NCBI GenBank assembly: GCA_025934435.1
Contig: JAICYB010000025.1
Location: forward strand, 1 to 41,083
DNA length: 41,083 bases
Source: Actinomycetes bacterium
Lineage (GTDB): Bacteria; Actinomycetota; JAICYB01
Direction of reading: 5' to 3'
Under the pieces are notes generated by a model that was not told the DNA's origin, searched no databases, and saw only the letters and a list, made by a program, of their open reading frames with translations. The position numbers and the translations under genes were made by a program. Within the stretch, counting starts at the first letter, position 1. Every line of letters starts with the position of its first letter. Shown here piece by piece: positions 1-41,083 of the stretch.

Positions 1-629
1 CACCAGTCGCGGCGTCCGGTCTCGATCGCCCACATGAGCATCTTCTGGACCTCGCCCGGCGTCGGGATCTGTTCGTCGGTCACGGCTTTGATCGACGTGC
101 CTTTCCGGGCGCGGCCGTCGCTCGAGCTTCGCCGGGCCAACGGGATGTCCATGCAAGGGTTGTCCCGCCGCGCGATGAGTTGTTCTTCGATGCCCCACCG
201 GAACGATTGTTGGAGGACGGTTCGCGCGAAGCGCGCGCCCGTGCGTGACGGGCAGACACGGAAGAACTCGCGCTTCAGGTCGGCCGTCGTGATGAGGGCG
301 GCGTCGTGCTTTCCGATCAGGGGCACGACGAAGAGATCGAGGACGCGACGGTAGTCACGCTGTGTACGCGGACGGATGGGTTCGTCCGAACGCGTTCCCG
401 TCTTCCACTCGAACCATGCCTCGCAGAGAGCACCCACCGACAAGTGGTCGCCGGCCGGCGGTGCACCGAGATCCGCGCGGATCAGAGCCCTTTCGTGCTG
501 CCGAGCGGCGATCAGATCATCGATCGCTGACTGGATCGCTTCGAGCGAGTCGCGAACGATGGGTTTCGGCCGGACGAGAACGCGTAATCGCCGACCGTGT
601 TGCTGGATCGTGAAGCCGCGATATTTCAT
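1..629 (-). CDS. Tyrosine recombinase / phage-type integrase, C-terminal part outside the window
   Basis: The minus-strand frame starting with ATG at 629 is open to the left edge, giving 209 codons and no stop. Residues of about 65-165 look like the SAM-like core-binding domain of phage integrases: a start such as LSVGALCEAWFEWK, then RPRTQRDYRRVLDLFVVPLIG, then LITTADLK and VLQQSFRWGIEEQLIARRDNP. The catalytic domain begins near residue 190 (PTPGEVQKML), so the R-H-R-H-Y residues lie beyond the edge and activity cannot be judged. A GGGAGG ribosome site lies 4 bases before the ATG. The gene reads away from the 3' end of a tRNA-Asn 92 bases upstream, the usual place for the integrase of an element inserted in a tRNA. 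Family call is firm; whether the element is intact is unknown. Confidence 0.85.
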   Translation of the reverse strand, partial: MKYRGFTIQQHGRRLRVLVRPKPIVRDSLEAIQSAIDDLIAARQHERALIRADLGAPPAGDHLSVGALCEAWFEWKTGTRSDEPIRPRTQRDYRRVLDLFVVPLIGKHDAALITTADLKREFFRVCPSRTGARFARTVLQQSFRWGIEEQLIARRDNPCMDIPLARRSSSDGRARKGTSIKAVTDEQIPTPGEVQKMLMWAIETGRRDW

Positions 630-644
630 CCCACCTCCCGTTTT

Positions 645-673
645 GGATGCATTTCTGGATGCAAACTGCATCC
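645..673. repeat. Three GGATGCA boxes (two direct, one inverted) upstream of the integrase
   Basis: GGATGCA occurs at 645-651 and 657-663 in direct orientation 12 bases apart, and inverted as TGCATCC at 667-673. The last two form a 7-bp dyad around AAC. The array is AT-richer than its surroundings and lies 16-44 bases before the integrase ATG and about 50 bases from the tRNA-Asn 3' end. It could be arm-type sites for the integrase, sites for an excision factor, or an operator. The function is inferred from position only. Confidence 0.5.
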
Positions 674-721
674 AATCGCTCAGAGCGTAGAAGGAGGCAG
701 TGACAGAACTGCTGGTGGGAG

Positions 722-794
722 CTCCGGGGGTGGGACTCGAACCCACAACCTACGGATTAACAGTCCGCCGCGCTGCCAGTTGCGCCACCCCGGA
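722..794 (-). tRNA. tRNA-Asn (anticodon GTT)
   Basis: The minus strand from 794 to 722 folds as a 73-base cloverleaf. The acceptor stem is TCCGGGG with CCCCGGA, the D arm is GCGC/GCGC, and the anticodon stem is GCGGA/TCCGT with loop CTGTTAA, giving anticodon GTT. The T arm is GTGGG-TTCGAGT-CCCAC and the discriminator base is G. CCA is not encoded. The gene lies between rpoD and a partial integrase, so its 3' half is the probable attachment site of an element to the left. A second copy of that 3' end would be expected at the far end of the element, outside the window. Confidence 0.95.
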
Positions 795-806
795 ACGGGT
801 CGTCCG

Positions 807-812
807 ATGCTA
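807..812 (-). promoter_or_regulatory. Possible -10 box for tRNA-Asn
   Basis: TAGCAT on the minus strand ends 12 bases before the tRNA 5' end, in the 36-base gap after the rpoD stop. No convincing -35 box is visible at the normal spacing, so this is a weak call. Confidence 0.3.
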
Positions 813-830
813 CAGCACCGCGCGAGCGAC

Positions 831-1937
831 CTATTCGATCAGGTCTTCGAGCTTCTCGATCTTGCTCGGATGCCGCAGTCGCGCGATCGTACGTGTCTCG
901 ATCTGCCGGATGCGCTCGCGCGTCACGTTGAACGCCTTCCCCACTTCTTCGAGCGTTCTCGGCTGACCGTCCTTGAGTCCGTAGCGCATCTCGATGACTT
1001 CTCGTTCGCGGTCGCCGAGGCCACCGAGGAGCTCGGCGATGTAGGAGTTGAGCATCGAGCGCACCGCGGCTTGCATCGGCTGATCGACGTTTTCGTCCTG
1101 GATGAAATCGCCGAGGCGGGAGTCGTCCTCCTCGCCGACCGGAGCTTCGAGCGAGATCGGGTCGAGACCCATCCGCAAGATCTCGGCGACGCGTTCGACG
1201 GGAAGGTCGAGTTCCTTCGCGAGCTCTGAGAACTTCGGCTCCCGGCCGAGCTGCTGCGCGAGCTCGCGCTGCATCTTCGAAACGCGAGTCATCGTCTCGA
1301 CCATGTGCACGGGGATGCGGATCGTCCGCGATTGATCGGCAAGAGCACGTGTGATCGCCTGACGGATCCACCACGTCGCGTAGGTCGAGAACTTGAAACC
1401 GCGCCGCCAGTCGAACTTCTCGACGGCGCGGATCAGGCCCAGGTTTCCCTCCTGGATGAGATCGAGGAGGGACAAACCCCGCCCGACGTAGCGCTTCGCG
1501 ATGGACACGACGAGCCTGAGGTTCGCCTCGATGAGGTGGTCTTTCGCACGCTGGCCGTCGCGCACCGTGTGCGACAGCTTGTCGCGGTCCTCCTCGCCGA
1601 GCCTGCCGTTCGTCGTCGCGAGCGTGTCGACGGCTTCGAGTCCGCCTTCCATCCGCTGCGCGAGCGAGACCTCGTCGGCGGCGGTGAGCAGCGGCACGCG
1701 GCCGATCTCGCGGAGGTACAACCTGATCGAGTCGGCGGTTTCGGCGTCTTCTTCTTTGAGGACGGACTTCTTGACCTTGCCCGCATCGAGGAGCTCGGTT
1801 TCGTCCGGCGCGTCTTCCGCTTTGAGCTCGGCTTCGTCCGGCTCGCCGATCGCTTCCAGCGCGGCGCGACGCTCTTCAAGGTCGTCACCAAGATGGATAC
1901 GTTCGAGCAGCTCCCCCGCCGCCTGCGTGTCTGCCAT
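831..1937 (-). CDS. rpoD: Primary sigma factor RpoD/SigA
   Basis: A sigma-70 factor of 368 residues that directs RNA polymerase to housekeeping promoters. Region 1.2 starts near [17 protein letters not shown]. Region 2 has [32 protein letters not shown] and [15 protein letters not shown], the core-binding and -10-recognition helices. Region 3 follows ([14 protein letters not shown]), and region 4.2 ends the protein ([19 protein letters not shown]) with its helix-turn-helix. The region before 1.2 is short and acidic, so the protein is shorter than the roughly 500-residue SigA of mycobacteria. GTG at 1943 overlaps the dnaG stop, but GGAG at 1943-1946 stands 5 bases before ATG 1937, which is therefore preferred. 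It is last in dgt-dnaG-rpoD, the actinobacterial form of the macromolecular synthesis operon. Confidence 0.95.
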
Positions 1938-1939
1938 CG

Positions 1940-3802
1940 TCACTCCGTTGAGCTGAGCCTTCGCTTCTGCATCTCGAGCTCCAGCAACTCTTCGAAGAGG
2001 GCATCGTACGCCGCAGCGTCCCTGTTCGGGTCGAGCGATCGCAGACGGCTCTTGCGCTCCACTATATGACGCCCCACGGTGTTCAACTTCACGTGCCGAA
2101 GAGTATCGCGTGCGACGTGGTCCTCCGGCGTAGCGCCGACCGACAGCTGACTTGCGATCCGCCGCAGATCGGCATCTTGAACGCGTGCCGCGATGCGTCC
2201 GGCATCAACGGCTCCCTGCTCGGCCATCTCGTTCGCGAGCAAACGGAAGAGCGAACGGTGCAGCGGCAACGTGAAGTCGTCTTCGGTCGGTTGAAGCTCC
2301 TCGTCGTTCAACAGATCCGGATAAGCGAGGATCGAACGGAGCGCTTCGTGTTCGATCCGGTGATGTCCGGTGAGGACGACGGGCGCTTCGACCTTCGGTC
2401 CCGACGCCCCTCGGCGTCCACTCGATCGCGGTTGCGCATCGAGCGCCTTCACGACCTCCTGCGCGTCGACACCCGTGCGATCCGCGAGCCACAAGGCGTA
2501 CTCGTGACGCATCAGCGTGTCGCCGACCTGACGAAGGACGTCGACGCCGCGTCGAACGGCTCGCGTGCGTCCGTCGGGCGACTGGAGATCGGCGCCCTCG
2601 ATCGCACGCCGCAGCAGGAACTCGACGAGCGGGACCGCCGCGTCGAGCACGGTGGCGACGCCCTGCTCCCCTTCGGCTCGGACGAAATCGGCCGGGTCCT
2701 TCCCCTGCGGCAGGTTCGCGACCTGGACCTCCGGGAGCCACCCGCGCCCGATCGGGATCCATCCCGACCCGCGCACCTGATCGCCCGGCGAGAACGCGCC
2801 GGCAAGCTCTTCGGTGCGCTCCTTCGACATCGCGTTCTGTCCCGCGGCGTCCGCGTCGAGGCAGAGGATCACTCGAACGTCGCCGAAACGGGACGAGATC
2901 TCCTTCATGTGGTCTTCGGTGAGGGACGTCCCACACGTCGCGACCGCTTCGCCGATGCCGGCGGCTTGCAGCGCGATGACATCCGTGTACCCCTCGACGA
3001 GGACGAGACGCTTGCGCTGCACAACGTCCGCGCGCGCCCAGTTCGTGCCGTAGAGGATCCGCGACTTCTTGAAGATCGGCGACTCGCGGGAGTTCAGGTA
3101 CTTCGGCGCGTCCGGTGCGTCGTCCTGGCGGAACTCTTCGGGGAGGACGCGGCCGCCGATGCCGACGGGCCGTCCGGACGGATCGAAGATCGGGAACAGG
3201 ACGCGACCGTGGAACGTGTCGCGGATCCCACGCTGATCGCGCGTTGCGAGCCCAGCCGCCATCAGCTCTTCGGTCTTGTAGCCCGCGCGCGTCGCCGCGC
3301 GAACGACCGGATCGCGCTTCCACCCCCCGAACCCGATGCTGTACTTGTCGATGATCTCGGACGTGATCCCGCGCGACCCGAGATACGCGCGAACCGGCTC
3401 CGCGTCTTTGGCGGCGAGGAACTCGCGGTAGCGACGCACCGCGTGCTCCTGCAACGTATACAGACGCGAGCGCGACGACTCCTGCCGCTTCTGCCCGCCG
3501 GCGACCTCCCGAAGTTCGATGCCGTACCGTCGCGCGAGCGATTCGACCGCTTCCGGGAACGTGAGGCCTTCGATCTGTTCGAGGAACGTGAACACGCTTC
3601 CACCGGTCCCGCAACCGTGGCAAAAGTACAAACCCTTATCGGGGTTCACGACGAACGACGGCGTCTTCTCTTGATGGAAAGGACACAAGCCCTTCCAATC
3701 GCGGCCCGCTTTCCGCAGGCGAACGTGATCGCCGATCACCTCGACGATGTCCGCGCGGTCGTGAACCTCGTCGACGTCGTCTCTTTCGTACTTCGGGCTC
3801 AC
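1940..3802 (-). CDS. dnaG: DNA primase DnaG
   Basis: Primase of 620 residues that makes the RNA primers for replication. The N-terminal CHC2 zinc ribbon is complete: C40, H43, C61 and C64 ([17 protein letters not shown]). A Toprim domain follows with the catalytic EGYTD (E270) and the metal-binding DADAAG (316-321). The C-terminal part (from about 450) is the helicase-interaction region and is less conserved. The length is normal for the family. The start is GTG 3802, sharing GTGA with the dgt stop, and a GGGA ribosome site lies 6 bases upstream. The stop overlaps the beginning of rpoD, so the three genes are probably co-transcribed and translationally coupled. Confidence 0.96.
1943..1946 (-). 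promoter_or_regulatory. Ribosome binding site deciding the rpoD start
   Basis: GGAG on the minus strand lies inside the last codons of dnaG, 5 bases before ATG 1937. It overlaps the alternative GTG at 1943, which has no usable site of its own, so translation most likely begins at the ATG. Confidence 0.6.
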
Positions 3803-4773
3803 GTGATCCCTTTCGGCACGAATCGTTCCTCGTAGGCCCGTAGCGCGAACCTGTCCGTCATCCCGGACACGTAGTCGATCACACGTTGGTCGGTGTCGTC
3901 TTGGGGGCGGCGGTCCGGGAGCTCATCCGAGTGTTCACGGAAGTACTCACACAACATCTCCAACACGCGTGCGCCCTTCTCGGCCTCCGTTTTCGCCGGA
4001 CCGAGGTACACCCGTTCGAAGAGGAACGTCCGGAGCTTCGTCATCGCCTCGGACACGTCACCCGGCATGGCAACGGCTTCGGCGTCGATGCTCGCGTACA
4101 CGACACCGCGCACCATCGCGTTCACGCGGTCGCTGTACGAATCGCCGAGCAGGTGCGACGCCGCCGAGGGCAGATCCTCCTCGGACAGGATCCCCGCCCG
4201 GATCGCGTCGTCGAGATCGTGATTGATGTATGCGATGCGATCCGCCCACCGTGCGACGAGCGCTTCCGGCGTCGACGGCTCCGGCATGCGCCACGTGTGG
4301 TTGAGGATGCCGTCGCGGACTTCCCATGTGAGGTTCAGGTCGTCGAGAACGTCGACGACGCGCAACGACTGACGGTTGTGCTCGAAGGACAGACCCATCG
4401 CTTTCGCGAGCGCTTCTTCGCCGGCGTGGCCGAACGGGGTGTGTCCGACGTCGTGGCCCAGGCAGATCGCTTCGACGAGATCTTCGTTGAGACCGATGGC
4501 GCGGCAGATCGTGCGCGCAACCTGCGACACCTCGAGGGTGTGCGTGAGGCGCGTGCGGTAATGGTCACCCTCCGGCGCGAGGAACACCTGCGTCTTGTGC
4601 TTCAGGCGCCGGAACGACTTCGTGTGCAGGATCCGGTCCCGGTCGCGCTGGTAGTCCGTGCGGAGCGTATCCGGGTCCTCGGGACGCGCGCGCCCGCGCG
4701 TTTCCGTCACGCGCGTGGCCCACGGCGCCAGCGCCGCGTCCTCCAACTGCTCCGTCCTGGCCCTCGGTTCCAC
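3799..4773 (-). CDS. dgt: Deoxyguanosinetriphosphate triphosphohydrolase-like protein
   Basis: HD-domain dNTPase of 324 residues, which releases triphosphate from dGTP or other dNTPs. The metal ligands of the HD fold are visible: H78 (RLTHTLEVSQVAR), H107-D108 (CLGHDVGHTPFGH), with H111 and H116. The N-terminal segment DYQRDRDRILHTKSFRRLKHKTQVF is typical of the bacterial dGTPase group. Substrate choice cannot be read from sequence. The start is GTG 4773 with AGGGG 5 bases upstream. It is first in the dgt-dnaG-rpoD set, and a 15-base palindrome overlaps its likely -10 box, so this gap is where regulation of the set would act. Confidence 0.93.
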   Translation of the reverse strand: MEPRARTEQLEDAALAPWATRVTETRGRARPEDPDTLRTDYQRDRDRILHTKSFRRLKHKTQVFLAPEGDHYRTRLTHTLEVSQVARTICRAIGLNEDLVEAICLGHDVGHTPFGHAGEEALAKAMGLSFEHNRQSLRVVDVLDDLNLTWEVRDGILNHTWRMPEPSTPEALVARWADRIAYINHDLDDAIRAGILSEEDLPSAASHLLGDSYSDRVNAMVRGVVYASIDAEAVAMPGDVSEAMTKLRTFLFERVYLGPAKTEAEKGARVLEMLCEYFREHSDELPDRRPQDDTDQRVIDYVSGMTDRFALRAYEERFVPKGIT

Positions 4774-4801
4774 TCTTTCCCCTTCGCGCCTTCGGCGACG
4801 C

Positions 4802-4818
4802 CCCTCGGACCGAGGGTA
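4802..4818 (-). promoter_or_regulatory. Palindrome overlapping a candidate -10 box before dgt
   Basis: A perfect inverted repeat, CCCTCGG-A-CCGAGGG on the plus strand, lies at 4802-4816. Its one-base centre makes it a poor hairpin but a good protein-binding dyad. On the minus strand TACCCT (4813-4818) has the form of an actinobacterial -10 box and shares its last four bases with the dyad. Transcription would start near 4806, leaving a leader of about 33 bases before dgt. It is a candidate operator for dgt-dnaG-rpoD; the binding protein is unknown. Confidence 0.4.
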
Positions 4819-4835
4819 CGGGCGGCTGCGGACGG

Positions 4836-5723
4836 TTATGTGGCGGGTTTCTCAGCCTCGCCGTCGGCAAACGCACGTTCGTTGAACGAGCCGATGCCGG
4901 ACAGCATGTTCGCGAACTCCATCGGGATCACGAATTTCGTCGCCGGCGATGCGCCGATGGCCTTCAGCGCGTCGAGGTACTGGAGGCCCATCGTCTTCGC
5001 GTCGATCTTGCTGGCCGCGCCGTAGACGGTCTCGAGCGCTTGCGCGTAGCCCTCGGCTTGGAGGATCGCCGCTTGCCGGTTGCCTTCGGCGACGAGGACG
5101 GCCGCTTGCTTCTGGCCTTCGGCGACGGTGATCGTCGCCTGCCGCTGTCCCTCGGCCTCCGTGACCTGCGCGCGACGCGTACGTTCCGCCGACATCTGTC
5201 GCGTCATCGCGTCCTGAACGTCGGGCGGCGGGATGACCTCGCGGATCTCGACATTCGTCACCTTGACGCCCCAGCGTTCCGTCGTTTCGTCGAGCTTCGT
5301 CCGGAGCACCTCATTGATCTGGTCACGCTTCGCGAGGACGTCGTCGAGCGAGATGTCACCGATGACGGCACGAAGCGTCGTCGCGGAGACGTTCTCGGCC
5401 GCGCCGGCGAACTGCCCGACCTGCAAGACGGACATCACCGCGTCGACAACCTTGTAGAAGACGATGAAGTCGATGGAGATCGGCGCGTTGTCCTTCGTGA
5501 TCCCGGTCTGATGCGGGATCTCGAGGTACATCTCGCGCAGATCGACCCAAACGACACGGTCGACGAAGGGGACGACGACAACGAGGCCCGGTCCTTTCGT
5601 GCCGATGCAGCGTCCCAGTCGGAACACGACGAGCCGCTGATACTCGCGCACGATCTTCAGTGACGCTCGGAGGATCAAGAGCGCGAAGAGAACGATGACA
5701 CCGAGGGCGATCAGTACGGACAA
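4836..5723 (-). CDS. SPFH/band 7 (stomatin-like) membrane protein
   Basis: A 295-residue stomatin/prohibitin-family protein. One N-terminal membrane segment (about 3-20) is followed by the SPFH domain (about 25-185, with EYQRLVVFRLGR and GPGLVVVVPFVDRVVWVDLR). Next comes a coiled-coil-like stretch of four similar units based on VAEGxRQAAxL (residues 189-230), then a hydrophobic tail with GIGSF. Stomatins scaffold membrane protein complexes. The gene directly upstream is its usual partner, an NfeD-type protein, with 9 bases between them, so the two products probably form one membrane complex. The start is TTG 5723, supported by a full AGGAGG 5 bases away. Confidence 0.92.
   Translation of the reverse strand: MSVLIALGVIVLFALLILRASLKIVREYQRLVVFRLGRCIGTKGPGLVVVVPFVDRVVWVDLREMYLEIPHQTGITKDNAPISIDFIVFYKVVDAVMSVLQVGQFAGAAENVSATTLRAVIGDISLDDVLAKRDQINEVLRTKLDETTERWGVKVTNVEIREVIPPPDVQDAMTRQMSAERTRRAQVTEAEGQRQATITVAEGQKQAAVLVAEGNRQAAILQAEGYAQALETVYGAASKIDAKTMGLQYLDALKAIGASPATKFVIPMEFANMLSGIGSFNERAFADGEAEKPAT
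5034..5157 (-). repeat. Intragenic tandem repeat encoding VAEGxRQA units of the SPFH protein
   Basis: About four degenerate units of roughly 33 bases encode residues 189-230: EAEGQRQATIT, VAEGQKQAAVL, VAEGNRQAAIL and QAEGYAQAL. The similarity is clear in protein and partly in DNA (repeated CCTTCGGCGACG on the plus strand). Such units are normal for the helical region of SPFH proteins. Confidence 0.6.
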
Positions 5724-5728
5724 CCCTG

Positions 5729-5734
5729 CCTCCT
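5729..5734 (-). promoter_or_regulatory. Strong ribosome binding site fixing the TTG start of the SPFH gene
   Basis: AGGAGG on the minus strand overlaps the TAG stop of the nfeD-type gene and stands 5 bases before TTG 5723. It is a perfect anti-Shine-Dalgarno match paired with a rare start codon. Confidence 0.75.
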
Positions 5735-6971
5735 ATCGGTTGCGATCGACCTTCAGACGAAGGCCGCGATGCTCGACAACGTGGATCTTCGTTCCCGTCG
5801 GTATCTTTCCCTTCACCGACTCCGCCGTCCACTGCTCGCTACGGACGCGAACGGTCCCGACGGGATCCAGATCGCTCGTCGCGACGCCTTCAGCTCCGAC
5901 GACCGATGTGTCGGGCTTCGGCATCCGCCGGACTCGCCAGCCCGCGCGCATCACGGCGAGCATGAAGGCCGCGTCGATCGCGACGACGACCGCGAGGAAC
6001 GGACGCGACACCTCGACGATACTTCCCGCGTCGTACAGCAAGAGCCCGCCGAGCAGCAAGGCGATGACGCCGGCGATGCCCGCGAGATGTATGCCGGGCT
6101 TATGCGCTTCGATCATCAAGAAGGCCACGCCGGCGACGAGCAGGACGACGCCCGCGAGATTCACCGGGAGCAGTTCGAAACTCAGCAGCGCGAGCACCAG
6201 CGCGAACAATCCGACGACGGCGGGGATGCTCAGTCCGGGGTGGAACACCTCGAAGATGATCCCGGCGATCCCGAACAGGAAGAACAGGAACGCGAGGTTC
6301 GGATCGATGAGCGAGTCGAGGAAGCCGCGTCCGAGTGCGATCCCCTCGCCGTGGACGGTGTAATGCCGCAGGCCCGCTACGTGCAGCGCGGCCGCCGGCG
6401 TCGACGCGACGGCGTCGATCACGTTCATCGCTTTCGCTTCTTCGGCGCTCACACTCACGGAGCGTTCCACCGCGCGACCGGCCCACGCCGCGTTGCGCCG
6501 GCGGCGCTGCGCGATCGAACGGATGAAGGCCGCCGCGTCGTTCGTCACCTTGTGATCGAGCACTTGTCCCTGGACGCCCACGGGATGCGCGGCCCCCACG
6601 TTCGTCCCCGGAGCCATCGTCGCGCTGTCGCAGGCGAGCAGGATGAATGTGCCCGCCGACGCGGCACGAGCGCCGGACGGACCGACCCAGCACGCAACGA
6701 GCACGTGCGAGTCGATGATCGCGCGCACGATCTTGCGCATCGACGAATCGAGTCCACCCGGCGTGTCGATGCGAAGGAAGACCGCGGTGGCATGCCGCTT
6801 CTCCGCGTCGTGGATCCCGTTCACGATGTAGGACGCCGATATCGGCTGGACGGTGCCGTCGAGATCGAGGCGAACCACTTGCTCGGAAGCCGCGCCCGCG
6901 GACGAACCGAAGCAAAGGACCGCTCCGACGATCAGGGCCCCCGCTGCCACAAGCCGCACGCTGCCGCGCAC
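5733..6971 (-). CDS. NfeD-like membrane serine protease (stomatin partner)
   Basis: A 412-residue protein of the NfeD/STOPP family. Residues 1-28 look like a signal peptide ending near AGA-A. A ClpP-fold protease domain follows: GPSGARAASAG carries the probable nucleophile S105, and HKVTNDAAAFIRSIA carries the probable general base K141, matching the Ser-Lys dyad known in archaeal homologues that cleave stomatin tails. From about residue 205 there are four or so membrane segments (LAFLFFLFGIAGIIFEVFHPG and on), then a small soluble NfeD-type OB domain (about 345-405, GAEGVATSDLDPVG). The start GTG 6971 has no strong ribosome site, so a start a few codons later is possible. It lies 12 bases after ppdK and 9 before the SPFH gene. 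Confidence 0.9.
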   Translation of the reverse strand: MRGSVRLVAAGALIVGAVLCFGSSAGAASEQVVRLDLDGTVQPISASYIVNGIHDAEKRHATAVFLRIDTPGGLDSSMRKIVRAIIDSHVLVACWVGPSGARAASAGTFILLACDSATMAPGTNVGAAHPVGVQGQVLDHKVTNDAAAFIRSIAQRRRRNAAWAGRAVERSVSVSAEEAKAMNVIDAVASTPAAALHVAGLRHYTVHGEGIALGRGFLDSLIDPNLAFLFFLFGIAGIIFEVFHPGLSIPAVVGLFALVLALLSFELLPVNLAGVVLLVAGVAFLMIEAHKPGIHLAGIAGVIALLLGGLLLYDAGSIVEVSRPFLAVVVAIDAAFMLAVMRAGWRVRRMPKPDTSVVGAEGVATSDLDPVGTVRVRSEQWTAESVKGKIPTGTKIHVVEHRGLRLKVDRNR

Positions 6972-6983
6972 GACACAAGCCTA

Positions 6984-9752
6984 TTACTTGGAGGCCGCTT
7001 CCCCACTCCCGAGCGCGGCTTGGGCCGCGGCGAGCCGAGCGATGGGCACGCGGAAGGGTGAGCACGACACGTAGTCGAGGCCGACCTTCGCGAAGAATCC
7101 GATCGAGGTCGGATCCCCGCCGTGCTCGCCGCAGACGCCGACCTTCAGCTTCGGATTCGACTCGCGCCCCTCACGTGTGGCGATCTCGACGAGGCGCCCG
7201 ACACCCGTCTGGTCGATCGACTCGAACGGGTTCACCTCGAGGATGTCCTTCTCGAGGTACTCGGTGAGGAACTTGCCTTCGGCGTCGTCCCGCGAGAAGG
7301 CGTAGGTCATCTGCGTCAGGTCGTTCGTGCCGAAGGAGAAGAACTCGGCGTCCTCGGCGATCTCGCCGGCGACGAGCGCGGCGCGGGGCACTTCGATCAT
7401 CGTCCCGACGAGATACGGCACCCGCACGCCGGTTTCCTTCATGACGCGCCTCGCGACGTCCTCGCACTCGGCGCGCAGCACCTCGAGCTCTTTCGGGATG
7501 CCGACGAGCGGGATCATGATCTCGACACCGGGCTTGTTGCCCTTGCGCTTCAGCTCGCAGGCCGCCTCCATGATCGCCTGCACCTGCATCCGGTAGAGCC
7601 CGGGCAGGACGAGCCCCAGACGGCAGCCGCGCATACCCATCATCGGGTTCGACTCTTCGAGCCGTTCGACCGCGCTCAGGAGCTTCTTCCGATCGGCGGC
7701 GACGCGATCGATGAGGTCGATCCGCGCGATATCCCCGGCGATGCGCAGACGCTCGAGCTCAACCGCGAGTGTCTTCGAGTCGGGGAGGAACTCGTGCAGC
7801 GGCGGGTCGAGCAGCCGGATGGTGACGGGAAGGCCGTCCATCGCCTTGAAGATCCCGACGAAATCCTGACGCTGGAGCTTGCGCAGATCCTCGAGGGCTT
7901 CGTCCCGCTCGGCGTCGGTCTCGGCGAGGATCGCGCGACGAACGATCGGGAGCCGGTCTCCGAGGAACATGTGCTCCGTCCGCGCGAGACCGATGCCTTC
8001 GGCGCCGAACTCGCGTGCGCGCTTCGCGTCCTCCGGGGTATCGGCGTTCGCGCGGATGCCGAGCTTCCGCGCTTGATCCGCCCAGCCGAGCAATGTGGTG
8101 AATTCCTTCGAGGGCTTCGGCTCGACGAGTTTCACCTCACCGGCCACGACGGTGCCCGTCGTGCCGTCGACCGAGATGACCTCGCCCTGCTTGATGGTTC
8201 GTCCATTGGATTCGAACTTCTTGCCCGCGTAATCGATGCGGATGCCGTCGGCGCCGACGACGCACGGCTTGCCGGCGCCGCGAGCGACGACGGCGGCGTG
8301 CGACGTCTTGCCGCCGCGCGCGGTGAGGATCCCTTCGGCGGCGTACATGCCGTGGACGTCGTCGGGATTCGTCTCGTCCCGAACGAGAACGACCTTCTCG
8401 CCCTTCTCCACCCACTCGACGGCGGTGTCGGCGTCGAAGACGACCTTGCCGACGGCGGCACCCGGCGAAGCGTTCACACCTTTCGCGATCACCTCGGCTC
8501 TCGCGTTCGGGTCGAACTGCGGGTGGAGCAATTGGTCGAGCTGCTCCGGAGTGACTCGTCCGAGCGCTTCGACCTTCGTGATGAGTCGTTCTTCCACCAT
8601 GTCGACGGCGAGCTTCACGGCCGCCGGCGGCGTGCGCTTGCCGACGCGCGTCTGGAGCATCCAGAGCGCGCCCTGCTCGATCGTAAATTCGATGTCGCAC
8701 ATGTCGCGGTAGTGCTTCTCGAGCAGCTTCATGATCTTGTCGAGCTCGTCGTACGCCTTGCGGTTGATCTTGCGCAGCGCAGCGAGTGGTTCGGGCGTAC
8801 GGATCCCCGCCACGACGTCCTCGCCTTGCGCGTTCGCCAGGTAGTCGCCGTAGACGCCGCGCTTGCCCGTGCCCGGGTCTCGCGTGAACGCGACGCCGGT
8901 TCCGGAGTCGAAGCCCTTGTTGCCGAAGACCATCGACTGGACGTTGACGGCAGTGCCGAGCGCGTCGTCGATGCCTTCGCGGCGCCGGTACTCCTGCGCG
9001 CGGCGGTTGTTCCATGAATTGAAGACGGCTTCGATCGCCATCGCGAGCTGCATCGACGGCTTCTGCGGGAACCGAGCCTTCGATTCTTTCTGGAAGACGT
9101 TCTTGAAGTGGTCGACGACGTCGCGGAGGTCGTCCGCGGTGAGGTCGGTGTCCTTCACTTCGGACACCTTCGTCTTCATCTTCTTCGACCGCGCGAGCTT
9201 CGCTTCGTCCAGGATGTCCTCGAAGACCTCGCCGGAGATGCCGACGACGATCTTCCCGAACATCTGGATGAAGCGGCGGTAGCAGTCCCAGGCGTACCGT
9301 TCGTCGTTCGTCTGTTTGGTCAGGCCCTCGACGGATTCGTCGTTCATGCCCAGGTTCAGGACGGTGTCCATCATCCCGGGCATCGAGAACATCGACCCCG
9401 AACGCACCGAGACGAGCAGCGGGTCGGCGGGGTCGCCGAGTTTGCGCTTCATCTTTCGCTCGAGCCTCCGCAGGTGATCCTCGACCTCGGCCATGAGACC
9501 CGGCGGAAGCTTCTTCGTGTCCATGTACGTGCGGCACGCGTCGGTGGTGATCGTGAATCCCGGCGGGACGGGAAGGCCGAGGTTCGTCATCTCGGCGAGG
9601 TTCGCGCCCTTGCCGCCGAGGAGGTACTTCATGTCCTTGTTGCCTTCGGCGAAGTCGTAGACGAGCTTCGTCCGGCTCGGCCTCCGCTTCGCCGGCGGCC
9701 GGCGTTTCGCGGTGGGCTTGCGCTTGGGTCCTGAGCTACGCCGCCGTGCCAC
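6984..9752 (-). CDS. ppdK: Pyruvate, phosphate dikinase
   Basis: A 922-residue PPDK, which interconverts pyruvate + ATP + Pi and PEP + AMP + PPi. The N-terminal ATP-grasp domain begins at YDFAEGNKDMKYLLGGKGANLAEM. The swivelling phosphohistidine domain has GGKTSHAAVVARGAGKPCVVG with the phosphorylated residue at about H485. The C-terminal TIM barrel has TIRLLDPPLHEF, FFSFGTNDLTQM and VGVCGEHGGDP, the PEP/pyruvate site. An open frame continues upstream to 9851, but that would overlap the preceding gene by about 100 bases. GTG 9752 overlaps that gene's TAG by one base and has GGAAGGG about 8 bases upstream, so it is preferred. Residues 3-30 form an unusual Lys/Arg/Pro-rich tail (PKRKPTAKRRPPAKRRP) before the domain. 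Confidence 0.94.
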   Translation of the reverse strand: MARRRSSGPKRKPTAKRRPPAKRRPSRTKLVYDFAEGNKDMKYLLGGKGANLAEMTNLGLPVPPGFTITTDACRTYMDTKKLPPGLMAEVEDHLRRLERKMKRKLGDPADPLLVSVRSGSMFSMPGMMDTVLNLGMNDESVEGLTKQTNDERYAWDCYRRFIQMFGKIVVGISGEVFEDILDEAKLARSKKMKTKVSEVKDTDLTADDLRDVVDHFKNVFQKESKARFPQKPSMQLAMAIEAVFNSWNNRRAQEYRRREGIDDALGTAVNVQSMVFGNKGFDSGTGVAFTRDPGTGKRGVYGDYLANAQGEDVVAGIRTPEPLAALRKINRKAYDELDKIMKLLEKHYRDMCDIEFTIEQGALWMLQTRVGKRTPPAAVKLAVDMVEERLITKVEALGRVTPEQLDQLLHPQFDPNARAEVIAKGVNASPGAAVGKVVFDADTAVEWVEKGEKVVLVRDETNPDDVHGMYAAEGILTARGGKTSHAAVVARGAGKPCVVGADGIRIDYAGKKFESNGRTIKQGEVISVDGTTGTVVAGEVKLVEPKPSKEFTTLLGWADQARKLGIRANADTPEDAKRAREFGAEGIGLARTEHMFLGDRLPIVRRAILAETDAERDEALEDLRKLQRQDFVGIFKAMDGLPVTIRLLDPPLHEFLPDSKTLAVELERLRIAGDIARIDLIDRVAADRKKLLSAVERLEESNPMMGMRGCRLGLVLPGLYRMQVQAIMEAACELKRKGNKPGVEIMIPLVGIPKELEVLRAECEDVARRVMKETGVRVPYLVGTMIEVPRAALVAGEIAEDAEFFSFGTNDLTQMTYAFSRDDAEGKFLTEYLEKDILEVNPFESIDQTGVGRLVEIATREGRESNPKLKVGVCGEHGGDPTSIGFFAKVGLDYVSCSPFRVPIARLAAAQAALGSGEAASK

Positions 9753-10171
9753 TAGTGCGACCCTTCCGCTTCGGAGAGACGGCGGCTCATCTCGGCGAGG
9801 ATCTTCTTCGTGATCTCCCAGTTGTCCTGGAGGATCGCGAGGAAGTTCCACGATGTGATCGCGAGGGCCTTCACGTGCGTCTGCGCGCGCACGGTGGCCG
9901 TCCGAGTGCCGCCTTCGAACAGCGAACGCTCGCCGAAGGCCGAGCCGGGGCCCTGCTCCGCGATCTTCTTCTCGCCCTGGAGGATGTCGACCCTGCCTTC
10001 GGTCACGACGAAGAACGGGCCACCGGATTGACCCTCGCTCACGATGTCCTGTCCCGGCGAGTACAGCTCTTCGCGCGCCTCACCGGCGATGTGTTTGAGA
10101 TCGCCTTTGGACAGTCCCGAGAAGATCGGGACGGCGCTGAGAACGTCGGCGCTATTGGTCTTCGCAGCCAT
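9752..10171 (-). CDS. Small cyclic-nucleotide-binding domain protein without DNA-binding domain
   Basis: A 139-residue protein made almost only of a cNMP-binding (CRP-like effector) domain. The phosphate-binding cassette [21 protein letters not shown] keeps the Glu (E81) and Arg (R90) that contact ribose and cyclic phosphate in cAMP-binding relatives. The C-terminus is a single helix ([16 protein letters not shown]) with no helix-turn-helix, so it is not a CRP-type regulator by itself. It overlaps ppdK by one base (TAGTG), suggesting co-expression and perhaps a regulatory link to the dikinase, which is inference. AGGAG lies about 6 bases before ATG 10171. It is divergent from glyS. Confidence 0.85.
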
Positions 10172-10218
10172 GCTTTCTCCTGGATAGCCGAAGACCTATG
10201 GTGCCAAATCCAAGTCGG

Positions 10219-10224
10219 TATGAT
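10219..10224 (+). promoter_or_regulatory. Candidate -10 box for glyS
   Basis: TATGAT lies 9 bases before ATG 10234, in the 62-base gap between divergent genes. Start of transcription about 7 bases on would leave almost no leader, and no ribosome site is seen. No good -35 box is visible. Confidence 0.45.
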
Positions 10225-10233
10225 GCCCCGACG

Positions 10234-11586
10234 ATGCCACGCCGTAACGAAGTGGAGGCGCCGACAGGCGTATCCATGGACACCATCGTCAATCTCTGCA
10301 AACGACGCGGCATCATCTTGCCCAACTCCGAGATCTATGGCGGCCTGCGGTCGTCATGGGACTACGGCCCGCTCGGCGTCGAGCTCAAGAACAACGTCAA
10401 GCGCGCGTGGTGGCGATGGATGATCCAGCTGCGTGAGGACGTCGTCGGACTCGACTCGTCGATCATCCTTTCGCCGCGTGTGTGGGAAGCGTCCGGCCAT
10501 GTGGACGTGTTCACGGACCCGCTCGTCGAGTGCCTGAACTGCCACCAGCGCTTCCGCGCCGACCACCTCGAGAAGGGCAAGTGCCCGAACTGCGGCAACG
10601 ACAGATTCACGGACCCCCGCAATTTCAACCTGATGTTCAAGACGTTCGCCGGCCCGGTGGAGGACGACTCCGCCGTCGTGTGGATGCGTCCTGAGACGGC
10701 GCAGGGGATCTTCGTCGACTACAAGCAGATCCAGTCGACGTCCCGGCTGAAGATCCCGTTCGGGATCGGACAGATCGGGAAGTCGTTCCGGAACGAGATC
10801 ACGCCGGGCAACTTCATCTACCGCACACGCGAGTTCGAGCAGATGGAGATGGAGTTCTTCGTCAAACCCGGCACGGACGAGCAGTGGCACCAGTACTGGA
10901 TCGACTATCGCCTGGAGTGGTTCCACCGCTACGGGATCGAGCCGTCCCACCTTCGTCTGCGCGAGCACGAGAAGGACGAGCTCTCCCACTATTCGAAGCG
11001 CACCGTCGACATCGAGTACGCGTTCCCCTTCACCGACTGGGGTGAGCTCGAGGGCATCGCGAACCGCACCGATTACGACCTCAACGCGCACCAGACGGCG
11101 TCCGGCACCGATCTCACGTACTTCGACGACACGACCGACGAACGCTTCATCCCCTACGTCATCGAACCGGCGGTCGGCGTCGAGCGCCCGCTGCTCGCGT
11201 TCCTCATCGATGCGTACACGGAGGACGAAGCACCGACGGCCTCGGGCAAGGTCGAGAAGCGGACCGTCCTGAAGCTGCACAAGGACCTCGCGCCGATCAA
11301 GGTCGCCGTCCTGCCGCTGTCGCGGAACGAACAGCTCACGCCGGTCGCGAAGGAGGTCGCGGCGTCGCTTCGTCCCTACTGGATGATCGACTTCGACGAC
11401 GCCGGCGCGATCGGCCGTCGCTACCGCCGCCACGACGAGATCGGCACGCCGTACTGCGTCACGGTCGACTTCGATTCGCTCGAGGACAAAGCCGTGACGA
11501 TCCGTGATCGCGACACGATGACGCAGGAACGGATCCCGCAAGCCGACCTGATCGGCTGGCTGACCGACAAGCTGCGTCCGGTCTAG
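10234..11586 (+). CDS. glyS: Glycyl-tRNA synthetase (alpha2, eukaryote/archaea-like type)
   Basis: A 450-residue class II glycyl-tRNA synthetase charging tRNA-Gly. It begins with [22 protein letters not shown] and has [16 protein letters not shown] zinc ribbon inside the catalytic domain has C100, C103, C117 and C120. Motif 2 is [24 protein letters not shown], and motif 3 lies in the aminoacylation core. The anticodon-binding domain occupies the last 110 residues ([17 protein letters not shown]). This single-chain type is the one found in Actinomycetota. The frame is open from 10198, but ATG 10234 gives the N-terminus expected from mycobacterial homologues and sits behind a TATGAT box. Its stop shares CTAG with the stop of convergent uppS. 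Confidence 0.94.
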
Positions 11587-12299
11587 TCGACGGCGCCGAA
11601 GCGCCGTGAGCGGCGCTGGTATTCCGCGATGGCGGCGAACAGATCGTCGCGACGGAAGTCCGGCCACAGGACGTCGGTGAAGAGCAGCTCCGCGTACGCG
11701 CCCTGCCAGAGCAGGAAGTTCGAGATCCGCTTCTCACCCGACGTTCGCACGATCAGGTCGGGATCCGGCAGCTCCGGCGCGTAGAGCCGGGATCTGATCG
11801 CCTTCTCGTCGATCTTGCCTTTAGGCGGCAGCTGCTTCACGGCATCGACGACCTCGGCCCAGCCGCCGTAGTTCAGCGCGATCGTGAGGTTCAGCTTCTT
11901 GTTCTTGACCGTGAGATCCTCGGCCTCTTCCGCCATCCGGACGACGCTTCGCGGGAGCTTCCGATCGTTGCGGCGTCCGATGAAGCGGATGCGCACGCCC
12001 TTCTCGTTGAACTCGTCCCGCCGGCGCGTGAGCAACTCGCGGTTGTAGTTCATGAGGAAACGCACTTCGTCGGGCGGGCGCCGCCAGTTCTCGGTCGAGA
12101 ACGCGTAGACCGTGAGGTACTTCAGGCCGATCTCGAGGGCTCCGTCCACCGTGTCGACGAGCGCGTCTTCGCCGGCTTCGTGACCGGCCGTCCGTGGCAG
12201 GCCGCGGGCCTTCGCCCAGCGACCGTTGCCGTCCATGATCACGCCGACGTGCTTCGGGAGCTTCTTCGGATCGATGGTGGGCAACGGCTGGTGAGGCAC
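11583..12299 (-). CDS. uppS: Isoprenyl (undecaprenyl/decaprenyl) diphosphate synthase
   Basis: A cis-prenyltransferase of 238 residues that makes the polyprenyl carrier lipid for peptidoglycan. The signature [17 protein letters not shown] carries the catalytic D23 and the GNGRW motif. [17 protein letters not shown] and the C-terminal [20 protein letters not shown] with a hydrophobic AYAEL segment are also typical. Chain length of the product cannot be read directly. It is the last gene of the long minus-strand run, 16 bases after recO, and starts with GTG. No ribosome site is seen, but TAGACT lies exactly 6 bases before the GTG, so it may also have its own leaderless transcript. Confidence 0.93.
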
Positions 12300-12305
12300 C
12301 GCGCC

Positions 12306-12311
12306 AGTCTA
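12306..12311 (-). promoter_or_regulatory. Candidate -10 box giving a leaderless uppS transcript
   Basis: TAGACT on the minus strand is separated from the uppS GTG (12299) by the 6 bases GGCGCG. That is the spacing at which transcription would begin on the start codon. No ribosome site is visible there. Confidence 0.4.
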
Positions 12312-12315
12312 GGGA

Positions 12316-13050
12316 CTAACCCACAGGAAGCAATGCGAACGCGCGGAACCTGCTCTCCGTGTGCCACTGCACGAAGCCGAGCAAGAGCGTCGCGAACTCG
12401 CGCGCGGACGTCTCGGGCAAGGATCGCGTCCGAAGATCCGTCCATTCACCGTCGAGGAGCGCCGTCCACGTGTCGAGAAGCTCATCCGACGCGCGCGGGT
12501 CCGCCCGTTCGATGCAGCGATCGCAGACGACGCCGCCTCGTCCGTACGAGAACGCGACGCGCGCTCCGGCCCCGCACTCGACGCAGACGGTGAGCGCGGG
12601 ATGGAGTCCGGAGATCGACGCGAGCTTCGCCAGGAACGCGTACGCGAGAAGCGGTGGGTCGACAGCGCCCTCCTCGAGCGCCTGCAGCGCCGAACGCAGG
12701 AGCAGGAACACCCGGACGTTGTTCTCGCGTTCCGGCGTCGTTCGCTCGACGGCATCGGCCATCGCGGACGCCGCACAGAACGATGCGTAGTCGCTCCGAA
12801 GATGACGCGGTCTCGTGATGATGTCGGCCTGGGTGACGATGTCGAGATCGCTTCGTCCTTTGTAGAGCTGGAGGTCCACGTGCGTGAACGCGTCCAAGCG
12901 CGCGCCGAAGCGCGACTTCGCCTTGCGCGCGCCTTTCGCGACGGCACGGACACGTCCGTGCGACTGCGTGAAGAAGGTGACGATCCGGTCGGCCTCGCCG
13001 AGGCGGATCTGTCGCAGGACGATCCCCTGGGCCCGGTACAAGCCTTGCAT
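12316..13050 (-). CDS. recO: DNA repair protein RecO
   Basis: A 244-residue RecO, which loads RecA on SSB-coated DNA with RecF/RecR. The N-terminal OB fold is clear: YRAQGIVLRQIRLGEADRIVTFFTQSHG and VAKGARKAKSRFG. The middle part is helical, and a zinc finger has CVECGAG and later CDRC, as in zinc-containing RecO proteins. The length is normal. ATG 13050 follows the stop of the adenosyltransferase gene by 10 bases without its own ribosome site, so coupling to the upstream gene is likely. Confidence 0.92.
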   Translation of the reverse strand: MQGLYRAQGIVLRQIRLGEADRIVTFFTQSHGRVRAVAKGARKAKSRFGARLDAFTHVDLQLYKGRSDLDIVTQADIITRPRHLRSDYASFCAASAMADAVERTTPERENNVRVFLLLRSALQALEEGAVDPPLLAYAFLAKLASISGLHPALTVCVECGAGARVAFSYGRGGVVCDRCIERADPRASDELLDTWTALLDGEWTDLRTRSLPETSAREFATLLLGFVQWHTESRFRAFALLPVG

Positions 13051-13060
13051 GGAACTATTG

Positions 13061-13690
13061 TCAGCCCGACCGGGGACGTGGTTGTCGCTCTTGGCGCTCC
13101 GCGTACCGGGCGAGGACCCAGACGAGGTCGGCGAGGCGGTTGATATAGGCGCGGGCCTCCGGACGCACCTCCTCCGATGCGGCGAGCGCGTCCACCGACC
13201 GTTCGGCCCGCCGGACGACCCGCGCGGCGTGGTCGAGCGTCGCGCCGAGCTTCGAGTTCCCGGGGACGATGAAGTCCTTCGGCTGCTCGAACCGTTCGGT
13301 GAGGTCGTCGATGAGCGACTCGTGCGCCGCGCTCATCTCGGCCGTGACCAGCGATACACCCGGCTCCAGTCGCGAAACGTTGGACGGATCCGTCGCGAGC
13401 TCCGCCCCCAGCACGAAGAGCTCACGTTGCAACCGGAGCACGATCTCTGCGACATCGTCCTGCCCCTCGGCGGTCGCTTCGGCCCGCGCGACACCGAGCA
13501 CGGCCACGGCTTCGTCGCAGTCGCCGTAGGCGTTCACACGGAGGCTCGACTTCGAGACGCGTTCCTTGCCCGCGAAGAGCAGTTGCGTCGTGCCGTCGTC
13601 GCCTTTGCGCGTGTAGACCTTTCCGAGGGGGCGGCTTCTCGCCGCATCCTGTCCGAGGGGGCGGCTTCTCGCCGCATCCTGTTTCTTCAC
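13061..13690 (-). CDS. Cob(I)alamin adenosyltransferase, PduO type
   Basis: A 209-residue corrinoid adenosyltransferase that transfers the adenosyl group of ATP to cob(I)alamin, making coenzyme B12. Motifs are VYTRKGDDGTTQLLF (ATP binding), LRVNAYGDCDEAVAVLG, FIVPGNSKLGATLDHAARVVRRAER and AYINRLADLVWVLAR. GTG 13690 shares GTGA with the stop of the upstream membrane-protein gene; the longer open frame above it is a shadow. The N-terminus is odd: residues 4-23 are two exact copies of QDAARSRPLG, encoded by a perfect 30-base tandem repeat, before the conserved domain begins. This segment matches a repeat seen elsewhere in the window and is probably an insertion the protein tolerates. Confidence 0.9.
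   Translation of the reverse strand: MKKQDAARSRPLGQDAARSRPLGKVYTRKGDDGTTQLLFAGKERVSKSSLRVNAYGDCDEAVAVLGVARAEATAEGQDDVAEIVLRLQRELFVLGAELATDPSNVSRLEPGVSLVTAEMSAAHESLIDDLTERFEQPKDFIVPGNSKLGATLDHAARVVRRAERSVDALAASEEVRPEARAYINRLADLVWVLARYAERQERQPRPRSG
13622..13681 (-). repeat. Perfect 30-bp tandem repeat (2 copies) of a palindromic REP-like element inside the adenosyltransferase gene
   Basis: Copies at 13622-13651 and 13652-13681 are identical. Read on the minus strand each starts ACAGGATGCG, has the inverted pair GCGGC/GCCGC around GAGAA, and ends CCCTCGG. The unit length of 30 keeps the reading frame and encodes QDAARSRPLG. The same outline (ACAGGATGCG, short stem-loop, CGCCCC, CGGACAGGA) recurs on the plus strand between rpsT and the GYD gene at 24661-24699. 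Confidence 0.85.
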
Positions 13691-14001
13691 GTCGGCCTCG
13701 CTCGCACCGTCGCCACCATCACGATGATGGCCCAGGCTATCCACACGATGAACTCGATCACACCGATCACACCCTGCACCCGCAGCGCGAGCGTCGCCCA
13801 GAACCACAGCAGCGCGACGAAGAACCCCGCTCCGAGCGCCCACGGGCGACCGCGGAACACGCCGTAGGCGACCCAGCCGACGGCGAACGCGGCGATGACG
13901 CCGGCGAACCGTCCGACAAAGTTCGAATCGGCGCTTCTCGCGATCGCACCGAGCGCGGCCACGCCGAGCAAGACGCCCGCGGCCGTGCGCCACGTCGTCA
14001 C
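13687..14001 (-). CDS. Small hypothetical membrane protein
   Basis: A 104-residue hydrophobic protein that I do not recognise. It has about four predicted membrane segments: 6-21 (AAGVLLGVAALGAIA), 29-49 (VGRFAGVIAAFAVGWVAYGVF), 56-73 (LGAGFFVALLWFWATLAL) and 79-98 (IGVIEFIVWIAWAIIVMVATV). No catalytic motif is seen. It begins with GTG sharing GTGA with the era stop, and its own stop shares GTGA with the adenosyltransferase, so it is certainly in the operon. Comparable small membrane proteins often fill this slot in actinobacterial era-recO clusters. A B12-related role is possible from its neighbour but unsupported. Confidence 0.75.
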   Translation of the reverse strand: MTTWRTAAGVLLGVAALGAIARSADSNFVGRFAGVIAAFAVGWVAYGVFRGRPWALGAGFFVALLWFWATLALRVQGVIGVIEFIVWIAWAIIVMVATVRARPT

Positions 14002-14903
14002 GAGCCGTACCCGAACCGTTCGAGTGAAGCGTCCTTGCTCTGCCAGTCGGGTGCGACCTTGACGACGAGATCGAGGTACACGCCGTGTCCGAGAAGCAGC
14101 TCGATGTCGCGTCGCGCGCGCGTCCCGATCTCCTTCAACATGGAGCCGCGCTTGCCGATGACGATCCCCTTCTGCGAAGAGCGTTCGACGAAGATCGACG
14201 CGATCACCCGGTCTTCCGTCATGTCCTCGACGACGACGGCGATCGAATGCGGCACCTCCTCGCGCGTGAGCTCGAGCGCCTTCTCGCGGATGAGCTCGGC
14301 GACGCTCTGCGTCTGCGACTGATCGGTGAGCGCGTCGGGCGGGTACAGGACGGGACCCTCGGGAACCGCCGCGACAAGTGCACGCACGAGGTCCTCGACG
14401 CCATCTCCGGTACGGGCGGAGATCCCGAAGGGTGCTACGTCCGGCAAGAGGGCCGTCGCATCGGCGCTCGCCTTCGCGAGTGCGCGGGGAGTGACGACAT
14501 CGATCTTGTTCAGCACGACGAGCACGCGTGCCGAGTGCCGGCGCAATTCCGAAGCGATGAACGCGTCTCCCTTCCCGACGCCGGTCGCGTCGACCAGGAA
14601 CGCCGTGACGTCGACCTCGTCGATCGTGTCTCGCACGACGCGGTTCAGACGGCGTCCGAGCTCCGTACGCGGCCGGTGCATACCCGGGGTGTCGACGAAC
14701 ACGAGCTGCGCCTCGTCCGTTGTGTAGACGCCCCGGATCGCGTTCCGCGTCGTCTGCGGACGATCGGAAGTGATCGCGACCTTGTTGCGCAGGATCTGGT
14801 TGAGCAGCGTCGACTTGCCGACGTTCGGTCGTCCGATGATCGAGACGAACCCCGATCGAAAACCTTCCGGCGCGGACCCGAGCTCGAGCTTAGGTTTGGG
14901 CAT
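13998..14903 (-). CDS. era: GTPase Era
   Basis: A 301-residue Era, a GTPase that binds the 3' end of 16S rRNA and aids 30S assembly. G1 is GRPNVGKS (24-31), G2 the region DRPQTTRNAIRG, G3 VDTPGMH and G4 LNKID. The C-terminal KH domain has ERSSQKGIVIGKRGSMLKEIG and ends DWQSKDASLERFGY. ATG 14903 (MPKPKLELGS) gives a normal length; the longer upstream frame lies over corC. The start lies 14 bases inside the end of corC. Confidence 0.95.
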   Translation of the reverse strand: MPKPKLELGSAPEGFRSGFVSIIGRPNVGKSTLLNQILRNKVAITSDRPQTTRNAIRGVYTTDEAQLVFVDTPGMHRPRTELGRRLNRVVRDTIDEVDVTAFLVDATGVGKGDAFIASELRRHSARVLVVLNKIDVVTPRALAKASADATALLPDVAPFGISARTGDGVEDLVRALVAAVPEGPVLYPPDALTDQSQTQSVAELIREKALELTREEVPHSIAVVVEDMTEDRVIASIFVERSSQKGIVIGKRGSMLKEIGTRARRDIELLLGHGVYLDLVVKVAPDWQSKDASLERFGYGS

Positions 14904-16161
14904 CTTTGGCCGGCAGCCGCCGGACGAGCACCGTGTCGATCCGTTGGCGCTGCATCCGCTCCACACGGAACACGAAGCTCTTATAGGTCGCTTCGTCTCC
15001 CGGCTTCGGGATCTCCCCGAGGACCGATGCGACGAGGCCCCCGATCGTGTTGAACTCCTCGCCTTCCGGAAGTTCGACGCCGACCTTCTCGTTGAACTCC
15101 CAGAGTGGAAGCTTCGCGCGGACGAGCCACCGATCGTCTCCCATCGGCACAACGGACGTCTCCTCGACGTCGTACTCGTCCGTGATCTCGCCGACGATCT
15201 CCTCGATGAGATCCTCGAGCGTGACGAGACCGGCGACGTCGCCGTACTCGTCGGCCACGATGGCCATGTGGACGTGGCGCTTCTGCATCTGCCGCAACAG
15301 ATCGGAGACCTTCATCATCTCCGGGACGAAGAACGCTTCGCGCGTGAACTCGCGCACGGTCCGCGACGCGTCGCCGTTGCCGCGTAGCGCGCGGAAGAGA
15401 TCCTTCACGTAGACGACGCCGATGATGTTGTCGGGGTCGTCGTCTTCGTGCACCGGGATGCGCGAGAAGCCTTCCTTGATGGCAAGGTCCATGGCGTCGG
15501 ATACCGACGTCGTCGCTTCCACGACCTTCATGTCCGGACGCGGCGTCATGACCTCGCGCACCGTCGTGTCGCCGAACTCGAAGATCGAGTGGATCATCTC
15601 GCGTTCCTGCTCTTCGATGACCTCCTCTTCCTCGGCGACGTTGACGATCTGACGGATCTCGTCCTCCGTCATGAACGGGCCCTTCGGCAGACCTTTGCCC
15701 GGCAGGATCACGTTCGAGATGCCGACGAGGAGTCGCGCGAGGGGGTACAGCGCACGGCCGAGCCAGTACACGACCGGCGAGAGCGCGAGGGCAACGCGAT
15801 CGGTGTGCAGGATCGTGAAGGTCTTCGGTGCGGATTCCGCGAACACGAACAGCACCGTCGTCAGGACGACCGTCGCGATCCACTCGCCGGCACTGTGGAA
15901 GAGGTGAACAGCGACGGTGGTGGCGAGCGTCGTCCCGAGGACGTGACACAGCAACACCGAGAGCAGGACCGGATTCAGGAATCGCGCAGGATCGGACGCG
16001 ATACGCACGAGGAGCTTCCCTCCCCGGCGACCGTCTTCCTCGAGCGACACGGCGTGCACGCGGTTGATACGCGACACCGCCGTCTCACAGGCGGCGAGCA
16101 CACCGGCGATGAGAACGAGAACCAGTACCCCGACGAGCGTCCAGACGTCGGCGGTGCTCAT
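14890..16161 (-). CDS. CorC/HlyC-family transporter-like protein (CNNM, CBS pair, CorC domain)
   Basis: A 423-residue protein with an N-terminal DUF21/CNNM membrane domain (about 1-150, GVLAACETAVSRINRVHA and several membrane segments), a CBS pair (about 205-330, with VREVMTPRPDMKVV and GFSRIPVHEDDDPDNIIGVV), and a C-terminal CorC_HlyC domain (about 345-415, EFNTIGGLVASVLGEIP). Relatives called hemolysin or CorC are linked to magnesium and cobalt efflux; the true substrate is not shown. ATG 16161 shares ATGA with the ybeY stop, and the gene overlaps era by 14 bases. The position between ybeY and era is usual in Actinomycetota. Confidence 0.92.
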   Translation of the reverse strand: MSTADVWTLVGVLVLVLIAGVLAACETAVSRINRVHAVSLEEDGRRGGKLLVRIASDPARFLNPVLLSVLLCHVLGTTLATTVAVHLFHSAGEWIATVVLTTVLFVFAESAPKTFTILHTDRVALALSPVVYWLGRALYPLARLLVGISNVILPGKGLPKGPFMTEDEIRQIVNVAEEEEVIEEQEREMIHSIFEFGDTTVREVMTPRPDMKVVEATTSVSDAMDLAIKEGFSRIPVHEDDDPDNIIGVVYVKDLFRALRGNGDASRTVREFTREAFFVPEMMKVSDLLRQMQKRHVHMAIVADEYGDVAGLVTLEDLIEEIVGEITDEYDVEETSVVPMGDDRWLVRAKLPLWEFNEKVGVELPEGEEFNTIGGLVASVLGEIPKPGDEATYKSFVFRVERMQRQRIDTVLVRRLPAKDAQT

Positions 16162-16616
16162 CGCGTTCGCGTCCGGTAGAACTCGGAGAGGATCTTGCGT
16201 TCGCGGTGGCGCATCGAGCGCGCGTCCTGCGGGCGCACGTGGTCGTAGCCGCAGAGATGCAAGAAGCCGTGCACGAGCAAGAGATCGACCTCTTCGCTCA
16301 CCTGCCGGTCGGCCGTGCCTGCTTGCTCCCGCGCGACGTCGGGACATATGACGATGTCCCCAAGGATGTACGGCTCATCGTCGGGGACCTGTTCGTCCAT
16401 CGGGAACGCCAGGACGTCGGTCGGTCCCGTCTCGCCGAGCCACCGTTCCTTGAGGGATGCCATGGCCGGACGTTCCACCAAGAGCACGGTCACTTCGGCA
16501 CGCGCGTCGACGTCCTCTTCGGCCGCGGCGAGCCGAGCCAGCGCGACCAGGCGATGCTCGTCGAGCGGCACATCGCTTTGTTCGTTCGCGACGAACACGT
16601 CGATAGCGACGGGCAT
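16158..16616 (-). CDS. ybeY: Endoribonuclease YbeY
   Basis: A 152-residue metal-dependent endoribonuclease for 16S rRNA maturation and ribosome quality control. The zinc motif HGFLHLCGYDH supplies H116, H120 and H126. PTDVLAFPMDE and ILGDIVICPDVA are also typical. ATG 16616 overlaps the phoH stop by one base (TGATG); the longer open frame upstream runs antiparallel to nothing conserved and lies over phoH. The stop overlaps corC. Confidence 0.95.
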   Translation of the reverse strand: MPVAIDVFVANEQSDVPLDEHRLVALARLAAAEEDVDARAEVTVLLVERPAMASLKERWLGETGPTDVLAFPMDEQVPDDEPYILGDIVICPDVAREQAGTADRQVSEEVDLLLVHGFLHLCGYDHVRPQDARSMRHRERKILSEFYRTRTR

Positions 16617-17581
16617 CAGGTCTTGGACTGCTGCTGCTCGTAGCGGCCGTAGGCCTCGACGATGTCCTGCACGATCTTGTGGCGCACGACATCGGTCGCT
16701 TCGAGGTAGATGAACTCGAGGCCTTTGATCCCGTGCAGGATGTCCTGCACCACCTTCAGCCCGCTTCGCTGGCCTTCCGGAAGGTCGATCTGCGTGATGT
16801 CTCCGGTGACGACGGCCTTCGACCGTTGGCCGAGGCGCGTGAGGAACATCTTCATCTGTTCCGGCGTCGTGTTCTGTGCTTCGTCCAAGATCAGGAACGA
16901 ATCGTTGAACGTGCGTCCACGCGCGTACGCGAGCGGGGCGACCTCGATCGTGCCGCGCTCCGCGAGACGCCCGTAATGTCCGGGCTCGAGCATGTCGAAC
17001 AGGGCGTCGTAGAGCGGCTTGAGGTATGGGTCGACCTTCTGCGCGATGTCGCCCGGAAGGAAACCGAGGCGCTCCCCCGCTTCGACCGCCGGACGCGTGA
17101 GGACGATCCGCGTGATCTCCTTGTCGCGTAGGGCTTTGACCGCCATCGCCACCGCGAGGAACGTTTTCCCCGTGCCGGCGGGCCCGATACCGAACGTCAC
17201 CGAATTCCGGCGGACGGCGTCGACATAGCGCTTCTGTCCCCCCGTCTTCGGACGGATCGGACGTCCGCGCGCGGCGAGGATCGTGTCGCCCATGACCTCC
17301 GACGGCCTCGGACCGTCGTCGCGCTTCACCATCGCGACGGCGCGGTCGACCGACTCCGTCGTCAGCGTCTGTCCTTGTCGCACGAGCGTCAGTAACTCCT
17401 CGAAGACGGTGGCCGCGCACTTCGCATCCTCGTCCGGTCCGTCGATCGTGATCTCGTTACCGCGGACGAGGATGTCCGAAGAAAACTCCTCTTCGATGCG
17501 CTTGAGGAGTTCATCGCGCTGGCCCACGAGGTCGGCGATATGCGTCTGGTCGGGGACCAGGATCTTCAACTGGTGTGGCAA
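16616..17581 (-). CDS. phoH: PhoH-like P-loop ATPase
   Basis: A 321-residue PhoH/PhoL protein, a cytoplasmic ATPase often paired with YbeY and thought to act on RNA. A small KH-like N-terminal part (about 1-75) is followed by the ATPase: Walker A GPAGTGKT (133-140), TRPAVEAGERLGFLPGD, and Walker B FLILDEAQN. The start codon is uncertain. TTG 17581 has GGAGGG 12 bases and AAGGA 0 bases upstream, both poor spacings; TTG at 17569 (LKILVPDQ) is an alternative. It may be transcribed from its own promoter as well as from the operon. Confidence 0.94.
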   Translation of the reverse strand: MPHQLKILVPDQTHIADLVGQRDELLKRIEEEFSSDILVRGNEITIDGPDEDAKCAATVFEELLTLVRQGQTLTTESVDRAVAMVKRDDGPRPSEVMGDTILAARGRPIRPKTGGQKRYVDAVRRNSVTFGIGPAGTGKTFLAVAMAVKALRDKEITRIVLTRPAVEAGERLGFLPGDIAQKVDPYLKPLYDALFDMLEPGHYGRLAERGTIEVAPLAYARGRTFNDSFLILDEAQNTTPEQMKMFLTRLGQRSKAVVTGDITQIDLPEGQRSGLKVVQDILHGIKGLEFIYLEATDVVRHKIVQDIVEAYGRYEQQQSKT

Positions 17582-17611
17582 TCCTTCTACTGCCCTCCGG
17601 TCGTGGCGCCG

Positions 17612-17617
17612 AGTATA
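17612..17617 (-). promoter_or_regulatory. Candidate internal -10 box between the HIT gene and phoH
   Basis: TATACT on the minus strand is a 5-of-6 match to TATAAT in the 42-base gap. Transcription would begin near 17605 and leave about 24 bases with a GGAGGG before phoH. No clear -35 box is present 16-18 bases upstream. Confidence 0.4.
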
Positions 17618-17623
17618 CCTGCG

Positions 17624-17971
17624 TTATCCCGGCGGCCAGGACAGTTGCCGGCCACCGAGGATGTGCATATGAACGTGCAGAACGCTCTGTCCGGACAGGG
17701 CTCCGTTGTTGAACACCAGCCGGAATCCCTTGTCGAGCCCCTCATCCGACGCGATCTTCTGCGCCGCCTGGAACAGCTCGACGAGCCATGCCGTGTCGCG
17801 AGAGGGGTCGAAGTCGCTGATCTTCGCGACGTGTTCGCGCGGGATGATCTGCACATGCGTCGGTGCTTGCGCGTTGATGTCACGGAAGCCGATCACGTGA
17901 TCGCCCTCGTACACGATGTCCGCTGGGATGTCACCGGAAACGATCTTGCAGAAGATGCAATCGGTAGCCAC
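17624..17971 (-). CDS. HIT family (HINT-like) nucleotide-binding protein
   Basis: A 115-residue histidine-triad hydrolase of the HINT branch, which acts on nucleoside phosphoramidates or adenylated substrates. The N-terminus DCIFCKIVSGDIPADIVYE and the triad HVHMHIL (H99, H101, H103) are intact, and C5/C8 with H48 and H99 could bind zinc as in some relatives. The C-terminus ends soon after GGRQLSWPPG, as in HINT proteins. GTG 17971 has AAGGGGG 8 bases upstream, inside the last codons of the BldD-like gene, 3 bases from its stop. Confidence 0.93.
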   Translation of the reverse strand: MATDCIFCKIVSGDIPADIVYEGDHVIGFRDINAQAPTHVQIIPREHVAKISDFDPSRDTAWLVELFQAAQKIASDEGLDKGFRLVFNNGALSGQSVLHVHMHILGGRQLSWPPG

Positions 17972-17974
17972 GAC

Positions 17975-18445
17975 TCACACCCCCTTGATGCCGAGCTCGT
18001 CGACGAGCTTCGCGAGATCCGCGGGCGAACGGTCCAGCGCGGCGGCGAGTACGGAGACGTCGCTCACCCGCATGCGGAACACGCTGCCCGTCCAATCACG
18101 CCGTTGCGCCTGGAGGCGCTTCACGAAGCGCCCGATCGTCTTGGCCTCGAGCGTCTCCGCCCGGTCGAGCTGCAAGAGATCGACCGCGAGCCCACCGTCC
18201 GCGGACGGCACGCCGTCGGACGGCAGCATCGCCTGCAGCGGCAAGCGGTAGAGCGCCGCGAGTCCCGCGAGACGGATCGCCGAGATCGCACGCTCGCCGC
18301 GTTCGTATGCACCGAGCACGGACGCCTTGAACGTCCCTTCGGACAACGCCTGCACGTCGAGCAGCGACAGACCTTTCTGACGGCGGAGCCGGCGAAGGTG
18401 GGAGCCGAGACGTTCGGCCTCGGGCGAGCGGGCATCGTCCGACAT
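17975..18445 (-). CDS. bldD: BldD-like transcriptional regulator with cyclic-di-GMP signature
   Basis: A 156-residue protein with an N-terminal XRE-type helix-turn-helix (about 12-75: LGSHLRRLRRQKGLSLLDVQALS, VLGAYERGERAI) and a C-terminal domain (about 85-156). The layout and sequence follow Streptomyces BldD (EG-x-K-x-VLG-YERGxRA, then QRxDYxGKV-type region). BldD binds tetrameric c-di-GMP through RxD-X8-RxxD. Here R115-R116-D117, eight residues, then R126-V-S-D129 match exactly. Such proteins repress developmental genes; targets in this organism are unknown. It sits between rsmE (2-base gap) and the HIT gene, inside the operon behind CIRCE. ATG 18445 is chosen over the long open frame that overlaps rsmE. 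Confidence 0.85.
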   Translation of the reverse strand: MSDDARSPEAERLGSHLRRLRRQKGLSLLDVQALSEGTFKASVLGAYERGERAISAIRLAGLAALYRLPLQAMLPSDGVPSADGGLAVDLLQLDRAETLEAKTIGRFVKRLQAQRRDWTGSVFRMRVSDVSVLAAALDRSPADLAKLVDELGIKGV

Positions 18446-18447
18446 GT

Positions 18448-19143
18448 TCAGCCCAGGCTCCCATAGACGAACGCCACGATCGCTGCAGCTACGGGACCGG
18501 CGAAGTCGGAGCGGAGCACCTGCTGCCCGAGCGACACCGCGCGCGCGCCGTCGATCTCCGAGCGCTCGAAGCCGCCCTCGGGCCCGACGACGAGCGCCAG
18601 CTCGTCCGGTGGGTCGTCCGGCAAGGCTTCGCGCAGCCGGAGAGACGCTTCTTCGTGGAGGACGAACCCCTCCCGCGGCGGTTCGTCCGCGACCGGATCG
18701 ACCACCGCGAGCCACGGAGACCGCGCCTGCTTCGACGCCGCGCGAGCGATCTCGTTCCACCGAGCGTGCGCTTTCCGCTTACGCGCTTCGTCCCAGCGGA
18801 CGATGCTTCGCGCACCGACGAAGGGGGCGACACGCGTGACACCGACCTCGACGCACCTGTCGATCAGGTCGTCCATGCGGTCACCCTTCATCAAGGCCTG
18901 ATGGACGGTGATAGCCGGACGCGGCATCGACACGTCGCGAACGTCGTTCACATGAGCGACGACATGGCCGCCGATCGACGCGACGTCTGCTTCGTAGACA
19001 TGTCCGGTGTTGTCCGACACCGTTATCGCTTCGCCGACGCGCAAACGCAGGACGCGCGACGCGTGGTGTGCTTCGTCCCCGTTCAGGGTGATGGTGTCAC
19101 CGCGGACGTCGTCGGGAGTCGCGAAGAAGTGATGCGCCGTCAT
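18448..19143 (-). CDS. rsmE: 16S rRNA m3U1498 methyltransferase RsmE
   Basis: A 231-residue SPOUT methyltransferase that methylates U1498 of 16S rRNA with SAM. The N-terminal PUA-like part has EAHHASRVLRLRVGE, and the SPOUT knot has ALVVGPEGGFERSEID and SLGQQVLRSDFAGPVAAAIV near the C-terminus. ATG 19143 shares ATGA with the dnaJ stop, so translation is coupled. A longer open frame up to 19455 is a shadow in dnaJ. Confidence 0.93.
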   Translation of the reverse strand: MTAHHFFATPDDVRGDTITLNGDEAHHASRVLRLRVGEAITVSDNTGHVYEADVASIGGHVVAHVNDVRDVSMPRPAITVHQALMKGDRMDDLIDRCVEVGVTRVAPFVGARSIVRWDEARKRKAHARWNEIARAASKQARSPWLAVVDPVADEPPREGFVLHEEASLRLREALPDDPPDELALVVGPEGGFERSEIDGARAVSLGQQVLRSDFAGPVAAAIVAFVYGSLG

Positions 19144-20261
19144 CTCTCCGCGCGTCCGAGGACGCGCCGGAAGACACCTTTCGTCTTGCCCTTGATCTCT
19201 TCGCCGCGCAGCTTCGCGAGCTCGCGCAACAGCTCTTTCTCTTTCTTGGACGGATCCGTCGGCGTCGTCACATGCGTTCGGATGATGAGATCGCCCCGTC
19301 CCCGTCCGGCGCGGCGCGGAACGCCCTTTCCTTTGAGACGCAGGACCGTGTTCGACTGTGTACCGGCCTTCACTTCGACGGTCTCGTCCCCGTCGAAGGT
19401 CTGCACGTCGACGTCGCCGCCGAGCGCGGCGAGCGTCATCGGCACCTCGACCCATGTGTAGAGGTCGTCGCCCATCCGCTCGAACCGCTCGTCGGGCGCA
19501 ACGGTGAATCGCACGTACAGATCGCCGCGTCCGCCGCCGGCGGCACCCGCTTCCCCTTCGCCGTCGAGCCGAAGCCGATCACCTTCGTCGATGCCGCCGG
19601 GGACCTGCACCGGAACCTCGACGTCGCGGGCAAGACGTCCGGTTCCACGGCAGTCCTTGCACGGGTCGGGGACGACCCAGCCTTGGCCGCTGCACTCCCG
19701 GCACGGGAACGCCGTGACGAGGGAGCCGAGGATCGTCCGGCGTGTCTGCTGGACCTGTCCCGTGCCGTTGCATGCCGGACAGCGTTCGGGGTGCGTACCC
19801 GGCTCGGTTCCCTCGCCGGAGCAGCGTTCGCATCCTTCATAGCGCTCGAAGTTCAGCGTGCGCTCGGCACCGAACACGACGTCTTCCAGCGTCACCTCGA
19901 GATGTACCTCGATCGATTCGCCCTGGCGCGCGCGAGTCTGTTGCCGCGTGCGCGTCGAACCGCCACCGAAGAACGAATCGAAGATGTCTTCGATCGTCGA
20001 AGCGAACGGCGATCCCCAGGGCGAGTTCCATACGCCGCCACCCATCCGCACCGCGTCGTACTCCTGGCGCTTGCGCGGATCGGACAACACGGCGTACGCC
20101 TCGGAGATCTCCTTGTACCGCTGCTCGGATTCCGGATCACCGCCCGTCGCGTCGGGGTGATGCTCGCGTGCGAGCTGACGGAAGGCACGCTTGATGTCGT
20201 CCGGTGACGCGTCCTGCTCGACACCGAGCACCGCGTAGTAATCGCTGGACATGTTCCTCAT
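19140..20261 (-). CDS. dnaJ: Molecular chaperone DnaJ
   Basis: A 373-residue type I J protein, the Hsp40 partner of DnaK. The J domain (about 7-75) has the HPD tripeptide in REHHPDATG. A Gly/Phe-rich stretch follows (WNSPWGSPFASTIEDIFDSFFGGG). The zinc region (about 140-205) has four CxxCxGxG units: CERCSGEG, CPACNGTG, CRECSGQG and CKDCRGTG. The rest is the substrate-binding domain. It directly follows hrcA with an ATGA overlap, the arrangement in which HrcA controls dnaJ. ATG 20252 is an alternative start. Confidence 0.95.
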   Translation of the reverse strand: MRNMSSDYYAVLGVEQDASPDDIKRAFRQLAREHHPDATGGDPESEQRYKEISEAYAVLSDPRKRQEYDAVRMGGGVWNSPWGSPFASTIEDIFDSFFGGGSTRTRQQTRARQGESIEVHLEVTLEDVVFGAERTLNFERYEGCERCSGEGTEPGTHPERCPACNGTGQVQQTRRTILGSLVTAFPCRECSGQGWVVPDPCKDCRGTGRLARDVEVPVQVPGGIDEGDRLRLDGEGEAGAAGGGRGDLYVRFTVAPDERFERMGDDLYTWVEVPMTLAALGGDVDVQTFDGDETVEVKAGTQSNTVLRLKGKGVPRRAGRGRGDLIIRTHVTTPTDPSKKEKELLRELAKLRGEEIKGKTKGVFRRVLGRAER

Positions 20262-21277
20262 CGACTGAGCTCTCTCAGCACGCGCGAGAGCGTCGCCGCG
20301 ACTTCGGCGACCGTCGACATCACCGTCGGGTAGTCCATACGCGTCGGACCGAGCACGCCGAGCGTCCCGGCGCGTTTCCCGAACCGGTATCCGGTCGCGA
20401 TGAGCGAGAGGTCGCGCAGATCTTCGAACGCGAGCTCACGTCCGATGCGGACGGTCATCGCATTCGGCGCCGGAGCAGGAAGCAGCGGTTCGACTCCGCC
20501 CGCATCGAGCATCTCGAGGACGCGTTGAGCGGTATCGGCTGGTTCCCACACGATGAGCTTGGACATACCACCGGTGAACACCCGGCCCCCGGCCCGCGCG
20601 ACCGCGAGCAACGCGGCGCTGACACCGCGGAACACGGCTTCGACGTCACTCGTGACGACGGTGTCGGCAACGATGCGAGCGGCTTCGGTCGCCGTCTTGC
20701 GCGCAACGAGTGAGTTCGCGATGCGCACCGACTGCGCGATGCCTTCGTCCGTCGGCTCGACACCGAGCTCGACGAGACGTTCGTCATGCCATCCGTCGTC
20801 ACCGATGCAGACGAGCAGCAACCGCGAACCGCCGAGGCGGACAAGCTCGATCCGCTCGAGCGTCGACTCGTGCCCGACGGGCGCCGCCGCCAGTGATGTG
20901 TAGTCCGTGAGGTCGGCGAGCACCTGCGAGGTCCGTTCGAGCAGTTCGTCGAGGGCGGACACCGCTCCGGCGAGGAAGTGCTCGATCTCGCGGCGCTGCG
21001 TCGGTTCGAGCGCGGGCTTCGGTGCGAGGACGTCGACGTAGTACCGGTACCCCTTGTCGGTGGGGATCCGTCCCGCGGAGGTGTGGGGGTGACTGATGTA
21101 GCCCTCGCGCTCGAGGATCGCCATCTCGTTGCGGATCGTCGCCGAGCTCACGCCGAGGTCCGCCCCGTCGGCCACGTTCTTCGAGCCCACCGGCTCCCCC
21201 TGCCGGACGTAGCTCTCCACGATCTCGCGAAGGATGCGCTCCTTGCGCTCGTCCAGGGGCTGCAGGTCGGCCGTCAT
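20258..21277 (-). CDS. hrcA: Heat-inducible transcription repressor HrcA
   Basis: A 339-residue HrcA, the repressor of class I heat-shock genes that binds CIRCE operators and needs GroEL to fold. The N-terminal winged helix has ERKERILREIVESYVRQGEPVGS and SSATIRNEMAILEREGYISHPHTSAGRIPTDKGYRYYVD. The C-terminal GAF-like domain follows, ending with the conserved ATGYRFGKRAGTLGVLGPTRMDYP. A good CIRCE sequence begins 4 bases before ATG 21277, showing autoregulation of the hrcA-dnaJ part of the operon. Confidence 0.95.
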   Translation of the reverse strand: MTADLQPLDERKERILREIVESYVRQGEPVGSKNVADGADLGVSSATIRNEMAILEREGYISHPHTSAGRIPTDKGYRYYVDVLAPKPALEPTQRREIEHFLAGAVSALDELLERTSQVLADLTDYTSLAAAPVGHESTLERIELVRLGGSRLLLVCIGDDGWHDERLVELGVEPTDEGIAQSVRIANSLVARKTATEAARIVADTVVTSDVEAVFRGVSAALLAVARAGGRVFTGGMSKLIVWEPADTAQRVLEMLDAGGVEPLLPAPAPNAMTVRIGRELAFEDLRDLSLIATGYRFGKRAGTLGVLGPTRMDYPTVMSTVAEVAATLSRVLRELSR

Positions 21278-21281
21278 ATGG

Positions 21282-21308
21282 CTAGCACTCTACTCCCCAG
21301 AGTGCCAG
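21282..21308 (-). promoter_or_regulatory. CIRCE operator (HrcA binding site)
   Basis: The plus strand reads CTAGCACTC, nine bases, GAGTGCCAG. The consensus is TTAGCACTC-N9-GAGTGCTAA, so 16 of 18 arm bases would match or nearly match, and the core GCACTC/GAGTGC is perfect. It fills most of the 39-base gap between hemW and hrcA. Bound HrcA would block a promoter just upstream or read-through into hrcA. Confidence 0.9.
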
Positions 21309-21316
21309 GACCGGCG

Positions 21317-22498
21317 TCAGACGAAGGGGAGGACGGCCTCGTTCAGCAGGAACGGACGCCGCACGGTCACGGCGTCGGCGTCGACCGCGAGGAGGTCGCG
21401 CGACACCGCTGCTTCGAGCTCGTCGGGGTAGACCTCTTCGATGGACGAGCCGACAAGGCGTGCGAACGCGTCCTTCGAAACGCCCTCCGTCATCCGAAGC
21501 CCGAGGAGCATCACTTCGCTCGCCCGCGTGCGGACGTCGATCTGCTCCGATCCGGCTGGCCTCGCGCGCGATGCGTAACGCTCCGGCGACTTCACCGTCC
21601 ACGAGCGGACCGCGCCGCACCGTGTCGCGAGGTGGGAGTGCGCGCCGGCACCGATGCCGAGGTACTCGCCGCACTTCCAGTACAGCGAGTTGTGCTTGGA
21701 CGCGCGGCCGGGCTTCGTCCAATTCGAGATTTCGTAGCGGACGAACCCCCCGGCGCCGAGGATCTCGTTCGTCATATCCCAGCGCCGCGCGACGTCGTCG
21801 TCGGGGATCGGGACGACCTTTCCGAGCTTCCGGAACGATTCCAGCGGCGTGCCTTCTTCGTAGATCAGCGCATAGCACGAGAGATGGTCGACGCCGGTCG
21901 CGAGCACGCCGTCGAGCGAACGCCGCCACGCATCGTCGGTTTCGTCCGGCACGCCGTAGATGAGATCCGCGCTCACGTTGTCGAAGCCGGCCCGTTTCGC
22001 GAGACGAAGCGCTTCGAGCGCGGTCGCCGCGTCGTGGATGCGTCCGAGCCGCTCGAGCAAGGCGTTGTCGAGCGATTGCACACCGAAGCTGATGCGATTG
22101 ATGCCGCCGGCGAGATACGCGTCGAGCTTCGCCGCGGTGATCGATTCCGGGTTGCACTCGATCGTGATCTCGGCGTCGCTTGCGATCGTCCATCCGTCGC
22201 GCAAGGCGTCGACGACACACACGATGGAAGGCGCGGGCACGAGTGACGGCGTCCCGCCTCCGATGAAGATCGACGTCACGACCGGACGTTGATCGAGTTC
22301 CGCGCCGTCGGGGGCCGAGAATGCCTCGCGCGCGTCGCGTTCCAGTGCGTCCATGTACGGAGCGATCTGGTCGTCGAGGCCGGCGTAGGCGTTGAAGTCG
22401 CAGTACCAGCACCGATGCGAGCAGAACGGTACGTGCACGTAGATCCCGAACTCGTTCAGGACGTCCCGCGGCCGCGGCAGCCGAGTCAACGTCGGCAT
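21317..22498 (-). CDS. hemW: Heme chaperone HemW (radical SAM, coproporphyrinogen oxidase-like)
   Basis: A 393-residue radical SAM protein. The iron-sulfur motif is CSHRCWYC (C26, C30, C33) in the form CxxxCxYCDF. SIFIGGGTPS, ITIECNPESI, RISFGVQSLD and GFDNVSADLIYGVPDET are typical of HemN/HemW, and the C-terminal domain has HNSLYWKCGEYLGIGAGAHS. Proteins of this branch next to lepA/hrcA are HemW, which delivers heme rather than oxidising coproporphyrinogen. ATG 22498 is 2 bases after the lepA stop; the longer frame overlaps lepA. Confidence 0.9.
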   Translation of the reverse strand: MPTLTRLPRPRDVLNEFGIYVHVPFCSHRCWYCDFNAYAGLDDQIAPYMDALERDAREAFSAPDGAELDQRPVVTSIFIGGGTPSLVPAPSIVCVVDALRDGWTIASDAEITIECNPESITAAKLDAYLAGGINRISFGVQSLDNALLERLGRIHDAATALEALRLAKRAGFDNVSADLIYGVPDETDDAWRRSLDGVLATGVDHLSCYALIYEEGTPLESFRKLGKVVPIPDDDVARRWDMTNEILGAGGFVRYEISNWTKPGRASKHNSLYWKCGEYLGIGAGAHSHLATRCGAVRSWTVKSPERYASRARPAGSEQIDVRTRASEVMLLGLRMTEGVSKDAFARLVGSSIEEVYPDELEAAVSRDLLAVDADAVTVRRPFLLNEAVLPFV

Positions 22499-22500
22499 GC

Positions 22501-24315
22501 TCACTTCTCCTCCACGCGGAGCGCTCGGATGAAGACGTCCGGCGGTACCTCGACCTCGCCGATCTGGCGCATCTTCGCCTTGCCCTTCTTCTGCTTCTCG
22601 AGGAGCTTGCGCTTCCGCGTGATGTCGCCGCCGTAACATTTCGCGGTCACGTCCTTCCGGCGCGCCTTGACCGTCTCGCGAGCGATGATCTTCGCCCCGA
22701 TCGCCGCTTGGATCGCCACGTCGAACTGCTGGCGCGGGATCAGATCCTTGAGCCGCTCGGTCATCGCGCGTCCCCAGTTGTACGCGCGGTCGCGGTGGAC
22801 GATCGTCGAGAAGGCATCGACGGCCGTGCCGTGAACGAGGAGGTCGACTCGCACCATGGGCGCCTCGCGGTAACCGGTGATGTCGTAGTCCAGTGACGCG
22901 TAACCGCGCGTGCGCGTCTTCAGCTGATCGAAGAACTCGAAGATGATCTCGCCGAGTGGCATCGCATACGTGAGCTCGACGCGTTCCGGTGACAGGTAGT
23001 CGAGCTTGCGCTGCTCGCCGCGCTTCTCCTGACAGAGCTCCATGATCTGTCCGATGAACGCGGCCGGCGAGATGATCATCGCGTCCACGAACGGCTCTTC
23101 GATGTGTTCGATGTGCGACGGGTCCGGCAGATCGGACGGTGAGTGCACGATCAACTCTTCGCCGGAGGTCAGGACGACGCGGTACGCAACGGTCGGCGCC
23201 GTGACGACGAGCTCGAGATTGAATTCGCGATGCAGCCGTTCGGTCGCGATCTCCATGTGCAGCATCCCGAGGAACCCGCAGCGGAAGCCGAAGCCGAGTG
23301 CCTTCGATGTCTCGGGCTCGTACACGAACCCGGCGTCGTTCAGCCGCAGCTTGTCGAGCGCGTCCCGCAGCTCTTCATATTCGCCTTCTTCCGGGTAGAG
23401 ACCCGTCCATACCATCGGCTTCGGTTCCCGGAAGCCGGGCACCGACGACGCCGCGGGTGAGGCGGCGAGCGTGACCGTGTCGCCCACGCGTGCGTTCTGC
23501 ACCTCTTTGATGCCGGTGATGAGATAGCCGACTTCTCCGGCGCCGAGACGCTGGACCGGCGTCGGTCCGGGCGCGAGCACGCCGAGCTCGCCGATCGACG
23601 TGACGAATCCCGTCGACATCAAGCGCACCTGTGCGCGGTCGTGGATCTCTCCGGACATCATGCGCACGTACGTGATCACACCGCGATACGGATCGAACAC
23701 CGAATCGAAGATCAGCGCGCGAACGGCATCGTCCGAGGTGTCGACTTCCGGCGGACGGACCCGTTCGATGATCGCATCGAGCAGAACGTCGACTCCTTCG
23801 CCGGTCTTCGCCGACAGACGGATGATCTCGTCGTTCCCGCCGATGAGGTGATGGATCTCCTCTTCGACGCGGTCGGGGTCGGCCGCGGGAAGGTCGACCT
23901 TGTTGATCACCGGGATGACGTCGAGCCCGACTTCGATGGCCTGGAAGAGCGTCGCGATCGTCTGCGCCTCGACCCCCTGCGTCGCGTCGACGAGGAGGAT
24001 CGCGCCTTCGCAGGCGTTGAGGGCCCGCGAAACCTCGTACGCGAAGTCGACGTGGCCTGGCGTGTCGATGAGGTTGAAGATGTGGTCCTTGTACGGCATC
24101 CGCACGGCCGCTGCCTTGATCGTGATCCCCCGCTCGCGCTCGAGATCCATCCGGTCGAGGTACTGAGCGTCGTGCGAGCCTTTGAGTACGCCCGTCAGCT
24201 CGAGCATGCGGTCGGCCAGGGTCGACTTGCCGTGGTCGATATGCGCGATGGTGCAGATGTTGCGGAGCAGAGGCGCGCCGGAGCGCGGCGCAGGCGTTAT
24301 CGGGCGGTCACTCAT
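22501..24315 (-). CDS. lepA: Elongation factor 4 (LepA)
   Basis: A 604-residue translational GTPase that acts on stalled or assembling ribosomes. G1 is [10 protein letters not shown], the switch regions have [14 protein letters not shown] and [16 protein letters not shown], and G4 is NKVDLPAAD. The C-terminal domain unique to LepA ends in [27 protein letters not shown]. Length is normal. ATG 24315 is the first gene of the long minus-strand run and is divergent from rpsT. GAGG lies about 8 bases upstream. Confidence 0.96.
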
Positions 24316-24332
24316 GGCGTAAGCCTCAATGG

Positions 24333-24338
24333 TAGACT
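24333..24338 (+). promoter_or_regulatory. Candidate -10 box for rpsT
   Basis: TAGACT stands in the 54-base gap between divergent lepA and rpsT. Transcription near 24345 would leave a leader of about 25 bases. No clear -35 box is visible. Confidence 0.35.
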
Positions 24339-24369
24339 CGCCGAAACGAAAGATAAGGCCTAGAAGCTC

Positions 24370-24624
24370 ATGCCCAGATCACGAACAGTCATCAAGAGGC
24401 AGCGCCAGACGGAGCGCCGCCACCTCCGACGCAAGTCGGAACGCTCCGAGCTGAAGACGCTCGAGCGGAGTGTGCGGTCCGCAGCGAGCGGCGATGCCGC
24501 GAAGGCCAGCTTCAAGAACCTCGCGAAGGCACTCGACCAGGCCGCCGCCAACGGGACCATCCACCCGAACAAGGCGGCCCGGAAGAAGTCACGCCTCGCG
24601 AAGCTCGCCAACAAGACCTCCTAG
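24370..24624 (+). CDS. rpsT: 30S ribosomal protein S20
   Basis: An 84-residue very basic protein with the S20 pattern: [27 protein letters not shown] at the start and [21 protein letters not shown] at the end, forming the three-helix bundle that binds 16S rRNA. The length is usual. The position next to divergent lepA and near holA is conserved in Actinomycetota. A repeat-derived stem-loop follows 44 bases after the stop. Confidence 0.95.
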
Positions 24625-24660
24625 TTGAGCCCGGACCGCGTTCTGCGGTAGACGAAGAGC

Positions 24661-24699
24661 ACAGGATGCGCCGCAAGGCGCCCCTACGATCGGACAGGA
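24661..24699 (+). repeat. REP-like palindromic element between rpsT and the GYD gene
   Basis: It begins ACAGGATGCG, carries a perfect stem GCGCC-GCAA-GGCGC (24668-24681), continues CCCCTACGATCGG and ends with a second ACAGGA. It matches the outline of the 30-base unit duplicated at 13622-13681. The final ACAGGA runs into the AGGAGGG ribosome site of the next gene. As RNA it could act as a stem-loop between the two genes, but it has no T-run and is not a clear terminator. Confidence 0.7.
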
Positions 24700-24706
24700 G
24701 GGCAGC

Positions 24707-24994
24707 GTGCCGGCGTACATCTTGCTTTCGTCGTTGAACCCCGGTGGACTCGAGACACTGAGGGAACGTCCCGATCGCCTGCGCGAGGTGAATCAGGAGA
24801 TCGAGAAGATGGGCGGACACATCGTCAGCCAGTACGCCGTGCTCGGTCCGTTCGACTTCGTCACGATCCTCGAAGCGCCCGACAACGCGACCGTCGCGAA
24901 GATCTCCGTCGGGATGGGCGCGCGCGGAACCGTGCGCATCCAATCATTGCCGGCGATGCCGGTCGACGAGTTCATCGAGTCGCTGAAGCACTAA
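24707..24994 (+). CDS. GYD domain protein
   Basis: A 95-residue protein of the GYD-domain family, named for a conserved Gly-Tyr-Asp; here the position reads LGPFDFV. The start PAYILLSSLNPGGLETLRERPDRL, then IEKMGGHIVSQYAVLGPFDFVTILEAPD and ATVAKISVGMGARGTVRIQSLPAM, follow the ferredoxin-like fold typical of it. The biochemical role of the family is not known. GTG 24707 has AGGAGG (24696-24701) 5 bases upstream, a strong site partly made of the repeat. Its stop interlocks with that of convergent holA. Confidence 0.88.
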   Translation: MPAYILLSSLNPGGLETLRERPDRLREVNQEIEKMGGHIVSQYAVLGPFDFVTILEAPDNATVAKISVGMGARGTVRIQSLPAMPVDEFIESLKH

Positions 24995-25941
24995 CGCGAG
25001 TCGATACTGAACGCGACGACGCGTTCGAGCAGGATCTCGGCCGGCAGGACGGCGCCGTCCTCGCCGCCTTTCAGCTCGAAGTCGGCTTGCGCGAGCGCAC
25101 CGTGCATCCCGAACAACCAATCCCACGTCAGCCGCGGGGCCTGACGCCGGATCACGCCGACGCGACCTTCCGATAGGCCGACGGACTTCGCGACCTGACC
25201 GTCCTTCATGGACGGATCACGCTCGATCATCGCTTTGACCTTGATCACGCCGCGGATCTGCGAGACGAGCGCACCGAGCACGGGCAGAGGTTCATCCCCG
25301 GCATCGAGCAGACGGCGGAGTGACGCGAGCGCTTTGTCGCCTTCGCGTTTCACGATCGCGTCGAACAAGATCCAGATCGGCTGCTCGGCGGACGACGAGA
25401 AGTGCTGACCGACGACGTCCCGTCCGGCCTTGCCGCCCTTGCCGACGCGAAGCGCGAGCTGATCGACGGCCTGCGCGAGGTCGCGCAAGCTCTCGCCGAC
25501 GGCTTCCACGAGCGCCGGTGCTCCGTCCTTCGTGGGATCGACTCCCGCGCGCTTCATCCGCTTCATCACCCAGGCGATCAGCTCGCCGCGGCGCGGACGC
25601 TGCAGACGCGTCACGGCGGCAACGTCGGACAGCGCACCCATGAGCGACGTCGGAGGACGCTCCGCGACGGCGGTGATCACGACGTCGGCGGGTTCGCCGT
25701 CCATCCCGAGCGTCGCGACGACCTTCTCGATACCGGACTTGTTCAACGCTTGAGCGTTCCGCAGAACGACGAGCCGCTTCGAGGAGAAGAGCGACCCGGC
25801 GAAGACGGCTTCCTCGAGGCCGTCGGCTCCTGTTTCGAGGTCGACCGTGAGGACCTCGGCGTCGCGCCCGGCGGCGTCGACGGCCTCGTCCACCGCTTCG
25901 GACGCGAGCAGGTCGTCCTGCGCCCAGATCAACGTGTTCAT
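24991..25941 (-). CDS. holA: DNA polymerase III delta subunit
   Basis: A 316-residue HolA, the clamp-loader subunit that opens the beta clamp. It starts MNTLIWAQDDLLASEAVDEAV and has the delta-type N-terminal domain with SLFSSKRLVVLRNAQAL, VVITAVAERPPTS and LRDLAQAVDQLALR, followed by the helical collar domain (PIWILFDAIVKREGDKALASLRRLLDAG, PRLTWDWLFGMHGALAQADFELKGG). As usual for delta it has no Walker motifs. Its ATG shares ATGA with the comEC stop. Confidence 0.92.
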   Translation of the reverse strand: MNTLIWAQDDLLASEAVDEAVDAAGRDAEVLTVDLETGADGLEEAVFAGSLFSSKRLVVLRNAQALNKSGIEKVVATLGMDGEPADVVITAVAERPPTSLMGALSDVAAVTRLQRPRRGELIAWVMKRMKRAGVDPTKDGAPALVEAVGESLRDLAQAVDQLALRVGKGGKAGRDVVGQHFSSSAEQPIWILFDAIVKREGDKALASLRRLLDAGDEPLPVLGALVSQIRGVIKVKAMIERDPSMKDGQVAKSVGLSEGRVGVIRRQAPRLTWDWLFGMHGALAQADFELKGGEDGAVLPAEILLERVVAFSIDSR

Positions 25942-28157
25942 CGCTGCTCCATCACCTGTAGGTCGGCACCATCGACACAGACCAGCACGCGTCCATCTTC
26001 GTCGGTGCGGAAGACAGGACCGCGCGCAGCGTAGCTCCGGACGGCCTCGGGTGCCGGAAGGCCGTAGGGGTTCGGCTGCCCGACGGTGATGAGCGTCATC
26101 CGTGCTCCGACCGCTGCGGGGAATGCCGGGTCGAGGTCCTTCGAGCCGTGGTGCGGCGCGACGAGCACGGCGGCGGACACGTCCTCGTATGCCGCCAGCG
26201 CGATCTGCTGCGGCGAGCGGATATCTCCCGGCAGCAGAACGCGATCGCCGTCGATCGTCGCTTTGAGGACCAGACTGCTCGCGTCGATCGCATCCTGCGA
26301 GAAGGTTTCGAGGTCGCGGTCGGACGGCCAGAGCACCTCGACGTGGATCGCACCGGCGTCGATCGCGTCGCCTTCGGCAACGGGATCGAACGGTACGCCG
26401 GCGCGTCGCGCTTCACCGATCACCTGTGCACCGGACTGCCAGACGAGCTCGGCCGGACCGTAGAGATGTCCGACGCGCATGCGACGCAGCACGTCGATCG
26501 CACCGAGCGCGTGATCGATGTGTGAGTGCGTGATGTAGATGGCGTCGATCGCGTTCACGCCGGTCGCGCGGATCTGATCGACGACACCGCCGGCCGCCGG
26601 CCCGGTGTCGACGAGCACGGAGTGCGAACCGTCGTGCAGGAGCACCGCGCTCCCCTGACCGACGTCGAGCGCGGCCACGAAGGCTCCCGGGCAGGACGGC
26701 CCACCGATGGCACGTCCGCCCGAAGCGCCGAAGAGCACGACCGCGAGACCGACACTCGCAGCGCGGACGCGTGTCGAACGCACGGCGAAAGCCGCGAGCG
26801 CAGCGGTGATCGCGCACGCCGCGACCACACTCATACTGAGGCTCGCGGCCGGGATCCGTGCGAACGCATGAGCGGACCCGAGGATCACGTCGAGCGGGAG
26901 CCGCATCGTCGCGGGGGCCCAAGCGAAGACGCGGAACACCGACGCCGCGGTCAGTGTCGCCATCCCGCCGAGCATCACGAAGCCGCCCAGGGGGATCGCG
27001 ACGATGTTGGCGAAACCACCGAGACCCGGGATGCGTCCGAAATGCCACGCCAAGAGTGGAGCCACCGCGATCTGTGCGGCGACCGTCGTCCCGAGGCCGG
27101 ACGCCGCCGCGCGCACGAAGCGCGCATCGCTTCGCGCGAGGATCTTCGACGCGAGCGCTTCCCCCCACAGGATGATCCCGAGCGTCGCACCGAACGACAG
27201 TTGGAAGCCGACGGTAAACAGCATCTCGGGCGCGAGCAGGATCAGCAGAGCGAAGGCGAGCGACGCCGCACGGAGGGCGTCGGCGCGTCGTCCGCCCGCG
27301 CCGACGACGAGGGCGATCCCGGCGGAGACCGTTGCGCGGAGCACGGACGGCTGCAGTCCGGTCAGGAAGGCGAAGAACACGAGCGCCGGCAAGGCGGCGG
27401 CGATGCGCAGCCACCGCCCGCGCGGAACCAGAAAACGGACGAGCACCATGACGATCGCGAGGAAGACCGCGACGTTGTAGCCCGACACCGCGACGAGGTG
27501 CGCGAGGCCGGTGGTACGGAAGTCCTCCGTCGTGGACGTATCGATCAGCGCGGTATCCCCGTCCGTCATCCCGAGGAGCAGCCCGGCCTGCTTGCGCGGG
27601 AGGGCGTGTGCAGCCACGTCGGAGTAGCGCGCACGTACGGCCGCCGACCACGATCGTAGTCGCGACCCGGTTCCGAGCCGGTCGAGGGTGTCGGCGACGA
27701 GGAGGGGAGGTTCGTCCCGTCCGGCCCGCGCTGTGCGCAGACCGCCCGTCGCGCACACACGCTCACCGACGTGCGCCTTGCCCGCGCCGCGGCCCGACAC
27801 GCGTAGCGGCTCGCGCACACGCCAGCCTTGCGAACGGCGGACGATGCGGTCGATCTGCAGCCTCACGGAATGGGGGCCGAGCTCGTCGACGACGCCGCAC
27901 GCGCGGACGACGGCCTTCGTCGTGGCGAGCTTCGGCGCGAGCGCTTCGGACGACGCCGCCGTCCGCCACGCCGCCGACGCGCTCGACGCGAACACGAGCG
28001 CGATGCACGCCCCGATGAAGAGCACCCGGCGGAACACCACGACACCGACCACGGCGACGAACACGACGATGGCGGAACCGACGGCGAGCCACGGTCGACC
28101 GAACCCGATCGCCGTCCCCGCACCGACGCAGATCGCGGCGACGACGGCCGCATTCAT
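25938..28157 (-). CDS. comEC: DNA uptake channel protein ComEC
   Basis: A 739-residue protein of the ComEC/Rec2 family, the inner-membrane channel for single-stranded DNA in transformation. The N-terminus has membrane segments and a DUF4131/OB-like region. The competence domain (about 180-450) has LVAVSGYNVAVFLAIVMV and GLQPSVLRATVSAGIAL with many membrane helices. The C-terminal metallo-beta-lactamase domain (about 480-739) has LDVGQGSAVLLHDG, the metal motif THSHIDHALGAI and VLVAPHHGSKD. ATG 28157 shares ATGA with comEA; the long frame above it overlaps comEA. Presence of comEA and comEC suggests DNA uptake, but pilus genes are not in the window. Confidence 0.93.
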   Translation of the reverse strand: MNAAVVAAICVGAGTAIGFGRPWLAVGSAIVVFVAVVGVVVFRRVLFIGACIALVFASSASAAWRTAASSEALAPKLATTKAVVRACGVVDELGPHSVRLQIDRIVRRSQGWRVREPLRVSGRGAGKAHVGERVCATGGLRTARAGRDEPPLLVADTLDRLGTGSRLRSWSAAVRARYSDVAAHALPRKQAGLLLGMTDGDTALIDTSTTEDFRTTGLAHLVAVSGYNVAVFLAIVMVLVRFLVPRGRWLRIAAALPALVFFAFLTGLQPSVLRATVSAGIALVVGAGGRRADALRAASLAFALLILLAPEMLFTVGFQLSFGATLGIILWGEALASKILARSDARFVRAAASGLGTTVAAQIAVAPLLAWHFGRIPGLGGFANIVAIPLGGFVMLGGMATLTAASVFRVFAWAPATMRLPLDVILGSAHAFARIPAASLSMSVVAACAITAALAAFAVRSTRVRAASVGLAVVLFGASGGRAIGGPSCPGAFVAALDVGQGSAVLLHDGSHSVLVDTGPAAGGVVDQIRATGVNAIDAIYITHSHIDHALGAIDVLRRMRVGHLYGPAELVWQSGAQVIGEARRAGVPFDPVAEGDAIDAGAIHVEVLWPSDRDLETFSQDAIDASSLVLKATIDGDRVLLPGDIRSPQQIALAAYEDVSAAVLVAPHHGSKDLDPAFPAAVGARMTLITVGQPNPYGLPAPEAVRSYAARGPVFRTDEDGRVLVCVDGADLQVMEQR

Positions 28158-28735
28158 ACGGTGACGTGCGGACGGATCTGATCGAGCTTCCGCGGCCCGA
28201 TACCCGGGACGTTCTGGAGATCGTCGACCGTCCGGAAGCCGCCGTGGTCCGTCCGGTAAGCGATGATCTTCTGCGCCGTCGACGGACCGACACCCGGAAG
28301 TGTCTCGAGCTGATCGGCCGTGGCCGTGTTCAGGTTGATGAGCGCGCCCTCGCTCGACGACGGCGCCGCCTGCGCTCCCGCGCCCCCGCTCTTCGCCGGG
28401 ACGAGCACCTTGTCCCCGTCCTTCACCTTGGCCGCGAGATTCAGCGCGTCGAGATCGGCATCGTCCGCGGCGCCCCCGGCCGTCAGCACGGCGTCGTTGA
28501 CGCGCGCGCCCTCGTGGAGCTCGTACAGGCCCGGATGCCTCACGGAACCGGCGACGTGGACGAAGATCAGATGTCCGGACGACGTGGCCGACGGCGAGGC
28601 GAGCGAGATGTGCGCCGGCTTCGGCCGTGCGCGCATGGCGACCCCGTACCCGCCGACGACACCCACGGCAGCGAGTACGCACAGGACGACAGCGATGCGT
28701 CGCGCGGGCAGGGATCTGAGGAATGCTTCCACCAC
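28154..28735 (-). CDS. comEA: ComEA, DNA-binding competence protein
   Basis: A 193-residue ComEA. A membrane anchor (about 14-34, VVLCVLAAVGVVGGYGVAM) is followed by an SLBB domain (about 56-112, FVHVAGSVRHPGLYELHEG) and a C-terminal helix-hairpin-helix pair (about 131-191, INLNTATADQLETLPGVGPS and FRTVDDLQNVPGIGPRKLDQI) that binds DNA outside the membrane. Two GTG codons stand in tandem; GGAGG is 1 base before the first (28735) and 4 before the second (28732), so the second may be the true start. The gene follows leuS by 55 bases. Confidence 0.93.
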   Translation of the reverse strand: MVEAFLRSLPARRIAVVLCVLAAVGVVGGYGVAMRARPKPAHISLASPSATSSGHLIFVHVAGSVRHPGLYELHEGARVNDAVLTAGGAADDADLDALNLAAKVKDGDKVLVPAKSGGAGAQAAPSSSEGALINLNTATADQLETLPGVGPSTAQKIIAYRTDHGGFRTVDDLQNVPGIGPRKLDQIRPHVTV

Positions 28736-28761
28736 GCCTCCATGGACGGCCGTGGGGAAGA

Positions 28762-28783
28762 CCGCTGCGAACCGTAGCAGCGG
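28762..28783 (-). terminator. Hairpin after leuS, possible terminator
   Basis: A perfect 7-bp stem CCGCTGC/GCAGCGG with an 8-base loop lies 7 bases after the leuS stop and before comEA. The following minus-strand bases (TCTTCCCC) are only weakly T-rich, so termination would be partial at best. Confidence 0.3.
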
Positions 28784-28790
28784 GTGCTGA

Positions 28791-31223
28791 CTACTTCTCG
28801 AGCACGAAGTTCACGAGGTTCGGCGGACGCGCGATCACGCGCGCGACCTCCCGCCCCTCGAGCTGCTCGGCGATGCGCTCGGCTCCGCGCGCAGCCTCGA
28901 TCGCCGCGGCTTCGTCGATGTCGCCGGGCACCTCGACCTTGCCGCGGACCTTCGAGTCGATCTGCACGATCAGGGTCGTCGTGTCGACGGCCGCCAACCC
29001 GGCGTCGACTTCGGGCCAAGATTCGTCGTGGACGGAACCCGAAGCCCCGAGCTCCGACCACAGCTCCTCGGCCAGGTACGGCGCGATCGGCGCGAGGACG
29101 CGCAGCAGCACGTCGACACCTTCGCGAAGGTCGGAGGCCGATGCGTCGGACGAAGCGAGCGTCCGCTGGAGCGTCATCATCTCGGATATCGCGGTATTGA
29201 AGGCGGCGCGGTCGTAGCGCTCGGTGATCGCCGCGAGCGCTCGATGTGTTGCGCGACGTACCGCAGACACGCCGGACGGAGCGCCGGCTCGGCGCAACAG
29301 GTCGATGTTGTCCGTTACGAGCCGCCACACGCGTTCGCAGAATCTGTACGCGCCGACACAGGCTTCGGCGCCCTCCGGTGGCCACTCGTAGGCGTCGGTC
29401 GGCGGCCCGATGAACAAGATGAACACGCGCAGCGCGTCGACGCCGAAGCGCGCGATCACCTCGCCGGGCTCGACGATGTTGCCGAGCGACTTCGACATCA
29501 TCTTCCCGCCCATCGAGATGAGGCCGTGGTTCATCAGCCGCTTGAAGGGCTCGGTCGCTTCGACGAGGCCCATGTCGTGGAGGAACTTCGTCACGAATCG
29601 CGCGTAGATCAAGTGCATGACGGCGTGCTCGATGCCGCCCGTGTACTGATCGACGTTCATCCAGGCATCGGCGAGGTCGCGATCGAAGATCGCCGCTTCG
29701 TTGTGCGGGTCGCAGAAGCGCAGGAAGTACCAGGACGAGTCGACGAAGGTGTCCATCGTGTCCGTCTCCCGGCGCGCGTCACCGCCGCACGACGGGCATG
29801 TGGTGGTGACCCAATCCGTCGCTTTCGCGAGCGGTGACATCGCGTCGTCGGTCAGGTGGTAGTCGGCGTCGAGCGGGAGCTCGAGTGGGAGCTGGTCGTC
29901 GGGCAACCCGACGATGCCGCACGAGTCGCAATGGACGACGGGGATGGGCGTTCCCCAGTAGCGCTGGCGCGAGATCAGCCAGTCGCGCATGCGGAACTGG
30001 ATCTCGGGCCGTCCGATGCCGCGATCGGCGAGGTGATCGATGATCGCCCGCTTCGCCTCCGCCGTCGGAAGTCCGTCGAACGGACCGGAGTTCGTCGCGA
30101 CCCCGTCGCCTTCGAACGGAAGCTCGTCCCCGCCCTCGACGACGCGGCGAACGGGCGCGCCGATCTGCTCCGCGAACTCGAAGTCGCGCGTGTCGTGTCC
30201 CGGGACGGCCATGATCGCACCCGTCCCGTAACCCATCAGCACATAGTCGGACGCGAAGACCGGCACTTCCTCGCCGTTCAAGGGGTTCACGACGTGCGCT
30301 TGCAGGTCGAACGCTCGTCGCTCGCGCTTCGTCGCCATGCGCTCGATATCCGTCGCCCGCCGGACGTCATCGAGGAACGCCGCATACTCCGCGGCCTTCC
30401 CGGCGCGGTGCGCGAGCTTGGCGGCAACGGGATGCTCGGCGGCGAAGACGAAGAACGTCACCCCGTACAGCGTGTCGGGACGGGTCGTGAACACCTCGAT
30501 CTCGTCGCCCGTCTCGGCGATGGTGAACGTGACTCGCGCGCCTTCGGATCGTCCGATCCAATTGCGCTGTTGCGTCAGGACGGCGTCGCCCCACTCGAGC
30601 TGATCCATGTCGTCGAGGAGGCGCTGCGCGTACTCCGTCGTCTTGAAGAACCACTGATCGAGATCTCGTACCTCGGGAACCGACCCACAGCGCCAGCACA
30701 CGCCGTTACTGATCTGCTCGTTCGCGAGCACCGTCTTGTCGACGGGGCACCAGTTGACCTTCGCGACCTTCTTGTACGCGAGTCCGCGTTCGAACAGACG
30801 AAGGAACAACCACTGGTTCCACTTGTAATAGGACGGATCACAGGTGATCAGGTTCCGGTCCCAGTCGAAGGTGAACGCGAGCTTCTTGCACGACGCCGTG
30901 AACTTCTCGATGTTGTCGTACGTCGACTCGCGCGGATGGATCCCGAGTTTGATCGCGGCGTTCTCGGCGGGAAGGCCGAAGGCGTCGTACCCGAACGGGT
31001 GCAGGACGTCGAACCCCCGCATCTTCCAGTGGCGCGCGAACGCGTCGCCGATCGTGTAGTTCTCGACGTGTCCCACGTGCATGTCGCCCGACGGGTACGG
31101 ATACATCTCGAGGACGTAGCGCTTCGGGCGCGACGGCACGCGCGGCGCCGCCCACGCGTTATGCGACTCCCAGATCGGGAGCCACTTCTCCTCGATCGCC
31201 TTGAAGTCGTACCGCTCGGTCAT
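28791..31223 (-). CDS. leuS: Leucyl-tRNA synthetase
   Basis: An 810-residue class I LeuRS charging tRNA-Leu. The HIGH motif is YPYPSGDMHVGH, and the KMSKS motif is GGKMMSKSLGN. A zinc-type domain (CWRCGSVPEV) and a large CP1 editing domain (about 220-410, RPDTLYGVTFF, GTGAIMAVPGHDTRDFEFA) are present, with the anticodon-binding domain and C-terminal domain at the end. The frame is open to 31262, but that start lies inside a terminator hairpin. ATG 31223 (MTERYDFKAIEEKW) has GGGAG 5 bases upstream and fits homologues. The leader upstream codes a Leu-rich peptide and an apparent attenuator, so charged tRNA-Leu probably controls expression. Confidence 0.96.
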   Translation of the reverse strand: MTERYDFKAIEEKWLPIWESHNAWAAPRVPSRPKRYVLEMYPYPSGDMHVGHVENYTIGDAFARHWKMRGFDVLHPFGYDAFGLPAENAAIKLGIHPRESTYDNIEKFTASCKKLAFTFDWDRNLITCDPSYYKWNQWLFLRLFERGLAYKKVAKVNWCPVDKTVLANEQISNGVCWRCGSVPEVRDLDQWFFKTTEYAQRLLDDMDQLEWGDAVLTQQRNWIGRSEGARVTFTIAETGDEIEVFTTRPDTLYGVTFFVFAAEHPVAAKLAHRAGKAAEYAAFLDDVRRATDIERMATKRERRAFDLQAHVVNPLNGEEVPVFASDYVLMGYGTGAIMAVPGHDTRDFEFAEQIGAPVRRVVEGGDELPFEGDGVATNSGPFDGLPTAEAKRAIIDHLADRGIGRPEIQFRMRDWLISRQRYWGTPIPVVHCDSCGIVGLPDDQLPLELPLDADYHLTDDAMSPLAKATDWVTTTCPSCGGDARRETDTMDTFVDSSWYFLRFCDPHNEAAIFDRDLADAWMNVDQYTGGIEHAVMHLIYARFVTKFLHDMGLVEATEPFKRLMNHGLISMGGKMMSKSLGNIVEPGEVIARFGVDALRVFILFIGPPTDAYEWPPEGAEACVGAYRFCERVWRLVTDNIDLLRRAGAPSGVSAVRRATHRALAAITERYDRAAFNTAISEMMTLQRTLASSDASASDLREGVDVLLRVLAPIAPYLAEELWSELGASGSVHDESWPEVDAGLAAVDTTTLIVQIDSKVRGKVEVPGDIDEAAAIEAARGAERIAEQLEGREVARVIARPPNLVNFVLEK

Positions 31224-31238
31224 CCGTTCTCCCGTAAG

Positions 31239-31268
31239 AAAAAACCTCCCGTGGCGATGCACGAGAGG
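31239..31268 (-). terminator. Intrinsic terminator (attenuator) in the leuS leader
   Basis: On the minus strand CCTCTCGTG (31268-31260) pairs with CACGGGAGG (31253-31245) over 9 bp with one U-G pair, around a 6-base loop, and is followed at once by TTTTTT (31244-31239). This is a full intrinsic terminator, yet it lies only 6 bases upstream of the leuS ribosome site, inside the leader. It makes sense only as a conditional terminator. Confidence 0.85.
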
Positions 31269-31271
31269 TCG

Positions 31272-31297
31272 GGCGAGCGCCGCGTCCGGCGCCCGCC
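31272..31297 (-). promoter_or_regulatory. Upstream hairpin of the leuS attenuator
   Basis: GGCGGGCGCC pairs with GGCGCTCGCC (10 bp including one G-U) around a 6-base loop. The 5' arm begins on the last base of the leader-peptide stop codon, the position of a pause or protector hairpin. The 3' flank GCCCGA is complementary to TCGGGC within the leader codons for Leu-Gly-Leu, so an alternative pairing is possible. Confidence 0.65.
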
Positions 31298-31332
31298 TAC
31301 ATAAGCCCGAGGCCCATGCAGTTCAGGTTCAT
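31297..31332 (-). CDS. Leader peptide of leuS (MNLNCMGLGLM)
   Basis: An 11-codon frame, ATG to TAG, whose three leucine codons are CTG, CTC and CTT, all different. It lies between a -10-like box and the attenuator hairpins. The ATG stands 8 bases after TAAAGT, so the transcript would start at or next to it, as in leaderless attenuator peptides known from Actinobacteria. A stalled ribosome at the Leu codons would sit on the region that precedes the first hairpin. Too short to prove by coding statistics; the support is the leucine content and the layout. Confidence 0.7.
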   Translation of the reverse strand: MNLNCMGLGLM

Positions 31333-31340
31333 CTCCGCCT

Positions 31341-31346
31341 ACTTTA
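31341..31346 (-). promoter_or_regulatory. Candidate -10 box of the leuS leader
   Basis: TAAAGT on the minus strand lies 12 bases after the stop of the ABC ATPase gene and 8 bases before the leader-peptide ATG. The -35 region is unclear; TTGCGC occurs 14 bases upstream, which is short. Confidence 0.45.
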
Positions 31347-31357
31347 ACAGAGCGGCC

Positions 31358-32320
31358 TCAGCGCAACGGTCGAACGAGATCGCCCGGTCGCTTGCTACCG
31401 ATGCGGCGCTTGAATTCCGCAACGCTCAGCGCGTGCACGACCGAACGACGCGTCGCGCGCGCCGTCGCCGCGCGAGGGAACCCGAGCAGGGGGCCGAGCT
31501 CCCCGAAGTACTCCCCCGGTCCGTACGACGCGAGGACATCGCCGCCGCGCACGACCTCGATCTTCCCCGCTTCCACGAGATAGATCTCCTGGCCCACCGA
31601 GCCTTGCTCGAACAGCACCTGTCCTCGTGAGAGCTCCGTCGACTTCGCCGCACCGTTCCGGCGCCGCACTTTCGGCGCGAGATCGATGACGCGGTCGGCT
31701 AGCGGGACGATCCGGGAGTCGTGGGTCGACACGAGCACCGTCCGGCCCGGTCGGGCCAGACCGCGCAGCAGGCGAAGCACGCCGTCGACCTGGACGTGAT
31801 CGAGATGCGCCGTGGGTTCGTCCGCCAGGATCAGCGGTGGATCGTGCGCGAGCGCCCGGGCGATCGCGACCCGCTGCTGTTCCCCACCGGACAGATCCCC
31901 GGGACGATGCCGTTCGCGATCCTCGAGCGCGACCTGCGCGAGCAACGACCGCGCGCGGTCGCGTGCCTTCCGCGCGCCCATGCCGGCCGCGAGCATCGGC
32001 GTATCGACGTTCTCCAGCGCGGAGAGACTCGGGATCAGATTGAACGATTGGAACACGACGCCGACGGTCTCCTGCCGGTACCGCTCGAGGGCCTTCCCGG
32101 TGAGCGCCGTCACTTCCGTGTCGCCGACGCGGATCGATCCACTCGTCGGACGAAGGATCCCTGCGAGCGACGACAGCAACGTCGTCTTCCCGCACCCGCT
32201 CGGACCGAGCAGGAGCACGAGTTCGCCCGACGTCGCCTTCAGCGAGAAGTCATCGAGGGGACGCGTCGTGTACGAACCGTTCCGGTACTCGACGACGAGC
32301 GACGAGACGTCGATGTTCAT
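31358..32320 (-). CDS. ABC transporter ATPase (MacB/LolD type) fused to a cyclic-nucleotide-binding domain
   Basis: A 320-residue protein. Residues 1-222 are a complete ABC ATPase: Walker A GPSGCGKT (39-46), Q-loop VVFQSFNLIPSLSALENV, signature LSGGEQQR (143-150), Walker B LILADEPTAHLD and switch His H200. Residues of about 228-310 form a cNMP-binding domain: SRGQVLFEQGSVGQEIYLVEAGKIEVV and the cassette YFGELGPLLGFPRAATARA with E274 and R283 retained. No DNA-binding domain follows. The fusion suggests that a cyclic nucleotide, or a look-alike, gates the transporter; that is inference. The stop is 4 bases-overlapped by nothing, but the start shares ATGA with the permease gene upstream. Confidence 0.92.
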   Translation of the reverse strand: MNIDVSSLVVEYRNGSYTTRPLDDFSLKATSGELVLLLGPSGCGKTTLLSSLAGILRPTSGSIRVGDTEVTALTGKALERYRQETVGVVFQSFNLIPSLSALENVDTPMLAAGMGARKARDRARSLLAQVALEDRERHRPGDLSGGEQQRVAIARALAHDPPLILADEPTAHLDHVQVDGVLRLLRGLARPGRTVLVSTHDSRIVPLADRVIDLAPKVRRRNGAAKSTELSRGQVLFEQGSVGQEIYLVEAGKIEVVRGGDVLASYGPGEYFGELGPLLGFPRAATARATRRSVVHALSVAEFKRRIGSKRPGDLVRPLR

Positions 32321-33363
32321 GGTCCCGCGAACGCGAGAGCCGGTTGCACCGTCGCCGCGCGTCTGATCCCGAAACCGCTCGCGAGCAGACCGACCACGAC
32401 GGCGATGGCGAACAGCAACGGGTACGCGTTCACGGGCATCACGAGACGCATGGGGAACAACGGTGTCAGCAACTTCGCCACCCCGAGAGCCAGCACGGCC
32501 GCGACGACCGACACGACGACCGACTGCAGGGCAAGACCCCCGAAGATGTGCCGCGTCGACACCCCCGTCGCCTTCATCACCGCGAAGTCGCGCGTTCGCT
32601 CCAGCGCGGACAGGTAGATCACAACGCCGACGATGAGCGCCGCGACGACCCAGAGCACGGAGCGTGTGAAGTCGATCGTGCGGACGGCCTTGCTGAGCGG
32701 ACGCAGCCCGTCGAGCGCGGCTTCGTCCGGCGACATCGCTTGGAATCCGTGAGGCACCTTCGTCGGTACACCTCGGGTCGCGAACGTCGACACGAGCGGC
32801 GCGCCGAAGATCATCGTCGCCTGCGCGTCTTCCAATCGGACGAAGACGTCCGGATTGCCGCCGATCAGCGTCATACCGCGCACGGTTCCGACGACGCGGA
32901 AGGTGTGTCCCTGGACGGTGACCGTTCCGCCGATCGGCGCGCCGGCCGAGACATCGGCGATCGCTTCACCCGGACGCAGATCGCTTCGCCCCGTCACGTC
33001 TCGCGGCGTCCCCAGCGCGCCGGGCTCGAACCCGACGATGTTGCCTTCCGTCGCGTGTGGCCGAGTGATGGCCGCCGGAACGAAGATCATCGGCTCGGCC
33101 TCCCGCACAGCGGGCAGATGCGCGATCTCTCCGAGGTCGGCTGCCGGCAGGTAGTTCACGCTCGCGAGCGGGCCGCCGCCGCCGCTGCGGACGACCCACG
33201 CGTCGGCACCGACGGTGTCGACGGTCGCATGCACCTCAGCGCGGAACGCGTTGCTGAGTCCGGAGAGGAGGAGCGACATCGCGAAGACGAGCGACGTCCC
33301 GACGATGGCGACGATGAATCGCCGACGCCGCCACATCAGATCGCGGACGCTGTTCCGCCACAT
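32317..33363 (-). CDS. FtsX/MacB-type ABC transporter permease
   Basis: A 348-residue permease of the FtsX-like family. One N-terminal membrane segment (about 14-36, RFIVAIVGTSLVFAMSLLLSG) is followed by a large extracytoplasmic MacB_PCD-like domain (about 37-235) and three C-terminal segments (about 238-258, 283-303, 315-337) with SALERTRDFAVMKATGVSTRHI, the FtsX coupling region. It overlaps the ATPase-cNMP gene by ATGA, so the two form one transporter. Substrates of this family include lipoproteins, peptides and antimicrobials; nothing here says which. ATG 33363 is divergent from the M20 peptidase gene. Confidence 0.9.
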   Translation of the reverse strand: MWRNSVRDLMWRRRRFIVAIVGTSLVFAMSLLLSGLSNAFRAEVHATVDTVGADAWVVRSGGGGPLASVNYLPAADLGEIAHLPAVREAEPMIFVPAAITRPHATEGNIVGFEPGALGTPRDVTGRSDLRPGEAIADVSAGAPIGGTVTVQGHTFRVVGTVRGMTLIGGNPDVFVRLEDAQATMIFGAPLVSTFATRGVPTKVPHGFQAMSPDEAALDGLRPLSKAVRTIDFTRSVLWVVAALIVGVVIYLSALERTRDFAVMKATGVSTRHIFGGLALQSVVVSVVAAVLALGVAKLLTPLFPMRLVMPVNAYPLLFAIAVVVGLLASGFGIRRAATVQPALAFAGP

Positions 33364-33407
33364 CCCGCGGCAGTGTGGCTGCTACCGCCGAGGTTGAACA
33401 GGCCGAA

Positions 33408-34499
33408 ATGCACACATCGGATAACGTGAGCGCCGTGGAACGCGTCATCGAGCTGACGACCGCGCTCGTCGCGTTCCCCACCCACGAACGCGAGGCCGAC
33501 GCGCAGGCCTTCCTCGCGTCCATCCTCGAGGCCGCGGGATTCGACTGCCGTCTGCAGGAGGTCGCTCCGGGGCGGCCGAACCTCATCGCGCGGAGGGGTT
33601 CGTCCGGCCCGTTTCTCTGTTCGCACATCGACGTGCACCCCCCGCACGCACACCCCGATCCGTGGACGGCGCGCGTCGACGGTGACGTCCTCATCGGTCG
33701 AGGTGTCCTCGACGCGAAAGGACAGGTCGCCGCGATCGTCGCCGCCTGCGAAGCCGAACGCGACGCCGACGCGTGCGTGCTCATCACGTGCGACGAAGAG
33801 TTCGCCGGCCTCGGTTCGCTGCACGCCGACGTCCCCGACGGACCGTGGTTCGACGACGGCGGGATCGTCTGCGAGCCGACGGGGTTCCGTGTGTGCACCG
33901 CGCAGATGGGCAACGTCGACGTCCACCTCGAAGCGGACGCACCTCCACATCACGCGTATTCGATCGAAGCCGGTGGATCGCCGGTCCACGCGATCCTCGC
34001 AGCGATCGAGTCGCTTGACTCCTGCGCCTTCCTGAAGTCGCGCCATCCGCTGCTCCCGCAACCGCGCCTGAATATCGGACGGATCCGTGGCGGCGAGCAC
34101 GCGTGGCGTGCGCCGGCTCACGCCGAGCTCCACGCGACGATGGGTGTCGTCCCGGGAACGTCGATCGAAGATGCGATCGCCGACGTCACGAAGCGCGTCG
34201 GCGAGATGACCGGTCGCTGGGCATCGCGTGGCGTCACGATCGCGGGAGGAGTGACGGACTCGAGCGAACCCGTCGAGATGCCGGACGACCTTCCGATCGC
34301 GAAGCGTCTCGGAGCTGATCCATCCGGCATGCCGTCGTGGACGGACGCCGCGTATCTCTACTTGAAGCACGATCTGCCCTGCGTGGTGTTCGGCGCCGGT
34401 GAGCTGACGACCGCACACTCCGACTTCGAAACCGTGGACGTTGCCGACCTCGTGCAACTCAGCGAGACACTCCGTGGCGTCCTGCGGAGCTACGGGTAG
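33408..34499 (+). CDS. M20-family metallopeptidase/deacylase (ArgE/DapE type)
   Basis: A 363-residue zinc hydrolase of the M20 family. Ligands are visible: H73 and D75 in CSHIDVHPPH, the bridging D102 in GRGVLDAKGQ, and the catalytic/ligand pair E130-E131 in TCDEEFAG. A dimerisation-type domain follows (VHLEADAPPHHAYSIEAGGSPVHAIL), and the last His ligand is in TAHSDFE. Substrate (an N-acyl amino acid or peptide) is not evident. Starts are uncertain: the frame opens at GTG 33375, ATG 33408 has a weak AGG, and GTG 33435 is also possible. It is divergent from the permease and overlaps convergent ydeI-like gene by 10 bases. Confidence 0.85.
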   Translation: MHTSDNVSAVERVIELTTALVAFPTHEREADAQAFLASILEAAGFDCRLQEVAPGRPNLIARRGSSGPFLCSHIDVHPPHAHPDPWTARVDGDVLIGRGVLDAKGQVAAIVAACEAERDADACVLITCDEEFAGLGSLHADVPDGPWFDDGGIVCEPTGFRVCTAQMGNVDVHLEADAPPHHAYSIEAGGSPVHAILAAIESLDSCAFLKSRHPLLPQPRLNIGRIRGGEHAWRAPAHAELHATMGVVPGTSIEDAIADVTKRVGEMTGRWASRGVTIAGGVTDSSEPVEMPDDLPIAKRLGADPSGMPSWTDAAYLYLKHDLPCVVFGAGELTTAHSDFETVDVADLVQLSETLRGVLRSYG

Positions 34500-35065
34500 A
34501 GCTTCTCCCCTTTCGCGCACATCTCGACGAACTTCGCGATGCGCGCGGCGCGCGTCTCAGGCTTCTTCGCGGCCGCGAGGCGGTGCAGGATGGCGTAGCG
34601 GTTCTGACTGTCGAGCTTCGCGAAGAACGTCCTCGCCTTCTTGTTCTTGTTCAGCGCGCGTTCGAGGTCGACCGGAACCGTCGCCGTCGACGGCGGATCG
34701 TACGCGCGGTCCCACTCGCCGTTGCTCTTCGCGCGTTCGATCGCTTCGAAGCCCGATGGCTTCATTCGGCCGGCGTCGATGAGCTTCAACGCCTTCTCCC
34801 GATTGATCTTCGACCAGCGGCTCCGGGGGCCGCGCGGCGTGAAGCGCTGGAGCGAGATCTCGGGTCCACCCGACCTGCCTTGTCCGTCGATCCACCCGTA
34901 ACAGAGCGCGGACTCGACGGCCTCCATGTAGTTCACCGTCTTGATGGGGACGCCCTTCTTCGCGAACTCGAGCCACACCGCGCGCTCCTTCGCGTGATTG
35001 CGTTCGAGCCAGCGCTCCCAGGCGCGCTGATCCTTCAGCCGAACGACGGGTTCGGCCGGATTCAC
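34490..35065 (-). CDS. YdeI/OmpD-associated family protein
   Basis: A 191-residue protein of the YdeI/OmdA family, called bacteriocin-protection proteins from work in enterobacteria. ERAVWLEFAKKG, VESALCYGWIDGQGRSG, LQRFTPRGPRSRWSKINREKALKLIDAGRM and the helical C-terminal domain (NKKARTFFAKLDSQNRYAILHRLAAAKKPETRAARI) are typical. The molecular function is not known, and bacteriocin protection should not be assumed here. GTG 35065 shares GTGA with the stop of the aminotransferase, so the two are coupled. Confidence 0.88.
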   Translation of the reverse strand: MNPAEPVVRLKDQRAWERWLERNHAKERAVWLEFAKKGVPIKTVNYMEAVESALCYGWIDGQGRSGGPEISLQRFTPRGPRSRWSKINREKALKLIDAGRMKPSGFEAIERAKSNGEWDRAYDPPSTATVPVDLERALNKNKKARTFFAKLDSQNRYAILHRLAAAKKPETRAARIAKFVEMCAKGEKLYP

Positions 35066-36147
35066 AGCAGCGTGTCGATCGCACCGAGCAGGCGTTCGAC
35101 GTTTCCCTCGCGGGCGTTGTGTCCCATGAGGCCGATACGCCAGCAGGTTCCTTTGAACGGACCGAGTCCCGATCCGACTTCGATGCCGTGTTCGGTCAGC
35201 AGGCGCGACCGAGCTGTTGCGTCGGCGACACCGTCGGGAAGACGGACGCAGTGCAGCATCGGCAATCGCGACGCCGCGACGTAGGAGAAGCCGCGCTCCT
35301 CGAGTCCCGCGGCAAGCGTCGCGGCGGTGCGCACATGCCGCTCGTAGCGAGCGTCCAGCCCTTCATCGAGGACGACACCCAAGCCGGCGTGGAGGGCGAA
35401 GACCATCGAGATCGGCGCCGTGTGGTGGTACACGCGGTCGCTCCCCCAGTAGCCCGCGAGCAGACCGACGTCGAGATACCAGCTCTGGACCGGCGTCTTC
35501 CGCGATCGCACCACATCGAGCGCGCGCTCGCTGAACGTGATGGGCGCAAGACCCGGCGGAACCGAGATGCACTTCTGCGTACCCGAGTAGCAGACGTCGA
35601 CGCCCCACGCGTCGATGTCGACGTTCATCCCGGCGAGCGATGTGACGGTATCGAGCACGAACAGCGTGTTCCGTCCGCGAAGTAGCTCGGCGATCTCGTC
35701 GATCGGCTGCGCGACCCCCGTCGATGTCTCAGCATGCACGAGCGCGAACGCCTTCGCCTCCGGGTGATCGTCGAGCGCTCGTGCAACGTCCGACGCTTCG
35801 ATGATCCGTCCCCATTCGGCCTCGACCTTGACGACCTTCGCGCCGGCGCGGGATGCGACGTCGCACATGCGTCCGCCGAACACGCCGTTGACGCCGACGA
35901 CGATCTCGTCACCCGGTTCGAGGACGTTCACGAGCGCGGCCTCCATGCCCGCACTCCCCGTTCCGGAGACGGCGAACGTCATCCGGTTCGCCGTCTTGAA
36001 GACCATGCGAAGCCGCTCGGCAACTTCGTCGAGCAAACCCAGGAACTCCGGGTCGAGGTGCCCCAGGAGCGGACGCCCGAGCGCCGCGAGTACCTCCGGT
36101 GCCGCGTTCGACGGGCCGGGACCCATCAGCAACCGTTCTCGGGCCAT
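35062..36147 (-). CDS. Class V aminotransferase (alanine-glyoxylate / serine-type)
   Basis: A 361-residue PLP enzyme of the alanine-glyoxylate/serine-pyruvate aminotransferase group. It starts with RERLLMGPGPSN, has VSGTGSAGMEAAL for the cofactor phosphate, D166 in LFVLDTVTSLAG for the pyridine nitrogen, and the Schiff-base lysine K192 in CYSGTQKCISVPPGLAP. The C-terminal WRIGLMGHNA is also typical. The amino donor is not certain (alanine, serine or aspartate). ATG 36147 overlaps the stop of the P-loop gene by one base (TGATG). Panto-thenate gene panB lies just beyond, on the other strand, but a link is not shown. Confidence 0.9.
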   Translation of the reverse strand: MARERLLMGPGPSNAAPEVLAALGRPLLGHLDPEFLGLLDEVAERLRMVFKTANRMTFAVSGTGSAGMEAALVNVLEPGDEIVVGVNGVFGGRMCDVASRAGAKVVKVEAEWGRIIEASDVARALDDHPEAKAFALVHAETSTGVAQPIDEIAELLRGRNTLFVLDTVTSLAGMNVDIDAWGVDVCYSGTQKCISVPPGLAPITFSERALDVVRSRKTPVQSWYLDVGLLAGYWGSDRVYHHTAPISMVFALHAGLGVVLDEGLDARYERHVRTAATLAAGLEERGFSYVAASRLPMLHCVRLPDGVADATARSRLLTEHGIEVGSGLGPFKGTCWRIGLMGHNAREGNVERLLGAIDTLL

Positions 36148-36680
36148 CAGCCGACGGCGTCGATCAGTGCCTGCGTGCGCTCCTCGACCGAACCCGTGAG
36201 CGTCTCGTAGCGCACGTCGTTCGATTCGAGGAGGTTCACCATGCGCGCGTCGATGTCGCGCTGGAAGTCCGGGTCGTCCGGACGGAGCCCGTCGAGGACG
36301 ATGCCGAACTCGATCGGCAGATAGAACACGTGCGTGTACTGCGAACGCAGATGGAACTTCGCGATGTCGAGGCAGGTGTCCCAGAGCGCGAACTCCTTGC
36401 GTCGCTCCTGGTTCTCGAGCACCCAGCTGGCGTACGCCATGACGTCGATCAGCGACCGGTCCCCAACGAAGTCCGCGTGCTGCATCTCGTTGTAGAACTG
36501 CCGCAGGAAGATGAGCGTCTCCGTCTCCACGGTCGCGTCCTTGTCGAGCTTGAACCCGAGCTCGATGACCTGACGCGCTACCTCGGGCAGAAGCGGCAGG
36601 CCGAGCTTCGGTGCGGCGACTTCGGCGAGGGTTGTCTTGCCCGTCGAAAACGAGCCCACGATGGCCACTCTTCTTGGCAT
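36147..36680 (-). CDS. P-loop NTPase/kinase, AAA_28 (NadR/Ttd14-like)
   Basis: A 177-residue P-loop protein with Walker A GSFSTGKT (9-16), then EVARQVIELGF, a DRSLIDVMAYASWV region similar to the aspartate of nucleoside-type kinases, and THVFYLPIEFGIVLDGLRPDDPDFQRDID. This resembles the AAA_28/NadR-kinase group. The substrate is unknown. ATG 36680 (MPRRVAIVG) is chosen: TATGAT lies exactly 7 bases upstream and no ribosome site is present, so it is probably leaderless. Two further ATG codons at 36689 and 36692 lie inside that box. Confidence 0.85.
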   Translation of the reverse strand: MPRRVAIVGSFSTGKTTLAEVAAPKLGLPLLPEVARQVIELGFKLDKDATVETETLIFLRQFYNEMQHADFVGDRSLIDVMAYASWVLENQERRKEFALWDTCLDIAKFHLRSQYTHVFYLPIEFGIVLDGLRPDDPDFQRDIDARMVNLLESNDVRYETLTGSVEERTQALIDAVG

Positions 36681-36687
36681 GCGTGGC

Positions 36688-36693
36688 ATCATA
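36688..36693 (-). promoter_or_regulatory. -10 box of a probable leaderless promoter for the AAA_28 gene
   Basis: TATGAT on the minus strand, then GCCACGC, then ATG 36680. The 7-base spacing places the start of transcription on the start codon. Confidence 0.5.
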
Positions 36694-36734
36694 AAGGGGT
36701 CACGGGGACCCGGGCGTCGGGCCTCGATGAGCCA

Positions 36735-36740
36735 GGGAGG
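36735..36740 (+). promoter_or_regulatory. Ribosome binding site fixing the TTG start of panB
   Basis: GGGAGG lies 5 bases before TTG 36746, the only plausible start ahead of the conserved VSIHHLADW sequence. Confidence 0.7.
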
Positions 36741-36745
36741 CAGCT

Positions 36746-37534
36746 TTGCCCGTCTCTATCCATCACCTCGCCGACTGGCGTGCGCGCGGGGAGAAGTTCG
36801 TCATGGTGACGGCGTACGACGCGCTCATCGCGCGCGTCCTCGACGAGTCCGGTGTGCCGATCCTGCTCGTCGGCGACTCGGTGTCGAACGTCCTGCTCGG
36901 TCACGCGACCACGCTTCAGGTGACGATGGACGACATGCTCCATCACGCCCGCGCCGTCGCGCGCGGCGCGAAGGACGCGCTGCTCGTCGGCGACCTTCCC
37001 TTCGGGAGCTACCAGACGCCCGAGGACGCCGTACGCAACGCAACGGAATTCCTCCGCATCGGGATGCACTGCGTGAAGCTCGAAGGCGCCGGCCCGGCGG
37101 TCGAGGCCGTAGCGGCACTTACTGATCGCGGCATCCCGGTCATGGGCCACCTCGGCCTCACGCCGCAGTTCGTGAACGCGATCGGCGGTTACAAGGTGCA
37201 AGGACGAGGCGACGCCGGCGAGAAGCTTCTCGAAGACGCCAAGGCCCTGCAGGACGCCGGCATCTTCGCGCTCGTGCTCGAATGTGTTCCGTCGGCGCTC
37301 GGCGACCGCGTCACGCGCGAGCTCGAGATCCCGACCATCGGCATCGGCGCCGGCCCGCACACCGACGGTCAGGTGCTCGTCTGCTGGGACATGCTCGGTC
37401 TCACGCCGGGCCCTTCGCCGCGTTTCGTGAAGCGCTATGCCGATCTCGCATCGGACATACGGGATGCGGTGCAGCTGTTCGCGAAGGAAGTGTCCGAGGG
37501 GATCTACCCGGCCCCCGAGCACGCCTACAAGTAA
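36746..37534 (+). CDS. panB: 3-methyl-2-oxobutanoate hydroxymethyltransferase PanB
   Basis: A 262-residue ketopantoate hydroxymethyltransferase, the first step of pantothenate (coenzyme A) synthesis, using methylene-tetrahydrofolate. MVTAYDALIARVLDESG, LLVGDSVSNVLLGHATTLQVT (metal-binding Asp), CVKLEGAG, MGHLGLTPQ and IPTIGIGAGPHTDGQVLVCWDMLGL are hallmark segments. Length is usual. It starts with TTG behind GGGAGG, 53 bases from the divergent P-loop gene. Other pantothenate genes are not in the window. Its TAA abuts the stop of the convergent deacetylase gene. Confidence 0.95.
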   Translation: MPVSIHHLADWRARGEKFVMVTAYDALIARVLDESGVPILLVGDSVSNVLLGHATTLQVTMDDMLHHARAVARGAKDALLVGDLPFGSYQTPEDAVRNATEFLRIGMHCVKLEGAGPAVEAVAALTDRGIPVMGHLGLTPQFVNAIGGYKVQGRGDAGEKLLEDAKALQDAGIFALVLECVPSALGDRVTRELEIPTIGIGAGPHTDGQVLVCWDMLGLTPGPSPRFVKRYADLASDIRDAVQLFAKEVSEGIYPAPEHAYK

Positions 37535-38239
37535 TCAGTCGTCGGCGAAGCGCGCTTCCATCGTCGGCAGAACGCGGAAGGTCTCGGCGAACGCGTAACC
37601 GTGCGACTGTCCGGCCATCTGCGCGGCTCGGCGCATCACCGTTCCGACGTCCCAGTTGATCTGCGAACGATGCGCTTGCAGCGCCGCGATCTTGCGGTCG
37701 ATCGTCGCCGTGATGTCGACGCCATGCGAACCGCCCGCCGGGCCCATCACGTAGGTCTCGCGGAGGCCACGCCACGGCTCGTAACCCTCCTCGAGGAGTT
37801 CCGGGAAGTGGCCGGGCGTCGTCCCGGCGGTGACGGTGACGTCGAGCGTCGCCTGGCCGACCGCGCGGTGATCGGGGTGGTTGACGAACCAGTCACCGAG
37901 GATCGGACCGGGGTCGAGCGCCATCAAGCGATGCGGCTTCACGTCCCGGAACACTCGCGCGATGTCGCGCCGAAGGTCGAACGTGTACTCGACGTAGCCG
38001 TCCCGGTAGTCGAGGAATCGCACGTCGGTCACCCCGACGATGGACGCCGCTTCGAGCGTTTCGTCCCGCCGGATCTGCGCGAGCTTGGAGCCGGCGAGCT
38101 CGGCATCGGCGGTCCCCGTTGAGCCGTCGGTCACGATGCAGTAGGTGACCTCGTCGCCGGCGTCGGTCCATGCCGCGACCGATCCGGAGCAACTGAACTC
38201 GATGTCGTCGGGATGGGCACTCACACAAAGGACGCGCAT
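37535..38239 (-). CDS. LmbE/PIG-L family N-acetylglucosaminyl deacetylase-like protein
   Basis: A 234-residue zinc deacetylase-like protein. The signature SAHPDDIEFSCSGS gives H9, D11 and D12, and the second zinc motif is NHPDHRAVGQA. DLRRDIARVFRDVKPHRLMALDP is also typical. Actinobacterial relatives include MshB and Mca of mycothiol metabolism, but the family is wide and this call is not made here. The open frame reaches 38923; ATG 38239 (MRVLCVSAHPDD) is the real start, with TATCGT 6 bases upstream and no ribosome site. Confidence 0.9.
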   Translation of the reverse strand: MRVLCVSAHPDDIEFSCSGSVAAWTDAGDEVTYCIVTDGSTGTADAELAGSKLAQIRRDETLEAASIVGVTDVRFLDYRDGYVEYTFDLRRDIARVFRDVKPHRLMALDPGPILGDWFVNHPDHRAVGQATLDVTVTAGTTPGHFPELLEEGYEPWRGLRETYVMGPAGGSHGVDITATIDRKIAALQAHRSQINWDVGTVMRRAAQMAGQSHGYAFAETFRVLPTMEARFADD

Positions 38240-38245
38240 CGCGTC

Positions 38246-38255
38246 ACGATACCCT
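38246..38255. promoter_or_regulatory. Overlapping divergent leaderless promoters (LmbE gene / PAS gene)
   Basis: Minus-strand TATCGT (38246-38251) is followed by GACGCG and ATG 38239. Plus-strand TACCCT (38250-38255) is followed by GACCGA and GTG 38262. Both spacings are 6 bases, and the two boxes share two base pairs, so polymerase could occupy only one at a time. Neither gene has a ribosome site. Confidence 0.5.
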
Positions 38256-38261
38256 GACCGA

Positions 38262-38657
38262 GTGGAGCGCCCGAAGAGCCTCGTCCTCATCCGTGCGAAG
38301 CACCTCGCGGAAAGCGTGACGACGCCGATGTTCCTCGCCGACGCGGGCGGCAATCTCATCTTCTTCAACGAAGCGGCCGAAGCGATGCTCGGTCGTCCGT
38401 TCGGCGACAACGGACTCCTCACGCCGGGCGAGTGGCAGCAGACATTCGACGTCCGCGACCGGAACGACGCGCCGTTCGCCCTGGAGTCGATGGCGTCCTG
38501 GATGCAGGTACAAAACGAGCAACCGGCGATGGGGCACATCAAGTTCCGTTCGGCGGACGGGACCGACCATCTCGTGGCGACCTGTGCGTTTCCGCTCTTC
38601 ACCGAGCAGCAACGCTTCGAAGGCGCATTGATCTTGTTCTGGCGCGATGCCGGATGA
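38262..38657 (+). CDS. Single PAS-domain protein
   Basis: A 131-residue protein with one PAS fold (about 15-125): AESVTTPMFLADAGGNLIFFNEAAEAMLGRPF, then an FALESMASWM helix and the strands HIKFRSADGTDHLVATCAFPLF and FEGALILFWRD. No output domain is attached, so it may sense a small ligand or redox state and pass it to a partner. It shares ATGA with the following metallo-hydrolase gene, the likely partner or co-regulated enzyme. GTG 38262 is chosen over an open frame reaching 38145, which would overlap the divergent gene. Confidence 0.82.
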   Translation: MERPKSLVLIRAKHLAESVTTPMFLADAGGNLIFFNEAAEAMLGRPFGDNGLLTPGEWQQTFDVRDRNDAPFALESMASWMQVQNEQPAMGHIKFRSADGTDHLVATCAFPLFTEQQRFEGALILFWRDAG

Positions 38658-39520
38658 AGGCGACGATCTGGGGATGCCGCGGATCGCTTCCCGCTCCGGG
38701 TGCGTCGAAACTGAAGTACGGCGGCGATACGTCCTGCGTCGAAGTCGTCTTGTCGGACGGAACGCTCATCGTGCTCGACGCCGGCACCGGCATCCGCGAG
38801 TTCGGCTCGCAGCGCTGCGCCGGCGTGATGCGCGTGCACCTGCTCCTCACGCATCTCCACATGGATCACATCGAAGGGTTCCCGTTCTTCTCCCTGCTCT
38901 GGACGAAGGACTGCGACCTCCACGTCTGGGGACCGGCGTCGCCGATGCTCTCGCTCAAGGAACGCCTTGCGCGGTATATGTCACCGCCGCTGTTTCCGAT
39001 CGACGTGCACGACGTCCCGGCGAACGTCACGTTCCACGACCTTCCCGCCGAATCCTTCGAGATCGGACCGGCGACGGTCTTCGCCGCGGCCGTCGAACAT
39101 CCCGGTCCGACCATGGGATTCCGCATCACGGAGAACGGACGAACCTTCGCCTACATCCCCGACCACGAACCCGCGGCGCTCGGCGACTTCGCAAGCGAGT
39201 CACCGGACTGGATCGACGGCTATGCCGTCGCCGCGGACGCCGACGTGCTGCTCCACGACAGTCAGTACTCAGACGACGAGTACGCGACGAGGCGCGGCTG
39301 GGGCCATTCGTCGTTCGCCGACGCGGTGGCGTACGCGAAGGTGACCGGCGCGAAGCGCCTCCTGATGTTCCATCACGATCCGACGCACGACGACGCGACG
39401 CTCGAAGCGATGGAGCGCTCGGCGGCCGAGCTTTGGGGGCCGGACGGACCGCCGCCGCAGCTGGCCGCGTCCGGGATGACGATCACGCTCGAACGTGAAG
39501 GTGTAACCGTCCCGGCGTAG
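38654..39520 (+). CDS. Metallo-beta-lactamase-fold hydrolase (PhnP/cyclic phosphodiesterase-like group)
   Basis: A 288-residue MBL-fold enzyme. It starts with MKATIWGCRGSLPAPG and YGGDTSCVEVVLSDG, the opening of the COG1235-like group with PhnP and related phosphodiesterases. The metal motif is THLHMDHIEG (H67, H69, D71, H72), with further ligands probably in AVEHPGPTMGF, VLLHDSQYSDDEY and LLMFHHDPTHDD. The substrate could be a cyclic phosphate or nucleotide; this is open. It is coupled to the PAS gene by ATGA, and is followed by tRNA-Ala. Confidence 0.88.
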   Translation: MKATIWGCRGSLPAPGASKLKYGGDTSCVEVVLSDGTLIVLDAGTGIREFGSQRCAGVMRVHLLLTHLHMDHIEGFPFFSLLWTKDCDLHVWGPASPMLSLKERLARYMSPPLFPIDVHDVPANVTFHDLPAESFEIGPATVFAAAVEHPGPTMGFRITENGRTFAYIPDHEPAALGDFASESPDWIDGYAVAADADVLLHDSQYSDDEYATRRGWGHSSFADAVAYAKVTGAKRLLMFHHDPTHDDATLEAMERSAAELWGPDGPPPQLAASGMTITLEREGVTVPA

Positions 39521-39528
39521 GCCGGAGC

Positions 39529-39534
39529 TATACT
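39529..39534 (+). promoter_or_regulatory. Candidate -10 box for tRNA-Ala
   Basis: TATACT lies in the 30-base gap between the metallo-hydrolase stop and the tRNA, putting the start about 10 bases before the tRNA. The -35 region (ACCGTC at 17 bases) is poor. Confidence 0.4.
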
Positions 39535-39550
39535 CGCTGGTCGTTATCCT

Positions 39551-39623
39551 GGGCCCGTAGCTCAGTTGGTAGAGCACCTGGATGGCATCCAGGGGGCCAG
39601 GGGTTCAAGTCCCCTCGGGTCCA
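39551..39623 (+). tRNA. tRNA-Ala (anticodon GGC)
   Basis: A 73-base cloverleaf: acceptor GGGCCCG/CGGGTCC, D arm GCTC/GAGC, anticodon stem CCTGG/CCAGG with loop ATGGCAT (anticodon GGC), T arm AGGGG-TTCAAGT-CCCCT, discriminator A. The acceptor stem has a G-U at the third pair, the identity element of tRNA-Ala. CCA is not encoded. The gene lies tail to tail with the sensor kinase, 6 bases from its stop. No att-like repeat or integrase is near it here. Confidence 0.96.
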
Positions 39624-39629
39624 CTCAGG

Positions 39630-41083
39630 TCAGGCGGCGGCGGGTTCGGCGCTGACCGGCACGGTGTAGCGGAACGCGCTTCCCGCGCCCACTTCACTCT
39701 CGACCCAGATGCGTCCGCCCTGCGCTTCGACGAGCGACTTGCAGATGTAGAGCCCGAGGCCGCTGCCCGCGACGCGACGTCCGTCCGGCGAGCTCAGCCG
39801 GGAGAAGCGGCGGAAGAGCTTCTCCTTGTCTTCGTCCCCGATCCCAGGCCCCCGGTCCCGAACGGTCACCTGCAGGAAACCGTCGACCATCTCGACGTCG
39901 ACCTCGACCGGAACGTCCTCGGGCGCGAACTTGAACGCGTTCTCGAGGAGGTTCGACAGGACGCGGCACTGGCTCGATTCGTCCGCGAGTGCGCACGGCA
40001 GGTCGTCGGCGACCCTCACAACGGCGGCGCGCGGTCCGTGCGCGACGTCGGAGACGATCTGGCGGACGAGCGAGCCGAGATCGACCGGACGAACCGCTTC
40101 GGTCTTCGTGCCCGCTTCGATCCCGTCGACGGTCTCCATGTTCGAGAGCAGCTTGCTCATCGCATTCGCGCCGCGCGCGATGGCGTCGACGAATTCGAGC
40201 TTCTTCGCGTCCGGAAGGTCGTCCCAGGCCGTCTGCATCGTCGACGCGAAGCCGTTGATAACCGTGAGCGGTGACCGCAGGTCGTGGCGGATGATCTTGT
40301 TCCACTCGAGCCTGGTTCGGTCTTCCGACGGCGCGCCCGACTCCTGCTGACGACCCATCTGGTAGAGCATGTAGAGGGCGGTCGCAGCTTCACGCACGGC
40401 GGCTTCGACGTACTCCCAGTCGAGATCCTCGAACGCGCCCGCTTCGACGGCGGAGAACCCGACGATCGCCTGCGCGCGACCGGCGGCACGCACGGGGACC
40501 GCTGCGTATGAACGCAGTCCGCGTGCACGGAAGCACTGGTCGAGCGGCTCGTCGGACGAAGCCGTGTCGTGCCGGACGAGCGTCCGACCGGCGTCGAGTG
40601 TCTCGTTCGATGTGAGCGGAACGAGGGTGCCGACCGGCATGCGCCAGTCTTCGGCGCCGTGCACTGCGGCGATCCGGAAACCGTTCGGCTCGTGCACACC
40701 GAACGACGTACGTTCGTAATCGACGCGATCGCGGACCATGTCGGCGAACGCGGCGAACGCCCCGCTCAGGTCGACGAACTGCTCGACGGCTCCGGCGATC
40801 TTTGCGCGCCACTCGGCGAGCGTCATCGTCGTGCGTGGGCCGTCGGCCGATGCCTCGCCGGCGACACTGAGAACCGCATCGAGCCGATCGCACACCGTAC
40901 GCAGCGTCTCAGCGATCTCCTTCGGCTTCGTCCCCTTCTCGAGGAACGCGCACGCACCGAGGCGAAGCGCTTCCGCTTCCATGCCCTCTTTGCTGAATCC
41001 CGAGAGGATGACGATACGTGTGTCCGGTGAGCATTCGTGGATCAACGGAGTGGCCTGGAGGCCGTCCATGACGGGCATCGCGA
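39630..41083 (-). CDS. Receiver-GAF-histidine kinase hybrid sensor, N-terminus outside the window
   Basis: At least 482 residues; the frame is open through the right edge. The first codons in the window read Ala-MPVMDGLQAT, the sequence right after the phosphoacceptor Asp of a receiver domain, so that Asp lies 2-5 bases outside. The receiver goes on with ILSGFS and FLEKG (conserved Lys). A GAF-like domain (about 95-235, FGVHEPNGFRIAAVHG, SYAAVPVRAAGRAQAIVGFS) follows, then HisKA with KIIRHDLRSPLTVINGFA and the ATPase: N box LSNLLENAFKFAP, G1 DRGPGIG, G2 GSGLGLYICKS. No membrane segment is seen, so it is a cytoplasmic sensor, probably controlled through its receiver by another kinase. The true start is outside. 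Confidence 0.9.
   Translation of the reverse strand, partial: AMPVMDGLQATPLIHECSPDTRIVILSGFSKEGMEAEALRLGACAFLEKGTKPKEIAETLRTVCDRLDAVLSVAGEASADGPRTTMTLAEWRAKIAGAVEQFVDLSGAFAAFADMVRDRVDYERTSFGVHEPNGFRIAAVHGAEDWRMPVGTLVPLTSNETLDAGRTLVRHDTASSDEPLDQCFRARGLRSYAAVPVRAAGRAQAIVGFSAVEAGAFEDLDWEYVEAAVREAATALYMLYQMGRQQESGAPSEDRTRLEWNKIIRHDLRSPLTVINGFASTMQTAWDDLPDAKKLEFVDAIARGANAMSKLLSNMETVDGIEAGTKTEAVRPVDLGSLVRQIVSDVAHGPRAAVVRVADDLPCALADESSQCRVLSNLLENAFKFAPEDVPVEVDVEMVDGFLQVTVRDRGPGIGDEDKEKLFRRFSRLSSPDGRRVAGSGLGLYICKSLVEAQGGRIWVESEVGAGSAFRYTVPVSAEPAAA

Follow-up and report, generated by a model that had tools for sequence, protein, structure and literature searches.

Leader-peptide attenuation of leuS is a known kind of control: attenuators of leuS were predicted in S. 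avermitilis and S. coelicolor in 2005 (PMC1262725), the leaderless leaders leuL2 and ilvL of S. lividans were mapped by RNA-seq in 2021 (PMC8079986), and attenuation of ilvBNC as well as a leuA leader were described in C. glutamicum (PMC4046766). An earlier note on the locus studied here had held attenuation of leuS to be less expected in this lineage, a view at odds with the Streptomyces prediction and the S. lividans RNA-seq. Streptomyces leuL2 resembles our locus in having a leaderless-type leader with Leu codons, a hairpin near the stop codon, a terminator and leuS downstream, but its leader has RLLLSEPR where ours has GLGLM. Leaders of ilvB with terminators were also predicted (PMC1262725), and the actinobacterial ilvB attenuators of Corynebacterium, Mycobacterium and Streptomyces described there share with our locus a short frame, branched-chain codons near its end and a terminator, to which S. 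lividans ilvL adds a leaderless start (PMC8079986). The LEU element in front of actinobacterial leuA, which we compared by its description, likewise contains a Leu-codon run within a short frame; it is described as a pseudoknot whose base stem pairs the Leu codons with the Shine-Dalgarno box (PMC1262725), and the leuA leader is presented in the S. lividans report as one without a typical terminator (PMC8079986). Leader-peptide attenuation of a tRNA synthetase gene is found, too, in gammaproteobacterial pheST (PMC1262725) and Firmicutes hisS (PMC2965389), where other amino acids and other phyla are concerned and the likeness is one of mechanism.

In the window (the whole stretch of DNA analysed, 41,083 bases), the leuS leader reads on the minus strand from 31346 to 31224. 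A putative -10 box, TAAAGT (31341..31346), lies 8 nt 5' of the leader ATG, giving a leaderless-type start. The predicted frame MNLNCMGLGLM (31297..31332; ATG at 31332, TAG at 31299-31297) comprises 11 codons and a TAG stop and contains three different Leu codons, CTG, CTC and CTT, the last of which has its first base 8 nt 5' of a hairpin of 10 bp with the loop GGACGC, here called P (31272..31297), whose first G is the last base of the TAG. A linker of two bases (31270..31271) separates P from an intrinsic terminator (31239..31269) with the stem ACCTCTCGTG/CACGGGAGGT, the loop CATCGC and a T run; P and the terminator are both supported by folding and by covariation. Next comes GGGAG (31229..31233), a Shine-Dalgarno-like site of leuS. 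Reading the minus strand thus confirmed the order of parts given in the earlier note, except that the terminator stem (31269-31244) has 10 bp, one T-G pair included, and not 9; the T run consists of six T (31244-31239), the first of them paired in the stem. The leuS gene (28791..31223, minus strand) encodes a bacterial leucyl-tRNA synthetase of 810 aa (TIGR00396, 957.7 bits for a cut-off of 548.4). Only 15 bases lie between the T run and its ATG (31223), which to judge from the sequence is too little room for a separate leuS promoter between the T run and GGGAG, and the upstream transporter gene ends at 31358, just ahead of the leader promoter. Given this placement of the promoter right behind the upstream gene and the short distance from T run to ATG, leuS transcripts must cross the terminator.

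A scan with Rfam 15 assigned the leader to no family at gathering score, T-box families included, and the same held for a scan of 16 related loci. The PyrR binding site (RF00515) was rejected at 20.1 bits for a gathering score of 54, MicL and a miRNA fell far under their cut-offs, and a T-box leader was dismissed because the motif TGGNACCRCG is absent from the window's leuS leader (L082). The only matches at gathering score in the whole window were two tRNA genes at 722-794 and 39551-39623.

The closest sequence kin that we found for the leuS leader is the ilvB leader of the same genome, G000 (L208; TIGR00118), in which TATACT is followed by the frame MKFASTVLVIH with a TAG stop, by P on the G of this stop and by the terminator CCTCTCGTCC...GGACGGGAGG. 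The ilvB leader of the related genome G002 has a like layout with the frame MKTLKSSIVLR. All three frames have 11 codons and a TAG stop with P on its G, and CCTCTCGT is common to the terminator 5' arms of the three leaders. When the two G000 leaders are aligned at the stop codon, VLVIH of ilvB (GTC CTC GTA ATT CAT) stands against GLGLM of leuS (GGC CTC GGG CTT ATG): other codons occupy the sister's Val and Ile positions and Leu alone is left of the branched-chain codons, in front of a gene that, in contrast to the targets of ilvB attenuators, encodes a tRNA synthetase. From these sequences, the leuS leader looks like a codon-exchanged sister of the ilvB attenuator. A third copy in G000 (L259) precedes leuB, an aminotransferase-like gene, by eye ilvE, and cimA, and its leader ends in SQVVIIR. 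A fourth hairpin pair (L258, 706-782) was seen 5' of an aminotransferase gene, for which no model scores above its cut-off, followed by serA; its leader, VKLTRRSNK, has one Ser codon.

The earlier note had made conservation of the small frame and terminator stem in relatives a test of its reading. The window's order and class comprise three genomes in our set, its own included, so that conservation at leuS can be checked in only two relatives, and a search for relatives of LeuS returned no close one, only loci at 38-49% identity among the best 80 of 233. The orthologous leuS genes of the nearest relatives, G001 and G002, lack the element, both on reading the sequence and in a search with the model R2 described below (L083/L084); conservation is found instead in front of a second leuS gene in G001 and of ilvB and leuB in G002.

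Covariance models trace the same pair of hairpins across the phylum. At E 0.01 the model R1, built from three sequences, found matches in 30 of 396 phylum genomes; some of the weak ones were chance or T-box terminators (L249, L256 and L257 were rejected as T-box terminators and L239 as a two-way terminator). R2, built from 22 aligned R1 matches and containing leader columns, matched 88 of the 396 genomes at E 0.001, in 119 places. Of these, 96 were fetched, the 23 left out all being at E 2.3e-6 or worse, and their downstream genes were assigned by tblastn against seven reference proteins: 86 places lie upstream of ilvB (38), leuA (31), leuB (9), leuS (5) or cimA (3), one is ahead of a serA operon and nine are unclassified. 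Among the last, L260 sits at a contig end with a leader identical to the leuS element of G191, and L338 was rejected as a family member, being a plain 3' terminator. For 10 of the 38 ilvB places, the match to ilvB starts about 350 to 680 nt past the terminator, so control is less direct there. The three cimA proteins all have TIGR00977 as their best match; that of L270 scores above the curated cut-off, and those of L288 and L325, which are cut by the fetched stretch, score below it. Since R2 includes leader columns, a third model, R3, was built from the two hairpins alone as a non-circular check. At E 1e-5 it found 33 places, 14 of them outside its training set, and 12 of these 14 precede leuA, leuS, ilvB or leuB, L260 and L275 being the exceptions; at E 0.01 it matched 91 of the 396 genomes, the places examined being mostly those at 1e-5 or better. 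The window is among the training sequences of R1, R2 and R3, and its own scores with these models are by construction.

The five leuS places of R2 are the window, G191 and the second leuS genes of G001, G014 and G060. These second genes (L236, L269 and L336, respectively) are divergent and carry a Leu attenuator; in G001 the main leuS is without it. When R2 was run on 77 of 80 named loci, it gave six matches at E 0.1, of which L007, the leuS of Streptomyces sp. SID13031, was accepted on inspection (its leader has the frame MRVTLLLS, a TAG stop with a hairpin on the G, and a terminator), and L002, a Bacillota locus, was rejected as a T-box. On 99 of 125 leuS upstream loci it gave 11 matches at E 1, including the window twice, L110, L202, L141 and three T-boxes; L126, L133 and L152 were not taken as real. 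L202, in G023, encodes a peptide identical to that of the S. lividans leuS leader leuL2, MRAVRLLLSEPR (PMC8079986), and matches R2 with 23.8 bits (E 4.3e-5 in this leuS-locus search), although no R2 match is listed for G023 at the genome-wide E of 0.001. From this peptide in G023, a genome of 9.2 Mb, the phylum is taken to be Actinomycetota. In this kin of leuL2, P is longer and starts inside the last codons, whereas P of the window starts on the stop codon. T-box leaders precede three leuS genes of the phylum (L086, L116 and L135), so that control of leuS differs in type among relatives. Two further leuS leaders depart from the twin-hairpin layout: that of L121 (G145), seen by eye, has 28 residues, seven of them Leu, and a terminator, and that of L171 (G099), VTPLLALALLLLPPRGE, is Leu-rich with no terminator found.

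Taken singly, some features of the window's leader say little. Three Leu residues in 11 codons are weak evidence alone, since the frame has paired Gly and Asn too, and the eight terminator-like sites counted in 25000-41083 prove nothing, being no more than the 6.8 expected from shuffles, though the site in the leuS leader has the most pairs (11). The search for Leu codons upstream of leuS that the earlier note had proposed was more telling: a leaderless-type frame with clustered Leu codons followed by a terminator occurs in six of 125 leuS upstream stretches of the phylum, some of which are short (L129, 114 bases) and a few of which begin within the gene. The same count for each other amino acid is 0 or 1 of 125, and 20 dinucleotide-shuffled sets gave a mean of 0.05 for Leu. 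The six are the window, G009 (MRAILLLS), G085 (MAAALLLSPPR), G110 (MRQLLA), G023 with the leuL2 peptide, and a doubtful one in G006 (L166). The strongest evidence that the leuS leader exceeds chance is its match to a leave-family-out profile of 81 leaders, that is the 96 fetched minus eight of the window's family and seven unclassified. The single significant match of this profile in 41,083 bases is the leuS leader, at E 2e-11 (4e-8 with the hairpins only), the next-best places being at E 0.89 and 1.6; its independence is not absolute, since the 81 leaders were gathered with R2, which was trained on 22 sequences including the window.

The codons of the leaders follow the downstream gene. Leader starts were chosen by start codon, -10-like hexamer, length and distance, with codon content ignored; a -10-like hexamer is present in 59 of 86 leaders, and some starts, such as those of L232 and L259, are uncertain. 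In the last seven residues, to which the comparison was confined, two or more Leu and at most one residue of Ile or Val are found in all 31 leuA and all five leuS leaders, and the reverse pattern, at least two Ile plus Val and fewer than two Leu, holds for all nine leuB and all three cimA leaders; codons and gene thus agree in 48 of 48. At least two Ile plus Val are present in 35 of the 37 ilvB cases in which a leader was found. Summed over these seven residues, leuA leaders contain 116 Leu vs 6 Ile plus Val, leuS leaders 13 vs 1, leuB leaders 1 Leu vs 30 Ile plus Val, cimA leaders, which all three end in Ile runs, 2 Leu vs 13 Ile, and ilvB leaders 64 Leu, 27 Ile and 86 Val. The Fisher p of 1e-37 for the match is overstated, since residues were treated as independent. 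The last Leu codon is CTT in 22 of the 36 leuA and leuS leaders; CTT makes up 5 of the 62 Leu codons in the window's leuS.

Covariation among homologues, a check that the earlier note had suggested, bore out both stems. In an alignment of the 96 leaders, which was fitted to the structure, double changes occur at 20 of 20 pairs with 96.1% of cells paired, and the covariation score is 0.504, compared with 0.177 for shuffles and no more than 0.081 for slid controls, with none of 500 shuffles reaching the native value. An independent MAFFT alignment of 21 sequences analysed with RNAalifold recovered both stems with 11 of 14 pairs compensated. Covariation within the three sequences of the window's class alone was not significant (37 of 500 shuffles reached it). 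The geometry is equally constrained: the stop codon is TAG in 76 of 85 leaders; from its first base to the start of the second pair of P the distance is 2 to 5 nt in 80 of 85, and measured from the first base of the last control codon it is 8 to 11 nt in 78 of 85; the linker between P and terminator has two bases in 19 of 22.

Taken together, the covarying stems, the gene-matched leader codons and the sister copies in G000 support the earlier reading of a leader-peptide attenuator. Sequence and comparison establish the parts, the covariation of the stems, their constant spacing and the agreement of codons with gene, and we consider it quite likely that the leuS leader is a conserved RNA element acting as a ribosome-mediated attenuator, predicted to let leuS be transcribed when charged tRNA-Leu is scarce. 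Transcription would start at or just 5' of the leader ATG. With Leu-tRNA plentiful, the frame would be completed, P and the terminator would fold, and transcription would end before leuS. With Leu-tRNA short, the ribosome would wait at the Leu codons, chiefly the last one, CTT, where its front would invade the first four or five bases of P and so melt this hairpin, whose 3' arm, once released, would delay or displace the terminator. The least certain step is the antiterminator pairing, for which GCCCGA with TCGTGC of the terminator 5' arm is the candidate in the window.

The earlier note had called the layout complete, which overstates it: an antiterminator was sought and none was found. On folding of the whole leader of the window, the mean probability of the terminator pairs is 0.98 for all ribosome positions examined, and P and the terminator are compatible, not alternative. 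The classical 1:2 / 2:3 / 3:4 scheme was examined by masked folding, prefix folding and arm permutation without yielding a firm antiterminator. Pairing of the 3' arm of P with the terminator showed no covariation in 22 leaders, the native arrangement being equalled or exceeded in stability by 1973 of 2000 permutations, a weak test given that the 3' arm of P varies little. The pairing of TCGGGC in the Leu codons with GCCCGA proposed in the earlier note stands as a complementarity in the window (-10.2 kcal/mol), where it would take only the outermost A from the terminator, but pairing of this type has no family-wide support, 1096 of 2000 permutations doing as well in the 22 leaders. In prefix folding of the window, before the 3' arm of the terminator exists, pairing of its 5' arm amounted to 0.24 when no ribosome was present; with the ribosome on codon 8, the last Leu codon or the stop it was 0.11, 0.36 or 0.27, respectively. 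The value of 0.61 at codon 3 misfits a simple scheme. Across the family, a ribosome was assumed to mask 13 nt counted from the first base of its A-site codon. Placed on the last control codon, it lowers the stability of P from a median of -20.3 to one of -6.7 kcal/mol, by more than half in 66 of 85 leaders; on the third-last control codon it leaves P whole (median of -20.5 kcal/mol over 81 leaders), and on the stop codon it abolishes P (median of -1.6 kcal/mol over 85). Because P opens even more at the stop codon, the position of the ribosome alone cannot separate starved from fed cells.

The same numbers lend themselves to a reading with the same sensing and the opposite role of P, in which P itself is the switch: folded P, with the ribosome at early Leu codons, would hinder the adjoining terminator, and a ribosome at the stop would open P and let the terminator work. 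That P is intact at the third-last control codon and lost at the stop, that it abuts the terminator across a two-base linker in 19 of 22 leaders, and that no antiterminator pairing was found where one was looked for would all fit; folding, however, reveals no clash between P and the terminator, and in most leaders (66 of 85) P has already lost over half its stability when the ribosome is stalled at the last control codon; we regard this version as improbable, if less so than the two that follow.

First, the terminator might merely end the transcript of the transporter gene that stops close by at 31358, the small frame being a chance occurrence and leuS being expressed by partial read-through; that terminator-like sites in this region are no commoner than in shuffles is in keeping with such a coincidence. 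The recurrence of the element, with matched codons, 5' of leuA, ilvB, leuB, cimA and leuS, and the leave-family-out E of 2e-11, make it very unlikely. We judge it no less unlikely that the reader of the hairpins is not a translating ribosome but, for instance, a tRNA, in the manner of a T-box, or a protein like PyrR. A conserved pair of hairpins could serve as the binding site of a factor, and the T-box leaders of other leuS genes in the phylum do draw weak R2 scores, but the window's leader has neither the T-box motif nor an Rfam match at gathering score, PyrR included (20.1 vs 54 bits), and the match between codons and gene makes sense only if the frame is read.

Ribosome-mediated attenuation being the preferred reading, a broader one, to which we give an even chance, would make the leuS leader one copy of a single ancestral, codon-programmable cassette, with its two hairpins fixed in place relative to the stop codon and its target changed by the exchange of three or four codons. 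Such a cassette would cover Leu (leuA, leuS), Ile (cimA), Ile/Val (leuB) and mixed (ilvB) sensing, perhaps also the serA operon, in much of Actinomycetota, and no RNA family of leader-peptide attenuators would have been defined in this phylum before it. On this view, the fixed distance from P to the last control codon would point to a switch driven directly by the place where the ribosome stops. In the literature searched, mostly outside subscription journals and in part through partial texts, we found no description of twin-hairpin leaders as one family, of a cimA or leuB leader in the phylum, or of a codon-exchanged leuS copy in this deep lineage. The leuS leader thereby ceases to be an isolated case and joins a family of attenuators that are conserved in structure and apparently owe their amino-acid specificity to the last few codons of the frame. 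A design rule follows, in that a codon swap should change the amino acid sensed; the covariance model finds such leaders in unannotated genomes, and the many natural variants offer material for working out how termination is avoided where no antiterminator is apparent.

Some leaders seen along the way lie at the edge of this family or outside it. In two large genomes of G023's family (L367 and L369), the frame MIIGSRRAGPQ, with two ATT Ile codons, is followed by a related hairpin-terminator pair, and the gene downstream looks by eye like cimA. In G000, the locus upstream of leuA (L220; PF00682) has a frame with FRNLLVLSS and CCTTAG...CTAAGG...GGAGG and resembles by eye the LEU element (PMC1262725) rather than the twin-hairpin element. 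Upstream of trpE in the same genome (L227; PF04715), a leader, MTARGVGRWEWLPG, contains two Trp codons with a strong terminator after it, and is on its sequence a probable trp attenuator.
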